A stretch of 64,000 nucleotides of DNA from the NCBI RefSeq assembly GCF_011064845.1, contig NZ_CP049015.1, forward strand, positions 2,728,001 through 2,792,000, written 5' to 3'. Below are positions 1 through 64,000 of this stretch, piece by piece. The notes beneath the pieces are model-generated. The model searched no databases. It saw only the letters and a list, made by a program, of their open reading frames with translations, and was not told the DNA's origin. This DNA comes from Citrobacter freundii ATCC 8090 = MTCC 1658 = NBRC 12681 (GTDB taxonomy: Bacteria > Pseudomonadota > Gammaproteobacteria > Enterobacterales > Enterobacteriaceae). Within the stretch, counting starts at the first letter, position 1. The number at the start of each line of letters is the position of its first letter. The translations under genes were made by a program, and so were the position numbers.

Positions 1-123
1 GGTGAATATACCCTTAGCAGTCGTATTTATCCTGAACCGGACGATCGCCAACTGACCTTATTTAGCCAGAACGGACATGCCATTTTTAATAACGGGCATG
101 CCTGGCCGCTCGCCGTCAATTAA
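1..123 (+). CDS. C-terminal end of a probable sucrose hydrolase (GH32), partial
   Basis: Only the last 40 codons lie in the window, in frame from base 1 to a TAA at 121-123. The tail is rich in aromatic and small polar residues, as in the beta-sandwich end of family 32 glycoside hydrolases (invertases, sucrose-6-phosphate hydrolases). The fragment alone does not identify the enzyme. The call rests mainly on the neighbours: a fructokinase 30 bases downstream and a sucrose symporter after it, the gene set of chromosomal csc sucrose operons. If right, it cleaves sucrose to glucose and fructose in the cytoplasm. Confidence 0.5.
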   Translation, partial: GEYTLSSRIYPEPDDRQLTLFSQNGHAIFNNGHAWPLAVN

Positions 124-153
124 CCACCCGTCTCACTGCTTTGGGGAAAAATA

Positions 154-1101
154 ATGACAATCTGGACGCTTGGAGATGCCGTGGTGGATATGCTACCGCG
201 CGACAATATGCAGTTTGAAGCCTGTGCGGGAGGCGCGCCCTTCAATGTGGCCATCGGCATCGCCCGCCTCGGCCATGACAGCGGCTTTATCGGCCGCGTA
301 GGCAATGACACTTTTGGCCGCTTTCTGCATCAGACGCTGGTAACAGCGCAGGTGGATACAGGAAGTCTGGAGTTTGATGCACAACAGCACACCAGTACCG
401 TACTGGTTTCACTGGCTCCCAACGGTGAGCGGCAGTTTGAGTTTTTAGTTAATCCGTCTGCCGATCAATTTCTCAGCCCGGCGAGCCTGCCCGACTTTGG
501 TGCCGATATTCTGCACTTCTGCTCGCTGGCGCTGGTCGCCCCTGACTGCCGCGCCACCCTCACCCAGGCAATGGACGCATTGCGACAGGCCGGCGGTACG
601 CTGAGCTTTGACATCAATCTGCGTCCGCAGATGTGGAGCAACGAGATGCAGATGTTTGACCTTGTCAGCGAGTTTGCCCGGCAGAGCGACATTCTGAAGA
701 TGTCGGAAGAAGAGCTGCTGTGGCTAACACAAACTGACTGTCTTAGTAGCGCCTGCGAACGCCTGGCTGATTTTCCCGCACGCCTGAAAATCATCACCCG
801 CGGCGCCGATGGCGCAATCGCTTTCTGGCAAAACCATAGGCTGACTTTAAGCGGCTATCTCGTCGACAGCATCGATACCACCGGCGCCGGTGACGCCTTT
901 ATGGCCGGGCTGCTGGCGGCACTCGCCGGAGAAGGCTGGCCCACATCGACGTCAACGCTACTTCCGCTTATCGAGCAGGCCAGCGCTTGTGGTGCTCTGG
1001 CGACTACCCGGCGTGGCGCGCTAAGCGCGTTTCCCGACAGCCAACACCTGAGCAGCTTTATTCAGTCGCAACCGTCGCTACGGAGAACGATCACCCCGTA
1101 A
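154..1101 (+). CDS. cscK: Fructokinase, PfkB family (CscK-like)
   Basis: Phosphorylates the fructose released by intracellular sucrose cleavage so that it enters glycolysis. The 315-residue protein has the PfkB (ribokinase) layout. An N-terminal GGAPFNVA stretch (about residues 26-33) binds sugar, and the C-terminal signature DTTGAGDAF (about residues 240-248) forms the anion hole with the catalytic Asp in GAGD. The ATG at 154 follows a purine-rich GGGGAAAA. It sits 30 bases after the probable hydrolase gene and is followed by the sucrose symporter, so all three are likely one operon. The family is firm. Sucrose specificity is inferred from context. Confidence 0.85.
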   Translation: MTIWTLGDAVVDMLPRDNMQFEACAGGAPFNVAIGIARLGHDSGFIGRVGNDTFGRFLHQTLVTAQVDTGSLEFDAQQHTSTVLVSLAPNGERQFEFLVNPSADQFLSPASLPDFGADILHFCSLALVAPDCRATLTQAMDALRQAGGTLSFDINLRPQMWSNEMQMFDLVSEFARQSDILKMSEEELLWLTQTDCLSSACERLADFPARLKIITRGADGAIAFWQNHRLTLSGYLVDSIDTTGAGDAFMAGLLAALAGEGWPTSTSTLLPLIEQASACGALATTRRGALSAFPDSQHLSSFIQSQPSLRRTITP

Positions 1102-1166
1102 TAAAGCGCACTCGTTACGTCGTATCAGAAAGACCTTACAATGACCTGATCTGGATTGGAAAAATC

Positions 1167-2426
1167 ATGAAGATAAATATGCCGTTCAGTAATGATAAAT
1201 ATCGATACTCATCCGGGTATCTGCTCTTTTTCTTTGCCGCCTGGTCGTTGTGGTGGTCTTTTTATGCAATATGGCTAAAAAATAAACTTGGCCTGTCCGG
1301 AACGGAGCTGGGAATGCTGTATGCCGTAAACCAGTTTTTCAGCATGCTGTTTATGCTGGGCTACGGTTTTCTGCAGGATAAGCTCGGTACCCGCAAACCC
1401 CTTATCTGGATGATGGGGACTGTCATCACGCTCAGCGGTCCGTTCCTGATTTATGTTTATGAACCGCTGCTGGTCTCCAACTTCAAGCTTGGCATGGTGC
1501 TAGGCGCCATTTTCTTTGGCCTTGGCTATCTCGCCGGTTGCGGTCTGGTGGAAAGCTTCGTCGAGAAAGTGAGCCGTAAATTCAACTTTGAATTCGGCAC
1601 TGCTCGTTTCTGGGGATCGCTTGGCTACGCCGCAGGGACTTTTGTTGGCGGTATCTTCTTCAGCATCAACCCACACATTAACTTCTGGTGCGTGTCGGTC
1701 ATGGGGGTGTTATTCCTGGTGATTAACGTGGTGTTCAAAACCGACGCACCGGCCCCGGCATCCACGGATACACGTTCGCCCGAGCCAGACGCGCTGACCC
1801 GAAAGGATTTTCTCACCATCTTTAAAGATTCGCAGTTCTGGTTTTTCGTTATCTTTGTCGTCGGCACCTGGTCGTTCTATAGCATCTACGATCAGCAGAT
1901 GTTCCCGGTGTTTTACGCCAGCTTATTTGACGATCCCGAACTGGCACCACGCGTATACGGCTACCTCAACTCGGTACAAGTCTTTATGGAGGCCGTCGGT
2001 ATGGCGCTGGTTCCGTTCCTGATTAACCGCATCGGGCCTAAATCCGCATTGCTGCTGGGTGGAACAATCATGACCTGTCGAATCCTGGGTTCAGCACTGT
2101 TCACCGATATATATATTATCTCCTTGATTAAAATGCTCCATGCGCTGGAGGTCCCACTGTTTGTTATTTCAGTGTTTAAATTCAGCGTAGCGAATTTTGA
2201 TAAGCGCCTGTCGTCAACGATATATCTTATTGGCTTCAATATCGCCAGTTCCATTGGCATCATCGTGCTGTCACTGCCTGTCGGTAAGTTGTTTGATAAA
2301 GTGGGCTATCAGGAAATCTTCCTGATTATGGCGAGCATCGTGGTAATAACACTAATATTTGGCTACTTCTCGCTGAGTAAAAAACATCATCAGCAGAAGG
2401 GTATCAATGAACTGGTGACTGAGTAG
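1167..2426 (+). CDS. cscB: Sucrose:H+ symporter, LacY/CscB family
   Basis: Imports sucrose with protons across the inner membrane. The 419-residue protein aligns along its length with E. coli CscB: an N-terminal WSLWWSFYAIWLK segment, QDKLG after helix 2, a LGYLAGCGL segment and FDKRLSSTIYLIGF near the C-terminus. About twelve hydrophobic helices are evident. The open frame extends upstream to 987 inside cscK, but homology starts at the ATG at 1167, which gives the CscB length, so that start is used. No csc repressor gene lies downstream; it may lie upstream of the window. Members also carry other oligosaccharides, so sucrose is likely rather than proven. Confidence 0.88.
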   Translation: MKINMPFSNDKYRYSSGYLLFFFAAWSLWWSFYAIWLKNKLGLSGTELGMLYAVNQFFSMLFMLGYGFLQDKLGTRKPLIWMMGTVITLSGPFLIYVYEPLLVSNFKLGMVLGAIFFGLGYLAGCGLVESFVEKVSRKFNFEFGTARFWGSLGYAAGTFVGGIFFSINPHINFWCVSVMGVLFLVINVVFKTDAPAPASTDTRSPEPDALTRKDFLTIFKDSQFWFFVIFVVGTWSFYSIYDQQMFPVFYASLFDDPELAPRVYGYLNSVQVFMEAVGMALVPFLINRIGPKSALLLGGTIMTCRILGSALFTDIYIISLIKMLHALEVPLFVISVFKFSVANFDKRLSSTIYLIGFNIASSIGIIVLSLPVGKLFDKVGYQEIFLIMASIVVITLIFGYFSLSKKHHQQKGINELVTE

Positions 2427-2445
2427 CGAAGTTTTATTAATATCG

Positions 2446-2468
2446 CGACAGGGCCATTAGCCCTGTCG
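2446..2468 (+). terminator. Hairpin after the sucrose operon
   Basis: A perfect 9-bp stem, CGACAGGGC with GCCCTGTCG, and a 5-base loop lie 20 bases after the symporter stop codon. The T-tract is poor, so it may act as a weak terminator or as an mRNA 3' end stabiliser. It separates the operon from the convergent LuxR-type gene. Confidence 0.5.
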
Positions 2469-2504
2469 TACCCCCTCAACAGTAAGTTCGAACTGTCGAT
2501 TTAC

Positions 2505-3056
2505 TCAGGCATGTTCCAGCCAGTTGCGGAATATTTGCGCTCGCAGTATTCCCTGAAAATCAATCAGCCCAGAACAACCAAGCTTCTTGATCAGATTCTG
2601 CCGGGCCTGGTAAATCGTTTTTAAGTGTAGATTTAACAATGCGGATATCTCAAAAATAGTTCGACCTTCTCCTAACTGCGTTAAAATATATTTATCTCTC
2701 GCGGTTAATGAGATATTTGAATCAGATTGATTCTCGTGATTACCACCAGCACGAGTAATATCAATAATAAATTGTTTGATTGAGGCAACTCCGATATCTA
2801 CTGGTAGTCTGTAAAGCGAAACATCATTAAGATACTGATACAAATGACCATCAATCAGCAATACCAGACGATGCGTTTTCAGATTGTAATTTTGCTTTTT
2901 TACCGCCTCAAAGTGATTCGCGGTAAAGAATACAAGTCGCGCCTTGTCATCTTCAAAAACGATATCTGCAAGAATATTCTTTAACCCTTGCCTGATAAAA
3001 ATATCATCAATCCATAACTCTGCGTTTAGAGTATGTTCCTGAACGATGTTCATCAT
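2505..3056 (-). CDS. LuxR-type helix-turn-helix regulator, orphan
   Basis: A 183-residue probable transcription factor. The C-terminal third carries a LuxR/FixJ-type HTH: LTARDKYILTQLGEGRTIFE, then a recognition-helix region around LHLKTIYQARQNLIKKLG (about residues 115-160). The N-terminal 110 residues resemble a degenerate receiver-like fold as in BglJ/RcsA-type regulators, but I see no clear phospho-acceptor pattern. The start is the first of two adjacent ATGs, with GAGG five bases upstream. It lies alone between the convergent sucrose operon and the ariR group, so a target cannot be assigned. Its low GC compared with the flanking sucrose genes fits a horizontally mobile regulator. Confidence 0.7.
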   Translation of the reverse strand: MMNIVQEHTLNAELWIDDIFIRQGLKNILADIVFEDDKARLVFFTANHFEAVKKQNYNLKTHRLVLLIDGHLYQYLNDVSLYRLPVDIGVASIKQFIIDITRAGGNHENQSDSNISLTARDKYILTQLGEGRTIFEISALLNLHLKTIYQARQNLIKKLGCSGLIDFQGILRAQIFRNWLEHA

Positions 3057-3188
3057 TATGGCCTCAATGAAAAATCATAATTGATTTAGAGGGGTGCTAT
3101 GTATAGTCTTAATCCAAAAAATGCTTAGCATAAGGGCTTTCAGCATATAACAAGGGTACTGTACATATTTTGTTAATATGAAGACTTA

Positions 3189-3455
3189 TTAAACATCGTC
3201 AGCTGTGTAGCGCAATACTATTTCCAGGGTTTTTCTGATAACATCTGCTTGGACAACGTCAACCGTTGACTCCAGAGAACCAATCAGGCTTAAAATGATG
3301 TTTTTATTATTAACATTATCACCTGCAAGAATTACATTTGTTACCGCCTGCCCCAATACCACAGACTCATCTGCTAATAGCTCACCTGCATTATGGAAGT
3401 AACTTGATAAAGCTTTATCCGTCATTACGTTGTGGACATTAATTTCATGGAGCAT
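3189..3455 (-). CDS. ariR: AriR (YmgB), biofilm and acid-resistance connector protein
   Basis: A small 88-residue protein close to E. coli AriR, including [13 protein letters not shown] and [13 protein letters not shown] segments and the C-terminal [14 protein letters not shown]. AriR is a dimeric alpha-helical protein that, with YcgZ and YmgA, stimulates the Rcs phosphorelay, lowering curli and raising colanic acid. The ATG at 3455 is chosen because it gives the AriR length and has GCGAGG upstream; the longer open frame to 3533 has no homology and would overlap ymgA. It is last of three co-directional genes ycgZ-ymgA-ariR. No ymgC follows. Confidence 0.92.
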
Positions 3456-3489
3456 GGTAACCTCGCTTGTATAGTCTGGAAGATTATCT

Positions 3490-3762
3490 TTAATGTAATT
3501 TAGGGTTTTTGCTGGCACTGAATGCACTCTCATCTCTGGTTTTATCCGGTTTTCTGCTTATTTTCTCCGGATTAATGTTTGTAAAATCATTGATAACGCT
3601 GTCAATTAATTGCTTGCGTGTGCCATCTATTTCACTGGCCTGCATAAGTCGCAATTGCTTAATCACTGCAGCTAACGAAACGTCTCTATGCATTCGCAGA
3701 ATTTCTAGCACAGCCAAACCTGTAATTTCATGTTTCAAGCGTTCACTATCAGTTTTCTTCAT
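3490..3762 (-). CDS. ymgA: YmgA, connector protein of the BluR regulon
   Basis: A 90-residue protein that aligns with E. coli YmgA in its first 65 residues ([14 protein letters not shown], then a VIKQL helix and a [10 protein letters not shown] stretch). The C-terminal tail is basic and diverged. It belongs to the same small helical family as YcgZ and AriR, which act through the RcsC/RcsD/RcsB phosphorelay on biofilm matrix genes. The ATG at 3762 is preferred over an in-frame start at 3789 because it matches YmgA and is preceded by GAAGG. It lies 41 bases after ycgZ and 34 bases before ariR, consistent with one operon. Confidence 0.9.
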
Positions 3763-3803
3763 AACGCCTTCACTACTTACCCCTATCATATAAGGGGTTT
3801 ATT

Positions 3804-4040
3804 TTATTCAAAGAGCAGACCAATTAACGCATTGTAATGTTTTTGTTCTTTCTCCCCTGATGCTTTTTCAAGACGACACAAAAGCTTAGTGCAAAGTGAT
3901 TTGCGGTTCAGATTACGTCCATCTTTGAGTATCTCAGTGACGATTTCTCCCAATGTTTCCTGTTGAGTTGGCAGATGCGCCTTTGCAAAGTAACGAGAAA
4001 TCGCGCTTGCAGTATCAGTGCGAACGTTATGCTGCTGCAT
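3804..4040 (-). CDS. ycgZ: YcgZ, connector protein, first gene of the BluR-repressed operon
   Basis: A 78-residue protein nearly identical to E. coli YcgZ in its central segment (TQQETLGEIVTEILKDGR) and C-terminus (YNALIGLLFE). It acts with YmgA and AriR as a small connector that links blue light and cool temperature to the Rcs system. The ATG at 4040 has CAGGAG seven bases upstream; a TTG at 4058 in the same frame is less likely. The gene is divergent from bluF. The 317-base space between them holds a paired GTTGTAC/GTACAAC site that would place BluR over the promoter. Confidence 0.93.
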   Translation of the reverse strand: MQQHNVRTDTASAISRYFAKAHLPTQQETLGEIVTEILKDGRNLNRKSLCTKLLCRLEKASGEKEQKHYNALIGLLFE

Positions 4041-4095
4041 GTCATGCTCCTGTATCAAAATGCTGGTGAATATTAAGTTTTATAACAGTAGCAAA

Positions 4096-4118
4096 GTTGT
4101 ACCAAAAATGTGTACAAC
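4096..4118. promoter_or_regulatory. Putative BluR operator upstream of ycgZ
   Basis: An inverted repeat, GTTGTAC at 4096-4102 and GTACAAC at 4112-4118, lies 56 bases upstream of the ycgZ start. The MerR-type proteins BluR and MlrA share nearly the same DNA-reading helix, and MlrA sites contain TTGTACA-type half-sites. The position fits repression of the ycgZ promoter. Assignment to BluR is inferred. Confidence 0.55.
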
Positions 4119-4357
4119 AAGATTAATTTGTTTTTACCAAAATGTGCTAAATGATGCAAATCAATTACTTACAATTGTATCGATTGATATAAACATTAGG
4201 ATCACTGTACAAATCACGTCGTAACATGGCTAAATTTCATCTTAATCAGACCGTTCAATTGTGAAATTAAAGTTAGAATAATGTATTAAAATCAGGACAT
4301 AACCTGGGTTGTCTGATACTGTCATATATCTTCCTCTCCCTTATTCCCGGACTGTCC

Positions 4358-5587
4358 ATGCTCACGACCATTATTTACCGCAGCCATCTACGTGATGACG
4401 CCCCCCTCAAAGCGCTTGAGGATATGGTGACAGCCGCAAATATCAAAAACAGGCGATCTGATGTTACGGGAATCTTACTCTTTAACGGTCACCACTTTTT
4501 CCAACTGCTTGAAGGCCCTGAGGAGCAGGTAAAAGAGATTTATTGTTGTATTTGTAACGATCCACGGCACCACAATATCGTTGAGCTGATGTGTGATTAC
4601 GCTCCTGCGAGAAGATTCGGAAAAGTGGGAATGGAGTTATTTGATCTACAAAAACATGAACGCAATGACGTTCTGCAAGCTGTGCTGAATAAGGGAACAT
4701 CAAAATTTCAGCTCACCTATGATGACAGGGCGTTACAGTTTTTCCGCACATTTGTCCTTGCGACGGAAAAATCGAGCTATTTTGAAATACCAGCGCCAGA
4801 TTGCTGGAGTTTTATTGCCGACAACTCTTGTACTCTCCTGGATGAAAACACACTCCCATCCGATATAGATTTCAGCTTTGCTTTTCAACCAATTATCGAT
4901 CCTATGTCGCAACGCGTCATTGCTCTGGAAGCACTTATTCGTGGTAGAGACGGTGAAACGCCCGCAACTTATTTTGACAACTTAAATCCTGAGGAACTGT
5001 ATACCGCGGATCTGCAGAGCAAAAAGACTGCTTTTGCAATGGCAAGCGCGCTGGGACTTAACGACAAAATGCTGTCAGTCAATCTGCTCCCCATGACCCT
5101 GGTAAACAAACCCAATGCAGTCAGCTTTCTTATAAACGAAATCGCTGCGCACGGGCTAGTGCCTGAACAAATCATTGTAGAGTTTACCGAAAGTGAAGTT
5201 ATTTCTCGCTTTGATACGTTCGCGCAGGCCGTGAAGTCACTCAAGGCTGCGGGGATCTGTGTGGCGATAGACCATTTTGGGGCAGGTTTTGCCGGGCTTC
5301 AGCTTCTGTCTCGTTTTCAACCCGACCGAATTAAGATAAGCCGCGAGCTGATCACGGATGTGCATAAAAGTGGACCGCGGCAGGCTATCATTCAGGCAAT
5401 TATCAAATGCTGCGCGTCACTGGAAATTATGATTTCCGCAGTCGGCGTTGAAAAACCCGAAGAGTGGATGTGGCTTGAATCCGCGGGCATTGAAATCTTC
5501 CCGGGTAACCTTTTTGCACAAGCCTGCCTGAATGGTATTCCATCTGTTGCATGGCCAGAGAAAAATGATTTCTCAGCGTCACAATAA
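4358..5587 (+). CDS. bluF: BluF, blue-light sensor with BLUF and degenerate EAL domains
   Basis: The N-terminal BLUF domain (residues 1-95) binds FAD and keeps the expected residues Tyr7, Asn31 and Gln49. The C-terminal half (about 170-400) is an EAL fold that does not hydrolyse c-di-GMP in E. coli, where it instead binds and releases BluR. Here the signature reads LEALIRG, closer to canonical EAL than the E. coli protein. The metal-site DDFG is still changed to DHFG, the KID motif to KIS, and AEGVE to AVGVE, so catalysis is unlikely. Length (409) and order (bluF then bluR, divergent from ycgZ) match E. coli. The start is an ATG with an ortholog-like N-terminus and only a weak ribosome site. 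Confidence 0.95.
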   Translation: MLTTIIYRSHLRDDAPLKALEDMVTAANIKNRRSDVTGILLFNGHHFFQLLEGPEEQVKEIYCCICNDPRHHNIVELMCDYAPARRFGKVGMELFDLQKHERNDVLQAVLNKGTSKFQLTYDDRALQFFRTFVLATEKSSYFEIPAPDCWSFIADNSCTLLDENTLPSDIDFSFAFQPIIDPMSQRVIALEALIRGRDGETPATYFDNLNPEELYTADLQSKKTAFAMASALGLNDKMLSVNLLPMTLVNKPNAVSFLINEIAAHGLVPEQIIVEFTESEVISRFDTFAQAVKSLKAAGICVAIDHFGAGFAGLQLLSRFQPDRIKISRELITDVHKSGPRQAIIQAIIKCCASLEIMISAVGVEKPEEWMWLESAGIEIFPGNLFAQACLNGIPSVAWPEKNDFSASQ

Positions 5588-5710
5588 CTAACGCATTGTT
5601 ATAAATCAACAATCACCACAACCGCCCTCATGCCGAACATAAAAAAACAGCATTTACTCCTTGCATGATAGTAAAGTAAATCTTAATTTTGCTAGAATCT
5701 TATATATGTT

Positions 5711-5736
5711 TTGTACAATTTGATGAATGTTGTACA
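5711..5736. promoter_or_regulatory. Paired TTGTACA sites upstream of bluR
   Basis: TTGTACAA at 5711-5718 and TTGTACA at 5730-5736 repeat at a 19-base interval, 55-80 bases before the bluR ATG. TGTACA is itself palindromic. The resemblance to the site upstream of ycgZ suggests autoregulation by BluR or control by its paralogue MlrA. This is inferred from motif and position only. Confidence 0.5.
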
Positions 5737-5790
5737 CAGTAGCAGGAACCGCATATCGGTGACGGAGAATCAAGAGTGTCCGGGGGAACT

Positions 5791-6522
5791 ATGGCTTATT
5801 ACAGCATTGGGGATGTCGCAGAACGTTGCGGGATAAATCCTGTCACCCTTCGGGCATGGCAACGACGTTACGGTTTACTCAAACCTCAACGCAGTGAAGG
5901 TGGCCACCGACTCTTTGATGAAGAAGATATTCAGCGTATTGAAGAAATAAAACGTTGGATTAGCAATGGCATACCTGTTGGTAAAGTTAAGGCATTGCTG
6001 GAAACCAGTACCCGTCAAGCTGACGACGACTGGAATCAATTACAAGAAGAGATGATGAGCATTCTTCGCATGGCGCATCCACCGAAGCTGCGAGCCAAAA
6101 TTACCGCACTCGGTCGCGTTCACCCCGTAGATGCGCTGATTGATCACGTTTATCTTCCCGTACGTCAACGGCTGATACTTGACCATAATACATCCCGCAT
6201 AATGAACAGCATGCTTGATGGCGCATTGATTGAATATGTTGCAACACTGCTGTCTGAAACGCGGCGCAAGTCAGGAAAGGATGCTCTCCTGCTGGCCTGG
6301 GATGTTGAAGACAGAACCCGTCTGTGGCTCGAAGCCTGGCGTTTATCGCAATCTGGTTGGCATATTGCCGTTCTGGCTGAACCCATTGAATCGCCAAGAC
6401 CTGAACTTTTCCCTGGGCAAACGCTTTTTGTCTGGACCGGTATCGCGCCAACCCGCAGACAAAATGAACTGCTACAACACTGGAATGAGCAAGGTTATAA
6501 GGTCATTTTCCACAGCCCGTAG
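5791..6522 (+). CDS. bluR: BluR, MerR-type repressor antagonised by BluF
   Basis: The first 70 residues match the E. coli BluR/MlrA DNA-binding domain almost exactly ([20 protein letters not shown], then [11 protein letters not shown] and GGHRLF). The remaining 170 residues form a diverged effector domain with a cobalamin-binding-like fold that does not bind B12 in this family. It represses ycgZ-ymgA-ariR until light-activated BluF releases it. The ATG at 5791 follows CGGGGGA and matches the orthologue; a GTG at 5776 in frame would add five residues. The gap of 203 bases after bluF suggests its own promoter. Confidence 0.94.
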
Positions 6523-6831
6523 CCAATACGTAATACGTGTAAGATAAATCATACGACTCTCATTTTTTGGGTGGTTATTTTGAGTACCATCCAAGGAATA
6601 TGTTGCCCCCTATTCTCCTGACTTAACACCCGCCATAGCATAAAAACAAAACAACATACTCACCCGTTGGTATTATTTTTTTGTCGACGACATCACCTTT
6701 TTCCTAAGTAAAATTCATTAGATCAACTGGCGTACACCTAATACTTATTCTAGGGTTAAATTATGTCTTCTTGTGCCACATTATTGTTTTTCTAAAGTAA
6801 TAAATGTGGTTATTTGAAAAAGGTAAAGGAT
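6523..6831. other. Intergenic region before the pilus operon
   Basis: This 309-base AT-rich stretch separates bluR from the pilus genes. It holds a loose inverted repeat (CCACATT near 6776 and AATGTGG near 6803) just ahead of the first pilus gene. I see no fim-type invertible element with flanking repeats and no small gene. Confidence 0.5.
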
Positions 6832-7362
6832 ATGGCTCTAGTCTTAGACAAACGCTTAATTCTTTGTTGCTGCGCCTTTTCCATTATCTCTGTGGCAAAT
6901 GCAGCAACCGTTAACGGAACATTTCAGGTGCTGATGACGATTCAAAAGGCCTGTACCGTGACTGCGGGTTCGGCTTCAAATATCACACTTGGTCCGGTGA
7001 ATACCACGGCGACAAATACCAGTGCAAGCAACACTATTTCAATTAATTGCTCAAAAACCACGCCCTATTTTATCGGGCTGGCGCCGTCGGCCGCTAATGG
7101 AGGGACGACGACGGGCTCGGGCGCCATGTCCTCTGTGGCTAACGCTGCTACCAATACCGATAAAGTGCCCTATCAGCTAAATCGCACGTCAGCAACAGGT
7201 CCGGTATGGGGAAATACCGCCACCGACACCGCACCTGGGAATGGCGTAGCAGCGACAGGGACCGGCCTGGTGCAAACTTTTACTGTTTATGCCACCGCAC
7301 CGAGCGCCAACTTCACTCCTGACGACTATGCCGACACGGTAACGGTTAACGTTAACTACTAA
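6832..7362 (+). CDS. Major pilin, spore coat U domain (CsuA/B type)
   Basis: A 176-residue secreted subunit of an archaic chaperone-usher pilus. Residues 1-24 form a signal peptide ending VANA, followed by the mature start ATVNGTF. The mature part is an SCPU domain: a Cys pair (about residues 41 and 65), many Thr/Asn/Gly, and a C-terminal YADTVTVNVNY strand typical of a donor-strand groove. The ATG at 6832 has AAAGGA upstream; the TTG at 6814 in frame would lengthen the signal peptide and is less likely. It is first in an operon with chaperone, usher and tip adhesin. Confidence 0.85.
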   Translation: MALVLDKRLILCCCAFSIISVANAATVNGTFQVLMTIQKACTVTAGSASNITLGPVNTTATNTSASNTISINCSKTTPYFIGLAPSAANGGTTTGSGAMSSVANAATNTDKVPYQLNRTSATGPVWGNTATDTAPGNGVAATGTGLVQTFTVYATAPSANFTPDDYADTVTVNVNY

Positions 7363-7376
7363 CTTCAGGAAGCTAT

Positions 7377-8099
7377 ATGAGAGTAAAACTGCCTGTTAAG
7401 CAGTGTGCCTGCGCATGCCTGCTAGGGATGGTTGCGAGCGCCAACCTTGCCACTGCCAGTGGGCTGCAAATAGCCCCGGTCACGTTAACGTTGCAAGCGA
7501 CGCAAAATGCCGATGGTATCTGGTTGAGTAACGCGGGTGAAAATGTGCTCAATGCCCAGGTTCGGGTTTTTCGCTGGAGTCAAAGTGCTTATGACAACAA
7601 ACTTTCCCCCTCTCAGGGGCTGGTGATAAGCCCGCCGATGTTGGCATTAGCCCCTGGAGAACGTCAGTTGATTCGAGTTATTCGCACAAGCCCTCCCTCG
7701 GCACATGCCGAAGACGCTTATCGTTTGTCGATAGATGAGTTACCTCCTGCAAAAGTAGAAAAAAATAAGCTTCAGTTTGTGCTGCATTATTCCGTTCCCG
7801 TTTTCATTCAACCAACATCAGCGGCACAAACGCAGGCAAAACTGCAATGGAAATTACAACAACTGGATGGCAAAAAATTTATTGAAGTCAGTAATCAGGG
7901 AAATGGGCATGCACAGTTATCTGCTGCAACATTTATAAGCCCTGACGGTACTAAAAAAGTCATTACACCCGGACTATTAGGCTACGTTTTACCAGGCTCA
8001 ACAATGCGCTGGATAGTCTCCCCGTCGGCCAGTAATAATCATTATGGCGGGAAAATTGAAGTCACAATCAATGGCCAAAAAACAGTACAAGATCTGTAA
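7377..8099 (+). CDS. Periplasmic pilus chaperone, archaic chaperone-usher type
   Basis: A 240-residue PapD-like chaperone of the archaic (CsuC) class. A signal peptide of about 28 residues precedes GLQIAPVTL. The N-terminal Ig-like domain holds the family core: a segment ending in NAQVRVFRWSQ, then LVISPPMLALAPGERQLIRV, which forms the subunit-capping strand region. The second domain follows from about residue 125 (HYSVPVFIQP). It caps subunits in the periplasm and delivers them to the usher. It starts 14 bases after the pilin stop codon and its 3' end overlaps the usher start. Confidence 0.87.
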   Translation: MRVKLPVKQCACACLLGMVASANLATASGLQIAPVTLTLQATQNADGIWLSNAGENVLNAQVRVFRWSQSAYDNKLSPSQGLVISPPMLALAPGERQLIRVIRTSPPSAHAEDAYRLSIDELPPAKVEKNKLQFVLHYSVPVFIQPTSAAQTQAKLQWKLQQLDGKKFIEVSNQGNGHAQLSAATFISPDGTKKVITPGLLGYVLPGSTMRWIVSPSASNNHYGGKIEVTINGQKTVQDL

Positions 8100-10440
8100 C
8101 AGATTCTGGCTTCTGGTGAAATATTGCTTTCTCAATGGAGTATTAATATCGGGAATGGTTTGCGCACAAACGCTGAATAATAACCAGAGTGAGAATGGTG
8201 TTATTAATAGCACCTCACAAATTACGGGAGTCGATTTGTATCTCGATGTCACCTTAAATGGGAATCCCGTTGGGCTGGTACATTTTGGCTACGATAATGG
8301 AAAGCTTTATGCGGGAGCTAATACCCTGAGTAAAATGGGCTTTCGCTTTGCTCCAGACGCCACTAACGCCGTCTGCCTGAACGATATCCCCCAGTTAACC
8401 ATTGACTACAACGTTCAGTTGCAAACGCTCTCGCTTACTGCGCCACTTAGTTCACTCGATCTTGCCACCACGCAGCTTAACTCGCCTACCGAAACCGCGC
8501 CAACGGCGACAACATCACGCGGAGCGCTGCTCAATTATGATATCTATACCCAGCAGGGGGATGAGAGCGTAATAAATACCTTCAGTGAACTTCGCGCCTT
8601 CAATGCTGCCGGCGTGCTCAGCACCACCCAGTTGACGCAGTACTCCACCGAGGGATACGCCGATAACAGCTTTGAGCGCCTTGATACCAGCTGGCGTACC
8701 TCATTTCCTGATACGATGTTGGCGTTAACCGTTGGCGATACCCTGACAAGCTCACTCATCTGGTCCCGACCAACGCGTATCGGCGGCATTCAGATAGGCA
8801 CCGATTTTGGTTTACAGCCCTATATGCCAACCACCCCGCTCCCTGCATATCTGGGATCCGCGACGTTGCCATCAAACGTTGAGCTGTACGTGGACGGTGT
8901 CAGGTACTACAACGGAGAAGTCCCCGCAGGTAGTTTTCAGATCAACACCATGCCTAACATCAGCGGCGCGGGAACGGGTCAGGTGATGATGACAGACGCG
9001 CTGGGCAGAACGAGCGTACAAAATTTCTCGTTCTACAACGATCAACAACTCCTGCGGGAAGGATTAACCGCCTGGTCGGCAGAATTGGGCACGGTACGCG
9101 AAAATTATGGTTATTCCTCTTTTGACTATGCCAGCGCACCGGTATTGAGCGCTACGTGGCGTCGCGGGTTTAGCAATACGTTGACCGCCGGGGCTCACGC
9201 AGAAACCAGCGATGGACTAATTAACGCAGGCTTCAGTAACGACTGGATCCCGGGAACCCGCAGCGGCACATTTTCGACATCACTTGCCGCAAGTAGCGAT
9301 TCAGGGCAGAACGGATTTCTGTATAGCTTTGGTTATCGTTGGTCCGGCGAACGGTTTAATTTCAGTACCAGTAACACGGCAACTTCTGGCGATTACCGCG
9401 ATGTCGCCACCCATTATGGTGAGCCGCCCCCAACGCTTAACAGCAACACGGTCATTGGCTATTCGCTGGAATCTGCCGGAAATGTCAGCCTGAGTTATCT
9501 GCAGTTTCGTTATCCACACGAAAATGCGGTGCGCTACGCCAACGCCAGCTGGTTCAAATCCGTTACAGACAGCATCTCACTGAATGCCGGACTCAACCAG
9601 AACATTGACGATAACCGCGATCGCAGTATCTATCTGATGGTAACGATTACCACTGATAACAATCTGAGCGCCAGCAGCACGCTACAACGCACCAACGATG
9701 AAACCGGCTATCAGCTCAACGCCAGCAAGACGCCGCCTGCCGACGGCGGTTGGGGCTGGAATCTGGCCGCCAGTCAGCAGGCTTCCCGACAAAGTGGCCA
9801 GGGAGAAGTAGGATATCTGGGGCGTTATGGTAAAGCGTACGCGGGATTCAGCCGTTTACCAGATAACCATTACGGCTACGCAGGCGCAACCGGATCGCTG
9901 GTGACCATGGGAGGCGGCTTGTTTGCAGCAAGGGAAATCAACAATGGTTTTGCCGTCGTCTCAACTGACGGCGTGCCTGATGTTCCAGTCAAATTGCAAA
10001 ATAACCTGATTGGCCGCAGCGATGACCAGGGACTACTGCTGGTCACGCCGCTCAACAGTTATCAAAAAAACCTGATCAGTATTGACCCGATGGATCTCCC
10101 CACCAATATGCGGATCGCACGCGTTGAGACGAATGCCACGCCTGCAGATCGTTCCGGTACTTTGGTTAGTTTTGGCATCACCACCGTACGTGCTGCGCAG
10201 GTTATCCTCGTCGACAATCAGGGTAAGCCAATTCCTGAAGGTAGCATGGCTTACGCCATCAACGGAAAAGGACAGTCGTCTGTCGTTGGTTTTGATGGGA
10301 TGACTTGGTTCGACACCCTGGAACAGCACAACACGCTGCGCGTTGATACGGACACCGGTAGTTGTCGCGTGCAATTTGACTATCCCGTGTCAGCAAAGGG
10401 GATTATGCAAATAGGCCCACTGGTTTGTCGCCCACACTAA
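8071..10440 (+). CDS. Outer-membrane pilus usher (FimD/CsuD family)
   Basis: A 789-residue usher. A signal region (ending near VCAQ) precedes an N-terminal chaperone-binding domain (VDLYLDVTLNGN). The beta-barrel with its plug domain includes YVDGVRYYNGEVPAGSFQI. C-terminal Ig-like domains end in GSCRVQFDYPV and a final Cys. The start is uncertain: 8071 gives a usual signal sequence and overlaps the chaperone gene by 29 bases, suggesting translational coupling; an ATG at 8044 would add nine residues. Neither has a clear ribosome site. At about 790 residues it is in the range of archaic ushers. Confidence 0.87.
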   Translation: MAKKQYKICNRFWLLVKYCFLNGVLISGMVCAQTLNNNQSENGVINSTSQITGVDLYLDVTLNGNPVGLVHFGYDNGKLYAGANTLSKMGFRFAPDATNAVCLNDIPQLTIDYNVQLQTLSLTAPLSSLDLATTQLNSPTETAPTATTSRGALLNYDIYTQQGDESVINTFSELRAFNAAGVLSTTQLTQYSTEGYADNSFERLDTSWRTSFPDTMLALTVGDTLTSSLIWSRPTRIGGIQIGTDFGLQPYMPTTPLPAYLGSATLPSNVELYVDGVRYYNGEVPAGSFQINTMPNISGAGTGQVMMTDALGRTSVQNFSFYNDQQLLREGLTAWSAELGTVRENYGYSSFDYASAPVLSATWRRGFSNTLTAGAHAETSDGLINAGFSNDWIPGTRSGTFSTSLAASSDSGQNGFLYSFGYRWSGERFNFSTSNTATSGDYRDVATHYGEPPPTLNSNTVIGYSLESAGNVSLSYLQFRYPHENAVRYANASWFKSVTDSISLNAGLNQNIDDNRDRSIYLMVTITTDNNLSASSTLQRTNDETGYQLNASKTPPADGGWGWNLAASQQASRQSGQGEVGYLGRYGKAYAGFSRLPDNHYGYAGATGSLVTMGGGLFAAREINNGFAVVSTDGVPDVPVKLQNNLIGRSDDQGLLLVTPLNSYQKNLISIDPMDLPTNMRIARVETNATPADRSGTLVSFGITTVRAAQVILVDNQGKPIPEGSMAYAINGKGQSSVVGFDGMTWFDTLEQHNTLRVDTDTGSCRVQFDYPVSAKGIMQIGPLVCRPH

Positions 10441-10453
10441 CAGGAGTACGTTC

Positions 10454-11422
10454 ATGAGGTTAAGACATCTGCTACTCATCGCTGCCGTACTTTTTTGTCC
10501 GGCTATTAGCCATGCGGTTACCTGTTCAGTGAGCAATGTTCAACCCATAAATTTAGGTTCGGTCAATCCACTGTCTGCAACAGGCGCAACGTCATCAATG
10601 ACGTTCAGTTACACCTGCACCAAAGAGCTTGGTGACGCGCTGGCAGGGATCAATCTCTGTTTTAATATTGGCGCCTCGGCCGTCAGCGGCCAGGTGACAC
10701 CGCGAAATATGTCATTAAGCGGAACGCCTGCCAGTACACTGGCATACCAGCTTTACCAGGATAGCGGGCGCACCAAAGTTTGGGGCAGCCAGTATCAGTC
10801 GGGAACCACTTTTCCCATGGTACAGCTTAACCTGCTGAATCTGACGCCAGTGACGGGTTCACTCACGGTATCGGCGCAGATCGTCACACCACAAACCGCA
10901 GCCGTCCCCGGAAATTATCAGGATAACTATACGACGGCAACAGCCCTTGTCACTCTCAATCCCGGATTGCTTTTCCCGCCAACAACCTGTGGCGATACGG
11001 TTGCCGCCAGGCTGCCTTTCACCGTATCGGCGACCGTAAGCAAACAGTGCAATATCACCTCTGCAACCGATATTAGCTTTGCGCCAGCCAGGGCGACCGG
11101 GCGTAACCTTACGGCTTCAAATACCGTGGGCGTAGCATGTTCCAATAACACGCCTTACACCATCGGGCTTCAGCCCTCCAACGGTAATACGGCAGGCAGC
11201 GGCGTGATGGCGGGCACGGGGTCAAATACGGATAAAGTCCCCTACCAGCTTAGTTCGACGCCAGGTCCTTCCGGTACGGTCTGGGGCAATACATCACTCA
11301 ATACCGTCGCGGGCAACGGTACGGGAACAACAACTACCTACCCGGTTTACGCCACCGTCCCCAGCGCGAACTACACGCCAGACAACTATGCCGATACCGT
11401 TACCATCGCCGTAACCTACTGA
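10454..11422 (+). CDS. Two-domain tip adhesin of the pilus (CsuE-like, SCPU)
   Basis: A 322-residue secreted protein with a signal peptide of about 22 residues (ending SHA) and two SCPU domains. The first runs from TCSVSNVQPINLGSV to about residue 175. The second, from about 185, is closely similar to the major pilin of the same operon, sharing NTDKVPYQL, VWGNT, and the ending YADTV. In the archaic Csu pilus the tip adhesin CsuE has this two-domain plan, with the distal domain binding surfaces. It starts 13 bases after the usher stop codon. Ligand unknown. Confidence 0.82.
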   Translation: MRLRHLLLIAAVLFCPAISHAVTCSVSNVQPINLGSVNPLSATGATSSMTFSYTCTKELGDALAGINLCFNIGASAVSGQVTPRNMSLSGTPASTLAYQLYQDSGRTKVWGSQYQSGTTFPMVQLNLLNLTPVTGSLTVSAQIVTPQTAAVPGNYQDNYTTATALVTLNPGLLFPPTTCGDTVAARLPFTVSATVSKQCNITSATDISFAPARATGRNLTASNTVGVACSNNTPYTIGLQPSNGNTAGSGVMAGTGSNTDKVPYQLSSTPGPSGTVWGNTSLNTVAGNGTGTTTTYPVYATVPSANYTPDNYADTVTIAVTY

Positions 11423-11743
11423 CCTCATCTTAACCGCAATAAAGAAAATACATTTTGTTATCAAATTATTTACTTTTAGAGGTGCGTCATAAATCTAACA
11501 AATTACGATTTTTATATATTCTGCATATTAAATTACGCACCCTGCAAAACAACCCAATTACAAACAAAGACACAGAATAACTATTCAATCGCAAGTTAAA
11601 GCCCATACTAATCATGGCGATAATTCGTGCTGGTCGGGCAGGCCCTTCTATGAAAAAAATGTTAAATTTAGGTTTATATGGTGAGATTCACTGTATACCA
11701 CGGCCAAATTAAGAACATATTACTTTTATAACTAAGGTTTATC
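11423..11743. other. AT-rich intergenic region between pilus operon and dehydrogenase gene
   Basis: This 321-base region contains the promoter side of the dehydrogenase gene. A 7-bp inverted repeat (GGTGCGT at 11481 and ACGCACC at 11535) is visible, but its spacing is long. I see no strong terminator after the adhesin gene. A 20-codon frame at 11651-11713 starts with ATGAAAAAAATG but lacks a convincing ribosome site. Confidence 0.4.
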
Positions 11744-13018
11744 ATGGATAAGTTATCTTACGCTTCAGATAGCAGCACATCTGCCTGGAATACCTACCTG
11801 CAACAAATCGAGCGTGTGGCCCCTTACCTGGGCGAACTTTCCCATTGGGTGGATACCCTGCGCCACCCAAAACGCGCGCTGATTGTCGATATCCCGGTGC
11901 AGATGGATGACGGCACTATCCGTCATTTTGAAGGGTATCGCGTGCAACATAACCTCTCCCGCGGGCCGGGCAAAGGCGGTGTGCGTTATCATCCTGATGT
12001 TGATCTTAATGAAGTGATGGCCCTGTCCGCATGGATGACCATCAAATGCGCAGCGTTGAACCTGCCGTACGGCGGTGCCAAAGGTGGAGTGCGCGTCGAT
12101 CCGTTCTCGCTGTCTGAAGGCGAACTGGAGCGTTTAACTCGTCGTTATACCAGCGAAATCGGCATTATCATTGGGCCGCAGAAAGACATTCCTGCGCCGG
12201 ATGTAGGTACTAACGGCAAAGTCATGGCCTGGATGATGGATACCTACTCCATGAACCACGGCACCACCGTGACCAGTGTGGTCACCGGTAAACCTATTCA
12301 CCTTGGCGGTTCATTAGGTCGTGATAAAGCCACCGGTCGCGGCGTTTTCGTCAGCGGTCTGGAAGTCGCGCGCCGTGCCAACATCGAAGTTGAAGGTGCT
12401 CGCGTTGCAGTGCAAGGTTTTGGTAATGTCGGCAGCGAAGCCGCCCGACTGTTCGCGGCAGCTGGTGCACGCGTAGTCGCGATTCAGGATCACACCGCTA
12501 CGCTGTTTAACTCCACAGGTATCGACATGACCGCGTTGTCTGCCTGGCAGTTAGAGCACAAACAGATTGCCGGTTTCCCGGGCGCTGAAACCATCGCCAG
12601 CGAGGCCTTCTGGAGCCTGGATATGGATATTCTTATTCCTGCCGCGCTTGAGGGTCAGATCACCCGTCACCGTGCGGAAACCTTGACCTGTAAACTGGTA
12701 CTTGAAGGCGCTAACGGCCCAACCTATCCGGATGCCGATGATGTGCTGGCAAGCCGTGGTATCGTGGTTGTGCCTGACGTGGTCTGTAACGCCGGCGGCG
12801 TAACCGTCAGCTACTTCGAATGGGTTCAGGATATGGCAAGCTTCTTCTGGAGTGAAGAAGAGATCAACAATCGCATGGACAAAATCATGACTGATGCGAT
12901 GGTGCATGTTTGGGAAAAAGCAGCTGAGAAATCCTGCTCCCTGCGTACCGCAGCCTACATCGTTGCCTGCGAACGCATTCTGCTGGCACGAAAAGATCGC
13001 GGAATTTATCCGGGCTAA
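11744..13018 (+). CDS. Glu/Leu/Phe/Val dehydrogenase family, probable glutamate dehydrogenase
   Basis: A 424-residue hexameric-type amino acid dehydrogenase, probably interconverting glutamate and 2-oxoglutarate plus ammonia. The substrate-binding [11 protein letters not shown] (about residue 75), the catalytic-Lys segment [10 protein letters not shown] (about 105) and PAPDVGTNG (about 148) are intact, and the Rossmann GFGNVG lies near residue 227. Length fits glutamate dehydrogenase rather than the shorter leucine or phenylalanine enzymes. It is not the E. coli GdhA type (447 residues). Salmonella carries a similar gene near treA. A terminator follows, so it is probably transcribed alone. 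Cofactor preference cannot be read with certainty. Confidence 0.85.
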
Positions 13019-13038
13019 CGCTGAAATCGACCATGCCT

Positions 13039-13071
13039 ACAAACCACCTGTTCTGCAGGTGGTTTGTTTTC
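13039..13071 (+). terminator. Rho-independent terminator after the dehydrogenase gene
   Basis: A 12-bp perfect stem (ACAAACCACCTG with CAGGTGGTTTGT) and a 5-base loop are followed by TTTTCC. It begins 20 bases after the stop codon and separates this gene from dhaKLM. Confidence 0.85.
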
Positions 13072-13146
13072 CATAAAAAATCGTTCAAAAACTTTCCGCA
13101 CAAATACCGCCCGACCTCTCACTTTCGCTGTTTTATGCACCATGAC

Positions 13147-13192
13147 GTTCCAATACGGAACATTATTATGCTGCTATGTTTCGTATTGAAAC
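13147..13192. promoter_or_regulatory. Two matching palindromic sites upstream of dhaK
   Basis: GTTCCAATACGGAAC (13147-13161) and GTTTCGTATTGAAAC (13178-13192) are each 15-base palindromes with 5-bp arms. They are near reverse complements of each other and their centres are 31 bases apart, about three DNA turns. That geometry suits two dimers of one regulator on one face of the helix. They lie about 150-200 bases upstream of dhaK. The regulator is unknown; dhaR is not adjacent. Confidence 0.5.
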
Positions 13193-13343
13193 GCTCTTCA
13201 CAGCAATTTTCTTTTGCAAACCCGTGTGCAAAATTACCTTATCGGCAGCGAGCGGTCGCCGTGGCGTTGTACAAACCGATACCCTACATCAGATGCCTGC
13301 CCGAATTTGGCAGCCATCCAGGACTGTCTGCGGAGCATAAATA

Positions 13344-14414
13344 ATGAAAAAATTGATCAACCGTGTTGAAGACGTACTGAATGAACAACTCGCCGGACTG
13401 GCGAAAGCGTATCCTTCCCTGGCACTGCATCAGGACCCAGTGTATGTCACCCGCGCAGATGCACCGGTGATGGGCAAAGTGGCGCTGCTTTCCGGCGGCG
13501 GCAGCGGGCACGAGCCTATGCATTGCGGCTACATTGGTCAGGGCATGCTCTCCGGCGCCTGCCCGGGTGAGATTTTTACCTCCCCCACGCCGGATAAAAT
13601 GTTCGAATGCGCCATGCAAATTGATGGCGGGGAAGGCGTGCTGCTGATAATCAAAAATTACACCGGCGACATTCTTAATTTCGAAACCGCTACCGAGCTG
13701 CTGCACGAAAGCGGCGTCAAGGTCACCACCATGGTGGTGGATGACGATGTGGCGGTGAAAGACAGTTTGTATACCGCCGGACGTCGTGGTGTGGCTAATA
13801 CCGTATTGATCGAAAAACTGGTCGGCGCGGCCGCCGAACGCGGTGACTCGCTGGAAGCCTGTGCTGCGCTGGGTCGTAAGCTGAATAACCAGGGCCACTC
13901 CATTGGCATAGCCATTGGCGCCTGTACCGTTCCGGCAGCCGGACAACCGTCGTTCACGTTACAGGATAACGAGATGGAGTTTGGCGTAGGTATCCACGGG
14001 GAACCGGGCATTGACCGCCGCACCTTCACCTCTCTCGATCAGACCGTTGATGAAATGTTCGATACCCTGCTGGAAAACGGTAACTACAGCCGTACGCTCC
14101 GCCACTGGGACAACGTCCAGGGCGCGTGGCATGAAGGTAAAGAAAGCAAGCGTGCGTTACAAAGTGGCGATCGGGTTATTGCGCTGGTCAATAATCTCGG
14201 TGCGACGCCGTTGTCTGAACTCTTCGGCGTGTATAACCGCCTCGAAAGCCGTTGCCAGGATGCAGGCATCGTCATTGAGCGCAACCTGATCGGTTCTTAC
14301 TGTACCTCTCTGGATATGACCGGCTTCTCCATCACCCTGTTACAGGTGGATGACGAAACGCTGAACTTATGGGATGCACCGGTTCACACCCCTGCTCTCA
14401 ACTGGGGTAAATAA
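13344..14414 (+). CDS. dhaK: Dihydroxyacetone kinase, substrate-binding subunit DhaK
   Basis: DhaK binds dihydroxyacetone covalently as a hemiaminal on a histidine. The 356-residue sequence matches E. coli DhaK in length and keeps the GGGSGHEPMHCGY loop (about residues 49-61) and the later GIHGEPG segment (about residue 218) carrying the substrate-binding His. It works with DhaL and the phosphoryl donor DhaM, using phosphoenolpyruvate rather than ATP. It is first in dhaKLM, nine bases ahead of dhaL. In E. coli dhaK is divergent from its regulator gene dhaR; here the upstream neighbour is a dehydrogenase gene, with no dhaR. Confidence 0.96.
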   Translation: MKKLINRVEDVLNEQLAGLAKAYPSLALHQDPVYVTRADAPVMGKVALLSGGGSGHEPMHCGYIGQGMLSGACPGEIFTSPTPDKMFECAMQIDGGEGVLLIIKNYTGDILNFETATELLHESGVKVTTMVVDDDVAVKDSLYTAGRRGVANTVLIEKLVGAAAERGDSLEACAALGRKLNNQGHSIGIAIGACTVPAAGQPSFTLQDNEMEFGVGIHGEPGIDRRTFTSLDQTVDEMFDTLLENGNYSRTLRHWDNVQGAWHEGKESKRALQSGDRVIALVNNLGATPLSELFGVYNRLESRCQDAGIVIERNLIGSYCTSLDMTGFSITLLQVDDETLNLWDAPVHTPALNWGK

Positions 14415-14425
14415 GGAGATTCATG

Positions 14426-15058
14426 ATGTCCCTCAACAGAACACAGATTGTTAACTGGCTCTATCGCTGCGGTGAAATATTCACCACTGAAAGTGATTTT
14501 CTCACCGGACTTGACCGGGAGATCGGCGATGCCGACCACGGTCTGAACATGCATCGTGGTTTCAGCAAAGTCGTTGAAAAGCTGCCGTCCATCGCAGACA
14601 AAGACATCGGCTTTATTTTGAAAAACACCGGTATGGTGCTGCTCTCAAGCGTCGGCGGGGCCAGTGGACCGCTGTTTGGCACGTTTTTTATCCGCGCCGC
14701 CCAGGTTACTCAGGCTCATCAAAGCCTGACGCTTGAAGAGCTGTATCAAATGATTCGTGATGGCGCAGAAGGTGTGATTAGCCGCGGTAAGGCTGAACCT
14801 GGCGATAAAACCATGTGCGATGTCTGGCTGCCGGTAGTGGAGTCTTTACGCCAGTCATGCGAACAGAAGCTGAGCGTCCAGGCGGCTCTGGAAGCGGCAA
14901 GCCAACAAGCGGAAGTCGCAGCGCAAAGCACCATCACCATGCAGGCTCGCAAAGGCCGCGCCAGCTATCTAGGTGAGCGCAGCATTGGGCATCAGGATCC
15001 CGGCGCAACGTCGGTCATGTTTATGATGCAAATGCTGGCTCAGGCGTCCAGAGAGTAA
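14426..15058 (+). CDS. dhaL: Dihydroxyacetone kinase, ADP-binding subunit DhaL
   Basis: DhaL holds a permanently bound ADP that is rephosphorylated by DhaM and passes phosphate to dihydroxyacetone on DhaK. The family metal/ADP motif GDADHGLNM (about residues 34-42) and the downstream SSVGGASGPL loop (about 77-86) and GEPGDKTM-like loop are present. Two adjacent ATGs (14423 and 14426) follow AGGAG; the second gives the E. coli length of 210 residues and is used. The gap to dhaM is 10 bases. Confidence 0.95.
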   Translation: MSLNRTQIVNWLYRCGEIFTTESDFLTGLDREIGDADHGLNMHRGFSKVVEKLPSIADKDIGFILKNTGMVLLSSVGGASGPLFGTFFIRAAQVTQAHQSLTLEELYQMIRDGAEGVISRGKAEPGDKTMCDVWLPVVESLRQSCEQKLSVQAALEAASQQAEVAAQSTITMQARKGRASYLGERSIGHQDPGATSVMFMMQMLAQASRE

Positions 15059-15068
15059 GGATAAAGCG

Positions 15069-16499
15069 ATGGTAAACCTGGTTATTGTTTCTCACAGCGC
15101 CCAACTGGGCGAAGGCGTCGGCGTGCTGGCCCGGCAGATGTTAATGGGTGATGGTTGCAAAATCGCCATTGCCGCAGGCATTGACGATCCTGAGAATCCG
15201 ATTGGCACCGATCCGATTAAGGTGATGGAAGCCATCGAGTCCGTGGCCGATACGGACCACGTGCTGGTGATGATGGATATCGGTAGTGCATTACTGAGTG
15301 CGGAAACCGCGCTGGAACTGCTCGACCCTAACATTGCCGCCAAAGTGCGTTTGTGCGCAGCACCACTGGTTGAAGGCACACTGGCCGCGACGGTTAGCGC
15401 CGCCGCAGGTGCTGATATCGATCGGGTCATCCGTGATGCCATGAACGCCCTCGACGCCAAATGTGAACAACTGGGTTTACCTTCGCCATCCGCAGCGAAA
15501 CCCGCATCCGCTGAACTGTCTCCCGACGCTGATGCCCGTTCTGTTGCCATTGTGGTGAAAAACCCTAACGGCATCCACGTCCGCCCGGCTTCGCGGCTGG
15601 TTTCTGCGTTGTCTGGTTTTAACGCCGACATGTGGCTGGAGAAAAACGGCAAGTGTGTGGTCCCTGATAGCCTGAATCAAATAGCCCTGCTGCAGGTACG
15701 CTGTAATGACACGCTACGCCTGATTGCTAAGGGCGAACAGGCAGAGGATGCGCTGGCCGCATTTAAACAGTTGGCGGCAGAGAATTTTGGTGAATCGCTC
15801 GAGCCCGCGCATACTGATAACAAGGCAACTCTGGCTCCCTCAAAAGTCACGGGGACGGCATTTTGTCACACGCCGTTCTCGCCAAAGGTAAACCCGCAGT
15901 CCGCCGCATCACTGCAGGCTGAGCAGCAGCGATTACAGACCGCCATCCAAAGTACGCTGAACGATCTGAGCAAACTCACCGCTCTTGCTGAAGAACGATA
16001 TTCCGCAGATGTCGCCGCCATCTTCTCCGGTCACCACACGCTGTTGGACGATCCTGAACTGTTTGAAATGGCCTGCGATGTAATGCGTGAAAAACAATGC
16101 AGCGCCGCCTGGGCCTGGCATCAGGTGCTGAGCGATCTCAGCCAGCAGTATTTACAGCTCGATGACCCTTATCTGCAGGCGCGATACATTGATATTGAAG
16201 ATTTGCTGTCTCGTTCACTGCAACATTTGACGGGAGAGAGCGCACAAATTCCCGCGTTCTTGCGCCCCACTATCCTGGTCGCTGATGTCATTTATCCGTC
16301 TACGGTACTGCAACTCGATCCGAAGACCATCAAAGGTATCTGCCTGCGGGACGGCAGCGAAGCCTCTCATCCGGCGATTATCGCTCGTGAAATGGGTCTG
16401 TGCTGGATGTGTCAGCAAGGCGCTGCTCTCGATAGCATCAAGATGGGCGATACTCTGACCATTGACTGTGTCACACAGCGGATAACCCGCGCAAACTGA
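15069..16499 (+). CDS. dhaM: DhaM, multidomain PTS phosphoryl donor for dihydroxyacetone kinase
   Basis: The 476-residue protein fuses three PTS-like domains. An EIIA(Man)-like domain (1-130) carries His9 in IVSHSAQLGEG. An HPr-like domain (about 155-245) carries NPNGIHVRPASRLV. A truncated enzyme I-like domain (about 265-476) contains the phospho-His motif GSEASHPAIIARE near residue 430. It accepts phosphate from enzyme I and HPr and rephosphorylates ADP on DhaL. Length matches E. coli DhaM (472). It ends the dhaKLM operon, with a strong hairpin five bases after the stop codon. Confidence 0.95.
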   Translation: MVNLVIVSHSAQLGEGVGVLARQMLMGDGCKIAIAAGIDDPENPIGTDPIKVMEAIESVADTDHVLVMMDIGSALLSAETALELLDPNIAAKVRLCAAPLVEGTLAATVSAAAGADIDRVIRDAMNALDAKCEQLGLPSPSAAKPASAELSPDADARSVAIVVKNPNGIHVRPASRLVSALSGFNADMWLEKNGKCVVPDSLNQIALLQVRCNDTLRLIAKGEQAEDALAAFKQLAAENFGESLEPAHTDNKATLAPSKVTGTAFCHTPFSPKVNPQSAASLQAEQQRLQTAIQSTLNDLSKLTALAEERYSADVAAIFSGHHTLLDDPELFEMACDVMREKQCSAAWAWHQVLSDLSQQYLQLDDPYLQARYIDIEDLLSRSLQHLTGESAQIPAFLRPTILVADVIYPSTVLQLDPKTIKGICLRDGSEASHPAIIAREMGLCWMCQQGAALDSIKMGDTLTIDCVTQRITRAN

Positions 16500-16503
16500 T
16501 ACC

Positions 16504-16536
16504 GAAGCACACCCTTTTCGACAAAGGGTGTGCTTC
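16504..16536 (+). terminator. Terminator hairpin after dhaKLM
   Basis: A perfect 14-bp stem (GAAGCACACCCTTT with AAAGGGTGTGCTTC) with a 5-base loop begins five bases after the dhaM stop codon. The trailing sequence is TTCCCTATT, so the T-tract is short. Confidence 0.75.
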
Positions 16537-16669
16537 TTCCCTATTCGCGTCGGGAAATGTCTGTTTGTTCGCAAAATGGGGTGTCGATCACGCGCAACGT
16601 TCGATCCTGAACTAAGGTTTTCTCATGGTAAATGCCGCTACTTCGGCACACCGCTAAGGAGATTAACCG

Positions 16670-18382
16670 ATGATAACGCCTGCAACTCGCCATCCAGGCC
16701 TGCTTTCTGTTGCAATAAAACTGACTCTCGCCAGTACCTTTTTTGCCCTTTCCTCTTTTGCCGTCAATGCAGAAGACGCGCCAGCCGCTACACCGCAGCC
16801 GCCAGATATCCTGCTTGGACCTCTGTTTAACGATGTACAAACGGCTAAACTGTTTCCAGACCAGAAAACCTTTGCTGACGCAGTTCCTAACAGCGATCCT
16901 CTCATGATCCTTGCCGATTACCGGATGCAGAAAAATCAGTCCGGATTCGACTTACGCCATTTTGTGGAGGTGAATTTCACCTTACCGAAAGAAGGCGAGA
17001 AATACGTTCCCCCGGCCGGGCAATCATTACGCGAACATATTGACGGACTGTGGCCGGTCCTCACCCGCTCGACAACTGACGCTGAAAAATGGGACTCGCT
17101 ACTGCCACTTCCAGAGCCGTATGTGGTGCCTGGCGGGCGTTTTCGCGAAATATATTATTGGGACAGCTATTTCACCATGCTGGGGCTTGCCGAAAGCAAT
17201 CACTGGGATAAGGTCTCGGATATGGTGGCAAACTTCGCTTACGAGATTGATTCCTGGGGACACATTCCTAACGGCAACCGCACCTACTACCTGAGCCGTT
17301 CGCAACCGCCGTTCTTTGCCTTTATGGTTGAACTGCTGGCGCAGCATGACGGGAATGACGTGCTGAAAAAATACCTCCCGCAGATGCTCAAAGAGTACAG
17401 TTACTGGATGGAAGGCGTCGAAACACTCCAGCCCGGTCAGCAAAATAAGCGCGTGGTTAAACTGGATGACGGTACCATTTTGAACCGCTACTGGGATGAC
17501 CGCGATACGCCGAGGCCAGAGTCCTGGGTCGAGGATATCGCCACCGCTAAAAGCAACCCCAATCGCCCTGCCACAGAAATCTACCGCGACCTGCGTTCAG
17601 CGGCTGCGTCCGGCTGGGATTTTAGCTCCCGCTGGATGGACAATCCTAATCAGCTGGGTACTCTGCGCACCACCAGCATCGTTCCAGTCGATCTCAATGC
17701 GTTGATGTACAAAATGGAAAAAATGATCGCCCTCGCCAGCAAGGCTGCCGGTGATGATGCCAAAGCGGCGCAGTACGATGGCTTCGCTAATGCCCGACAA
17801 AAAGGGATCGAAAAGTATCTGTGGAACGACAAAGAAGGCTGGTATGCCGACTACGATCTGAAAAGCCATAAAGTACGCAATCAGCTCACGGCCGCCGCCC
17901 TGTTCCCGCTGTATGTCAATGCGGCGGCAAAAGATCGCGCCAGTAAAGTCGCCACAGCCACCCAGGCACATCTGCTGCAACCGGGCGGCCTTGCTACCAC
18001 GTCGGTGAAAAGCGGCCAGCAGTGGGATGCCCCCAACGGCTGGGCCCCGCTCCAGTGGGTCGCAGCATCCGGGTTACAGAATTACGGTCAGGATAACGTT
18101 GCGATGGATGTGACCTGGCGATTCCTTACCAATGTGCAGCACACCTACGATCGAGAGAAAAAGCTGGTTGAAAAATATGACGTGAGCACCACCGGCACCG
18201 GCGGTGGTGGCGGGGAATATCCATTGCAGGATGGTTTTGGCTGGACCAACGGCGTCACGCTAAAAATGCTTGACCTGATCTGCGCCAAAGAGAAGCCCTG
18301 TGACAGCGTACCCGCATCGCGGCCAACACCGACAAGTACACCACCAGCCGAGCCTAAAAAACAGACTCAACCGACGCCATAA
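16670..18382 (+). CDS. treA: Periplasmic trehalase TreA
   Basis: Hydrolyses trehalose to two glucose molecules in the periplasm under osmotic stress or when trehalose is a carbon source. The 570-residue family 37 glycoside hydrolase has a signal peptide of about 34 residues (ending VNA), trehalase signature 1 around [15 protein letters not shown] (about 150-165) and signature 2 around [12 protein letters not shown] (about 450-461). A glycine-rich [10 protein letters not shown] run follows near 510. The C-terminal 30 residues are a diverged Pro/Thr tail, as in E. coli. The ATG at 16670 has AAGGAG upstream. In E. coli treA is next to ymgE; here a metal-uptake operon lies between them. Confidence 0.97.
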
Positions 18383-18411
18383 CGTCATTACCTGAGCCGT
18401 TTTACTCCCCG

Positions 18412-18437
18412 AATCCGCGCTTCGTCGCGGATTTTTC
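18412..18437 (+). terminator. Terminator after treA
   Basis: An 8-bp stem (AATCCGCG with CGCGGATT), a CTTCGT loop and a run of T lie 30 bases after the treA stop codon. The shape is that of a standard intrinsic terminator. Confidence 0.85.
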
Positions 18438-18536
18438 TGTCATATTTTTCGCTATTTAAGCTGCCTCTATCCCCTCTAGCCCTTATGGGGTATCCGGTGT
18501 TTTCATCCGTGAGAATTTGATTCTGAACATGTTTTT

Positions 18537-18566
18537 ATTCGCTGTATATGTAAATATATAGCGAAT
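18537..18566. promoter_or_regulatory. ModE-like operator before the metal-uptake operon
   Basis: A 30-base palindrome with 13 of 15 pairs matched. It reads TCGCTGTATA, then six bases, then TATATAGCGA. The ModE consensus known from molybdate operons is CGCTATATA-N6-TATATAACG, so both half-sites and the six-base spacing agree. It ends 23 bases before the first ATG (18590), where a bound repressor would cover the promoter. ModE with molybdate bound would switch the operon off. Confidence 0.75.
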
Positions 18567-18589
18567 TTGTAACCTTCAGGATACTGATA

Positions 18590-19612
18590 ATGGCACTGAC
18601 AAGACGGATGTTTGCCCAACTCGTGGCATCTGCACTGCTGCTACGCCATCTTCCCGCATTGGCGCAAACGCCGCTAACCGTTGCCGTTGGAGGCTCGCCA
18701 GGGCCGAATATAACCCAACGCGTGGTCAGCGCGGGGGCGCCCGCTGACATGCTGCTGCTGGCCGTCGCGCCGGAAAAACTGGTAGGGCTTTCCTCCTTTG
18801 ATTTATCTCGCCAGACCGCCATCCCGTTCCACGATGATATTCGGGCATTGCCGAAACTGGGCAGGCTGGCAGGACGCGCCAGTACCCTATCACTTGAAGC
18901 GTTACTGGCGCTTAAACCCGACCTGGTTGTTGACTGCGGCAATGCCGATGAAACCTGGCTTTCTCAGGCCAGACAAGTGAGCGCACAAACTCACATTCCC
19001 TGGCTGCTGATTAACGGCGAACTGCGCCATACCCCAGAACAGTTGCGCGCAGCCGGTGAAGCATTGGGCGTCGTCTCGCGTACCGCAATGCAGGCCGCGC
19101 TGGCCCGTCGATTTATCGATAATGCAATAGCTTTCTCGCATACAGCTGCAGCGAATCTGCGTTTTTATGCCGCGCGCGGTGCCAGAGGACTGGAGACAGG
19201 TTTACAAGGTTCTTTGCATACCGAAGCGGCAGAACTGCTGGGGCTACAGAATGTGGCGCACATCCCCGGAAGACAGGGGCTCACACAGGTTTCAATGGAA
19301 AATCTGCTCAGCTGGCAGCCCGATATTATTTTGGTGCAGGATGCGATGACAGCGCAGCACCTACGAGAAGATCCGATCTGGCAAGGGGTCAAAGCGGTTG
19401 CTGACCGGCGCATTCTGTTTCTCAGCGGTCTGCCGTTTGGCTGGTTGGATGCACCTCCTGGCATCAACCGTTTACTGGGGTTACGCCGCCTGCACGCCTG
19501 GCTTGAACCGCAGGTTAACAAGAGCTTTAAAGCCGATATGCAGCGCTACAGCGAACTGTTCTGGCATACCACGCTAAGCGATGCACAGTATCAACGTCTG
19601 GTGGCAGTCTGA
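18590..19612 (+). CDS. Periplasmic metal/chelate-binding protein of a FecCD-type ABC importer, Tat signal
   Basis: A 340-residue class III (cluster A-II) binding protein of the kind that delivers siderophores, cobalamin or, in MolA, molybdate and tungstate. The N-terminus holds a twin-arginine motif (TRRMFA), a hydrophobic stretch and a cleavage site after LPALA, suggesting Tat export as for FhuD. The two-lobe core shows LSLEALLALKPDLVV (about 103-117) and SMENLLSWQPDIILVQ (about 235-250), the usual strands of this family. Its stop codon overlaps the permease start by one base. Ligand unproven; the ModE-like operator and ModD in the same operon point to molybdate, tungstate or a chelate of them. 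Confidence 0.82.
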   Translation: MALTRRMFAQLVASALLLRHLPALAQTPLTVAVGGSPGPNITQRVVSAGAPADMLLLAVAPEKLVGLSSFDLSRQTAIPFHDDIRALPKLGRLAGRASTLSLEALLALKPDLVVDCGNADETWLSQARQVSAQTHIPWLLINGELRHTPEQLRAAGEALGVVSRTAMQAALARRFIDNAIAFSHTAAANLRFYAARGARGLETGLQGSLHTEAAELLGLQNVAHIPGRQGLTQVSMENLLSWQPDIILVQDAMTAQHLREDPIWQGVKAVADRRILFLSGLPFGWLDAPPGINRLLGLRRLHAWLEPQVNKSFKADMQRYSELFWHTTLSDAQYQRLVAV

Positions 19613-20598
19613 TGAAAACATCTACCCTCGGTTTTCTGATGATTGCTGCGGTGGTGCTTTGCGCGAGCGTCGCTGCGGTATCGGGCGCGTACCGCCTGGA
19701 TGCGCAACAGGTTGTGAATCTTATTACAGGTACTGATGACGTCCCGATGCAGGACAAAATCGTCTTCTGGCAAATCCGCCTGCCGCGCATTCTGGCTGCA
19801 TTGCTGCTCGGCGCGGCGCTGGCAGGCGCAGGAACCACCTATCAGGGCATGTTCCGCAACCCGCTAGTCTCGCCGGATATCCTCGGCGTGGCGGCGGGTG
19901 CCGGTTTAGGTGCCTGTACGGCAATCCTGTTTGGATTACCGATCCTGTTCATTCAGCTGTATGCGTTCACCGGCGGTTTATTCGTGGTCGCCGGTGTCTG
20001 GTTGATTACCCGGCGAGTCAAGCGCCACGACCCGGTGTTAACGCTGGTTCTGGTCGGGATTGCGCTGGGTACGGTATGTGGCGCGGGGATTTCACTCATC
20101 AAAACGCTGGCCGACCCGTATACCCAACTCCCGTCTATCACCTTCTGGCTGCTGGGCGGTTTATCAACGATTACGCTGCACGATCTGTGGTTCTCAGCAC
20201 CGCTGATCTTCACGGGACTGGTCCCGCTATTGCTGCTGCGCTGGCGCATGAACCTGCTCACCCTGTCGGATGATGAAGCACGATCGCTTGGCATCAACGT
20301 CGCCCGACTGCGTCTGGGACTGATCGTCTGCGCAACGTTAATCACCGCCTGTACCGTCGCCATCGCGGGCATCATCGGCTGGATTGGGCTGGTTGTGCCG
20401 CATATCGGCCGACTCCTCAGTGGCAATAACCACCAGCAGTTGCTGCCGGTTTCCATGGGAGTCGGCGCCATTTTGCTGCTGCTCACCGATACCCTCGCCC
20501 GTACGCTGAGCAGCACGGAAATTCCGCTGGGGATCCTGACTGCATTTATTGGCGCACCGTTCTTTTTGCTGCTTTTGCTACGGGGAAATCGCCCATGA
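19612..20598 (+). CDS. FecCD-family ABC permease
   Basis: A 328-residue inner-membrane permease of the BtuC/FecCD/MolB family with about ten hydrophobic helices. Family marks include RLPRILAALLLGAALAGAG (residues about 55-73), RNPLVSPDILGVAAGAGLG soon after, and AIAGIIGWIGLVVPHIGR (about 243-260), which contains the cytoplasmic coupling helix that contacts the ATPase. Two copies would form the channel. The ATG overlaps the stop codon of the binding protein gene (1 base), and the 3' end overlaps the ATPase start by four bases, so the three genes are translated together. Confidence 0.9.
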   Translation: MKTSTLGFLMIAAVVLCASVAAVSGAYRLDAQQVVNLITGTDDVPMQDKIVFWQIRLPRILAALLLGAALAGAGTTYQGMFRNPLVSPDILGVAAGAGLGACTAILFGLPILFIQLYAFTGGLFVVAGVWLITRRVKRHDPVLTLVLVGIALGTVCGAGISLIKTLADPYTQLPSITFWLLGGLSTITLHDLWFSAPLIFTGLVPLLLLRWRMNLLTLSDDEARSLGINVARLRLGLIVCATLITACTVAIAGIIGWIGLVVPHIGRLLSGNNHQQLLPVSMGVGAILLLLTDTLARTLSSTEIPLGILTAFIGAPFFLLLLLRGNRP

Positions 20599-21356
20599 CG
20601 CTACTGACCGTCCGCCATGCGTCGTTGGGATACCACAGTAACCAGCCCGTGCTACGCGATGTCTCATTTCAGGTTCCGCCCGGCTCCGTCTGTTGTCTGC
20701 TTGGTGCCAACGGTAGCGGAAAAACCACCCTGATGCGCACCATTCTCGGCGTTCTTTCGCCGCTTCACGGTGACATTCTTCTTGATGGCATCGCCATAAA
20801 TCATCTCAACGATCGGCAACGCGCCGCCGCTATCGCCTGGGTTCCTCAGGCGCATGACGGCGCATTTGCCTTCACTGCGCTGGACATGGTGATGATGGGG
20901 CTGGCCCCGCAACTGGCGGCATTTGCGGTTCCCGGGGCTAAAGAACACGAAATTGCTCATCAACAACTGGCGATGCTGGGGATCTCTCACCTGGCGCCCC
21001 GGCGCTGGAACACTCTGAGCGGCGGAGAGCGCCAACTGGTATTGATTGCCCGCGCTCTGGCGCAACGTCCGCGCCTTTTGTTGCTGGATGAACCCGCTTC
21101 CAGCCTGGATTTTGGGCATCAGATCCGTCTGCTCGACACGCTGGTGACGCTGAAAAATTCGGGTATGGCCCTGCTGATGTCTACGCATCATCCGTTGCAC
21201 GCCCGGGCAATCGCCGACAGCGTGGTACGCGTTGAACCGAACGGTGAGGTGTCGCAGGGGCTTCCTGAACACCAGCTCGCCACCGATCGCCTGGCTGCAC
21301 TGTATCACGTTACACCGTCACAAATTGCCCACCACCTCTTTGGCTCTCACAATTAA
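20595..21356 (+). CDS. ABC importer ATPase, FecE/BtuD/MolC type
   Basis: A 253-residue cytoplasmic ATPase that powers the FecCD-type permease. The Walker A motif is GANGSGKTT (about residues 37-45), the Q-loop lies in WVPQAHDG (about 83-90), the ABC signature is LSGGERQ (about 143-149), Walker B is LLLLDEP and the switch His is in MSTHHPLHA (about 194-202). The start ATG overlaps the permease stop codon as ATGA. It is part of the same transcript as the methyltransferase, which begins nine bases downstream. Confidence 0.92.
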   Translation: MTLLTVRHASLGYHSNQPVLRDVSFQVPPGSVCCLLGANGSGKTTLMRTILGVLSPLHGDILLDGIAINHLNDRQRAAAIAWVPQAHDGAFAFTALDMVMMGLAPQLAAFAVPGAKEHEIAHQQLAMLGISHLAPRRWNTLSGGERQLVLIARALAQRPRLLLLDEPASSLDFGHQIRLLDTLVTLKNSGMALLMSTHHPLHARAIADSVVRVEPNGEVSQGLPEHQLATDRLAALYHVTPSQIAHHLFGSHN

Positions 21357-21365
21357 GGAATAAGA

Positions 21366-22178
21366 ATGCTCATTGACGACATTGATTTTGCCGATCTTTA
21401 CCGTAAACAGTTACAACTGGCGAACAGAACCGAGAAAAAGCCGGAGCACTGGGATAAACGTGCGGAAAAAATGGCGGAGAATTGCGCCTCATTAACCGAC
21501 AGCTATTTGCTACAGCTGTTGGGGAAAATCGACCTGCAAGGAGCGGAGTCACTATTTGATATGGGCTGCGGTCCCGGTACGGTCTCGCTGGCGCTGGCTA
21601 AAAAGATACCAATAATTTACGGCGTAGATTACAGCCAGGGAATGCTGAGCGTTGCTGCCCGCCGCGCTGTGCAAATGAACGCCCGTCACGTACAGTGGGT
21701 GCAGCGGGCCTGGGAAGAACACTGGGATGATTTACCCCAGTGCGATATCGCCGTCGCCTCGCGCTCTACGCTGGTTGCCGATATGCGCCAGGCAATGACC
21801 AAACTGAATAATCAGGCCCGGCTGCGGGTTTACACCACCCATCTCGTCAGTTCATCTTTCGTTTCCCCCTCCATTCAACGTGCGCTGGGCCGCGAGGTGA
21901 TTGAGCTTCCCAACTATATCTATGCGCTTAATGTCCTGTATCAGATGGGGATCCACGCGCACGTCGATTTTATCCGCGGCCCCAACTGTCAGCAGGACAA
22001 CAGTACCTGGACGCGCTTTCTGGAAAACGTGCGCTGGAGTATGGGCGAACTAAGCGCCGACGAGGTCGAACGTCTGGAAACCTGGTATCAGCAGCAGGAT
22101 CCACGCGCGATTGCCCCTGCCAGCCGTGACTGGGCGCTTATCTGGTGGGACAGCGTCCCACGGGAGGCGCTGCGATGA
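21366..22178 (+). CDS. Class I SAM-dependent methyltransferase in the metal-uptake operon
   Basis: A 270-residue Rossmann-fold methyltransferase. SAM-binding motif I reads LFDMGCGPGTVSLAL (about residues 61-75), followed by an acidic loop (YGVDYSQGMLSVA) and motif-II-like PQCDIAVASRS. No close named relative is recognised and the substrate is unknown. It is translated in the middle of an uptake operon and overlaps modD by four bases (ATGA). It may modify a metal-binding small molecule or process the imported chelate; that is inference from position. Confidence 0.8.
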   Translation: MLIDDIDFADLYRKQLQLANRTEKKPEHWDKRAEKMAENCASLTDSYLLQLLGKIDLQGAESLFDMGCGPGTVSLALAKKIPIIYGVDYSQGMLSVAARRAVQMNARHVQWVQRAWEEHWDDLPQCDIAVASRSTLVADMRQAMTKLNNQARLRVYTTHLVSSSFVSPSIQRALGREVIELPNYIYALNVLYQMGIHAHVDFIRGPNCQQDNSTWTRFLENVRWSMGELSADEVERLETWYQQQDPRAIAPASRDWALIWWDSVPREALR

Positions 22179-23032
22179 TCTACTTTTCGCAGGCGCAAAC
22201 CGACGCGCTGCTGCTGGAAGATATTCAGGGCGGCGATCTGACTACCCGCGCGTTGGGAATTGGCGCACAGCCGGGCGTTATGGCGTTTTACCATCGCCAG
22301 GGCGGGTGTGTTAGCGGCACCGCCGTTGCCAGACAAATGCTGACGTCATTAGGGCTGACAGTCAGCGACATGGTGGCCGATGGTGAACAGGTAAGTGCAG
22401 GACAGCGATTGATTTGTGCGCATGGGAATGCGGCGGCGCTGCACCAGGGCTGGAAAGCGGTACAAAATGTCCTGGAGTGGAGCTGCGGAGTTTCGGGCTA
22501 TCTTGAGAGCATGTTGAGCCAACTGCGCCAACGCTATCCTGATGGGCAGATTGCCTGCACCCGCAAAGCCATTCCCGGCACGCGTTCGTTGGCGACTCAG
22601 GCAATACTCGCCGCCGGGGGCATTATTCATCGCGGAGGATGCGCCGAAACGGTGCTGCTGTTCGCTAATCACCGCCGTTTTCTTACCAACCCAAACGACT
22701 GGACAAACGCGGTTGCGCGCTTACGCAGCCATGCGCCAGAAAAAAAGATCGTCGTCGAGGCGGATACGCCAGATGAAGCATTAGCCGCGCTACGCGCCGC
22801 GCCCGATATTCTGCAACTCGACAAATTCACCCCTGAGCAGGCGACAGACATTGCCCGCCTGGCACCTTCACTGGCCCCCCATTGCACGCTGGCGCTGACT
22901 GGCGGCATTACCCTCGCCTCGCTGGCGGGTTATCTCGACTGTGGCATCAGGCTCTTTATCACTTCCGCACCTTATTACGCTCCACCTGCGGATATCAAAG
23001 TTAACCTGAGCCCGGACGCACGTGGCATATAA
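22175..23032 (+). CDS. modD: ModD, quinolinate phosphoribosyltransferase-like protein
   Basis: A 285-residue protein of the ModD family, related in fold to nicotinate-nucleotide (quinolinate) pyrophosphorylase NadC. Diagnostic segments are the N-terminal EDIQGGDLTTRALGI (about 14-28), CTRKAIPGTRSLATQAILAA (about residue 140) and a C-terminal ALTGGITLASLAGY (about 247-260). ModD genes occur with molybdenum transport genes in several bacteria, but the reaction has not been established to my knowledge. The ATG at 22175 overlaps the methyltransferase stop codon and gives the usual ModD N-terminus; the open frame from 22145 is discarded. Confidence 0.87.
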   Translation: MIYFSQAQTDALLLEDIQGGDLTTRALGIGAQPGVMAFYHRQGGCVSGTAVARQMLTSLGLTVSDMVADGEQVSAGQRLICAHGNAAALHQGWKAVQNVLEWSCGVSGYLESMLSQLRQRYPDGQIACTRKAIPGTRSLATQAILAAGGIIHRGGCAETVLLFANHRRFLTNPNDWTNAVARLRSHAPEKKIVVEADTPDEALAALRAAPDILQLDKFTPEQATDIARLAPSLAPHCTLALTGGITLASLAGYLDCGIRLFITSAPYYAPPADIKVNLSPDARGI

Positions 23033-23055
23033 CATTAAAAAATGGACTAACAATA

Positions 23056-25026
23056 ATGAATTTCAACAAAAGTTGTCTTTACACAGCCCTGTCGTTTGCT
23101 TTCGCGCACAGTGCTTTTGCTGGGCAAGAAAGCGAAACCATGACCGTCTGGTCAAGCCCGGCCTCTGCGGCAACCACTACGGTTCTCGGCCAGGAAACGA
23201 TCCAACAGTTGGATAAACAAAACGTGGCGCAGGCGCTAAGCGTCGTCCCCGGCGTGGTGCTGCAAAAGTCGGGCAACCGCAATGAGCAGCAGGTGAAAGT
23301 GCGCGGTTTTGACAGCCGTCAGGTTCCCGTCTTTTTTGACGGTGTGCCGGTGTACATCCCCTATGACGGCAACCTCGATTTAGGCCGTTTTCTGACATCC
23401 GATATCGCTTCAGTTGAAGTTTCCAAAGGCTACTCATCTCTGCTACAAGGGCCTAACCAGATGGGCGGTGCCATTAATATCACCACCAAAAAGCCCACCA
23501 AACCAATTGAAGGCAGCATCGGCTATCGCCAGGGCTGGAGTCGTAGCAAAGACAACGCTCACGATATGCACGCTTCATTTGGCGCGAGTAACGATCTGGG
23601 TTATATCCAGCTCAGCGGCAGCCAGTTGAAGCAGGATTTCCTTGGCTTACCGCACGGCGTGGACAATCCGGTTGCGGGTAGTCACGGCAAGATTGCCAAC
23701 TCGTCCGCCGATGATAAACGCGGCATCGTGAAGCTGGGCTTTACCCCTCGCGGCGATGATGAATATGTCCTGACCTATATAAATCAGGACGGTGAAAAAG
23801 ATAACCCACCATATGCCGGAACCAGCAATCAGAAATCACGCTACTGGCAATGGCCACAGTACGATAAAGAGAGCTATTACTATCAGGGCACCACCCATCT
23901 GGGCGATCGTTTCACTCTGAAAAGCCGTCTGTATCGCGATACCTTTGAAAATACGTTGATGATGTACAACTCGCTTGCCGATCTGAAAAACAAAAAAGGC
24001 AACTACAGTCATTATTCAGACTATAGCGATGGAGCTGGCCTGCAGCTCGCTGCGGATATGCGTGAAAACGACCTGCTCTCTTTCGCCGTAAACTGGAAGG
24101 ATGATGTTCACCGCGAGAAAGGCGCACCGAATGCGGCTTACGACCGTTACGAAGACCGTACCTGGTCTGTTGCCAGTGAATATCAGTGGGCGGCGGCGGA
24201 TAATGTCGATGTAGTGGCGGGAATAAGCTATGACTGGCGTGACAGTCTGGAAGGCATGAAGCACGAAAAAAATGGTAGCGTCACCCACTATGATGACAAC
24301 AATCAGTCGGCCTTCAACTGGCAGATGATGACCAAATATCACTTCGAAAATGCAGACACATTAGCGCTGTCCTATTCTGACAGAACGCGTTTCCCTACGT
24401 TGAAAGAACGCTACACGACCTCAAAACCGGCCTATAACCAGGTGGCGCTGGTCAATCCGCAGCTTAAACCTGAACGAGCCCACAGCGTGGATCTGACCTG
24501 GAATGGGTCACTTAGTCAGAACTGGGGATTCGAAGCCAGCGTGTATTACAACCGCATCAGCGACGCCATCCTTTCACACAATATTGATGCCGACACCATC
24601 CAGAATCAGAACAGTGGCCGGGTGGATTACACCGGTCTGGATGCAGGCGTTAAAGGTAAAGTCTTTGATATGCTGGATGTCGGTCTGAGCTACGGCCTTA
24701 TTCATGCAGACGTCAAACGCAGCGACATCGGCAAGATTACCGACCTGCCAACGCAAACCCTGACTGCCTGGATGACGCTGAAGCCATGGGATCCGCTCAG
24801 TATTACGCTGTCAGAAGAGGCCCGTTCGTCGAGCTATAGCAATAGCGACGGCTCACAGAAAGCCGCTGGTTTCGCCATTACCCATTTACGCGCTGACTAC
24901 GCCATCGGTCACGGATTCAGCGTTAACGCGTCGGTCAATAACCTGTTCGATACGCAGTACGTTTATAGTGAAGGATTTATTGAAGAAGGCCGTAATTACT
25001 GGGCGGGGATTGAGTATCAGTTCTGA
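23056..25026 (+). CDS. TonB-dependent outer-membrane receptor of the metal-uptake operon
   Basis: A 656-residue outer-membrane gated channel. A 22-residue signal peptide (ending AFA) is followed by a TonB box-like ETMTVWSS, then the plug domain (LSVVPGVVLQKSG, VKVRGFDSRQVPVFFDGVPV) to about residue 150, and a 22-strand barrel ending in the terminal aromatic YQF. It begins 23 bases after modD with no promoter or hairpin between, so it is the last gene of the operon. With the Tat-secreted binding protein and FecCD importer it forms a complete route from outside to cytoplasm. The plug differs from the named iron receptors I know, so the ligand is open. Confidence 0.9.
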   Translation: MNFNKSCLYTALSFAFAHSAFAGQESETMTVWSSPASAATTTVLGQETIQQLDKQNVAQALSVVPGVVLQKSGNRNEQQVKVRGFDSRQVPVFFDGVPVYIPYDGNLDLGRFLTSDIASVEVSKGYSSLLQGPNQMGGAINITTKKPTKPIEGSIGYRQGWSRSKDNAHDMHASFGASNDLGYIQLSGSQLKQDFLGLPHGVDNPVAGSHGKIANSSADDKRGIVKLGFTPRGDDEYVLTYINQDGEKDNPPYAGTSNQKSRYWQWPQYDKESYYYQGTTHLGDRFTLKSRLYRDTFENTLMMYNSLADLKNKKGNYSHYSDYSDGAGLQLAADMRENDLLSFAVNWKDDVHREKGAPNAAYDRYEDRTWSVASEYQWAAADNVDVVAGISYDWRDSLEGMKHEKNGSVTHYDDNNQSAFNWQMMTKYHFENADTLALSYSDRTRFPTLKERYTTSKPAYNQVALVNPQLKPERAHSVDLTWNGSLSQNWGFEASVYYNRISDAILSHNIDADTIQNQNSGRVDYTGLDAGVKGKVFDMLDVGLSYGLIHADVKRSDIGKITDLPTQTLTAWMTLKPWDPLSITLSEEARSSSYSNSDGSQKAAGFAITHLRADYAIGHGFSVNASVNNLFDTQYVYSEGFIEEGRNYWAGIEYQF

Positions 25027-25042
25027 CTTAGCAATACAGAGA

Positions 25043-25064
25043 AACGGCCCCCGCGGGGGCCGTT
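25043..25064. terminator. Bidirectional terminator between the receptor gene and ymgE
   Basis: A perfect 22-base palindrome, AACGGCCCCC, GC, GGGGGCCGTT, lies between two convergent genes, 16 bases after the receptor stop codon and just before the ymgE stop codon at 25068. It lacks a long T-tract. Confidence 0.7.
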
Positions 25065-25067
25065 CGA

Positions 25068-25322
25068 TTAATCTCGCCGCACCAGTCGGAAGACACCCAG
25101 CACAACAATCGCGCCTACCACGGCCACCAGGAAGCTGTGGAGATTAAACCCGCTGACATCGCCGCCGATACCAAACATCGTTGCCAGCCATCCACCGACC
25201 ACAGCACCGACAACACCGAGAATACAGGTCAGGATAAATCCACCGCCATCGCGCCCCGGCATAATCAGTTTGGCGATAACCCCCGCAATCAGACCAAAAA
25301 TAATCCAGGCAATAATTCCCAT
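25068..25322 (-). CDS. ymgE: YmgE, GlsB/YeaQ/YmgE family membrane protein
   Basis: An 84-residue inner-membrane protein with three hydrophobic helices and the family pattern MGIIAWIIFGLIAG, KLIMPGRDGGG, GAVVGGWLATMFG. It is close to E. coli YmgE along its whole length. Members are often annotated as transglycosylase-associated because of gene fusions; the function is unknown and many are induced by stress. The ATG at 25322 matches the orthologue; upstream in-frame starts (to 25361) are not supported by homology. In E. coli it lies beside treA; here it marks the right edge of the inserted uptake operon. Confidence 0.9.
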   Translation of the reverse strand: MGIIAWIIFGLIAGVIAKLIMPGRDGGGFILTCILGVVGAVVGGWLATMFGIGGDVSGFNLHSFLVAVVGAIVVLGVFRLVRRD

Positions 25323-25460
25323 TTTCAGGCCCTCTTTCCAGTGAACGCACGCGCAAGACATTCTTGCGCCAGCCTTTAAAGTATAGGCAAACCATCGCTA
25401 TATGCTGTTTTCACGCAGACTTAATTCATTGGCGTTGGTAAAAAATTTCATCCATTTGTA

Positions 25461-25487
25461 TTAAGTTCCGTTGATTGATGCCGATAA
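25461..25487 (+). promoter_or_regulatory. Sigma28 (FliA) flagellar class 3 promoter of ycgR
   Basis: TTAAGTTC at 25461-25468, an 11-base spacer and GCCGATAA at 25480-25487 match the FliA consensus (TAAAGTTT-N11-GCCGATAA), with an exact -10 element. It is 36 bases upstream of the ycgR GTG. This puts ycgR under flagellar control, as in E. coli. Confidence 0.9.
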
Positions 25488-25523
25488 TCCAACGACAAAC
25501 CAGGCATCCGGGAGTCATTAGGT

Positions 25524-26258
25524 GTGAGTAACTACAATGAGCAGTTCCTGAAGCAAAATCCGTTAGCGGTGTTAGGTGTACTTCGGGACTTAAAATCGCA
25601 GCAGGTTCCACTGCGTATCTCCTGGTCGGGCGGCCAGTTCATCAGCAAAGTTCTGGCCGTCAGCCCGGACGAGCTGGTCATGGATTTTGGTAGCCAGGAA
25701 TATGAAAACCAGGCCGTACAGCGGGCCAGTCAGATCTCGATTATCGCCGAAACGCAGGGAGCCAAAGTAGAATTCACCCTGCCACAGTTAAAAAAAGGTG
25801 AGTATCAGCAACTGCCAGCGTTTATTTCATCCTTGCCGCCTTCCCTGTGGTTTGTTCAGCGTCGGGAATATTTCCGCATCGGCGCTCCGCTGCATCCTCC
25901 CTATCGCTGCACGGCAAAAATGCCGGACAACAGCACGCTGTGCTTTCGCTTATTCGATTTGTCGCTTGGCGGTATGGGCGGGCTGTTAGAAACGGCAAAA
26001 CCAGAAGGACTGGTAGAAGGTATACGCTTCGCGCAGGTTGAACTGAACATGGAACAATGGGGAGTGTATCACGTTGACGCCCAGCTTATTTCCATTAGCG
26101 AACGCAAAGTTATCGACAGTAAAAACGAAACCATTACCACTCCCCGCCTGAGCTTTCGTTTTCTCAACGTCGGCCCGGCGGTGGAGCGGAACTTACAGCG
26201 GATTATTTTTTCCCTTGAGCGCGAGGCCCGGGAAAAGTCGAACAAAGTGCGCGATTAA
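25524..26258 (+). CDS. ycgR: YcgR, c-di-GMP-responsive flagellar brake
   Basis: When bound to c-di-GMP, YcgR interacts with the flagellar motor or stator and slows swimming. The 244-residue protein has an N-terminal YcgR domain (about 1-110) and a C-terminal PilZ domain with the ligand motif RREYFR (Arg114 and Arg118) and DLSLGG (145-150). The start is GTG, with GGAG upstream, giving the E. coli length. A FliA promoter lies just ahead. The gene is convergent with emtA, with only 11 bases between. Confidence 0.96.
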   Translation: MSNYNEQFLKQNPLAVLGVLRDLKSQQVPLRISWSGGQFISKVLAVSPDELVMDFGSQEYENQAVQRASQISIIAETQGAKVEFTLPQLKKGEYQQLPAFISSLPPSLWFVQRREYFRIGAPLHPPYRCTAKMPDNSTLCFRLFDLSLGGMGGLLETAKPEGLVEGIRFAQVELNMEQWGVYHVDAQLISISERKVIDSKNETITTPRLSFRFLNVGPAVERNLQRIIFSLEREAREKSNKVRD

Positions 26259-26269
26259 CATCACCTGAA

Positions 26270-26881
26270 TTACATTACATCCAGCGCTTGCTGAAGCTTC
26301 CAGATATAGCGCGGAGCTTGCGGCGCCGGATGATTGTCCGCAACATGTTCAATAAATTCATCCGGGCTGAGATCGTTGATCTTATTGATGGCTTTCTTCC
26401 TGTCGGAAGAGAACGTTCGCAGCAATGCTCCCGCTCCGTTAGCGTACGATACTACCAGTGCATACTGCATCACCTGCGGATCCTCAATCCCTGCCAGCGG
26501 CCCGGTCTCCAGAATGCTCAGGTATGCGGCCCCCATGGAGATATTGCGTTCGGGGTTTTTCAACTCGCTGGTCGACGGCTCTCCGCTCCATCCCATGCGA
26601 CGATAAACATCGCGGCCTGAAGTCGAGGCTTTTAACTGCATCAGACCAATAGCATTAGACTTACTGACCGCATTCGGATTACCGCCTGATTCAATGGCAA
26701 TAATAGCAGTAATCAATTGTGGACTGACACCCCAGGCCGCACCGGCTTTTTCACTGATCGGCATCCATTGCATTGCGCGTTTAACCGGAACTTCAGCATT
26801 CCACGGCGGGTTTTTGTAATCATGTTTTGAACTACAGCCCGCAAGTAATACAACCAAAAAAGCAAACCATCTCAATTTCAC
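26270..26881 (-). CDS. emtA: EmtA (MltE), membrane-bound lytic endotransglycosylase
   Basis: An outer-membrane lipoprotein that cleaves peptidoglycan glycan strands internally, leaving anhydro-muramyl ends. The 203-residue protein has a lipobox LLAGC (Cys16), the catalytic Glu64 in [11 protein letters not shown] and the GLMQLK family motif (about residues 80-85). The start is GTG at 26881, chosen because AAGGA lies nine bases upstream and the length equals E. coli EmtA; an ATG at 26929 would add sixteen residues before the signal peptide. It is divergent from ldcA, another cell-wall recycling gene. Confidence 0.95.
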
Positions 26882-26979
26882 GTCATCTATCCTTATAGCC
26901 GGAACCTGTCGCTGAGGTGACAACGACATACCTACGCGGCATGATATACATTTGGTTTTAGTTGTAGCAAGGAAATGCC

Positions 26980-27894
26980 ATGTCCCGGTTTCACTTAATT
27001 GCCCCGTCGGGCTACTGTATCAATCAGCAGGCTGCGTTACGTGGGCTTGCACGTCTTACTGAGGCCGGTCATCAGGTCGATAATTCAGCGGTCATTGCGC
27101 GCCGCTGCCAGCGTTTTGCGGGTACTGAGGCAGAAAGGCTTGCTGATGTGAACTCGCTCGTTAATCTGAAAACCCCCGATACCATTGTGATGGCGGTACG
27201 TGGCGGCTATGGCGCGAGCCGTTTACTGGAAGATATTGACTGGCAAGGGCTGGCAGCCCGCCAGCAACAAGATCCGCTGCTGCTGTGCGGGCACAGCGAT
27301 TTTACGGCGATCCAGTGTGGTCTACTGGCTCAAGGGAATGTGATTAGCTTCAGCGGCCCGATGCTGGCGGCCAACTTCGGTGCCGAGGAGATAAACGCAT
27401 TCACCGAGCACCATTTCTGGCAAGCATTGCGTAATGCCCAATTCACCCTCGAATGGCAGGGTGACGGTCCGCAGTGCGCGACTGAAGGTACACTGTGGGG
27501 CGGAAATCTGGCGATGATCATTTCGCTGATGGGTACACCGTGGATGCCGGCCATCAAAAACGGCATTTTGGTGCTGGAAGACATTAACGAGCATCCATTC
27601 CGTGTCGAGCGCATGCTGCTGCAACTGTACCACGCGGGAATACTGGCCCAGCAAAACGCCATTATCCTCGGCAGTTTTAGCGGCAGCGCGCCGAATGATT
27701 ACGACGCTGGTTACAATCTTGATTCAGTTTGTGATTTTCTGCGCACCAGGCTGTCCGTTCCGTTGATCGGCGGCCTCGATTTTGGCCATGAACAACGCAC
27801 CGTCACCCTGCCGCTGGGAGCCAAAGCGGTGCTGAAAAACGATAAAAACAGCACTCAGCTCACCTTAAGTGGGCATCCGGTACTAAAATCGTAA
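26980..27894 (+). CDS. ldcA: LdcA, murein tetrapeptide L,D-carboxypeptidase
   Basis: A cytoplasmic serine peptidase (family S66) that removes the terminal D-Ala from recycled murein tetrapeptides, releasing tripeptide for reuse. The 304-residue protein keeps the nucleophile Ser106 in [10 protein letters not shown] and the glycine-rich [10 protein letters not shown] (about 72-81). The Glu in [14 protein letters not shown] (about 205-218) and the His in [14 protein letters not shown] complete the S66 triad. The ATG follows AAGGAAATGCC. It lies divergent from emtA and upstream of cvrA, as in E. coli. Confidence 0.96.
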
Positions 27895-27921
27895 AAAAAG
27901 CGGCTAATGGGGCTAAGTAAA

Positions 27922-27971
27922 ACGCTGTTTCTGTCGTTATTATGGTAGGGTTTATTAATACGAAACAGCGT
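27922..27971 (+). repeat. Perfect 10-bp inverted repeat in the cvrA leader
   Basis: ACGCTGTTTC (27922-27931) and GAAACAGCGT (27962-27971) pair perfectly around a 30-base AT-rich loop. The right arm ends only four bases before AGGAG, the cvrA ribosome site. It may form an RNA hairpin that affects cvrA translation, or an operator with widely spaced halves. Confidence 0.45.
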
Positions 27972-27991
27972 AATTCAGGAGTAACCGAACG

Positions 27992-29563
27992 TTGGATGCC
28001 GCAGCAATTATTAGCCTTTTTATTTTGGGTTCCGTTCTCGTCACCTGCAGTATCTTACTCAGTTCATTCTCATCACGTCTCGGTATCCCAATTCTGGTGA
28101 TATTTCTCGCTATCGGTATGTTAGCGGGTGTGGATGGTATTGGCGGCATACCTTTCGATAACTATCCTTTCGCCTACATGGTGAGCAACCTGGCACTGGC
28201 GGTTATCCTACTCGACGGTGGCATGCGCACTCAGGCCAGCTCTTTTCGCGTTGCGTTAGGCCCGGCGCTATCGTTGGCGACGGTCGGTGTGCTGATTACT
28301 TCCGGACTCACTGGCATGATGGCCGTGTTTTTGACCATCACACTCATCGCCATGATCCAAAATCACGAGACCGGCTTAAGCTGGATGTTCGCGGTGCACA
28401 TTATCCAGCAGTTTGGCTTAGGAATCGCTATCGGTCTTGGCGGTGGATATATGCTCCAGCAGATGATTAACCGCATTTCTCTGCCTGCCGGACTGTATCC
28501 ACTCTTGGCGTTAAGCGGTGGGATCCTGATTTTTGCCCTGACCACTGCGCTGGAAGGCAGCGGTATTCTGGCGGTTTATCTGTGTGGTTTCCTGCTGGGG
28601 AATCGCCCCATCCGCAACCGATTTGGTATCCTGCAAAACTTCGACGGTCTGGCCTGGCTGGCGCAAATCGCCATGTTCCTGGTGCTTGGACTGCTGGTTA
28701 CGCCGTCCGACCTGCTGCCTATCGCAATCCCTGCGCTGATTTTGTCTGCGTGGATGATATTCATTGCCCGCCCGCTTTCGGTCTTCGCCGGACTGCTGCC
28801 GTTTCGTGGCTTTAATCTGCGCGAGCGTATTTTCATCAGTTGGGTGGGTTTGCGCGGCGCGGTGCCGATCATCCTCGCCGTCTTCCCAATGATGGCGGGC
28901 CTGGAGAACGCGCGCCTGTTCTTTAACGTCGCCTTCTTCGTGGTACTGATCTCGTTGCTGTTTCAGGGAACGTCACTTTCATGGGCCGCGAAAAAAGCCA
29001 AGGTGGTGGTCCCTCCCGTCGGCTGGCCCGTTTCGCGCATTGGTCTCGATATTCACCCAGATAACCCGTGGGAGCAGTTTGTTTATCAGCTCAGCGCAGA
29101 TAAGTGGTGTGTGGGTGCCGCGCTGCGCGACCTGCATATGCCGGAAGAAACGCGAATAGCCGCCCTGTTTCGTGACAACGTGCTGTTTCACCCCTCCGGC
29201 AGCACGCGTCTGCGCGAAGGCGACGTATTGTGTGTTATTGGTCGCGAGCGCGATCTCCCAGCTCTCGGCAAGCTATTCAGCCAGTCGCCACCGGTGTCGT
29301 TAGACCAGCGCTTCTTCGGTGATTTTATTCTGGAAGCCAGCGCGAAATATGCCGATGTGGCGCTGATTTATGGCCTGGATGATGGCACAGAGTATCGTGA
29401 TAAGCAGCAAACGCTGGGTGAAATTGTCCAGCATCTGCTTGGTGCCGCGCCGGTCGTCGGTGACCAGGTGGAATTCGCTGGCATGATCTGGACGGTGGCC
29501 GAGAAGGAAGATAATGCAGTGCTGAAGGTCGGTGTTCGCGTTGCTGAAGACGAGGATGAGTAA
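27992..29563 (+). CDS. cvrA: CvrA (NhaP2) K+/H+ antiporter with an in-frame internal deletion
   Basis: The gene matches E. coli CvrA at both ends: N-terminal CPA1-type helices, then a cytoplasmic TrkA_C and CorC_HlyC-like tail (about from residue 345). CvrA exports K+ in exchange for protons and is needed at low osmolarity in E. coli. The reading frame is open for 523 residues instead of 578. After GLTGMMA (residue 111) the sequence jumps to VFLTITL, where E. coli has a further 54 residues. The missing part contains both conserved aspartate motifs, GSTDAAAV and ESGSNDP, that bind the ion. The start is TTG after AGGAG. The product probably folds poorly or does not transport; the flanking sequence is undisturbed. 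Confidence 0.9.
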
Positions 29564-29571
29564 AGAGGATG

Positions 29572-29611
29572 TTGTTTGCCGGGTGGCGGCAGCGCCTTAC
29601 CCGGCAAACAA
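29572..29611. repeat. REP-like palindrome between cvrA and dadX
   Basis: TTGTTTGCCGGGTGGCGGC pairs with the ACCCGGCAAACAA arm in a 40-base imperfect palindrome between two convergent genes. The core GCCGGGTGGCGGC...CGCCTTACCCGGC is the enterobacterial REP consensus. It probably serves as a shared 3' end for both transcripts. Confidence 0.8.
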
Positions 29612-29614
29612 AAG

Positions 29615-30685
29615 TTACACCGTCACAACCGGTACGCGCAGCGCCAAAGAACACATCAACTCGTAGCCCACCGTTCCTGCTGAGGTAGCTACATCATCAA
29701 TTTTAATCTCTTTGCCCCACAGCTCTACCGGTGTCCCGATCCCTGCCTGCGGGCACGGTGTCAGATCTACCGCCAGCATATCCATTGAGACTGTCCCCAC
29801 CGTCCAGGTACGTACACCGTCCACCAGCACAGGCGTTCCGCTTGGCGCATGGCGCGGATAACCGTCTGCATAGCCGGTCGCCACTATTCCAATGCGCTGC
29901 TCGCCGCTGGCGGTGTAACGGCCACCGTAACCCACCCGATCGCCAGCTTTCAGCGTTTGTATGCCGATTATCTCGCTGCTCAGAGTCATCACTGGCTTCA
30001 GGCCGGTGTTGGCGATGTCCCGCCATTGTCCCGAAGGCGACGCACCATACAAAATAATGCCCGGACGGACCCAGTCATAATGCGCTTCAGGGTGCCACAG
30101 CGTGGCGGCCGAATTCGACAGTGACCGTCTGCACTCCAGTCCTTCTGTTGCCTGCGCAATACGCGCCATTGCTTCCTGGATACCTTCCGGGTGCTCTGCA
30201 TCTGCAAAATGCGACATCAGCGTCATTTCGCCGACGTTGGGCATCGCCCGCAGCTGTTGCCAGACCGTTGGAACTCTTTCCGGTAAAAACCCAAGCCGGT
30301 TCATACCGCTGTTCACCTTCAGGTAAACATCGAGCGGTGCTTTGAGGCGGGCATTCTGCAATGCTTTTAGCTGCCAGTTACTGTGTACACAGGTGGTCAG
30401 TCGATAATTGTCATATACCGTCAGGTCTTCAGCGTGGAAAAAACCCTCCAGCATGAGTATCGGGCCTTTCCATCCGCGCTCGCGCAGGGTTATCGCCTCT
30501 TCAAGATTGAGCATGGCAAAACCATCGGTTGTGCCCAGCGCATTCCAGACGCGTTCAATGCCGTGTCCATATGCATTGGCTTTCACCACCGACCAGACGC
30601 GAGCGTCCGGCGCTGCCTGGCGGGTAATGGTCAGATTTTGTTTCAACGCCTGCAGGTCAATGCTGGCCAGTATCGGGCGGGTCAT
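29615..30685 (-). CDS. dadX: DadX, catabolic alanine racemase
   Basis: A PLP enzyme that converts L-alanine to D-alanine for oxidation by DadA. The 356-residue protein has the PLP lysine in VVKANAYGHG (Lys35), the phosphate-binding RPGIILYGASP segment (about 220) and the catalytic Tyr in VGYGGRYTA (about 255). Its length equals E. coli DadX. It lies 12 bases after dadA in the same direction, forming the dadAX operon, which in E. coli is induced by alanine through Lrp and by CRP. Confidence 0.96.
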   Translation of the reverse strand: MTRPILASIDLQALKQNLTITRQAAPDARVWSVVKANAYGHGIERVWNALGTTDGFAMLNLEEAITLRERGWKGPILMLEGFFHAEDLTVYDNYRLTTCVHSNWQLKALQNARLKAPLDVYLKVNSGMNRLGFLPERVPTVWQQLRAMPNVGEMTLMSHFADAEHPEGIQEAMARIAQATEGLECRRSLSNSAATLWHPEAHYDWVRPGIILYGASPSGQWRDIANTGLKPVMTLSSEIIGIQTLKAGDRVGYGGRYTASGEQRIGIVATGYADGYPRHAPSGTPVLVDGVRTWTVGTVSMDMLAVDLTPCPQAGIGTPVELWGKEIKIDDVATSAGTVGYELMCSLALRVPVVTV

Positions 30686-30697
30686 CTCACGTCCTTA

Positions 30698-32318
<1,621 letters not shown>

Positions 32319-33851
32319 ATGGCTACGATTGATTCCATGAACAAGGACAGCACACGGTTAAGCGATGGACCCGACTGGACGTTTGATCTGCTGGATGTCT
32401 ATCTGGCAGAGATAGACCGCGTGGCGAAACTCTACAGACTGGATACCTACCCGCACCAAATCGAGGTGATCACCTCCGAACAGATGATGGACGCTTACTC
32501 CAGCGTCGGGATGCCGATCAACTATCCTCACTGGTCGTTTGGTAAAAAGTTTATTGAAACCGAGCGCTTGTATAAGCATGGTCAGCAGGGACTGGCCTAT
32601 GAGATTGTTATCAACTCCAATCCGTGTATCGCGTATCTGATGGAGGAGAACACCATCACCATGCAGGCGCTGGTGATGGCGCATGCCTGCTACGGACACA
32701 ACTCCTTCTTCAAAAACAACTACCTGTTTCGTAGCTGGACGGATGCCAGTTCCATCGTCGATTACCTAATCTTCGCACGAAACTATATAACCCAGTGTGA
32801 AGAACGCTACGGGGTGGATGAAGTCGAAAAGCTCCTCGACTCCTGCCATGCGCTGATGAACTACGGCGTTGACCGTTACAAACGCCCGCAAAAAATCTCC
32901 CTACAGGAAGAGAAAGCCCGGCAGAAAAGTCGTGAAGAGTATCTGCAAAGTCAGGTCAATATGTTGTGGCGCACGCTGCCGAAGAAAGAGGAAGAGAAAA
33001 GCGTGGCGGAAACCCGGCGTTATCCCTCTGAGCCACAAGAAAACCTGCTGTATTTCATGGAGAAGAACGCCCCGCTACTGGAGTCCTGGCAACGCGAAGT
33101 GCTGCGCATTGTACGCAAGGTCAGCCAGTATTTTTATCCGCAGAAACAGACGCAGGTGATGAACGAGGGCTGGGCCACTTTCTGGCATTACACCATCCTG
33201 AACCACCTTTATGATGAAGGTAAAGTCACCGAACGGTTTATGCTGGAGTTTCTGCATAGCCATACCAATGTGGTATTTCAGCCACCCTACAACAGCCCGT
33301 GGTATAGCGGGATAAACCCTTATGCCCTGGGGTTTGCCATGTTCCAGGATATCAAACGTATTTGTCAGTCGCCGACCGAGGAGGACAAATATTGGTTCCC
33401 GGATATAGCGGGTTCCGACTGGCTGGAAACCCTGCATTTCGCGATGCGCGATTTCAAAGATGAAAGTTTTATCAGCCAGTTCCTGTCACCGAAGGTAATG
33501 CGCGATTTCCGCCTGTTCACCGTGCTGGATGACGATCGTCACAACTATCTGGAGATTTCTGCGATTCATAACGAGGAAGGATATCGTGAGATCCGCAACA
33601 GGTTGTCGTCGCAATACAACCTGAGCAACCTGGAGCCGAATATTCAAATCTGGAATGTCGATCTGCGTGGCGACCGTTCGCTCACCTTGCGCTATATTCC
33701 GCATAACCGCGCACCGTTGGATAAAGGACGCAAAGAAGTGCTCAAGCATGTACACCGGCTTTGGGGTTTTGATGTGATGCTGGAGCAGCAGAATGAAGAT
33801 GGCAGCGTGGAGCTGTTGGAGCGTTGTCCGCCAAGGATGAACGGTCTGTAA
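32319..33851 (+). CDS. ycgB: YcgB, SpoVR family protein
   Basis: A 510-residue cytoplasmic protein nearly identical to E. coli YcgB, a member of the SpoVR family named after a Bacillus sporulation gene. The biochemical role is unknown. Conserved segments include PHWSFGKKFIETERLYKHG (about residues 68-86), the His-rich ALVMAHACYGHNSFFKNN (about 118-135) and NEGWATFWHYTI (about 285-296). The HxxxH-like and Glu/His pattern suggests metal binding, but that is inference. In E. coli it is RpoS-dependent. It is divergent from dadAX and followed by a REP element. Confidence 0.95.
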   Translation: MATIDSMNKDSTRLSDGPDWTFDLLDVYLAEIDRVAKLYRLDTYPHQIEVITSEQMMDAYSSVGMPINYPHWSFGKKFIETERLYKHGQQGLAYEIVINSNPCIAYLMEENTITMQALVMAHACYGHNSFFKNNYLFRSWTDASSIVDYLIFARNYITQCEERYGVDEVEKLLDSCHALMNYGVDRYKRPQKISLQEEKARQKSREEYLQSQVNMLWRTLPKKEEEKSVAETRRYPSEPQENLLYFMEKNAPLLESWQREVLRIVRKVSQYFYPQKQTQVMNEGWATFWHYTILNHLYDEGKVTERFMLEFLHSHTNVVFQPPYNSPWYSGINPYALGFAMFQDIKRICQSPTEEDKYWFPDIAGSDWLETLHFAMRDFKDESFISQFLSPKVMRDFRLFTVLDDDRHNYLEISAIHNEEGYREIRNRLSSQYNLSNLEPNIQIWNVDLRGDRSLTLRYIPHNRAPLDKGRKEVLKHVHRLWGFDVMLEQQNEDGSVELLERCPPRMNGL

Positions 33852-33859
33852 ATCTTATT

Positions 33860-33945
33860 GCCGGAGGCGGTGTAAACACCTTATCCGGCCTACGAAGTGC
33901 ATGCATTCCAGGCCGGATAAGACGCTTTGGCGTTGCCATCCGGCT
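33860..33945. repeat. BIME: two REP units between ycgB and fadR
   Basis: Two palindromic units, one starting GCCGGAGGCGG and ending TTATCCGGC (33860-33889) and one starting GGCCGGATAAGACGC and ending CCATCCGGC (33911-33943), flank a short linker. This is the classic enterobacterial interspersed mosaic element at a convergent gene junction. Confidence 0.9.
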
Positions 33946-33953
33946 TTGAGCGA

Positions 33954-34673
33954 TTAACGGCCCTGAATCGCCAAATCGCCCGGCAGGTTCTTCTGCATAC
34001 GATGCCAAATCTCGCCACTGTCGTGACCGTAGCGACGCACCGTTTCATACACCTGCTCATGAGCACCCTGCTCGCAGAGTTCTGACAGCTTGTGGTAGAA
34101 GCTCAGCGCCAGCGCGCGCGCTTCCGGGTTGGCAAAATAATGGCGGCCAATGCGGGTATATAATCCTTTCATACCGTTGAGGATCAAACCGTAAATCGGA
34201 TTGCCGGAGGCAAATGCCAGACCGCGGAAAATGTTATAGTCCAGATCGGCAAATGCGTCAGCGTGGTCAGCCACCTGATTTGCCGTCGCCAGAACCTCCT
34301 GTGCTTTATCAGGATGCTGGCGAAACGCAGTACGAACAAAGATCGTCGAAATATTGGTACGCACAGACAGCAGATTATCAATCAGCTGCGGGACACTCTC
34401 GTGATCGAGGCGCGCCAGCGTTTCAAGAATATTCAGCCCGGAGGTTTCCCAGAAGTTATTCACCTTCGTCGGTTTGCCGTGTTGAATGGTCAACCAGCCA
34501 TCTCGCGCCAGACGCTGCAATACTTCGCGTAGCGTGGTACGTGTCACCCCAATAAGTTCGGAGAGTTCACGTTCAGCGGGCAAAATAGTGCCAGGTGGGA
34601 AGCGGTTATTCCAGATACTTTCAATGATGTACTCTTCCGCGAACCCAGCCGGGCTTTGCGCCTTAATGACCAT
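33954..34673 (-). CDS. fadR: FadR, fatty acid metabolism regulator
   Basis: A GntR-family regulator that represses fatty acid degradation genes such as fadD and activates fabA and fabB; long-chain acyl-CoA releases it from DNA. The 239-residue protein has the N-terminal winged HTH ([20 protein letters not shown], about residues 30-49) and the helical acyl-CoA-binding domain (about 80-230). The ATG at 34673 gives the E. coli length; the open frame to 34751 adds unrelated residues. Divergent from nhaB. A FadR operator is visible upstream of fadD at 46311. Confidence 0.97.
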
Positions 34674-34909
34674 AGTAAAAATTCCATTACACAGCAAAAC
34701 ATAGTTACACACATCATACCAGATGGGTATCTTAGCTGATAGCTGACGCAATGAAGAAAAAGTGGATCAAGGCTTCATTTTCCAAATAACGCTACAGTAC
34801 AGCCAACCTTGCCAGTCTTGTGAATAGCTTGCCTGTACTCCCTCCTCCCGCTAAGCTTTGCGGTCAAACATAAAAATATGATTTCATTTTTAAAGGTAGG
34901 GAAATCACC

Positions 34910-36454
34910 ATGGAGCTATCATGGGGCCGCGCGATGTGGCGCAATTTTTTAGGTCAATCACCAGACTGGTACAAACTTGCACTGCTTGTCTTCTTAGTCG
35001 TTAACCCGATTATTTTTTTCATCAACCCCTTTATCGCCGGCTGGTTGCTGGTGGCCGAGTTCATTTTCACGCTGGCGATGGCGTTAAAATGCTACCCACT
35101 GCTGCCTGGCGGGCTGTTGGCTATCGAAGCTGTCATTATTGGTATGACCAGCGCAACGCATGTTCGTGAAGAGGTTGCCGCAAACCTTGAGGTGTTATTG
35201 CTGCTGATGTTTATGGTGGCAGGCATCTACTTTATGAAGCAGCTGCTACTGTTTATTTTCACGCGTCTGCTACTCACTATTCGCTCCAAAACGCTGCTGT
35301 CGCTGGCATTTTGTGTTGCGGCCGCTTTCCTCTCGGCGTTCCTTGATGCGCTGACCGTCGTGGCCGTGGTAATCAGCGTTGCGGTCGGTTTTTATGGCAT
35401 CTACCATCGCGTTGCCTCTTCCCGCGCGGAAGACAACAACATGCTCGATGACAGCCATATCGATCAGCACAATAAGGTCGTTCTTGAGCAGTTCCGTGGT
35501 TTTCTGCGTAGCCTGATGATGCACGCGGGTGTCGGTACGGCGTTAGGCGGCGTGATGACCATGGTGGGCGAGCCACAAAACCTGATTATCGCCAAAGCGG
35601 CTGGCTGGCATTTTGGCGACTTCTTCCTGCGCATGTCGCCGGTTACCGTCCCGGTACTGATTTGCGGCCTGTTAACCTGTGTACTGGTCGAGAAATTGCG
35701 CTGGTTTGGCTATGGCGAAACGCTGCCGGAGACCGTCCGTGATGTCCTGCAACAGTTTGACGATCAGAGCCGCCAGCAACGTACCCGCCAGGACAAAATC
35801 AAACTGATTGTCCAGGCGATTATTGGCGTCTGGCTGGTAGTTGCGTTGGCCCTGCATCTGGCAGAAGTAGGATTGATCGGTTTGTCGGTCATCATTCTGG
35901 CAACCTCCTTGACAGGAGTCACCGACGAACATGCGATAGGTAAAGCCTTTACCGAGTCGCTGCCCTTCACCGCCCTGCTGACCGTGTTCTTCTCTGTTGT
36001 TGCGGTGATTATCGATCAACAGCTCTTTTCGCCGATCATTCAGTTCGTATTGCAATCCTCAGAACATGCCCAACTGACGCTGTTCTATCTCTTCAATGGC
36101 CTACTGTCTTCTATTTCTGATAACGTATTTGTCGGCACCATTTACATTAACGAGGCCAAAGCCGCGCTGGAACAGGGGACCATCAGCCTCAATCAGTATG
36201 AGCTGTTAGCGGTGGCGATCAATACCGGGACCAACCTGCCTTCGGTGGCCACGCCAAACGGCCAGGCTGCATTCCTGTTCCTGCTGACCTCTGCACTGGC
36301 GCCGTTAATTCGCCTCTCGTATGGTCGCATGGTGTGGATGGCTCTGCCTTATACTCTCGTCCTGACGCTCGTCGGTCTGCTTTGCGTCGAGTTCACGCTT
36401 GTCCCGGTGACCGAGTGGATGACCCAAACGGGCTGGTTAGCTACACTTTCATAA
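34910..36454 (+). CDS. nhaB: NhaB, Na+/H+ antiporter
   Basis: An inner-membrane antiporter exporting sodium in exchange for protons, important at neutral pH. The 514-residue protein matches E. coli NhaB along its length (513), with about twelve hydrophobic helices and conserved segments [16 protein letters not shown] (about 143-158), [18 protein letters not shown] (about 218-235) and [14 protein letters not shown] (about 403-416). The ATG at 34910 follows AGGTAGGGAAATCACC. Divergent from fadR and followed by dsbB, as in E. coli. Confidence 0.96.
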
Positions 36455-36595
36455 CAATTAACCGGGCAAATCACTGCCCGGTTTGACTTTTTGCATGATA
36501 ATTATCCGATTACGCAAATTTTCAATTCCCGCTAGTGGCGCATAAAGTGAATTGGTTTAAACTGCGGTCTCTACGCATGTTGCAGGGAAATGATT

Positions 36596-37126
36596 ATGTT
36601 GCGATTTTTAAACCAGTGCTCCCGAGGTCGTGGGGCATGGTTATTGTTGGCGTTAACCGCCTTTGCGCTGGAGCTCGTTGCGCTGTGGTTCCAGCACGTC
36701 ATGCTGCTAAAACCTTGCGTGTTGTGTATTTACGAACGTAGCGCATTATTTGGCGTGATGGGTGCAGGGCTGGTGGGTGCTATTGCACCAAAAACACCGC
36801 TGCGTTATGTGGCGATGATAATCTGGATTTACAGTGCCTGGCGCGGACTTCAGTTAGCATATGAGCACACCATGATTCAGCTGCACCCATCCCCGTTTAT
36901 GACCTGTGATTTTGCCGCTCGCTTCCCAAGCTGGCTGCCATTGGACAAATGGCTGCCGCAGGTGTTTTTAGCGTCCGGTGACTGTGCTGAGCGTCAGTGG
37001 TCTTTTTTAACCCTGGAAATGCCGCAGTGGCTGTTGGGGATCTTCGCCGCCTACATGGTAGTCGCCGTGCTGGTGGTGATAGCACAGCCGTTCAAACCGA
37101 AAAAACGTGACCTCTTCGGTCGCTAA
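36596..37126 (+). CDS. dsbB: DsbB, disulfide bond oxidoreductase
   Basis: An inner-membrane protein that reoxidises periplasmic DsbA and passes the electrons to ubiquinone. The 176-residue protein has four transmembrane helices, the first cysteine pair Cys41 and Cys44 in KPCVLC, and the second pair in TCDF (Cys104) and GDCAER (Cys130). The nonessential Cys49 of E. coli is Ser here. The ATG at 36596 follows CAGGGA and gives the E. coli length. A terminator follows directly. Confidence 0.97.
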
Positions 37127-37131
37127 CAGAG

Positions 37132-37156
37132 ACGCTCCTTCGGGAGCGTTTTTTTT
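37132..37156 (+). terminator. Intrinsic terminator of dsbB
   Basis: A 7-bp stem (ACGCTCC with GGAGCGT) closed by a TTCG tetraloop is followed by eight T residues, five bases after the dsbB stop codon. Confidence 0.95.
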
Positions 37157-37176
37157 GGCTTAAATTCATTGCCTGC

Positions 37177-37219
37177 TGGCATCTATAAGATGTATATTAA
37201 ATACATCTTATAGATGCCA
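37177..37219. promoter_or_regulatory. NsrR-type operator in a 43-base palindrome
   Basis: The core at 37187-37209 reads AAGATGTATAT, T, AAATACATCTT, which fits the NsrR (nitric oxide repressor) 11-1-11 site. The symmetry extends outward (GGCATCTAT and ATAGATGCC), so 20 of 21 pairs match over 43 bases centred on 37198. It ends 17 bases before the ATG of the DUF1971 gene, where a bound repressor would block transcription. Confidence 0.85.
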
Positions 37220-37236
37220 CACCAAGGAGATGTCTT

Positions 37237-37578
37237 ATGTCCCATTTACGCATCCCGGCAAACTGGAAAGTTAAACGCTCTACTCCCTTCTTTACCAAAG
37301 ACAATGTCCCCGCAGCACTTCTTTCTCACCATAACACTGCAGCAGGCGTTTTTGGCCAGCTTTGTGTGATGGAAGGTACGGTAACGTATTACGGTTTTGC
37401 CAATGAAGACGCAAAAGAGCCTGAAGTAAAAGTGGTGATTAATGCCGGTCAGTTCGCGACCAGCCCGCCGCAGTACTGGCATCGCGTTGAATTAAGCGAC
37501 GACGCCCAATTCAACATCAATTTCTGGGTTGAAGATGACAACCATGGAGATGAGATGTATCAGGCGAAAAAGTCTTAA
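37237..37578 (+). CDS. DUF1971 cupin-like protein (YeaR/TehB-N-like)
   Basis: A 113-residue protein of the DUF1971 family, related to E. coli YeaR and to the N-terminal part of some TehB proteins. Shared marks are RSTPFF near residue 15, INAGQFATSPPQYWH (about 69-83) and the FNINFWV strand (about 92-98), typical of a cupin-like fold. E. coli yeaR is induced by nitrate and nitric oxide through NarL and NsrR; the strong NsrR-type operator here implies the same response. The ATG follows AAGGAG. It occupies the place where E. coli has umuDC and hlyE. Precise function unknown. Confidence 0.85.
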   Translation: MSHLRIPANWKVKRSTPFFTKDNVPAALLSHHNTAAGVFGQLCVMEGTVTYYGFANEDAKEPEVKVVINAGQFATSPPQYWHRVELSDDAQFNINFWVEDDNHGDEMYQAKKS

Positions 37579-37607
37579 GCCCTTACGCCTGCTAATCGAT
37601 GGGCGGC

Positions 37608-38054
37608 TTAGTCCGCCCATGAAGGTTTGTTCAAAATATGGTCCTGCCAGTCACGCACTTCCGATTCTTTCACCGCAATATGACGTACTGAAATACGCTC
37701 GCCGTGCATTGCCGCTTTGGACCCCGTCAGCAGTGGATGCCACTCCGGCAGCCCTTTACCTTCCGCTAACAGACGATACGCACAGGTCATCGGCAGCCAT
37801 TCAAAGGTAGGCAGATTATCGCGCGTCAGTTTGATACAGTCAGGCTCGTACTCGAATCGGCGTTCGTAATTACGGCATTGACAGGTTTTGATATTGAGCT
37901 GCTTACACGCGACGTTGGTAAAATAAATTTCGTCGGTGTCTTCATCCATCAGCTTATGCAGGCAGCATTGACCACACCCGTCACATAATGACTCCCACTC
38001 GGCATCGGTCATTTCATCCAGGGTTTTACTTTGCCAGAAAGGTATGTCGCTCAT
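37608..38054 (-). CDS. ycgN: YcgN, YkgJ/UPF0260 family cysteine-rich protein
   Basis: A 148-residue cytoplasmic protein close to E. coli YcgN, with a CxxCxxCC cluster in [12 protein letters not shown] (about residues 24-35) and further Cys residues in [11 protein letters not shown] and EPDCIKL, suggesting a metal or iron-sulfur site. The function is not established. The ATG at 38054 (MSDIPF) matches the orthologue core; the open frame runs upstream to 38114 without homology, and the ribosome site is weak, so the N-terminus could be a few residues longer. It is in the ycgN-ycgM-ycgL order found in E. coli. Confidence 0.9.
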
Positions 38055-38146
38055 CAGGGTATCCGCTATTGCAATAAAGCTGCACCTTATAACCAGTCTG
38101 GCACGCTGATGCAAGTTTTGCCGCCCGAAAAGGCGGCAAGAAGAGA

Positions 38147-38806
38147 TTACAGCACGCGTGTCGTCAGCGTTTGACCATGAAAACTGATGGCCAGCTCATC
38201 ACCGCTGTTTAACGGCCCAACACCTGCTGGCGTCCCCGTCAACACAACATCGCCCGCTTTGAGGGTAAAGAAACGACTCATATAGGCAATCAAAGGAACG
38301 ATTTGATGGATCATATCCGCCGTGGAGCCGTGCTGGCGTGTTTCACCGTTGACCGTTAACCCCAGCATCGTATCCTGCGGATCGCCGTTAAACTCGGCCA
38401 CCGGAATAAACCCCGACAGCGGACAAGAGTTATCAAAACCCTTCGCTTTTTCCCACGGCTGCCCCGCTTTCTTCATTTTGCCCTGAATATCACGCAGGGT
38501 CAGATCCAACGCGACGCCATAGCCCGCGATGGCTTTGCGCACATGTTCTTCCGTCGCCTGACGTAGGGTCGCGCCAATCAGTACCGCCAGCTCAACTTCA
38601 TGGTGAACTGAACCCATATCAGATGGGATCACCAGCGGCTGGCGCAAATCGCACAGCGCAGTTTCCGGTTTGATAAACAACACCGGCTCTTCCGGAGGGG
38701 TTCCGCCCATCTCTTTAATGTGGTTGGCATAGTTACTCCCTACGCAAACCACCTTACTCACCGGATAATCCAGCAGAGCACCATGCCAGTTATGATGTTG
38801 ATACAT
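38147..38806 (-). CDS. ycgM: YcgM, fumarylacetoacetate hydrolase family protein
   Basis: A 219-residue FAH-superfamily enzyme. Family marks are [17 protein letters not shown] (about 18-34), FIKPETAL (about 44-51), the metal-binding Glu residues in [12 protein letters not shown] (about 67-78) and the C-terminal [12 protein letters not shown] (about 192-203). Members hydrolyse or decarboxylate beta-dicarbonyl acids such as oxaloacetate or acylpyruvates; oxaloacetate decarboxylation is the likely type, but the substrate is not read from the sequence. The length fits E. coli YcgM. Confidence 0.93.
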
Positions 38807-38875
38807 TATTTTCCCCTAACGTAGTTATCGATTTCAGGTACTGCATCGATGGGGCGTGCTGCTGCCGGATGCAGT

Positions 38876-39169
38876 TTAACGTTTCGCGTCTGGTGTATTT
38901 TGTTTCGCCGCAGCCAGATGCTGTTTAAGTAAATCTTCTGGCGGTGGTGGTATTTGTAAATAATAGCCCTGCTCGGTGAGTGCCTGTTTTACTTTTTCCA
39001 GATCGGCATTAACGAGCTTTTTACGGCCATCAAGCGGCAACATCATTGCCAGCGTCGGCTGACCAAATCCTTTCATCAGTTCTTCAGGAACTCGCGAGAA
39101 ATCGTCTTTTTTTTCGACATATAAATAGGTCTGGTCACGTTTACTGCTTCGGTAGATCACACAAAACAT
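38876..39169 (-). CDS. ycgL: YcgL domain protein
   Basis: A 97-residue protein of the YcgL family ([20 protein letters not shown], then LPLDGRKKL), folded as a small alpha/beta domain of unknown function. It is often near minC or rnd in gammaproteobacteria. Here it is divergent from minCDE with 126 bases between. The ATG at 39169 gives the conserved core; the longer N-terminus in some E. coli annotations is not needed. Confidence 0.93.
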
Positions 39170-39295
39170 ATCTTTTACTCTGAATTCACGGAATGGTGGC
39201 TTGCCTCAATATAATACTGACTATAACATGCCTTATAGTCTTCGGAATATCACCCCGCGCTGGGGATGATAAATAGCAAATTGAGTAAGGCCAGG

Positions 39296-40003
39296 ATGTC
39301 AAACACGCCAATCGAGCTTAAAGGCAGTAGCTTCACCTTATCAGTGGTTCACTTACATGAAGCAGAACCCGAGGTTATTCGTCAGGCGTTGGAAGACAAA
39401 ATCGCGCAGGCACCTGCTTTTTTAAAACATGCTCCCGTCGTGGTTAACGTGAGTGGTCTTGAAACCCCAGTAAACTGGTCAGCGTTGCAGAAAGTTGTCG
39501 CGTCTACTGGATTGCGCATTATCGGCGTTAGCGGATGCAAAGACGCCAGACTCAAGGCTGAAATCGACGAAATGGGTCTTCCTTTACTGACTGAAGGTAA
39601 AGAAAAAGCTATTCGTCCTGCGCCCGTTGAGGCCCCGGCTCACGTCGCTCCGCCGCAAAACGTTACTCCCATCACAAAAACACGATTAATAAATGTGCCG
39701 GTTCGTTCCGGTCAGCGCATTTATGCACCACAATGTGATCTGATTGTTACAAGCCACGTCAGTGCAGGCGCAGAGCTTATCGCTGATGGCAATATTCATG
39801 TTTATGGAATGATGAGAGGCCGTGCGTTGGCAGGCGCTAGCGGTGATCGGGAAGCGCAAATTTTTTGTACCCATCTGACGGCAGAACTGGTGTCTATCGC
39901 AGGTGTTTATTGGCTGAGTGATAAAATCCCAGCAGAATTTTATGGCAAAGCGGCACGTCTGCAATTAGCAGAGAACGCTTTGACAGTTCAACCGTTGAAT
40001 TGA
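39296..40003 (+). CDS. minC: MinC, septum site inhibitor
   Basis: Blocks FtsZ ring assembly away from midcell. The 235-residue protein has the N-terminal FtsZ-inhibiting domain (1-100), a Pro/Ala linker (about 105-130) four residues longer than in E. coli, and the C-terminal beta-helix dimer and MinD-binding domain (from [15 protein letters not shown]), including the [10 protein letters not shown] loop. The ATG at 39296 matches E. coli ([10 protein letters not shown]); the open frame from 39266 is discarded. It is first of minCDE, 23 bases before minD. Confidence 0.97.
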
Positions 40004-40026
40004 TCCCTTTTTAACAAGGAATTTCT

Positions 40027-40839
40027 ATGGCACGCATTATTGTTGTTACTTCGGGTAAAGGGGGCGTTGGCAAAACCACCTCCAGCGCGGCCATCGCTAC
40101 AGGTTTGGCCCAGAAGGGAAAGAAAACTGTCGTTATTGATTTTGATATCGGCCTGCGTAACCTCGATCTGATTATGGGTTGTGAACGCCGCGTCGTTTAT
40201 GACTTCGTCAACGTTATTCAGGGCGATGCGTCGTTAAATCAGGCGTTAATCAAAGATAAGCGTACCGAAAATCTCTTTATTCTTCCGGCCTCACAGACTC
40301 GCGATAAAGACGCGCTAACGCGTGAAGGCGTCGCGAAAGTTCTGGACGACCTGAAAACGATGGAATTCGACTTCATCGTCTGCGATTCCCCGGCGGGTAT
40401 TGAAACCGGTGCGCTGATGGCCCTGTATTTTGCCGATGAAGCGATTATCACCACTAACCCGGAAGTCTCCTCTGTACGTGACTCTGACCGTATTCTGGGG
40501 ATTCTGGCGTCGAAATCTCGTCGTGCGGAAAACGGTGAAGATCCGATTAAAGAGCATTTGTTGCTGACGCGCTACAACCCTGGCCGCGTAAATAAAGGTG
40601 ACATGCTGAGCATGGAAGACGTACTGGAAATTCTGCGAATCAAGCTGGTTGGCGTGATTCCTGAAGATCAGTCAGTCCTGCGCGCGTCTAACCAGGGTGA
40701 GCCGGTTATTCTCGACATCAATGCTGATGCCGGTAAAGCCTATGCTGATACCGTAGACCGTCTGTTGGGAGAAGAACGTCCTTTCCGCTTCATTGAAGAA
40801 GAGAAGAAAGGTTTCCTCAAACGCCTGTTCGGAGGATAA
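40027..40839 (+). CDS. minD: MinD, membrane ATPase of division site placement
   Basis: A ParA-type ATPase that binds the membrane in its ATP form, recruits MinC and oscillates with MinE. The 270-residue protein has the deviant Walker A motif KGGVGKTT (residues 11-18), DSPAGIE (about 120-126) and the C-terminal amphipathic membrane anchor ending FLKRLFGG. Length equals E. coli MinD. Three bases separate it from minE. Confidence 0.98.
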   Translation: MARIIVVTSGKGGVGKTTSSAAIATGLAQKGKKTVVIDFDIGLRNLDLIMGCERRVVYDFVNVIQGDASLNQALIKDKRTENLFILPASQTRDKDALTREGVAKVLDDLKTMEFDFIVCDSPAGIETGALMALYFADEAIITTNPEVSSVRDSDRILGILASKSRRAENGEDPIKEHLLLTRYNPGRVNKGDMLSMEDVLEILRIKLVGVIPEDQSVLRASNQGEPVILDINADAGKAYADTVDRLLGEERPFRFIEEEKKGFLKRLFGG

Positions 40840-40842
40840 GTT

Positions 40843-41109
40843 ATGGCATTACTGGATTTTTTTCTCTCGCGGAAAAAGAGCACAGCGAACATCGCTAAAG
40901 AGCGACTGCAGATTATTGTTGCGGAACGCCGTCGTAGTGACGCCGAGCCACATTATTTACCGCAGTTGAGGAAAGATATTCTCGAGGTTATCTGCAAGTA
41001 TGTACAAATTGATCCTGAAATGGTGACCGTACAGCTTGAGCAAAAAGACGGTGATATTTCTATCCTCGAACTTAACGTGACATTGCCTGAAGCCGAAGAA
41101 TCTAAATAA
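40843..41109 (+). CDS. minE: MinE, topological specificity factor
   Basis: An 88-residue protein that stimulates MinD ATPase and drives pole-to-pole oscillation. The N-terminal anti-MinCD segment ([20 protein letters not shown], residues 3-22) and the C-terminal dimer domain ([24 protein letters not shown]) are intact, and the length equals E. coli MinE. It ends the min operon and is followed by a bidirectional terminator. Confidence 0.98.
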
Positions 41110-41136
41110 CGGCTTTACTCAGAGAGTCATCGTTAC

Positions 41137-41164
41137 AAAAAAGGCAGATTATTCTGCCTTTTTT
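41137..41164. terminator. Bidirectional terminator between minE and dmlR
   Basis: A 12-bp stem (AAAAAAGGCAGA with TCTGCCTTTTTT) and a 4-base loop give a T-tract on both strands, as expected between convergent genes. Confidence 0.93.
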
Positions 41165-41195
41165 ATTTTCTGTTTCTTACCAACCTGTTGCACTT

Positions 41196-42113
41196 TTATT
41201 CCAAAGTAAACTTTGGATAGTTTTCGGTAAAATAGCGGCGCAAATACTCGACCGTAATACGGATTTTTGCAGACGTCGCCAGCCGGGAAACATACACCGC
41301 CCAAATATTTGCTGGTTGATAATACTCGGGCAATATGTGTATCAGGTTTCCGCTGGCAATGTTGTCGCAAACGTCCCACCATGACCGCAGGGCTATTCCC
41401 TGCCCATCAAGGCACCACTGATGTACCACTTCGCCATGATTAGACGACAGAGGTCCCGTAACTTTAATCGAATGCGCGCCCTCTTTATTGCGCATTTGCC
41501 AGATACCAAACGGATGGTCGCGCTCTTTGATGACCAGACAAGGAAGAGTGGCAAGATCGTTGAGTTGCTTCGGCGTCCCATGCTGCGTCAAAAATTCCGG
41601 CGAGGCGCACAAAATACGGTAGTTAGTCGCCAGCTTGCGGGCAATCAGGTTCGGCGCGATATCATCCCCGATACGAATATCAAGATCGATGCCCTCATTC
41701 ACCATATCCACCAGACGATCTTCAACATCGAACCTCAGTTCTAACTGCGGGTACTCTTTTGCCAGCGCCGACAGCGCCGGAGCCACCACCCTGCGGCCAA
41801 AGCCAAAGCTACTAATAATACGTAGCATCCCCCGCGGGACCTGCCTGGCATCAGAAAGCTCGTCCATCATTTGATCGACATCTTGTAGGATCCGCTGCGC
41901 CCATTCGTAGATCCGCTCCCCCTCTTCCGTGATGGTTACGCGCCGCGTTGTTCGATGCAGCAGCACTACATTCAGCGTTTGCTCCAGCAGGGCAACGCGC
42001 TTACTGATAAAAGCCGGTGATACGCCCAGTTCCTCGGCAACAGCGGCAAATCCTGCACGACGGGCAACCAGCATAAAGACGCGTAAATCATTTAGCAGCG
42101 GCAGATTATTCAT
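41196..42113 (-). CDS. dmlR: DmlR, LysR-type activator of D-malate utilisation
   Basis: A LysR-type regulator that activates dmlA in response to D-malate in E. coli. The 305-residue protein has the N-terminal HTH (FAAVAEELGVSPAFISKRVALLE, split across about residues 22-44) and a substrate-binding-like effector domain (about 92-295). The ATG at 42113 matches E. coli DmlR; a GTG at 42134 would add seven residues. It is divergent from dmlA, with about 100 bases between that should contain the LysR sites. The C-terminus is two residues shorter than in E. coli. Confidence 0.93.
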   Translation of the reverse strand: MNNLPLLNDLRVFMLVARRAGFAAVAEELGVSPAFISKRVALLEQTLNVVLLHRTTRRVTITEEGERIYEWAQRILQDVDQMMDELSDARQVPRGMLRIISSFGFGRRVVAPALSALAKEYPQLELRFDVEDRLVDMVNEGIDLDIRIGDDIAPNLIARKLATNYRILCASPEFLTQHGTPKQLNDLATLPCLVIKERDHPFGIWQMRNKEGAHSIKVTGPLSSNHGEVVHQWCLDGQGIALRSWWDVCDNIASGNLIHILPEYYQPANIWAVYVSRLATSAKIRITVEYLRRYFTENYPKFTLE

Positions 42114-42216
42114 GATCTGTGTTTTATGTTTCACCAGTTAGGGGGATTAACTATTAATCAGTCAATTATAGGATAAGGGGAAAGTCAATTTTGATGGCGC
42201 ACAAGTGAGAGCTGCA

Positions 42217-43302
42217 ATGAAGAAAACCTGGCGTATCGCCGCTATCCCCGGAGATGGCATTGGTAAAGAAGTCCTGCCTGAGGGCATTCATGTTTTGCAG
42301 GCAGCCGCCGAGCGTTGGGGGTTGTCGCTCAGCTTTGAGCAAATGGAATGGGCCAGCTGCGAATACTACGCCCATCACGGCAAAATGATGCCCGATGACT
42401 GGCATGAGCAGTTGCAATCCTTCGATGCTATCTATTTTGGCGCGGTTGGCTGGCCGGACACCGTGCCTGACCACATCTCATTATGGGGTTCGCTGCTTAA
42501 GTTTCGCCGCGAATTCGAACAGTACGTCAACCTGCGCCCGGTGCGCCTGTTTCCGGGAGTTCCTTGCCCACTGGTTGGCAAGCAGCCTGGCGACATTGAT
42601 TTCTACGTCGTACGCGAAAACACCGAGGGAGAATACTCTGCCCTCGGCGGACGCGTGAGCGAAGGTACTGAACACGAGATGGTGATCCAGGAGTCGGTCT
42701 TCACCCGCCGTGGCGTCGACCGAATTTTGCGTTATGCCTTTGAACTGGCACAAAGTCGACCACGCAAAACGTTGACTTCGGCGACCAAATCCAATGGGCT
42801 GGCCATCAGCATGCCCTACTGGGATGAACGCGTCGAAGCGATGGCGTCACACTATCCTGAGATCCGCTGGGATAAACAGCATATTGATATCCTGTGCGCC
42901 CGCTTTGTCATGCAGCCTGAGCGATTTGACGTCGTGGTTGCTTCCAACCTGTTTGGTGACATCCTCTCCGATCTCGGTCCAGCCTGTACCGGAACGATTG
43001 GCATTGCGCCTTCTGCCAACTTAAATCCGGAACGCACCTTCCCGTCCCTGTTCGAGCCGGTACACGGTTCGGCCCCGGATATCTACGGTCAGAATATCGC
43101 CAACCCTATAGCGACTATCTGGGCTGGAGCCATGATGCTCGACTTCCTTGGCAACGGTGATGCCAACTATAAAGCCGCCCACGACGGTATTCTGGCGGCA
43201 ATTGAGCAGGTCATTGCCAGCGGCCCGAAAACGCCAGATATGAAAGGCAGCGCCACCACCCAACAGGTAGGTGAAGCCATTCGTCAGGCACTGTGTCGCT
43301 AA
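42217..43302 (+). CDS. dmlA: DmlA, D-malate dehydrogenase (decarboxylating)
   Basis: An NAD-dependent beta-decarboxylating dehydrogenase that converts D-malate to pyruvate and CO2, allowing growth on D-malate. The 361-residue protein has the family N-terminus RIAAIPGDGIGKEV (about 5-18), the YVVRENTEGEYS segment (about 133-144) and the metal-site DVVVASNLFGDILSDL (about 239-254). The ATG at 42217 follows GAGAG and matches the orthologue; the GTG at 42205 would add four residues. In E. coli yeaVWX lie between dmlA and rnd; here dmlA directly faces rnd. Confidence 0.95.
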   Translation: MKKTWRIAAIPGDGIGKEVLPEGIHVLQAAAERWGLSLSFEQMEWASCEYYAHHGKMMPDDWHEQLQSFDAIYFGAVGWPDTVPDHISLWGSLLKFRREFEQYVNLRPVRLFPGVPCPLVGKQPGDIDFYVVRENTEGEYSALGGRVSEGTEHEMVIQESVFTRRGVDRILRYAFELAQSRPRKTLTSATKSNGLAISMPYWDERVEAMASHYPEIRWDKQHIDILCARFVMQPERFDVVVASNLFGDILSDLGPACTGTIGIAPSANLNPERTFPSLFEPVHGSAPDIYGQNIANPIATIWAGAMMLDFLGNGDANYKAAHDGILAAIEQVIASGPKTPDMKGSATTQQVGEAIRQALCR

Positions 43303-43315
43303 CTCAAATCCGATT

Positions 43316-43343
43316 AAAAACGGGAGCGCCAGCTCCCGTTTTT
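43316..43343. terminator. Bidirectional terminator between dmlA and rnd
   Basis: A 12-bp stem (AAAAACGGGAGC with GCTCCCGTTTTT) with a GCCA loop lies 14 bases after dmlA, with T-tracts on both strands. Confidence 0.94.
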
Positions 43344-43352
43344 TTAGGTTTT

Positions 43353-44480
43353 CTACTGTGGGTATTCCTGCAGCAGCGCGTTGAGTCGTTCTGCCATCAA
43401 CTCGCCACGCCAACCGGAAATCAGTTCCGGCAGGGACTGCTGCGGCTTTAATTTCCAGTGCCAGTTGAGCAACTGGTTAATCTGACGACGCGAAGCAAGT
43501 AGCTCGACGCTAAGATTATGTTCCGCACTCACTTCAGTAACCAGCGTCTTAATGGCTTTGAACGCCTTGCGATAGCCTGGCATATCCATCAAATTCAGCA
43601 GCGGCTGCGGCAGCGACTCTTCCGGTAAGGCCTGTGCCTTCTCTACCAGGGAGATCAGCGTCTTGCCGTGGAAGCGAATTTCACTGCCGGAAAGTCCCAG
43701 ACTATCCAGCTCACCCAGACTCCCTGGCATATAACGAGCGACCGACCACAGGTGTTCTTCACGCACCACAAAGTTCACCGCCAGATCGCGCTCACGAGCT
43801 TTACGCAGTCGCCAGTCGGCAAGCAGTTGCAGGCAGGCCAACTGACGGGTACGCAGTTGCCAGGCGTTGGTGATGTCGCGCCATGCGTCTTCAGGTGCCA
43901 GAACCTCCTGGCGACGCTGCTGCATTAAGCGACATTCGTCCAGTGCGGCTGGCAGCCAGCCGCTGGCTTCAGTTTCGACCATCAGTTTTGTGGTGATCGG
44001 TAATAGATACCAGACATCAGCCGCCGCGTACTCACACTGACGCTCGGTCAGCGGTCTGGCCAGCCAGTCGGTACGCGACTCGCTTTTGTCGAGCGCCACG
44101 CCCGTAAACTCTTCCACCATCGCGGCAAAGCCCCACGACAGCGGACGACCGCAAAAAGCAGCCAGAATTTGTGTATCAATCAACGGCTGCGGCAGTTCGC
44201 CAAAAGTGTTGAGAAACACTTCCAGATCTTCGCTACCTGCATGTAGGAATTTGGTGATGGCAGTATCACGCAGAATATCGCGCAGCGGCGACCAGTCGGT
44301 GATCCCCTGCGGATCAATCAGAGCAACGTGTTTGCCATCAAACAGCTGGATCAGCCCCAACTGCGGATAATAGGTACGCGTGCGAACAAATTCTGTATCC
44401 AGGGCTATCGCCGGAAATTCACGGACGGCTTCGCACAGCGTGGCCAACGCGTCGTCCGTGGTGATCATTTGATAATTCAA
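43353..44480 (-). CDS. rnd: RNase D
   Basis: A 3'-5' exoribonuclease that trims tRNA and other small stable RNA precursors. The 375-residue protein has the DEDD catalytic domain starting at ALDTEFVRTRTYYP (about 26-39) with further acidic sites around LHAGSEDLEVF (about 81-91) and the third motif near residue 150 (YAAADVWYLLP), then HRDC domains (about 210-375). Length equals E. coli RNase D. It sits directly downstream of fadD in the same direction, with a terminator between. Confidence 0.97.
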   Translation of the reverse strand: MNYQMITTDDALATLCEAVREFPAIALDTEFVRTRTYYPQLGLIQLFDGKHVALIDPQGITDWSPLRDILRDTAITKFLHAGSEDLEVFLNTFGELPQPLIDTQILAAFCGRPLSWGFAAMVEEFTGVALDKSESRTDWLARPLTERQCEYAAADVWYLLPITTKLMVETEASGWLPAALDECRLMQQRRQEVLAPEDAWRDITNAWQLRTRQLACLQLLADWRLRKARERDLAVNFVVREEHLWSVARYMPGSLGELDSLGLSGSEIRFHGKTLISLVEKAQALPEESLPQPLLNLMDMPGYRKAFKAIKTLVTEVSAEHNLSVELLASRRQINQLLNWHWKLKPQQSLPELISGWRGELMAERLNALLQEYPQ

Positions 44481-44508
44481 ATCGTGCTCTCTTAGGTTTG
44501 CGCCAAAA

Positions 44509-44533
44509 AAAACGCCGGATTACCCGGCGTTTT
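44509..44533 (-). terminator. Terminator of fadD
   Basis: A 10-bp stem (AAAACGCCGG with CCGGCGTTTT) and a 5-base loop, followed on the minus strand by more T residues, lie 20 bases downstream of the fadD stop codon. Confidence 0.9.
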
Positions 44534-44552
44534 CTGCTGGCTGACTTAACGC

Positions 44553-46238
44553 TCAGCCTTTATTGTCCACTTTGGCGCGCGCTTCGTCACGTAATTCTCG
44601 TCGCAAAATTTTACCGACGTTAGATTTCGGCAACTCATCGCGAAACTCCACCAGCTTCGGTACTTTATAGCCCGTCAGGTGACGACGACAGAAAGTGACC
44701 AGCGCTTCATCGGTTAACGAGGCGTCTTTCTTCACCACGAAAATTTTTACCGCTTCACCGCTGCTGCCGGACGGAACACCAACCGCAGCCACTTCCTGCA
44801 CGCCAGGATGTTGCATGACCACGTCTTCAATTTCGTTCGGATAGACGTTAAAGCCGGACACGAGGATCATGTCCTTCTTACGATCGACAATACGCAGGAA
44901 GCCTTCATCATCCATCACTGCAATATCGCCGGTGTGCAGCCAGCCGTCTTTGACGATTTCGTCAGTGGCGTCTGGTCGCTGCCAGTAACCCAGCATCACC
45001 TGCGGGCCTTTCACGCAGAGCTCCCCCGGTTCTCCCGGCGGCACTTCGTTGTCGTCGTCGTCCACCAGCTTGACCTCGGTGGAAGGCACCGGTAACCCGA
45101 TACTGCCGCTGTGGTAGTCGATATCGTGAGGGTTGACGCTTACCAACGGCGCGCACTCCGTCAGGCCGTAGCCTTCCAGCAGATACTGACCTGTCAGCTT
45201 CACCCAACGTTCAGCTACCGCCTGTTGAACCGGCATTCCGCCGCCTGCCGAGAGGTGGAGTGAAGAGAAATCCAGTTGCTGGAACTCTTTGTTATTCAGC
45301 AGCGCGTTAAACAGCGTATTGACGCCGGTCATCGCGGTAAATGGATACTTCGCCAGCTCTTTTACCAGCCCCGGAATATCACGCGGGTTAGTAATCAGCA
45401 GGTTTTGACCACCTAGCTCAATAAACAGCAGGCAGTTCATCGTTAGCGCAAAAATGTGATACAGCGGTAGGGCCGTTACCACCAGCTCTTTACCCGGATG
45501 CAGCAACGGGCCATAGGTGGCATTAACCTGCTCCAGGTTAGCCAGCATGTTGCGGTGTGTAAGCATCGCGCCTTTCGCCACGCCGGTTGTCCCGCCAGTA
45601 TATTGCAGGAACGCCAAATCTTCCGACACGACTTCGGGCTTCACATACTGCATGCGATAACCGTTTTGCAGCGCACTGCGAAACGAGATGGCATCCGGCA
45701 GGTGATATTTCGGCACCAGACGCTTGATATACTTGACGACGAAGTTAACCAGCGTCCCTTTGGCGGTGGACAGCTGATCGCCCATACGCGTCAGGATCAC
45801 GTGTTGCACAGACGTTTTGTCGACTACTTTTTCCAGCGTGTGGGCAAAGTTAGATACGATGACAATCGCCGACGCGCCGCTATCGTTGAGCTGATGTTCC
45901 AGCTCGCGAGGCGTGTACAGCGGGTTTACGTTCACGACGATCATGCCGGCACGTAAAATCCCAAACAGTGCGACCGGATATTGCAGCAGATTCGGCATCA
46001 TCAGCGCGACGCGATCGCCCTTTTTCAGCCCGAGCCCCTGTTGCAAATAAGCGGCAAACGCACGACTACGCTCTTCAAGCTTGCGGAAGGTCATCACCTC
46101 CCCCATGTTTACGAACGCGGGCTGATCGGCATACCGTCTTACTGAGTGTTCAAAGAGTTCCACCAGGGATTGATAACGGTCAGGATTGATCTCCGCAGGA
46201 ACACCAGCGGGATAACGGTTAAGCCAAACCTTTTTCAA
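44553..46238 (-). CDS. fadD: FadD, long-chain fatty acid-CoA ligase
   Basis: Activates exogenous long-chain fatty acids to acyl-CoA at the inner membrane, which also creates the ligand of FadR. The 561-residue protein has the adenylate-forming P-loop [14 protein letters not shown] (about 213-226), GYGLTECAP (about 358-366) and the FACS segment [12 protein letters not shown] (about 431-442). The start is TTG at 46238, as in E. coli, with AGAGGTGATG just upstream; the longer frame to 46304 adds an unrelated N-terminus. A FadR operator lies about 75-90 bases upstream of the start. Confidence 0.96.
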
Positions 46239-46310
46239 TACATCACCTCTAAAATGCGTATTCGTCGTCATCACAACCCCAGACAATAAACAAACTGTTA
46301 ACATAATATT

Positions 46311-46327
46311 AACTCAGCGTACCAGTT
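46311..46327. promoter_or_regulatory. FadR operator of fadD
   Basis: On the minus strand the sequence reads AACTGGTACGCTGAGTT, close to the FadR consensus AGCTGGTCCGAYNTGTT. It is in the expected place upstream of fadD. FadR itself is encoded at 33954-34673. Confidence 0.8.
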
Positions 46328-46395
46328 TGTTTATTACACAACGACAAGGTTGCGAAGCACGTCACTATTTATTTTTCTTATATCCACGTTAATGC

Positions 46396-46422
46396 AGAAA
46401 CAGCGGACGGGCCGCTGTTTCT
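46396..46422. terminator. Hairpin between yeaY and fadD
   Basis: An 11-bp perfect stem (AGAAACAGCGG with CCGCTGTTTCT) and a 5-base loop lie 20 bases downstream of yeaY. The T-tract is on the plus strand, so its action on the leftward yeaY transcript is less certain. Confidence 0.6.
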
Positions 46423-46442
46423 TTTACCAATAAAACAAAGAG

Positions 46443-47027
46443 TTACTCTGTTACTATGGTCTGAACCTGTGCCGGACCGGGATTGTACCAGCCCCATCCG
46501 CCATAGCCACCGTAAGGCCAGCCACGCGCACCGTAGAACCAGGGGTCGATAGGCTGAGGCGGCATGACAATCTGCTGAGTAATATGCCAGCGTTTATAGC
46601 CGGTTACCTGCATCAGCATGAATTTATACGGCGTATTACCTATTTTTCCGTCCACCGTACCGCTAATCGGACCGACGACGGTGACCAGTTGCCCGCGAAA
46701 GTCCACCGGGTCGAGGAAGCCATTTACATCAGCATATATCCGTCCGCGAGAGGCTTCACCCAGCACTGGACGCGCGCCACTATCGAGCGGAACGGTGGCA
46801 ATTTCCAGACGGGATTTTCCCTGCTGGTTCTGAATATCCACCACTTTGCCACCAAAACGCGCTTCCTGGCCGACATACAGCTGCGGCGCATTCATCACCC
46901 GCACCAGATCCTGCTGCGGCATCGGGCTCGAACCTTTAATCGCATCCGGGATGGTGACGCAGCCGCTAAGCATTAACGCTAAGGCCCCCGCCAATACACC
47001 TTTCAATAACTGCTTTTGCACCGCCAT
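46443..47027 (-). CDS. yeaY: YeaY, Slp-family outer-membrane lipoprotein
   Basis: A 194-residue lipoprotein of the Slp family, with a signal peptide and lipobox LMLSGC (Cys about residue 23), a conserved core ([33 protein letters not shown]) and a Gly/Trp/Tyr/Pro-rich tail before QTIVTE. The role is unknown; in E. coli it belongs to the sigmaE envelope-stress regulon. The ATG at 47027 matches E. coli (MAVQK). It is in the rnd-fadD-yeaY-tsaB-yoaA order of E. coli. Confidence 0.94.
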
Positions 47028-47121
47028 ATTGCGACTCCCTTTTCTTAGCTTCTGCCCCGGCCTGTTCACAACGCTGTGCACCGACGTCTATGAAAATTAA
47101 CCGGGGATGTACTACTAAGAT

Positions 47122-47817
47122 TCATTCTTTACCGGGAAGTTTCTTCCACGCCACGGTGTTACGTAAATAAACCGGTTCCGCGTGTTCGACCGCTACGGTC
47201 TTCCCCACAGCCAGCATTTGCATGGCGACAGGCAGCATATCTTCAGCCGCAGGAAGCAGCACGTCACCATCGCTGAGCGTCAGACCGCTGTCTTTACCAA
47301 GCTCAGGCCAGGCTGGCCACCCCGTCCCAACAGTTACCCACTCGCCAGAAAGCTGCAGTAAACGCTCATGTACCTGCTCGGGGGTTAACACCGCTTCGGT
47401 TTCTTCACCGTGCCAGTTGCCGTTGTCATCACGCTGGTATTCGGCCCAGTAGACTTCGCCCATTCGCGCGTCAATCGCCGCCAGTACACGAGTCGCGCCC
47501 GACTTACGCCAGGCGCCCTGCGCCATGGTCGCCAGGGTGGAGACGCCGATCATCGGTAAGTTTGCGCCTAACGCCAGCCCCTGAGCAATGCCAATACCGA
47601 TACGCACGCCGGTGAAACTGCCGGGACCCCGACCAAACGCCAGGGCGTCGATATCGGTTAACGTGAGATCGCCAGCGGCCAGGATTTCCTGAACCATCGG
47701 TAAAATTCGTTGGGTGTGTTCTCGTGGGCAAAGCTCAAAGTGAGCCTTGATAGTACCGTCATTCCACAGGGCAACAGAGCACGCCTCTGTGGCGGTATCG
47801 ATAGCCAGAATTCGCAT
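47122..47817 (-). CDS. tsaB: TsaB, tRNA t6A modification protein
   Basis: A 231-residue paralogue of the Kae1/TsaD fold that lacks the metal site and serves as scaffold and partner of TsaD and TsaE in making threonylcarbamoyladenosine on tRNA. The N-terminal [15 protein letters not shown] (residues 2-16) and [16 protein letters not shown] (about 61-76) are typical. Length equals E. coli TsaB (YeaZ). It is essential in E. coli. It lies 58 bases downstream of yoaA in the same direction, probably co-transcribed. Confidence 0.97.
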
Positions 47818-47875
47818 GGGTGTTTGTGATCAGATCAATAAATTTGGCGCGCATCTTACCACACTCCGTAACAAA

Positions 47876-49786
47876 TTACTCAGTCGTTGGTATGGCAAGA
47901 AAGCGAACCGCGCGAGCTATGTCACGCGTCCGCGGCGCAGGAGGAAGACTCGCCAGGAAGGTGGCGCCGTATGGCCGCATAACCAGACGATTGTCGCAAA
48001 TCACCAGCACGCCGCGATCGTCGGCATCACGTATCAAACGCCCTACCCCCTGCTTCAGGGTGATGACCGCATCCGGCAACTGGACGTCTTCAAACGGATC
48101 GCCGCCGCGCAGTCGACAATCCTCCATTCGGGCTTTTAACAGCGGGTCGTCCGGCGAGGTAAACGGCAGTTTGTCGATTATCACCAGCGACAGCGTATCA
48201 CCGCGCACGTCCACGCCTTCCCAGAAGCTGCTGGTGGCAACCAGTAGCGCATTACCTGCGCTGACAAACTGCTGTAACAGTTGCCCTTTACTGGTTTCGC
48301 CCTGCAGCAGAACGGGAAGCGTCATGGTGGCGCGGAATTGTTCCGCCAGATCGCGCATCATCGCGTGCGAAGTGCACAGCATAAAGCAGCGACCGTTGTT
48401 CGCTTCAATAATAGGTCGCAGCATGGATGCTAACTGGCGCGCAGCCCCCGGCTGGTTGGTTTGCGGGAGATTACGCGGCACGCACAGCAGCGCCTGGCGC
48501 GTGTAATCAAATGGACTCGGCAATAACATCGACTCGGCATCTTCAATCCCCAACCTCGCGGTGAAATGATGAAGGTCATCGTTTACCGACAGCGTCGCGG
48601 AAGTAAAAATCCAGCAGCCCGGCTTTTGTTCCATCACTTCTTTGAATTTATCCGCCACAGTGAGCGGCGTCAGCGCGAGAGTAAAATGGCGGGAGGTGCA
48701 TTCATACCAGTAGCTGAAGCCTGGCTGGTTGATCTCTTTCAGACGCTTCAGGCGCGCACGGTAAAGTGTGGCGCGTTCAAACGCGGCATCCAGCAATGCC
48801 GAACGCCCAAGAGACAGCTTCGCCACGTCATAACATAGCTCCAGCGTGTCATCGAGCAGCAAAAACGCGCGCTGTACGCGCTGGTCGGCCAGCAGTTCCC
48901 GCAGGTTTCCGCGATAGCCCGGCTCACCAAGTTGCAAGCGGAAGTCCTGAGCGCTTTGTGCAAGGCGATCGGCGCACTTTTGCAACTGCTGAGTGTCTTT
49001 CAGCTCGGTGCGATAGGCAATGGTGATGTCTTTCGCCAGGTCTAACAGTTGGCGACTGGAGAGCGATTGACCAAAGTACTGGCTGGCGATATCCGGTAGC
49101 TGATGCGCTTCATCGAAGATCATTACATCAGCTTCCGGGATCAGTTCGCCAAACCCGCTCTCTTTTACCACCATATCAGCGAGAAACAGATGATGGTTAA
49201 CCACGACGACATCGGCATCCATCGCTTTTTTACGCGCTTTCACGACAAAACACTCTTTATACAGCGGGCAGTCGCTGCCCAGACAGTTGTCATTAGTGCT
49301 GGTGACCAACGGCCAGGCCTGAGAGTCTTCCGCCACGCTGACGCAGGTGCTGATGTCCCCATCAAGGGTTTGATTTGACCAGGAGCGCAGCAGGATGACG
49401 TCGCTTAACGTTTGTACCGGCAAGTCACCACCCGCGAGTGCCTGCTGTTCAAGACGTTCAAGGCACAGATAGTTTGAACGCCCTTTCAGCAGCGCCAGTT
49501 TACCGGTGAACTTTAGTGCCTTAGCGACGGTCGGGAGATCGCGGCTGTATAGCTGATCCTGCAACGCCTTCGAGCCCGTGGAGACAATGACCTTCTTTCC
49601 GGCACGCAGCGCTGGGGCAAGATAAGCATAGGTTTTACCCGTCCCGGTTCCGGCTTCTACCACCAACGGTTGTGATTTTTCGATGGCATGACTGACGGCG
49701 ATGGCCATCTGCCGCTGTGGTTCTCGCGGTTTAAAACCCGGTATCGCTTTAGCCAACTGACCGTCTGCTGCAAAATCGTCCGTCAC
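47876..49786 (-). CDS. yoaA: YoaA, DinG/XPD-type ATP-dependent DNA helicase
   Basis: A superfamily 2 iron-sulfur helicase linked in E. coli to DNA damage tolerance and to the clamp-loader subunit HolC (chi). The 636-residue protein shows Walker A in EAGTGTGKTYAYLAP (about 44-58), a four-Cys iron-sulfur region (CVSVAED, CLGSDCPLYKECF, about 150-185), the DEAH box in IFDEAHQLPD (about 225) and a C-terminal QGVGRLIR motif VI (about 585). The start is GTG at 49786, after AGGGGG, which gives the E. coli length. It is divergent from yoaB. Confidence 0.96.
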   Translation of the reverse strand: MTDDFAADGQLAKAIPGFKPREPQRQMAIAVSHAIEKSQPLVVEAGTGTGKTYAYLAPALRAGKKVIVSTGSKALQDQLYSRDLPTVAKALKFTGKLALLKGRSNYLCLERLEQQALAGGDLPVQTLSDVILLRSWSNQTLDGDISTCVSVAEDSQAWPLVTSTNDNCLGSDCPLYKECFVVKARKKAMDADVVVVNHHLFLADMVVKESGFGELIPEADVMIFDEAHQLPDIASQYFGQSLSSRQLLDLAKDITIAYRTELKDTQQLQKCADRLAQSAQDFRLQLGEPGYRGNLRELLADQRVQRAFLLLDDTLELCYDVAKLSLGRSALLDAAFERATLYRARLKRLKEINQPGFSYWYECTSRHFTLALTPLTVADKFKEVMEQKPGCWIFTSATLSVNDDLHHFTARLGIEDAESMLLPSPFDYTRQALLCVPRNLPQTNQPGAARQLASMLRPIIEANNGRCFMLCTSHAMMRDLAEQFRATMTLPVLLQGETSKGQLLQQFVSAGNALLVATSSFWEGVDVRGDTLSLVIIDKLPFTSPDDPLLKARMEDCRLRGGDPFEDVQLPDAVITLKQGVGRLIRDADDRGVLVICDNRLVMRPYGATFLASLPPAPRTRDIARAVRFLAIPTTE

Positions 49787-49926
49787 ACTGCCCCCTGTTC
49801 ATTTGAACAGGGATTATGTCAGGCCAGCAGCTCTTTCGCCAGTTGAAGAGGTGACGTGGGCACAACATTATGGCAGTCTTGGCGCAACCCAAAGCCATTT
49901 GAAAACACGTAAATGAGGAATGATTT

Positions 49927-50271
49927 ATGACGATTGTGCGCATTGATGCCGAAGCGCGTTGGTCCGACGTGGTTATCCACAACAACACGCTGTATTACAC
50001 CGGCGTGCCGGAAAATCTGGATGCAGACGCTTTTGAGCAAACGGCAAATACGCTGGCGCAAATTGATGCGGTGCTGGAAAAACAAGGCAGCAACAAGTCA
50101 CGTATTCTTGATGCCACCCTGTTTTTGGCAGACAAAAACGATTTTGCCGCCATGAACAAAGCCTGGGACGCGTGGGTTGTTGCGGGTCACGCGCCGGTAC
50201 GTTGTACCGTTCAGGCCGGGTTGATGAACCCGAAATACAAAGTTGAGATTAAGATTATCGCTGCAGTTTAA
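49927..50271 (+). CDS. yoaB: YoaB, RidA-family protein
   Basis: A 114-residue member of the RidA (YjgF/YER057c/UK114) family, small trimeric proteins, some of which deaminate reactive enamine/imine intermediates. It has the conserved C-terminal ARG site region (HAPVRCTVQAGLMNP, about residues 88-102) with the Arg. It matches E. coli YoaB. True RidA activity was not shown for all subfamilies, so the substrate is open. The gene is divergent from yoaA; yoaH converges on its 3' end with six bases between the stop codons. Confidence 0.93.
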   Translation: MTIVRIDAEARWSDVVIHNNTLYYTGVPENLDADAFEQTANTLAQIDAVLEKQGSNKSRILDATLFLADKNDFAAMNKAWDAWVVAGHAPVRCTVQAGLMNPKYKVEIKIIAAV

Positions 50272-50277
50272 GCGGCG

Positions 50278-50457
50278 TTATTCGTCCTCATCTTCAAAAC
50301 GCGCCACGATCCGCTCGCCGGTATGACTGGCGCGTAACTCTTCAGCAACAAGAGCAATGGCTTGTCCGCTGCTCATCCCCTGCGACATCAGCTCCTGAAT
50401 ACGCTCTACCGCTTTTTGCTGCTGCTCATGACTGAGTGAAGGTAAACCTGCAAACAT
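50278..50457 (-). CDS. yoaH: YoaH, small UPF0181 protein
   Basis: A 59-residue protein read directly from the sequence: it starts [20 protein letters not shown], continues with an amphipathic helix and ends in an acidic RFEDEDE. This matches E. coli YoaH with few changes. Function unknown. The ATG at 50457 follows CAGGAG. It is divergent from pabB, with about 80 bases between the starts. Confidence 0.93.
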
Positions 50458-50540
50458 TGTTAACTCCTGCTAAATTGTCTGCGCTAATTATTTCATGCTA
50501 CCGGGCAGTTAGCCAGTAGAGTAGCAACGAGTCAGGACTG

Positions 50541-51902
50541 ATGAAGACGTTATCTCCCGCAGTAATCACATTACCCTGGCGTCAGGACGCCGCTGAACGC
50601 TATTTTTCGACATTAAGCCATCTGCCCTGGGCGATGCTGCTGCATTCGGGTCAAGCCGACCATCCGCATAACCGCTTTGATATTCTGGTGGCGGATCCCG
50701 TCACCACGCTTGTTACGCGAGCTACAGAGACCGTAGTGCAGGACGGGCACGCAACCACGTGCTCGCTTGATGATCCCATGACGGTATTACATTCCGCACT
50801 AACCGCACACAAGATTCACCCCGAATATCACCCCGACCTGCCGTTTCAGGGCGGTGCGTTAGGTCTGTTTGGCTACGATCTTGGCCGACGCTTCGAATCT
50901 CTGCCCACTATTGCAGAGCGCGATATTACGCTGCCGGATATGGCCGTTGGCATTTACGACTGGGCACTGATTGTCGATCACCAGTTGCAGACCGTATCGC
51001 TGCTCAGCCATACCGATGTCGAGGCTCGCCTGAAATGGCTCGACGCGCAACAACCGCCAACGCGTGAGCCGTTTACATTAACTTCGGCGTGGCAGTCTAA
51101 TATGAGCCGTGCTCAGTACGGCGAAAAATTCCGCCAGGTGCAGGATTATCTGCACAGCGGAGACTGTTACCAGGTCAATCTTGCCCAGCGTTTTCAGGCG
51201 CATTACCAGGGCGATGAGTGGCAGGCATTTGTCACTCTCAATCACGCCAACCGCGCCCCGTTTAGTGCATTTATTCGTCTTGAGGAAGGTGCAATCCTCA
51301 GCCTTTCGCCGGAACGATTTATTCTGCTGGAAAACCAGCACATACAGACGCGTCCGATTAAAGGCACGCTACCGAGGCTTGGAGATACCGATGCCGATCG
51401 TGAGCAGGCCCGGCGACTGGCGAATTCGCCGAAGGATCGTGCGGAAAACCTGATGATCGTCGATTTGATGCGTAATGATATTGGCCGCGTTGCCGTACCG
51501 GGTTCGGTACAGGTTCCGGAGCTGTTTATCGTCGAACCGTTCCCTGCCGTTCATCATTTGGTCAGCACCATTACCGCACGTCTGCCAGAGTCATTATACG
51601 CCACCGATCTGCTACGCGCCGCCTTCCCCGGCGGCTCTATTACCGGCGCGCCGAAAGTGCGGGCGATGGAAATTATCGACGAACTGGAGCCGCAAAGACG
51701 CAACGCCTGGTGCGGCAGCATTGGTTATCTGAGCTTTTGCGGCAATATGGATACCAGCATTACCATTCGCACGCTGACAGCCACAAACGGACAAATTTAT
51801 TGCTCCGCAGGCGGTGGTATTGTTGCAGACAGTCAGGAAGACGCTGAATATCAGGAAACATTTGATAAAGTGAATCGCATTTTGCACCAACTGGAGAATT
51901 GA
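50541..51902 (+). CDS. pabB: PabB, aminodeoxychorismate synthase component 1
   Basis: With PabA it converts chorismate and glutamine to 4-amino-4-deoxychorismate, the precursor of p-aminobenzoate and folate. The 453-residue protein has the chorismate-binding core: RPIKGTLPR with the nucleophilic Lys (about 272-280), FPGGSITGAPK (about 365-375) and CGSIGYLSFCGNMDTSITIR near residue 400. Length equals E. coli PabB. The ATG has CAGGA just upstream. It is followed after three bases by nudL. Confidence 0.97.
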   Translation: MKTLSPAVITLPWRQDAAERYFSTLSHLPWAMLLHSGQADHPHNRFDILVADPVTTLVTRATETVVQDGHATTCSLDDPMTVLHSALTAHKIHPEYHPDLPFQGGALGLFGYDLGRRFESLPTIAERDITLPDMAVGIYDWALIVDHQLQTVSLLSHTDVEARLKWLDAQQPPTREPFTLTSAWQSNMSRAQYGEKFRQVQDYLHSGDCYQVNLAQRFQAHYQGDEWQAFVTLNHANRAPFSAFIRLEEGAILSLSPERFILLENQHIQTRPIKGTLPRLGDTDADREQARRLANSPKDRAENLMIVDLMRNDIGRVAVPGSVQVPELFIVEPFPAVHHLVSTITARLPESLYATDLLRAAFPGGSITGAPKVRAMEIIDELEPQRRNAWCGSIGYLSFCGNMDTSITIRTLTATNGQIYCSAGGGIVADSQEDAEYQETFDKVNRILHQLEN

Positions 51903-51905
51903 CAC

Positions 51906-52484
51906 GTGGAATACAGCAGCCTGACGCTTGATGATTTTTTATCGCGCTTTCAACTCCTGCGCCCGCAGGTCAATCATGCCGCGTTAAACCAGCGCCAGGC
52001 CGCCGTACTGATCCCCGTCGTGCGTCGCCCACAGCCGGGGTTGCTGTTAACCCAGCGTTCCGTTCACCTGCGCAAGCACGCCGGACAGGTCGCATTCCCC
52101 GGTGGGGCGGTGGATAGCAGTGATGCCTCGTTAATTGCCGCCGCCCTTCGCGAAGCGCAGGAGGAGGTGGCGATCCCACCTTCATGCGTAGAAGTGATTG
52201 GCGTTCTGCCGCCTGTCGACAGCGTGACCGGTTTCCAGGTCACCCCTGTGGTAGGCATTATCCCGCCTAATCTGCCGTATCGCGCCAGTGAAGATGAAGT
52301 TTCCGCAGTGTTCGAAATGCCGCTGGCCCAGGCCCTGCATTTAGGTCGTTACCACCCGTTGGATATTTACCGTCGTGGCGATTCACATCGCGTATGGCTT
52401 TCCTGGTATGAGCAATATTTCGTCTGGGGAATGACTGCCGGAATAATTCGTGAGCTGGCGCTGCAAATTGGCGTCAAGCCCTGA
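51906..52484 (+). CDS. nudL: NudL, Nudix CoA pyrophosphatase
   Basis: A 192-residue Nudix hydrolase likely to cleave CoA and its derivatives into phosphopantetheine and 3',5'-ADP. The Nudix box runs from [10 protein letters not shown] to REAQEEV (about residues 62-83), preceded by the CoA-subfamily segment [20 protein letters not shown] (about 43-62). The start is GTG at 51906, as in E. coli. It follows pabB by three bases and is likely in one transcript with it. Confidence 0.94.
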
Positions 52485-52667
52485 CTATACTTATCTTTAC
52501 GCACACAATAGACAACTTGAAACTCAGGTCACAACATTAGTAAAACCGCGGTTATCTATTAGTTTAATTCATGTGAATAGTTAAGCCGATCGCCGCGTTC
52601 CCTCTTACACTATGCGCAGTTATAACATCGTTACTGGAAAGCCCAGTCGCCCTGTAGGAGTATTATC

Positions 52668-54032
52668 GTGATTAGTCTATTCGACATGTTTAAGGTGGGG
52701 ATTGGTCCCTCATCTTCCCATACCGTAGGGCCTATGAAGGCGGGTAAACAGTTCGTCGATGACCTGGTCGAAAAAGGATTACTGGACAGCGTTACTCGTG
52801 TCGCCGTCGACGTGTATGGTTCACTGTCGCTCACGGGTAAAGGTCACCACACCGATATCGCCATTATTATGGGTCTGGCGGGCAATGAGCCTGCTACCGT
52901 GGATATTGATAGCATCCCCGGATTTATCCGCGACGTAGAAACGCGTGGACGCCTGCTGCTTGCGCAGGGTCAGCACGAAGTGGATTTCCCGCAGAATGAC
53001 GGGATGCGTTTTCACAACGGCAACCTGCCGCTGCATGAAAACGGAATGCAGATCCATGCGTACAATGGCGAAACCGTCATTTATAGCAAAACCTACTACT
53101 CAATCGGCGGTGGATTCATCGTTGATGAAGAACATTTTGGTCAGGATGCCTCGGGCGAGGTCAGCGTGCCTTATCCGTTCAAATCCGCCACTGAAATGCT
53201 GGAATATTGCAACAGCACCGGCCTGTCTCTCTCTGGCATGGCAATGCAGAACGAACTTGCGCTGCACAGCAAAAAAGAGATTGAAGAGTACTTTGGCCAC
53301 GTCTGGCAAACCATGCAGGCCTGTATCGATCGTGGCATGAACACCGAAGGTGTGTTGCCGGGTCCGCTGCGCGTTCCTCGTCGTGCTTCAGCTCTGCGTC
53401 GTATGCTGGTTTCCAGCGATAAACTGTCCAACGATCCAATGAACGTGATCGACTGGGTGAACATGTTTGCGTTGGCCGTTAACGAAGAAAACGCCGCGGG
53501 CGGTCGCGTAGTGACAGCGCCAACCAACGGTGCCTGCGGTATCGTGCCTGCGGTACTGGCCTATTACGATCATTTCATTGAGTCCGTTAGCCCGGATATC
53601 TATACCCGCTATTTCCTGGCGGCCGGTGCGATTGGCGCGTTGTACAAAATGAACGCCTCTATCTCCGGTGCAGAAGTAGGTTGTCAGGGTGAAGTGGGCG
53701 TAGCCTGCTCCATGGCTGCCGCGGGTCTGGCTGAACTGTTAGGCGCAAGCCCGGAGCAGGTGTGTGTTGCTGCTGAAATCGGCATGGAACATAACCTCGG
53801 GTTAACCTGCGATCCGGTTGCCGGTCAGGTACAGGTTCCGTGCATTGAGCGTAACGCAATTGCTTCAGTGAAGGCGATCAACGCTGCGCGTATGGCAATG
53901 CGCCGTACCAGCGCGCCGCGCGTCTCGCTGGATAAAGTCATTGAGACTATGTACGAAACGGGTAAAGACATGAACGCCAAATACCGCGAAACGTCACGCG
54001 GTGGCCTGGCGATCAAAGTTCAATGTGACTAA
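52668..54032 (+). CDS. sdaA: SdaA, L-serine dehydratase 1
   Basis: An iron-sulfur enzyme that deaminates L-serine to pyruvate and ammonia. The 454-residue protein has the serine-binding SSSHTVGPM loop (about 16-24), the cluster cysteines in TNGACGIVPAV (about 286-296), GCQGEVGVACSMAAAGLAEL (about 341-360) and LTCDPVAGQVQVPC (about 384-397). The start is GTG at 52668 after TAGGAG, as in E. coli. In E. coli it is induced in rich medium and controlled by Lrp and leucine. A hairpin follows. Confidence 0.97.
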   Translation: MISLFDMFKVGIGPSSSHTVGPMKAGKQFVDDLVEKGLLDSVTRVAVDVYGSLSLTGKGHHTDIAIIMGLAGNEPATVDIDSIPGFIRDVETRGRLLLAQGQHEVDFPQNDGMRFHNGNLPLHENGMQIHAYNGETVIYSKTYYSIGGGFIVDEEHFGQDASGEVSVPYPFKSATEMLEYCNSTGLSLSGMAMQNELALHSKKEIEEYFGHVWQTMQACIDRGMNTEGVLPGPLRVPRRASALRRMLVSSDKLSNDPMNVIDWVNMFALAVNEENAAGGRVVTAPTNGACGIVPAVLAYYDHFIESVSPDIYTRYFLAAGAIGALYKMNASISGAEVGCQGEVGVACSMAAAGLAELLGASPEQVCVAAEIGMEHNLGLTCDPVAGQVQVPCIERNAIASVKAINAARMAMRRTSAPRVSLDKVIETMYETGKDMNAKYRETSRGGLAIKVQCD

Positions 54033-54043
54033 TACTTAATTTT

Positions 54044-54066
54044 CGCCCATCTGCAACGGATGGGCG
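54044..54066 (+). terminator. Hairpin terminator after sdaA
   Basis: An 8-bp stem (CGCCCATC with GATGGGCG) with a 7-base loop lies 11 bases after the sdaA stop codon, followed by AATTTGCC. Confidence 0.75.
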
Positions 54067-54162
54067 AATTTGCCCCCTCTCCCTCGTCTACTGTAATTTT
54101 CCCCACTACACTTGCTCTGTTGCTGTTGGCTTCTGTGACCAACGGCTTATCGGGCGGCCCGC

Positions 54163-55764
54163 ATGCAAACAGCACAACGGATCATTAAAAATTATCGCCG
54201 GAATCGCTTAATCGTCTGCACAGTATGTGCACTACTGACGCTCATCCTCACATTAACTGTCCGATTTATTTCGGAGCGTAATTTAAATCACCGAAATATC
54301 GTCACCTTTGCCAACCATGCTGTAGAAGAACTGGATGACGTGCTTTTACCCTTGCAGACCGGACGGGATGTATTGCTGCCGTTGATTGGCCTCCCCTGCT
54401 CAGTGGCGCGTTTACCCTTAAGCAAACATGCCGCAAGGTTGCAAACGGTGCGTTCTATTAATCTGATTCAAAGCGGGATCCTCTATTGCTCCAGCATTTT
54501 TGGTTATCGTAATGTTCCCATTAGTCAACTGCAGCCCGAATTACCCAGCAGGGAACCGCAACTGCTGCTGTCTACCGACCATTCGTTGATTAAAGGCAGT
54601 CCGATTCTGACTCAGTGGTATCCGTCCTCTGCCGATGGTGAAGATGGCGTGCTGGAAATCGTCAATATTGACTTATTGTCGTCTATGTTGCTTGAACCCC
54701 AGCCGCCGCAGATCACCGATGCCAGCTTAACCGTTGGTAATCGGCATCTACTGTATGATCAAGGTGTTGTCGATACTCTGCCTAAGCTAAATGATGAAAA
54801 ACGCTACCAGCTTTCATCTCAACATTTCCCGTTTACCATCAGCGTCACCGGCCCCGGTCCCAGTGAGTTGGCGGTAAAACACCTGCCAACACAGCTGCCG
54901 CTGGCGGTGATCCTAAGTTTATTAGTGGGTTATCTGGCATGGCTGGCTACCGCCAGCAGAATGAGTTTCTCATGGGAGATTAATCTGGCCCTTGCTGCTC
55001 GGGAATTCGAACTATTTTGCCAGCCGCTGCTTAATGCGCAAACCCAGCAATGCATGGGCGTGGAAATCCTTTTACGCTGGAATAACCCACGCCAGGGTTG
55101 GATCTCTCCGGAAGTGTTTATTCCCATTGCTGAGGAGCACAACCTGATTGTGCCGCTTACCCGTCATGTCATCGCAGAAACCATTCAGCAACGACACGTT
55201 TTCCCGATGAGCAGCCAGTTTCATATTGGGATTAATGTCGCCGCCAGCCATTTTCGTAATGGCACGTTGCTAAAAGATCTTAATCAATACTGGTTCAGCC
55301 AGCACCCAATCCAGCAATTGGTTATCGAACTGACCGAACGCGATGCGTTACTGGATGTGGATTATCGGGTCGTACGCGAATTAAATCGGCTTGGCGTAAA
55401 ACTGGCGATTGATGATTTCGGCACCGGCAATAGCTCGCTCTCCTGGCTGGAAAAACTCCGCCCGGATGTGCTGAAGATCGATAAATCATTTACTTCGGCA
55501 ATAGGAACAGACGCCGTGAACTCAACCGTCACAGACATTATTATCGCTTTGGGGAAAAAATTGAATATCGAACTGGTGGCGGAAGGCGTTGAGACACAGG
55601 CGCAAGCTCAGCATTTGCGCCGACACGGCGTACATTTATTGCAAGGTTTTCTGTATGCCAAGCCAATGCCGCTGCGCGATTTTCCAAAATGGCTGGCGGG
55701 CAGCACGCCGCCACCCACCCGGCATAACGGGAGACACAGTATGCCCGTCATGCCGTTTCGCTAA
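54163..55764 (+). CDS. pdeD: PdeD (YoaD), c-di-GMP phosphodiesterase with CSS sensor domain
   Basis: An inner-membrane protein that degrades c-di-GMP. The 533-residue chain has a first membrane helix (about 17-36), a periplasmic CSS-motif domain ending near residue 245 with the name-giving ILYCSSIFG, a second helix (about 246-265) and a cytoplasmic EAL domain. All catalytic motifs of the active family are present: VEILLRW (the EAL variant E-I-L), GINVAAS, ELTERDA, IDDFGTGNSS, LKIDKSF and VAEGVET. In E. coli disulfide status of the CSS domain controls activity. It may lower matrix production and release YcgR braking. It converges with yoaE with six bases between. Confidence 0.95.
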   Translation: MQTAQRIIKNYRRNRLIVCTVCALLTLILTLTVRFISERNLNHRNIVTFANHAVEELDDVLLPLQTGRDVLLPLIGLPCSVARLPLSKHAARLQTVRSINLIQSGILYCSSIFGYRNVPISQLQPELPSREPQLLLSTDHSLIKGSPILTQWYPSSADGEDGVLEIVNIDLLSSMLLEPQPPQITDASLTVGNRHLLYDQGVVDTLPKLNDEKRYQLSSQHFPFTISVTGPGPSELAVKHLPTQLPLAVILSLLVGYLAWLATASRMSFSWEINLALAAREFELFCQPLLNAQTQQCMGVEILLRWNNPRQGWISPEVFIPIAEEHNLIVPLTRHVIAETIQQRHVFPMSSQFHIGINVAASHFRNGTLLKDLNQYWFSQHPIQQLVIELTERDALLDVDYRVVRELNRLGVKLAIDDFGTGNSSLSWLEKLRPDVLKIDKSFTSAIGTDAVNSTVTDIIIALGKKLNIELVAEGVETQAQAQHLRRHGVHLLQGFLYAKPMPLRDFPKWLAGSTPPPTRHNGRHSMPVMPFR

Positions 55765-55770
55765 ACCCGG

Positions 55771-57330
55771 TTACTCGTCTTCGTCGTGAGCGGGTTGTTC
55801 TTTAACAATGCGAACTAAATCCACACGATAGTCATTCGCTTCGACAATCGTAATGCTCAGCGGTGCGACCTCGATAACATCACCTACACGAGGAATATGG
55901 CCGTTAGCCGCAATGACTAAACCTGCCACCGTAGCGATGTCTTCGTCTTCATTCACTAACGTATCCACGTCCAGCGCCTGTTGCAACGCATGCAGATCGG
56001 TACCGCCTTTGACCAACCAACCGCCTGCATCAGCTATAATTTCAGGCGTTTCATCGGCATCAGGGAATTCACCGGCGATGGCTTCTAATACATCCAGCGG
56101 CGTGACCAGACCCTGTACTACGCCAAACTCGTTAGTGACGATAACGAAGCTACCGCGGGCACGACGCAGAACGCCTAACAGATTGATCGGGTCCAGCGTT
56201 TCCGGAACAACAATAGCCGGAGAGGCAGAGGCAATCGCCGCCACATCCACACCGTCTTCCAGCGCCACCAGCAGCTCTTTAGCACGCACGATACCGATGA
56301 TTTCATCCAGTTCGCCACGGCATACCGGGAACAGGCTATGAGGTGACGAAAGCAACTGCTCGCGAATTTCCTCCACGCTCAGGTCTGCATCAACCCAGCT
56401 AATCTCCCCACGAGGCGTCATAATGCCGCGTAATGAACGCGACGCCAAAGAGAGGACGCCGTTGATCATATAGCGTTCTTCTTCTACAAATGCGCCTTCC
56501 AGGACGGGAACCGGTACCGGATTGTCGGATTCCATCTGCACGCTGGCCTGACGTTTACCGCCCATCAGACGGAGAATCGCATCGGCAGTACGAGCACGCA
56601 ATGGCAGCGTCGACTGGTGACGAATAAAGTTACGACGGGCAATCTGGTTAAACAGCTCAATGATGATTGAGAAACCAATCGCCGCATACAGATAGCCTTT
56701 CGGAATGTGGAAGCCAAACCCTTCGGCAACCAGACTCAGACCAATCATCAACAGGAAGCTCAGACACAGCACCACCACCGTCGGGTGTTGGTTCACAAAT
56801 CGGGTCAACGGCTTAGAGGCCAACAGCATCACGGCCATGGCAATCACTACTGCCGCCATCATCACTGGCAGATGGTTGACCATACCGACCGCCGTAATCA
56901 CAGCATCCAGCGAGAACACTGCATCGAGGATGACAATCTGCGTTACGACAACCCAAAAGCTCGCATACCCTTTCGTCTGCCCGGTATCATGTTCACGGTT
57001 TTCCAGCCGCTCATGCAGCTCTGTCGTAGCCTTGAACAAGAGGAAGATCCCCCCCAGCAGCATAATCAGATCGCGCCCCGAGAACGCATAGTCCATTACC
57101 GTGAACAGCGGCTTTGTCAACGTCACCATCCACGAAATCACGGACAACAGGCCCAGACGCATAATCAGTGCCAGTGACAAACCGATTAAACGCGCTTTAT
57201 CTCGCTGTTTCGGCGGCAGCTTATCAGCCAGGATCGCAATGAAGACCAGGTTATCAATACCCAGAACAATTTCAAGAACGACAAGCGTGAGCAAACCCAC
57301 CCAAATCTGCGGGTCCATTAATAATTCCAT
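55771..57330 (-). CDS. yoaE: YoaE, TerC-family membrane protein with CBS and CorC domains
   Basis: A 519-residue inner-membrane protein. Residues 1-240 are a TerC-like domain with about seven helices, including [20 protein letters not shown] (about 17-36) and [17 protein letters not shown] (about 134-150), whose acidic residues may bind a divalent metal. Two CBS repeats (about 300-425) and a CorC_HlyC transporter-associated domain (about 435-515) follow. Its TerC homologues are linked to manganese or tellurite handling; in E. coli YoaE has no settled role. Length agrees with E. coli (518). An upstream frame overlaps its start codon. Confidence 0.93.
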
Positions 57331-57527
57331 GACAAGCTCCTGCTTAAGGAATGACCAAACTGCGCGCTGAGGATCTCAGGCGTTAAAGCGATATGCAGAG
57401 AAAATTTGTGGCAAAAAGTGCCAATCTGACAGGCTTGATACGGCCTGAAGGTGAAATGACGTCGGTGACGATCCATATGGTGGGCTACTGCCCTATACTC
57501 CTGAGTAATTAAACAGATGCTAAACAT
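57318..57527 (-). CDS. Upstream ORF overlapping the yoaE start
   Basis: A 69-codon frame on the yoaE strand begins with an ATG at 57527, ends at a TAA at 57318 and overlaps the first 13 bases of yoaE in another frame. It holds an internal ATG at codon 18 and covers the yoaE ribosome site (AGGAGC). A small leader protein upstream of yoaE (named yoaL) has been listed for E. coli, which makes a translated, coupled leader plausible here. I cannot tell which ATG is used, and the ribosome site is weak. Confidence 0.4.
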
Positions 57528-57650
57528 AACAGAGAGAAGCGGTTTTTAGCAAAGATTTACCTTCCTTTGCAATAAGTTGTTTCGGAGATATTTTACCCTT
57601 CGAAATTTCTTTTAATCGGAAGTTAAATTACGGATCTTCATCACATAAAA

Positions 57651-57675
57651 TATTTTTTTCGATATCTAAAATAAT
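57651..57675. promoter_or_regulatory. Putative Mlc/NagC operator of manXYZ
   Basis: TATTTTTTTCG, ATATC, TAAAATAAT form an imperfect palindrome with the T-rich/A-rich arms and central CG...C typical of ROK-family repressor sites. In E. coli manXYZ is repressed by Mlc and NagC in this region. Confidence 0.6.
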
Positions 57676-57711
57676 TCACGAAAATCATAGGTTTTTCTTT
57701 GTAACCCTTAT

Positions 57712-57724
57712 CTGAATCGATTCG
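57712..57724. promoter_or_regulatory. Cra-like element upstream of manX
   Basis: TGAATCGATTCGA resembles the Cra (FruR) consensus TGAAWCGWTTCA, with the last two positions differing. It is 66 bases upstream of the manX GTG. Functional assignment is tentative. Confidence 0.4.
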
Positions 57725-57789
57725 ATTGCGGACGACGATTCAAATACATCTTCACGTTGATGTGTTAACGATAATAAAGGAGGTAGCAA

Positions 57790-58752
57790 GTGACCATTGC
57801 TATTGTAATAGGCACACATGGTTGGGCTGCAGAGCAGTTACTTAAGACGGCAGAAATGCTGTTAGGCGAGCAGGAAAATGTCGGCTGGATAGATTTCGTT
57901 CCAGGCGAAAATGCCGAAACGCTGATCGAAAAGTACAACGCTCAGTTGGCAAAACTCGATACCAGTAAAGGCGTGCTGTTTCTCGTTGACACATGGGGAG
58001 GCAGCCCGTTTAACGCTGCAAGCCGCATTGTCGTCGATAAAGAGCATTACGAAGTTATCGCCGGTGTGAACATTCCCATGCTGGTTGAAACCTTCATGGC
58101 GCGTGATGACAACCCAAGCTTTGATGAATTAGTGGCACTGGCCGTTGAAACTGGTAGCGAAGGCGTGAAAGCGCTGAAAGCCAAACCGGTTGAGAAAGCC
58201 GCTCCTGCCCCAGTAGCAGCACCCAAAGCAGCAGCTCCCGCCAAACCGATGGGTCCGAACGATTATATGCAGATCGGCCTGGCGCGTATTGATGACCGTT
58301 TAATCCATGGTCAGGTGGCAACTCGCTGGACCAAAGAAACCAACGTAACACGCATTATCGTCGTCAGTGATGAAGTTGCCGCCGATACCGTGCGTAAAAC
58401 GCTGCTGACTCAGGTAGCACCTCCGGGTGTGACAGCGCATGTGGTTGATGTCGCGAAAATGATCCGCGTCTACAACAACCCTAAATATGCAGGTGAGCGT
58501 GTGATGCTGTTGTTCACCAACCCAACCGACGTAGAACGTATCGTTGAAGGTGGTGTGAAAATTACCTCCGTAAACATTGGCGGTATGGCTTTCCGTCAGG
58601 GTAAAACGCAGGTAAACAACGCAATTTCTGTCGATGACAAAGACATCGAAGCCTTCAAGAAACTCAACGAACGCGGTATTGAGCTTGAGGCACGTAAGGT
58701 TTCTACCGATCAGAAACTGAAAATGATGGATTTGATTGCCAAGGTGAAATAA
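57790..58752 (+). CDS. manX: ManX, mannose PTS EIIAB component
   Basis: The cytoplasmic EIIAB of the mannose-family PTS, which imports and phosphorylates mannose, glucose, glucosamine and related sugars. The 320-residue protein has the EIIA domain with phospho-His10 in VIGTHGWAAE, an Ala/Pro linker (about 134-155, three residues shorter than in E. coli) and the EIIB domain with phospho-His near residue 175 in DDRLIHGQVATRW. The start is GTG at 57790 after AGGAGG. It is first of manXYZ. In E. coli the small RNA SgrS represses this message under sugar-phosphate stress. Confidence 0.97.
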   Translation: MTIAIVIGTHGWAAEQLLKTAEMLLGEQENVGWIDFVPGENAETLIEKYNAQLAKLDTSKGVLFLVDTWGGSPFNAASRIVVDKEHYEVIAGVNIPMLVETFMARDDNPSFDELVALAVETGSEGVKALKAKPVEKAAPAPVAAPKAAAPAKPMGPNDYMQIGLARIDDRLIHGQVATRWTKETNVTRIIVVSDEVAADTVRKTLLTQVAPPGVTAHVVDVAKMIRVYNNPKYAGERVMLLFTNPTDVERIVEGGVKITSVNIGGMAFRQGKTQVNNAISVDDKDIEAFKKLNERGIELEARKVSTDQKLKMMDLIAKVK

Positions 58753-58810
58753 TTCCCTGGCATTTACTTAGTTTTCACACTTAAGTCTGTATAGCAATAG
58801 GAGAAGTACA

Positions 58811-59611
58811 ATGGAGATTACCACTCTTCAGATTGTGCTGGTGTTCATCGTCGCATGTATCGCGGGTATGGAGTCGGTACTCGATGAATTTCAGTTCCAC
58901 CGCCCGTTGGTGGCCTGTACGCTGATTGGTGCCGTTCTCGGGGACATGAAAACCGGTATTATCATCGGTGGTACCCTGGAAATGATCGCCCTGGGCTGGA
59001 TGAACATCGGTGCTGCGGTTGCACCAGATGCGGCACTGGCCTCAATTATCTCTACCGTTCTGGTTATCGCAGGTCACCAAAGCATTGGTGCCGGTATCGC
59101 GCTGGCTATCCCACTGGCAGCCGCAGGCCAGGTACTGACCATTATCGTTCGTACTATCACCGTAGCATTCCAGCACGCAGCGGATAAGGCGGCCGAAAAC
59201 GGTAACCTGACGGCACTCTCCTGGCTGCATGTATCCTCTCTGTTCCTGCAGGCTATGCGTATCGCTATCCCAGCGGTAATCGTAGCGATTTCTGTTGGTA
59301 CCAGTGAAGTTCAGAGCATGCTTAACGCCATTCCGGAAGTCGTGACTGGCGGTCTGAACATCGCAGGCGGTATGATCGTGGTGGTTGGTTATGCGATGGT
59401 CATCAACATGATGCGCGCAGGCTACCTGATGCCATTCTTCTACCTCGGCTTCGTCACCGCGGCATTTACTAACTTCAACTTGGTTGCTCTGGGTGTGATT
59501 GGCGCAGTAATGGCGATCCTCTACATTCAGCTGAGCCCGAAATATAACCGCGTAGCCGGTGCACCTGCTGCGGCGGCTGGCAATAACGATCTCGATAACG
59601 AACTGGACTAG
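58811..59611 (+). CDS. manY: ManY, mannose PTS EIIC component
   Basis: A 266-residue integral membrane channel subunit of the mannose PTS. It shows the EIIC family pattern FIVACIAGMESVLDEFQFHRP (split at about residues 13-33), LGDMKTGIIIGGTLEMIALGW (about 44-64) and several more helices. Together with ManZ it also serves lambda phage DNA entry in E. coli. Length equals E. coli ManY. It lies 58 bases after manX and 12 before manZ. Confidence 0.97.
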   Translation: MEITTLQIVLVFIVACIAGMESVLDEFQFHRPLVACTLIGAVLGDMKTGIIIGGTLEMIALGWMNIGAAVAPDAALASIISTVLVIAGHQSIGAGIALAIPLAAAGQVLTIIVRTITVAFQHAADKAAENGNLTALSWLHVSSLFLQAMRIAIPAVIVAISVGTSEVQSMLNAIPEVVTGGLNIAGGMIVVVGYAMVINMMRAGYLMPFFYLGFVTAAFTNFNLVALGVIGAVMAILYIQLSPKYNRVAGAPAAAAGNNDLDNELD

Positions 59612-59623
59612 CAGGTGAGCGAA

Positions 59624-60475
59624 ATGGTTGATATGACTAAAACTACCACCGAGAAAAAACTCACTCCGAGTGACATTCGTGGCGTGTTCATTCGTTCTAA
59701 CCTGTTTCAGGGTTCATGGAACTTCGAACGTATGCAGGCGCTGGGTTTCTGTTTCTCCATGGTGCCGGCTATCCGCCGCTTGTACCCGGAAAACAACGAC
59801 GCACGTAAGCAAGCGATTAAGCGTCACCTGGAATTCTTTAACACCCATCCGTACGTAGCGGCTCCAGTACTGGGCGTTACGCTGGCGATGGAAGAACAGC
59901 GTGCAAACGGCGCAGAGATTGACGATGGTGCCATCAACGGTATCAAAGTTGGTCTGATGGGTCCGCTGGCAGGCGTCGGCGACCCGATCTTCTGGGGTAC
60001 CGTTCGCCCAGTATTCGCCGCGCTCGGCGCAGGTATCGCGATGAGCGGCAGCCTGCTGGGGCCATTGCTGTTCTTCGTTCTGTTTAACCTGGTTCGTCTG
60101 GCAACCCGTTATTACGGTGTGGCATATGGCTACCGTAAAGGTGTCGATATCGTTAAAGATATGGGCGGCGGCTTCCTGCAGAAACTGACTGAGGGGGCGT
60201 CAATCCTCGGCCTGTTTGTCATGGGGGCATTGGTTAACAAGTGGACGCACGTAAACATTCCACTGGTGGTTTCTACTATCACCGGTCAGGATGGTCAGAC
60301 TCGTGTTACCACTGTGCAGACTATCCTTGACCAGCTGATGCCGGGTCTGGTTCCTCTGCTGCTGACATTCGCCTGTATGTGGCTGTTGCGTAAGAAAGTG
60401 AACCCGCTGTGGATCATCGTTGGCTTCTTCGTCATCGGTATCGCGGGCTACGCTGTCGGACTGCTCGGCCTGTAA
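59624..60475 (+). CDS. manZ: ManZ, mannose PTS EIID component
   Basis: The 283-residue EIID membrane subunit, forming the sugar channel with ManY. The N-terminal FLRSNLFQGS-like segment (here FIRSNLFQGSWNFERMQALG, about 25-44), KVGLMGPLAGVGDPIFWGT (about 108-126) and LATRYYGVAYGYRKG (about 157-171) are family marks. The ATG at 59624 is chosen because AGGTGAG lies upstream and it gives the E. coli length; a GTG at 59615 in frame would add three residues. A terminator follows. Confidence 0.96.
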   Translation: MVDMTKTTTEKKLTPSDIRGVFIRSNLFQGSWNFERMQALGFCFSMVPAIRRLYPENNDARKQAIKRHLEFFNTHPYVAAPVLGVTLAMEEQRANGAEIDDGAINGIKVGLMGPLAGVGDPIFWGTVRPVFAALGAGIAMSGSLLGPLLFFVLFNLVRLATRYYGVAYGYRKGVDIVKDMGGGFLQKLTEGASILGLFVMGALVNKWTHVNIPLVVSTITGQDGQTRVTTVQTILDQLMPGLVPLLLTFACMWLLRKKVNPLWIIVGFFVIGIAGYAVGLLGL

Positions 60476-60489
60476 AACTGTTGTACATC

Positions 60490-60509
60490 ACCGGGGGCTT
60501 GCCCCCGGT
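60490..60509 (+). terminator. Terminator of manXYZ
   Basis: An 8-bp stem ACCGGGGG, loop CTTG, CCCCCGGT is followed by TTTTT, 14 bases after the manZ stop codon. Confidence 0.94.
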
Positions 60510-60535
60510 TTTTCTATTTAGAGGGTTGAGGATTC

Positions 60536-60994
60536 ATGACTATCACGGACCTGGTGCTGGTTCTATTTATCTTTTCGCTGCTGGCGTATGCCATTTACGA
60601 TCAGTTCATCATGCCCCGCCGTAATGGCCCTACTCTGCTTACTGTCGCCCTGCTTCCCCGCAGCAGAGTCGACAGTGTTATCTTCCTTGGCCTGGTAGCT
60701 ATTCTTATCTACAACAACATCACCAGCCACGGCGCGCAATTTACCACATGGTTATTATGTGCACTGGTATTGATGGGTTTGTATCTGTTCTGGATCCGTA
60801 CGCCAAAAATCATCTTCAAGCAGAAAGGCTTTTTCTTCGCCAACGTCTGGATTGAATATAACCGCATTAAAGAGATGAATTTATCTGAAGACGGTGTATT
60901 GGTGATGCAATTAGAACATCGAAGATTGTTGATTCGCGTACGAAATATAGACGATCTTGAGAGAATATATAAACTATTAATTTCAAATCAATAG
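60536..60994 (+). CDS. yobD: YobD, UPF0266 membrane protein
   Basis: A 152-residue inner-membrane protein with three hydrophobic helices in the first 90 residues and a cytoplasmic C-terminal domain ([20 protein letters not shown] onward). It closely matches E. coli YobD in sequence and length. Function unknown. The ATG follows AGAGGG. It lies after the manXYZ terminator and upstream of the mntP riboswitch. Confidence 0.94.
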
Positions 60995-61115
60995 CTTATA
61001 AATATAGCCTGAACTATATTTTTATATATCAGTGTAAAAGCAAACATAGCCAAGGCTATATTTTATTGTCCTCAATGTTATTTATTTTAACGTTTTATTT
61101 ATAAAAAAATCTAAA

Positions 61116-61130
61116 TGAAAATCGTTTTCA
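61116..61130. promoter_or_regulatory. Fur-like box upstream of mntP
   Basis: TGAAAATCGTTTTCA is a 6-3-6 palindrome that agrees with most positions of the Fur core TGATAATNATTATCA. In E. coli mntP is affected by Fur and MntR. Confidence 0.6.
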
Positions 61131-61199
61131 ACTAGAAGTCAAATATTATTTCTGCGTTTCTTGTTTTATATTCTCAAAATATGTTAAGGTTGCGCCCGT

Positions 61200-61312
61200 C
61201 GTTGGGGAGTAGCCGATTTCCAGACTCCGGAAATGTACGTGTCAACATACTCGTTGAAAAACGTGGCGCGTACGGACTGAGCTTACAGGTTCAGTCAGGC
61301 GAGACCATAGGC
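61200..61312 (+). ncRNA. yybP-ykoY manganese riboswitch in the mntP leader
   Basis: The leader has GGGGAGUAGCC at its 5' part (61204-61214), paired elements ACTCCGG and CGCGTACGGACTGAGC, and a 3' part GGCGAGACCATAGG (61298-61311). These are the conserved loops of the Mn2+-sensing yybP-ykoY riboswitch. It lies 115 bases upstream of the mntP start. Manganese binding turns expression of the exporter on. Confidence 0.9.
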
Positions 61313-61426
61313 ACATCAACTGCAATGCATATTTGAATGGCGCTGTATTTACAGTGATTCCAGCCTGTATGCATGGTTACTGGGGGCAGTGATGTGTTTT
61401 ATGGATACCCCGGTCAGGACGCTGTT

Positions 61427-61993
61427 ATGAATCTCACCGCTACCGTTCTTCTCGCTTTCGGCATGTCGATGGATGCTTTCGCCGCATCAATTGGCAAAGG
61501 CGCCACCCTGCATAAACCCAAATTTTCTGAAGCATTGCGCACCGGACTGATATTCGGCGCAGTTGAAACGCTTACGCCACTGATTGGCTGGGGCATGGGG
61601 ATGCTGGCCAGCAAATTCGTGCTGGAGTGGAACCATTGGATCGCCTTCATTCTGCTGATCTTTTTAGGTGGGCGAATGATAATCGAAGGTTTTCGCGACA
61701 ACGGCGATGAAGAGGAAGAACCGCAGCGCCGCCACGGTTTCTGGCTGCTGGTTACCACCGCCATTGCCACCAGTCTCGACGCAATGGCCGTCGGGGTGGG
61801 TCTGGCTTTCCTGCAGGTCAACATTATTGCCACAGCGCTGGCCATCGGCTGCGCCACATTGATTATGTCCACGCTCGGCATGATGATTGGTCGTTTCATT
61901 GGCCCAATGCTGGGCAAACGAGCTGAAATTTTGGGTGGGGTGGTGCTGATTGGTATCGGTGCCCAGATCCTCTGGGCACACTTCCACGGTTAA
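61427..61993 (+). CDS. mntP: MntP, manganese efflux pump
   Basis: A 188-residue inner-membrane exporter that protects against excess Mn2+. Six helices form two homologous halves, with the metal-binding Asp residues in MSMDAFAAS (Asp16) and [10 protein letters not shown] (Asp118). The ATG at 61427 gives the E. coli length; the frame continues to 61373 without homology. The riboswitch leader controls it. Its TAA overlaps the stop codon of convergent rlmA in a shared TTAA. Confidence 0.96.
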
Positions 61994-62799
61994 TTCAGAC
62001 GCTGCCAGACATGAATACTAAAGTCGGTCTGGCAGTCAAACGTCGTTTTCCCCGCTAACGTTTCCCACACTTCCGGCTTTGCCCGCCAGGCGAACGGCGT
62101 CATTTGCAGTAACGCAACGGCCTCGCTGCCCTGAAGCTGCATCTGATATCCCAGCGCAATGCTCTGTTGCAGAACAAAACCGTCCAGTTGCTCAGTATGG
62201 GGCGCATGCAAACGCACCTCATCATAAATCAGCCCTTTCAGTTCCATTAAATGGCGTGGTCCCGGCGTGGCGGTGATCACCCATCCACCCGGTTTAACCA
62301 CGCGAGCCAGCTCTTGCGCTTTACAGGGCGCATAGATCCGGATGATGGCATCCATTGACTCGTCTGCGAACGGCAGACGATGGCTGGAGGCAACGCAAAA
62401 GATCACCTGCGGATAGCGTCTGGCTGCGGCTTTAATTGCCACTTTGGATACGTCAAGACCAAAGGTTGTACAGCCCGCCAGCGCGTCGGCAAACGCATGG
62501 GTGTAATACCCTTCCCCACAGCCAATATCCAGGATCGCTGCATCTTCTGAATTCGACTTTTCTTTAAGCACATTCACAATCGCATCACGCAACGGTTGAT
62601 AGTGCCCAGCATCAAGAAATGCCCGTCTGGCTTGCATCATTTCAGCGCTATCACCCGGATCGCGCGACCGCTTATGCTGAACCGGCAGTAAGTTGACATA
62701 CCCTTCTTTCGCCACGTCAAACTGGTGCCGCCCGGGGCAGACAAAACTGTTATTCGCTTGAGTAAGAGGCTGGTGGCAAAGAGGACAGGAAAACGACAT
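61990..62799 (-). CDS. rlmA: RlmA, 23S rRNA (guanine-745-N1) methyltransferase
   Basis: Methylates G745 in helix 35 of 23S rRNA. The 269-residue protein begins with a zinc-binding domain ([10 protein letters not shown] and [10 protein letters not shown], with Cys5, Cys8, Cys21 and His25) and continues with a class I SAM fold ([15 protein letters not shown], about 92-106). It matches E. coli RlmA (RrmA). It overlaps mntP by four bases tail to tail. In E. coli the upstream neighbour is cspC; here a PBP3-like gene lies in between, as in Salmonella. Confidence 0.96.
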
Positions 62800-62862
62800 G
62801 ACAACTCCGGCAGGTGACTTAAGGGCGCAAGTGTAACGCGAATTGCGCCCTGGGAAAATAAC

Positions 62863-63999
62863 TTACAGCGACGGCGAGGATACGTTGCTGCCGTGCATCA
62901 CCAGCAGATGATCAGAGTCGGCAGGCATACCATCCGGTTTAACGTTCTCCAGACGCAGGACATCACCCATTATCTGGCTGAAGACAGGCGCAGAGACAGC
63001 CCCACCATAATAAGCACCGTTTTGCGGATTATTGATGACGACCACCAGTGCAAATTTCGGGTCGCTCGCTGGCGCAACGCCTGCCGTGTAGGCCACGTAT
63101 TTATCGACATACTTACCGTCATCACCAATTTTCTTTGCCGTTCCTGTTTTAACCGCTACGCGATAATCTCTGACCGCGGCTTTAGTTCCCCCACCACCGG
63201 GTAACGCGACGCTTTCCATCATATGTTCAACCTGGTGAACCAGCGCCTCTGGCATCACTCTGGTACCGATTACCGGCGGGTCAATACGGGTAATCGAAAG
63301 GGGTCGATAGATACCAAAACTACCAATGGTTGCATATACGTGCGCCAACTGCAGCGGCGTTACCATTAATCCATAGCCGAATGCAAAGGTCGCGCGATCC
63401 AAATCGCTCCAGTAGCGGCGTTGAGGCATTAAACCGCTACTTTCACCGGTTAATCCCAGTCCGGTTGGATCGCCAAAACCAAAGCTCTTATAGGTATCCA
63501 GCAACTTTTGAACAGGCATAGCCAGTGAAAGGTGCGACACGCCGGTATCGCTCGATTTCTGCAAAATTCCGGTCAACGACAGCTCCGGGTAAAATCCGAC
63601 GTCGCGAATGCGATGTCCATCAAGGTAAAAAGGATGGGTATCAATCACGCTGTCCGGTTGTACTATCCCCTGCTGGAGCGCAGTCATGATCACCAGCGGT
63701 TTAACGGTTGAACCGGGTTCAAACGTATCGCTTATCGCACGGTTACGAAAATCATCCAGTACCGCGCCGTCACGGTTATTGGGGTTGAAGTCAGGAAAGC
63801 TCGCCATGGACAGTATTTCACCGGTAGCAATGTTGACCAGCACTGCGGCTCCTGATTCCGCTTTATTCCACGTAACGGCATTGTCCAACGCATCTTCAGT
63901 GACCGTCTGCAGGCGCTCATCGATGCTGAGCTGTAATTGGTGTGCAGGAACAGGCGTAACTTCGGTGATATTCTCGATTACATGGCCAAATTTGTCTTT
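62863..63999 (-). CDS. PBP3-like peptidoglycan transpeptidase (FtsI paralogue), 5' end cut
   Basis: The last 378 residues of a class B penicillin-binding protein; the frame runs on past the window end, so the start is missing. The active-site motifs are SxxK in EPGSTVKPL (Ser codon near 63711) and KTGT in VAVKTGTAKK (near 63145). The SxN motif, SSN in FtsI (in QKSSNVGVS), here reads SSD (QKSSDTGVS, codon at 63547-63549). The overall pattern, such as ATGEILSMASFP, is close to FtsI. Salmonella encodes a second PBP3 (PBP3SAL) at this same place beside rlmA, used for division in acid. That identity is likely but not proven. Confidence 0.85.
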   Translation of the reverse strand, partial: KDKFGHVIENITEVTPVPAHQLQLSIDERLQTVTEDALDNAVTWNKAESGAAVLVNIATGEILSMASFPDFNPNNRDGAVLDDFRNRAISDTFEPGSTVKPLVIMTALQQGIVQPDSVIDTHPFYLDGHRIRDVGFYPELSLTGILQKSSDTGVSHLSLAMPVQKLLDTYKSFGFGDPTGLGLTGESSGLMPQRRYWSDLDRATFAFGYGLMVTPLQLAHVYATIGSFGIYRPLSITRIDPPVIGTRVMPEALVHQVEHMMESVALPGGGGTKAAVRDYRVAVKTGTAKKIGDDGKYVDKYVAYTAGVAPASDPKFALVVVINNPQNGAYYGGAVSAPVFSQIMGDVLRLENVKPDGMPADSDHLLVMHGSNVSSPSL

Positions 64000-64000
64000 A

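Follow-up and report, generated by a model that had tools for sequence, protein, structure and literature searches.

A ModE-headed operon with a TonB-dependent receptor in Citrobacter freundii is a likely molybdenum or tungsten acquisition system

Results

Operon layout and operator

The window analysed here is a 64-kb stretch (64,000 nucleotides) of the genome of Citrobacter freundii ATCC 8090. Reading of its open reading frames confirmed six tightly packed ORFs on the plus strand at 18590–25026, encoding a substrate-binding protein (SBP), a permease, an ATPase, a methyltransferase, ModD and a TonB-dependent receptor (Table 1). Neighbouring ORFs overlap by 1, 4 and 4 bases or are separated by gaps of 9 and 23 bases, in line with an earlier note on this DNA, which had put all overlaps or gaps at 23 bases or less. 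No known RNA family or riboswitch, cobalamin riboswitches included, reached the Rfam gathering score between 18000 and 25600. Scanning 18380–18640 for sigma-70 promoters gave no consensus match, and an overlap between the operator and a −10 element is therefore without support.

Table 1. Predicted features of the operon and its flanks (positions within the window)
Feature	Position	Strand	Basis
ModE-type operator TCGCTGTATA-TGTAAA-TATATAGCGA	18539–18564		Matrix score 28.8 bits; predicted from sequence
Substrate-binding protein (SBP)	18590–19612	+	Peripla_BP_2 PF01497, MolA-like; twin-arginine-type signal TRRMFAQ
ABC permease, FecCD-type, MolB-like	19612–20598	+	FecCD PF01032
ABC ATPase	20595–21356	+	ABC_tran
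Class I SAM-dependent methyltransferase, small-molecule type fold	21366–22178	+	Methyltransf_25
ModD, QPRTase/NadC-like phosphoribosyltransferase family	22175–23032 (ATG at 22175)	+	QRPTase N+C, TIGR01334
TonB-dependent outer-membrane receptor	23056–25026	+	Plug PF07715 and barrel PF00593; TonB-box-like ETMTVWS
GC-rich hairpin 3′ of the operon, possible terminator	25042–25065		Scored on the minus strand only

The operon is preceded by the palindrome ATTCGCTGTATATGTAAATATATAGCGAAT (18537–18566), whose 26-base core ends 25 bases before the first ATG. Its arms and 6-base spacer match the sites upstream of modA (TCGTTATATT-GTCGCC-TACATAACGT) and moaA (ACGCTATATA-CATGAT-TACATAGCGA) in Escherichia coli K-12, both of which we take to be ModE operators. 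Repression of modA by ModE figures in the reference list of PMC4031551. To score such sites, we used a ModE matrix built from eight sites at other genes, and a stricter version built from seven, which omits L094, a site that lies inside the gene preceding a molybdopterin reductase rather than between genes. The operator in the window scored 28.8 bits with either matrix. The runner-up in the 64-kb window reached 8.8 bits, and among 200 dinucleotide-shuffled versions of the 350-base region that contains the operator the top score was 13.4 bits. Across 12 aligned promoters, 13 of the 16 invariant columns fall inside the operator; A21 is one of the other three. The suggestion that the palindrome fits the ModE consensus in both half-sites and spacing thus agrees with the modA and moaA arms, the spacer length and the matrix score.

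ModE sites in related loci

Promoters of related SBP genes were then scored with the matrix from other genes. Sites that outscored all 200 shuffles were present in 43 of 47, and the count was the same with the stricter matrix; since L006 and L095 are one locus counted twice, the corrected figure is 42 of 46. The promoters missing a site are those of L007 (where the 5′ end of the SBP gene is lost), L096, L109 and L111 (site before the TonB gene instead). All six tested receptor genes with a promoter of their own also have a ModE site. Among the 13 stand-alone methyltransferase genes, six have none, so the enzyme may have molybdenum-independent uses. Both sites before the SBP gene are weak in L138 (14.9 and 14.5 bits), and L137 has sites of 19.9 and 13.8 bits. 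The distant ModD loci L041–L046 have no strong site (13–15 of 20 letters of the motif), and in L047 a 16/20 match lies about 50 bases before ModD. Fur boxes beyond those in shuffles were found in 0 of 47 promoters (p ≤ 0.01), which speaks against Fur control.

In the nearest genome, which has a modE gene, the motif occurs at 11 places with at most one mismatch. These include modA, moaA, dmsA, napF, ynfE, a molybdopterin reductase operon, the region of a YdhV-type aldehyde ferredoxin oxidoreductase (a tungsten-type family), the six-gene operon and a second TonB/FecCD locus. Gene neighbourhoods elsewhere point the same way: modE is divergent from the receptor gene in a Stenotrophomonas genome, and in a Glaesserella-type genome (Pasteurellaceae) SBP-permease and TonB-ATPase-methyltransferase genes are interspersed with those of a MolBCA-like cluster that includes ModD, and three ModE-type sites are present. 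C. portucalensis has a second TonB/FecCD locus headed by a ModE site; no relative of the second Citrobacter SBP was found in viral contigs. The comparative evidence for ModE control of the operon, as the earlier note had predicted, is strong.

Importer and receptor

The closest solved chain to the SBP by sequence is 4pag, followed by MolA (HI_1472), and a fold comparison gave 4pag at ranks 1–2 and MolA (3psa) at rank 3. No ligand was found for 4pag. For the permease, the best solved match is the molybdate permease HI1471 (MolB; E = 2.3e-65), with HmuU next (6.1e-51). By homology, then, the importer appears akin to MolABC, as had been proposed. From its signal motif, the SBP is probably exported by the Tat pathway. 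The receptor has Plug and barrel domains and a TonB-box-like motif; the box consensus used matched 23 of 48 receptors scanned, which points to variation in the box or in the regular expression. The proposal of a route from the cell surface to the cytoplasm that includes a TonB receptor is supported.

Methyltransferase and ModD

Among 394 genomes, all 12 that have the SBP also have the methyltransferase, even when the two are unlinked; the enzyme is a steady partner of the SBP. Its best solved sequence match is weak, a CbiT-type precorrin enzyme (E = 6.1e-07). Most of the 50 fold matches listed (TM 0.43–0.58) are methyltransferases of natural products or other small molecules; they belong to no single family, so a substrate could not be assigned from the fold.

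The ModD protein scores 434 bits with TIGR01334 (curated cut-off 179) and 134.3 bits with the NadC model TIGR00078, below the cut-off of 198.4. In a residue comparison it keeps QPRTase-like catalytic residues and has a changed substrate pocket. ModD is absent from the Stenotrophomonas, Shewanella-type and Gilliamella-type loci inspected, and adjoins modABC-type genes in Cereibacter and Gilliamella, which counts against a role as a chelate-specific enzyme. By family assignment, none of the six genes encodes a chelator synthetase that would make a scaffold. Together with the distribution of ModD, this speaks against the earlier idea that ModD and the methyltransferase make the chelator.

Counterpart in E. 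coli

The gene set has already been described in E. coli, as the prrA-modD-yc73-fepC cluster, contrary to the earlier view that no such system was on record. The cluster of E. coli CFT073 and O157:H7 OI#55 (ECs1693–ECs1699) is a homologous gene set. Two annotated E. coli loci have the gene order of the window and lie between treA and ymgE; in one of the E. coli copies, an internal stop interrupts the methyltransferase gene. Where megablast aligns, the DNA is about 74% identical to the window, and matches were obtained in 2079 of 5426 complete E. coli genomes, that is, up to a third or more. Besides Citrobacter, many related bacteria carry the operon, a large share of E. coli among them, and loci of this kind also occur in Stenotrophomonas, Shewanella, Gilliamella and Pasteurellaceae. 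In the available text of PMC1890555 and PMC12928451, the cluster is a proposed or possible iron uptake system only, and ModE control is not mentioned.

Discussion

The ModE sites at SBP and receptor promoters, the linkage to modE, the lack of Fur enrichment and the MolB-like permease make ModE-controlled uptake of molybdenum or tungsten very probable. That the six-gene operon as a whole is a ModE-controlled acquisition system for these metals is, judged from sequence, likely.

Several known systems resemble it in part. MolABC (HI1470–HI1472), the molybdate/tungstate importer of Haemophilus influenzae, likewise combines a FecCD-type importer with an SBP, although 4pag, not MolA, is the nearer relative of the window SBP. 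The MolABC cluster is annotated with modD but, in the available text of PMC3928620, without the TonB receptor and methyltransferase of the window operon. According to the accessible part of PMC4031551, MolA binds molybdate and tungstate, and molybdate represses molB via an ‘unknown factor’. ModABC(D) recalls the operon in the ModE control of modA and in its ModD companion (Cereibacter, Gilliamella), but ModABC is a different transporter class (SBP_bac_11/BPD_transp_1), neither family of which was found in the operon. The Fhu, Fep and Hmu siderophore systems share its receptor, SBP, FecCD permease and ATPase, and FhuD has a Tat-type signal like that of the window SBP; unlike them, the operon has no Fur-box signal, and its receptor scores 137.9 bits with the siderophore model TIGR01783, under the cut-off of 223.5. 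In Klebsiella, a Cr(VI) transcriptome showed modA and modB to be up (PMC8195247); the main text does not name ModD, and the iron/TonB systems that it names are others. A ModE-TonB system is not mentioned in the available text of PMC5343134, PMC8264917, PMC11734730, PMC7759655, PMC3940904, PMC10581191 or PMC9171197.

The published view of the E. coli cluster, together with sub-cut-off matches of the receptor to general models for siderophore and heme receptors, would suit a ferric siderophore or heme as cargo, with the ModE-like site either incidental or coupling iron uptake to molybdoenzyme demand. Iron uptake is nonetheless quite improbable given the Fur result, the recurrence of ModE sites at promoters in differing positions, the closeness of the importer to MolB, and the genetic linkage with both modE and a MolBCA/ModD-like cluster. 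Cobalamin, or another tetrapyrrole or cofactor, is hardly credible as the cargo of a BtuC-type FecCD importer and BtuB-like receptor: the BtuC and BtuB models match permease and receptor, and the methyltransferase has its CbiT-type resemblance, but the BtuC and BtuB scores are far under the equivalog cut-offs, no cobalamin riboswitch was detected in 18000–25600 and ModE sites are present.

Two further alternatives keep the metal and change the ligand. If the operon made and recaptured its own molybdophore, ModD and the methyltransferase, whose family or fold suggests small-molecule enzymes, would be biosynthetic; without a scaffold synthetase among the six genes, and with ModD missing from several loci and elsewhere beside modABC-type genes, this is very unlikely. 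Alternatively, the receptor might merely raise the entry of free molybdate or tungstate, as the outer-membrane partner of a MolABC-like importer. The ligands of MolA, the MolB-like permease and the ModE-type site in the aldehyde ferredoxin oxidoreductase region of genome G001 favour this, but molybdate is believed to enter by diffusion through porins (PMC8264917, available text), and an organic ligand would better explain a dedicated TonB receptor and the constant pairing with a small-molecule methyltransferase, so we consider a free oxyanion unlikely. MolABC takes free molybdate and has no receptor annotated in its cluster; a TonB route therefore need not imply a chelate.

For a ModE-controlled molybdenum/tungsten acquisition system, the reading that we prefer, the following mechanism can be proposed. 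At high cellular molybdate, Mo-ModE would occupy 18539–18564 and shut the promoter, and scarce molybdenum would release the operon. ModE can activate as well as repress; here we infer repression, as we do the cargo. The TonB receptor would take a scarce or bulky Mo(VI) or W(VI) species. As the six genes include none for building a chelator scaffold, this would most likely be a chelate from other producers; the SBP and MolBC-like FecCD importer would, by homology, move it inward. In the cytoplasm, the methyltransferase may act on the organic ligand, most simply by methylating a donor group, so that molybdenum is freed and the ligand is kept from rebinding; ModD would be an accessory enzyme of molybdenum uptake. 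The fuller proposal, a molybdophore receptor pathway dedicated to the import of molybdenum or tungsten in organic chelates, in which ModE switches the TonB receptor, the importer is MolBC-like and a methyltransferase of a small-molecule family frees the metal inside the cell, is a serious contender that we put forward tentatively. On this view, the second TonB/FecCD locus of C. portucalensis would point to several such cargoes.

In the usual account, as given in the available text of PMC8264917, molybdenum is taken up by porin diffusion and ModABC. If the present interpretation is true, common gut and uropathogenic species would have, in addition, an outer-membrane step for molybdenum or tungsten, namely a TonB route under ModE control, and a cluster that the literature on pathogenic E. 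coli files under iron uptake would be reassigned. ModE would also be suggested as the factor behind the repression of Pasteurellaceae mol genes by molybdate, and a testable metabolic setting would be gained for two enzyme families with no known reaction, ModD and this methyltransferase.

A ModE-type operator precedes the operon

The six operon genes, all on the + strand, are joined by overlaps of 1, 4 and 4 bases and by gaps of 9 and 23 bases, in agreement with the spacing described in the earlier note. Because the junctions are so tight, the genes are likely to be co-transcribed. The host is a Citrobacter: the corresponding stretch of C. portucalensis A60 aligns with it over 6702 columns at 93% DNA identity, and the nearest genome, G001, contains this A60 stretch without a single difference.

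Features of the operon, its neighbours and compared loci (window coordinates unless a locus is named)
Feature	Position	Strand or type	Basis or remarks
Predicted ModE operator TCGCTGTATA-TGTAAA-TATATAGCGA	18539-18564	palindrome	arms and spacer comparison, matrix score
SBP	18590-19612	+	ORF and family search
FecCD permease	19612-20598	+	ORF and family search
ATPase	20595-21356	+	ORF and family search
Class I methyltransferase	21366-22178	+	ORF and family search
ModD	22175-23032	+	ORF and family search
TonB receptor	23056-25026	+	ORF and family search
treA, neighbour	16670-18382	ORF	named after the neighbours at two annotated E. coli loci
ymgE, neighbour			named after the neighbours at two annotated E. 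coli loci
ModE-type sites, L140	5452, 11267, 12426		around Mol-like, ModD, TonB and methyltransferase genes
Second receptor locus L122 (G001 C11:140000-158000)	11674-17911		C. portucalensis A60

In E. coli MG1655 the same arms and 6-base spacer are found 5′ of both modA and moaA. We derived a matrix 26 columns wide from eight sites that belong to genes outside the operon family (K-12 modA and moaA; G001 modA, moaA, dmsA, napF, ynfE and a molybdopterin reductase operon), most of which we take to be ModE targets, and scored the region from −250 to +100 around the SBP start at all loci with an SBP match above 150 bits. The window promoter gave 28.8 bits against a maximum of 13.4 for 200 dinucleotide shuffles, and the next match in the whole window reached 8.8 bits; the earlier note was right to see six genes headed by a palindrome that fits the ModE consensus.

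All 200 shuffles were exceeded at 43 of 47 SBP promoters, or at 42 of 46 distinct loci, many closely related, since L006 and L095 are a single locus counted twice. One of the misses (L007) has lost the 5′ end of the SBP; in the other three (L096, L109 and L111) a ModE-type site precedes the TonB receptor rather than the SBP. The molybdopterin reductase site lies within a gene, and a seven-site matrix without it again gave 43 of 47, the identical four misses and 28.8 bits for the window. When 12 promoters were aligned, the invariant columns fell mostly within the palindrome. Across 76 loci (1,256,768 bases), 72 of the 74 places with at least 20 bits lay within −300 to +110 of a family-gene start, a count that describes motif specificity and not a genome-wide rate, the loci having been picked for carrying the genes and being partly redundant.

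Searching G001 with at most one mismatch to CGNTATAT-N8-ATATANCG returned 11 places: at modA and moaA (tblastn); 5′ of dmsA, ynfE and napF; ∼500 bases 5′ of the hydrogenase-2 small subunit; in the region of a YdhV-type aldehyde ferredoxin oxidoreductase; within the gene preceding a molybdopterin reductase; at the operon's counterpart; 5′ of a second TonB receptor; and 3′ of exaC, where the edges match poorly and the match may be due to chance. L087 and L089 are the G001 loci with the YdhV-region and hydrogenase-2 sites. In the second receptor locus the FemA-like receptor stands with two Peripla_BP_2 proteins, one FecCD permease and one ATPase, and neither methyltransferase nor ModD is in the row; a 17/20-letter ModE-type site lies 5′ of the receptor and a 15/20 site 5′ of the second SBP. 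The gene after this row encodes a convergent SBP_bac_11 protein (L123:1898-2680).

Sites at differently placed promoters

Two Shewanella-type loci (L105 and L106) have one ModE-type site 5′ of the SBP and another 5′ of the receptor. In the Gilliamella-type loci L109 and L111 the receptor is on the opposite strand with the site 5′ of it, and L121 and L096 also have receptors with their own sites. All six of these receptor promoters, those to which the test was applied, exceeded 500 shuffles. Because sites occur at differently placed SBP and receptor promoters, shared descent of one promoter does not account for the pattern in the loci compared.

L096 belongs to Stenotrophomonas sp. SY1 (methyltransferase 100% identical), where modE (TIGR00637, above cut-off) is divergent from the receptor and a palindrome is immediately 5′ of an ATG of the receptor ORF. 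L121 is contained in L140, from a Glaesserella-type genome of the Pasteurellaceae (identical methyltransferase). This locus interleaves SBP-permease and TonB-ATPase-methyltransferase genes with a permease-ATPase-SBP-ModD cluster and has three ModE-type sites, scoring 23.8, 25.2 and 26.9 bits. The permease of that cluster has HI1471/MolB as its top solved match, and its SBP matches 4ovk slightly above MolA. Four further Pasteurellaceae-type genomes (L136-L139) have an SBP operon divergent from a TonB receptor, with two tandem sites between them (13.8-23.6 bits).

Proteins of the operon

The permease is closest among solved structures to MolB (HI1471, E 2.3e-65; then HmuU, 6.1e-51), bearing out the proposed kinship of the FecCD-type importer with MolABC. 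The SBP matches 4pag from Sulfurospirillum (1.4e-21) and then MolA HI_1472 (1.4e-09), and with its predicted fold (mean pLDDT 88.5) 4pag ranks first and MolA's 3psa third. An RRx[FLMI] motif, presumably as in Tat signals, is found near the N terminus of 39 of 46 SBPs. Plug and barrel domains make up the receptor's family matches, and its sequence includes a TonB-box-like ETMTVWS. The methyltransferase (predicted fold pLDDT 89.6) has residues invariant in 23 members within its GCGPG loop and an ASRSTLV segment, and its nearest folds, among the matches listed, are mostly small-molecule methyltransferases.

ModD scores 434 bits on the ModD model, with the NadC model below cut-off. We aligned 50 ModDs to M. 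tuberculosis QPRTase, using residue numbers and roles that we take as given. Equivalents of R139, K140, H161, R162 and E201 are kept in all 50 and that of D222 in 48, and all 50 have Phe at K172, Lys at R105 and Lys at N223. Since the QPRTase residues are kept and K172, R105 and N223 changed, ModD fits a phosphoribosyltransferase-type enzyme acting on another substrate.

Distribution and gene partners

The six families, whose co-occurrence with ModE sites the earlier note had thought worth searching for, stand together in the window's order at 33 of 45 ModD loci (genome_contigs), in Citrobacter, Escherichia, Serratia, Klebsiella, Raoultella, Enterobacter, Proteus, Morganella, Pantoea and others; contig ends interrupt several of the remaining 12. 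A gene is truncated or split in three of the 33 (L007, L014 and L021). Among complete RefSeq E. coli, 2079 of 5426 genomes have a megablast match to the operon, in which the SBP part is unaligned, so that no place covers 80% of the query. Of 15 records sampled evenly down the ranking, 14 align from permease through receptor and the last covers 9%.

Among 394 genomes from the order, 23 carry the methyltransferase, in 13 of 114 genera, as do 2 of 369 in a class-wide draw. All 12 of the 394 with the SBP (threshold 1e-40) are among the 23 (hypergeometric p 5e-17, a statistic that ignores phylogeny). In four genomes the SBP (L136-L139) and methyltransferase (L110, L112-L114) are in separate stretches. 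Stand-alone methyltransferase genes have a ModE-type site in 7 of 13 cases, with no more than 1 of 500 shuffles scoring as high, and lack one in six; the lone genes of Pasteurellaceae-type loci L108, L110, L112-L114, L119 and L120 each have their own. Because seven stand-alone genes carry such sites, the methyltransferase may have a molybdenum role independent of transporter linkage.

Some copies are decayed: the methyltransferase of L001 (E. coli 06-3462) has an internal stop, and the receptor is in pieces in L014 (E. albertii), L021 and three of the four tandem-site genomes (L136, L138 and L139). These genes stay intact in relatives. L046, a Spirochaetaceae MAG, has in one row FecCD permease-ATPase-SBP, then modABC-like genes and a single ModD with both molybdate importer classes. 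L002 (plasmids collection) is an E. coli record classed as plasmid, its operon having the chromosomal-type neighbours treA and ymgE.

Proposed function

The earlier note knew of no described system with this gene set; it is that of the E. coli prrA-modD-yc73-fepC cluster, which is ‘proposed to be involved in iron uptake’ (PMC1890555) or ‘possibly mediating iron uptake’ (PMC12928451), its modD being given as unknown (PMC8046923). That printed iron reading is much less well supported than one in which the operon serves molybdenum. We observe the gene set, the operator, the recurrence of sites, the linkage to modE and Mol-like genes and the pairing of SBP with methyltransferase. New here are the probable ModE control, the breadth and the methyltransferase pairing; among the papers listed by searches of open-licence text, none described a TonB receptor under ModE control, and subscription papers or regulon databases may hold an earlier prediction. 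Some modD genes in Alphaproteobacteria are regulated by NifA (PMC4999443).

By homology, the transport parts would be a TonB-energised outer-membrane receptor, an SBP and a FecCD-type ABC importer, carrying the cargo inwards in that order. The cargo would be Mo(VI) or W(VI), probably as a chelate, and the methyltransferase may modify the ligand once imported. Molybdophores have been described in Azotobacter (PMC3440940); entry of free molybdate through the receptor is a fair rival. For chelates, we prefer foreign ones over the self-made ones of the earlier note, in which ModD and the methyltransferase could make or process the chelator, because no scaffold-making gene is among the operon's six, the only genes considered.

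Mo-ModE would repress the operon, by analogy with H. influenzae, where molB is repressed by molybdate and the authors left the responsible factor open (PMC4031551); HI1469-HI1475 there are annotated as molABC with modA, modD, salX and cysU (PMC3928620). The sites in the Glaesserella-type locus may bear on the molybdate repression of mol genes in Pasteurellaceae.
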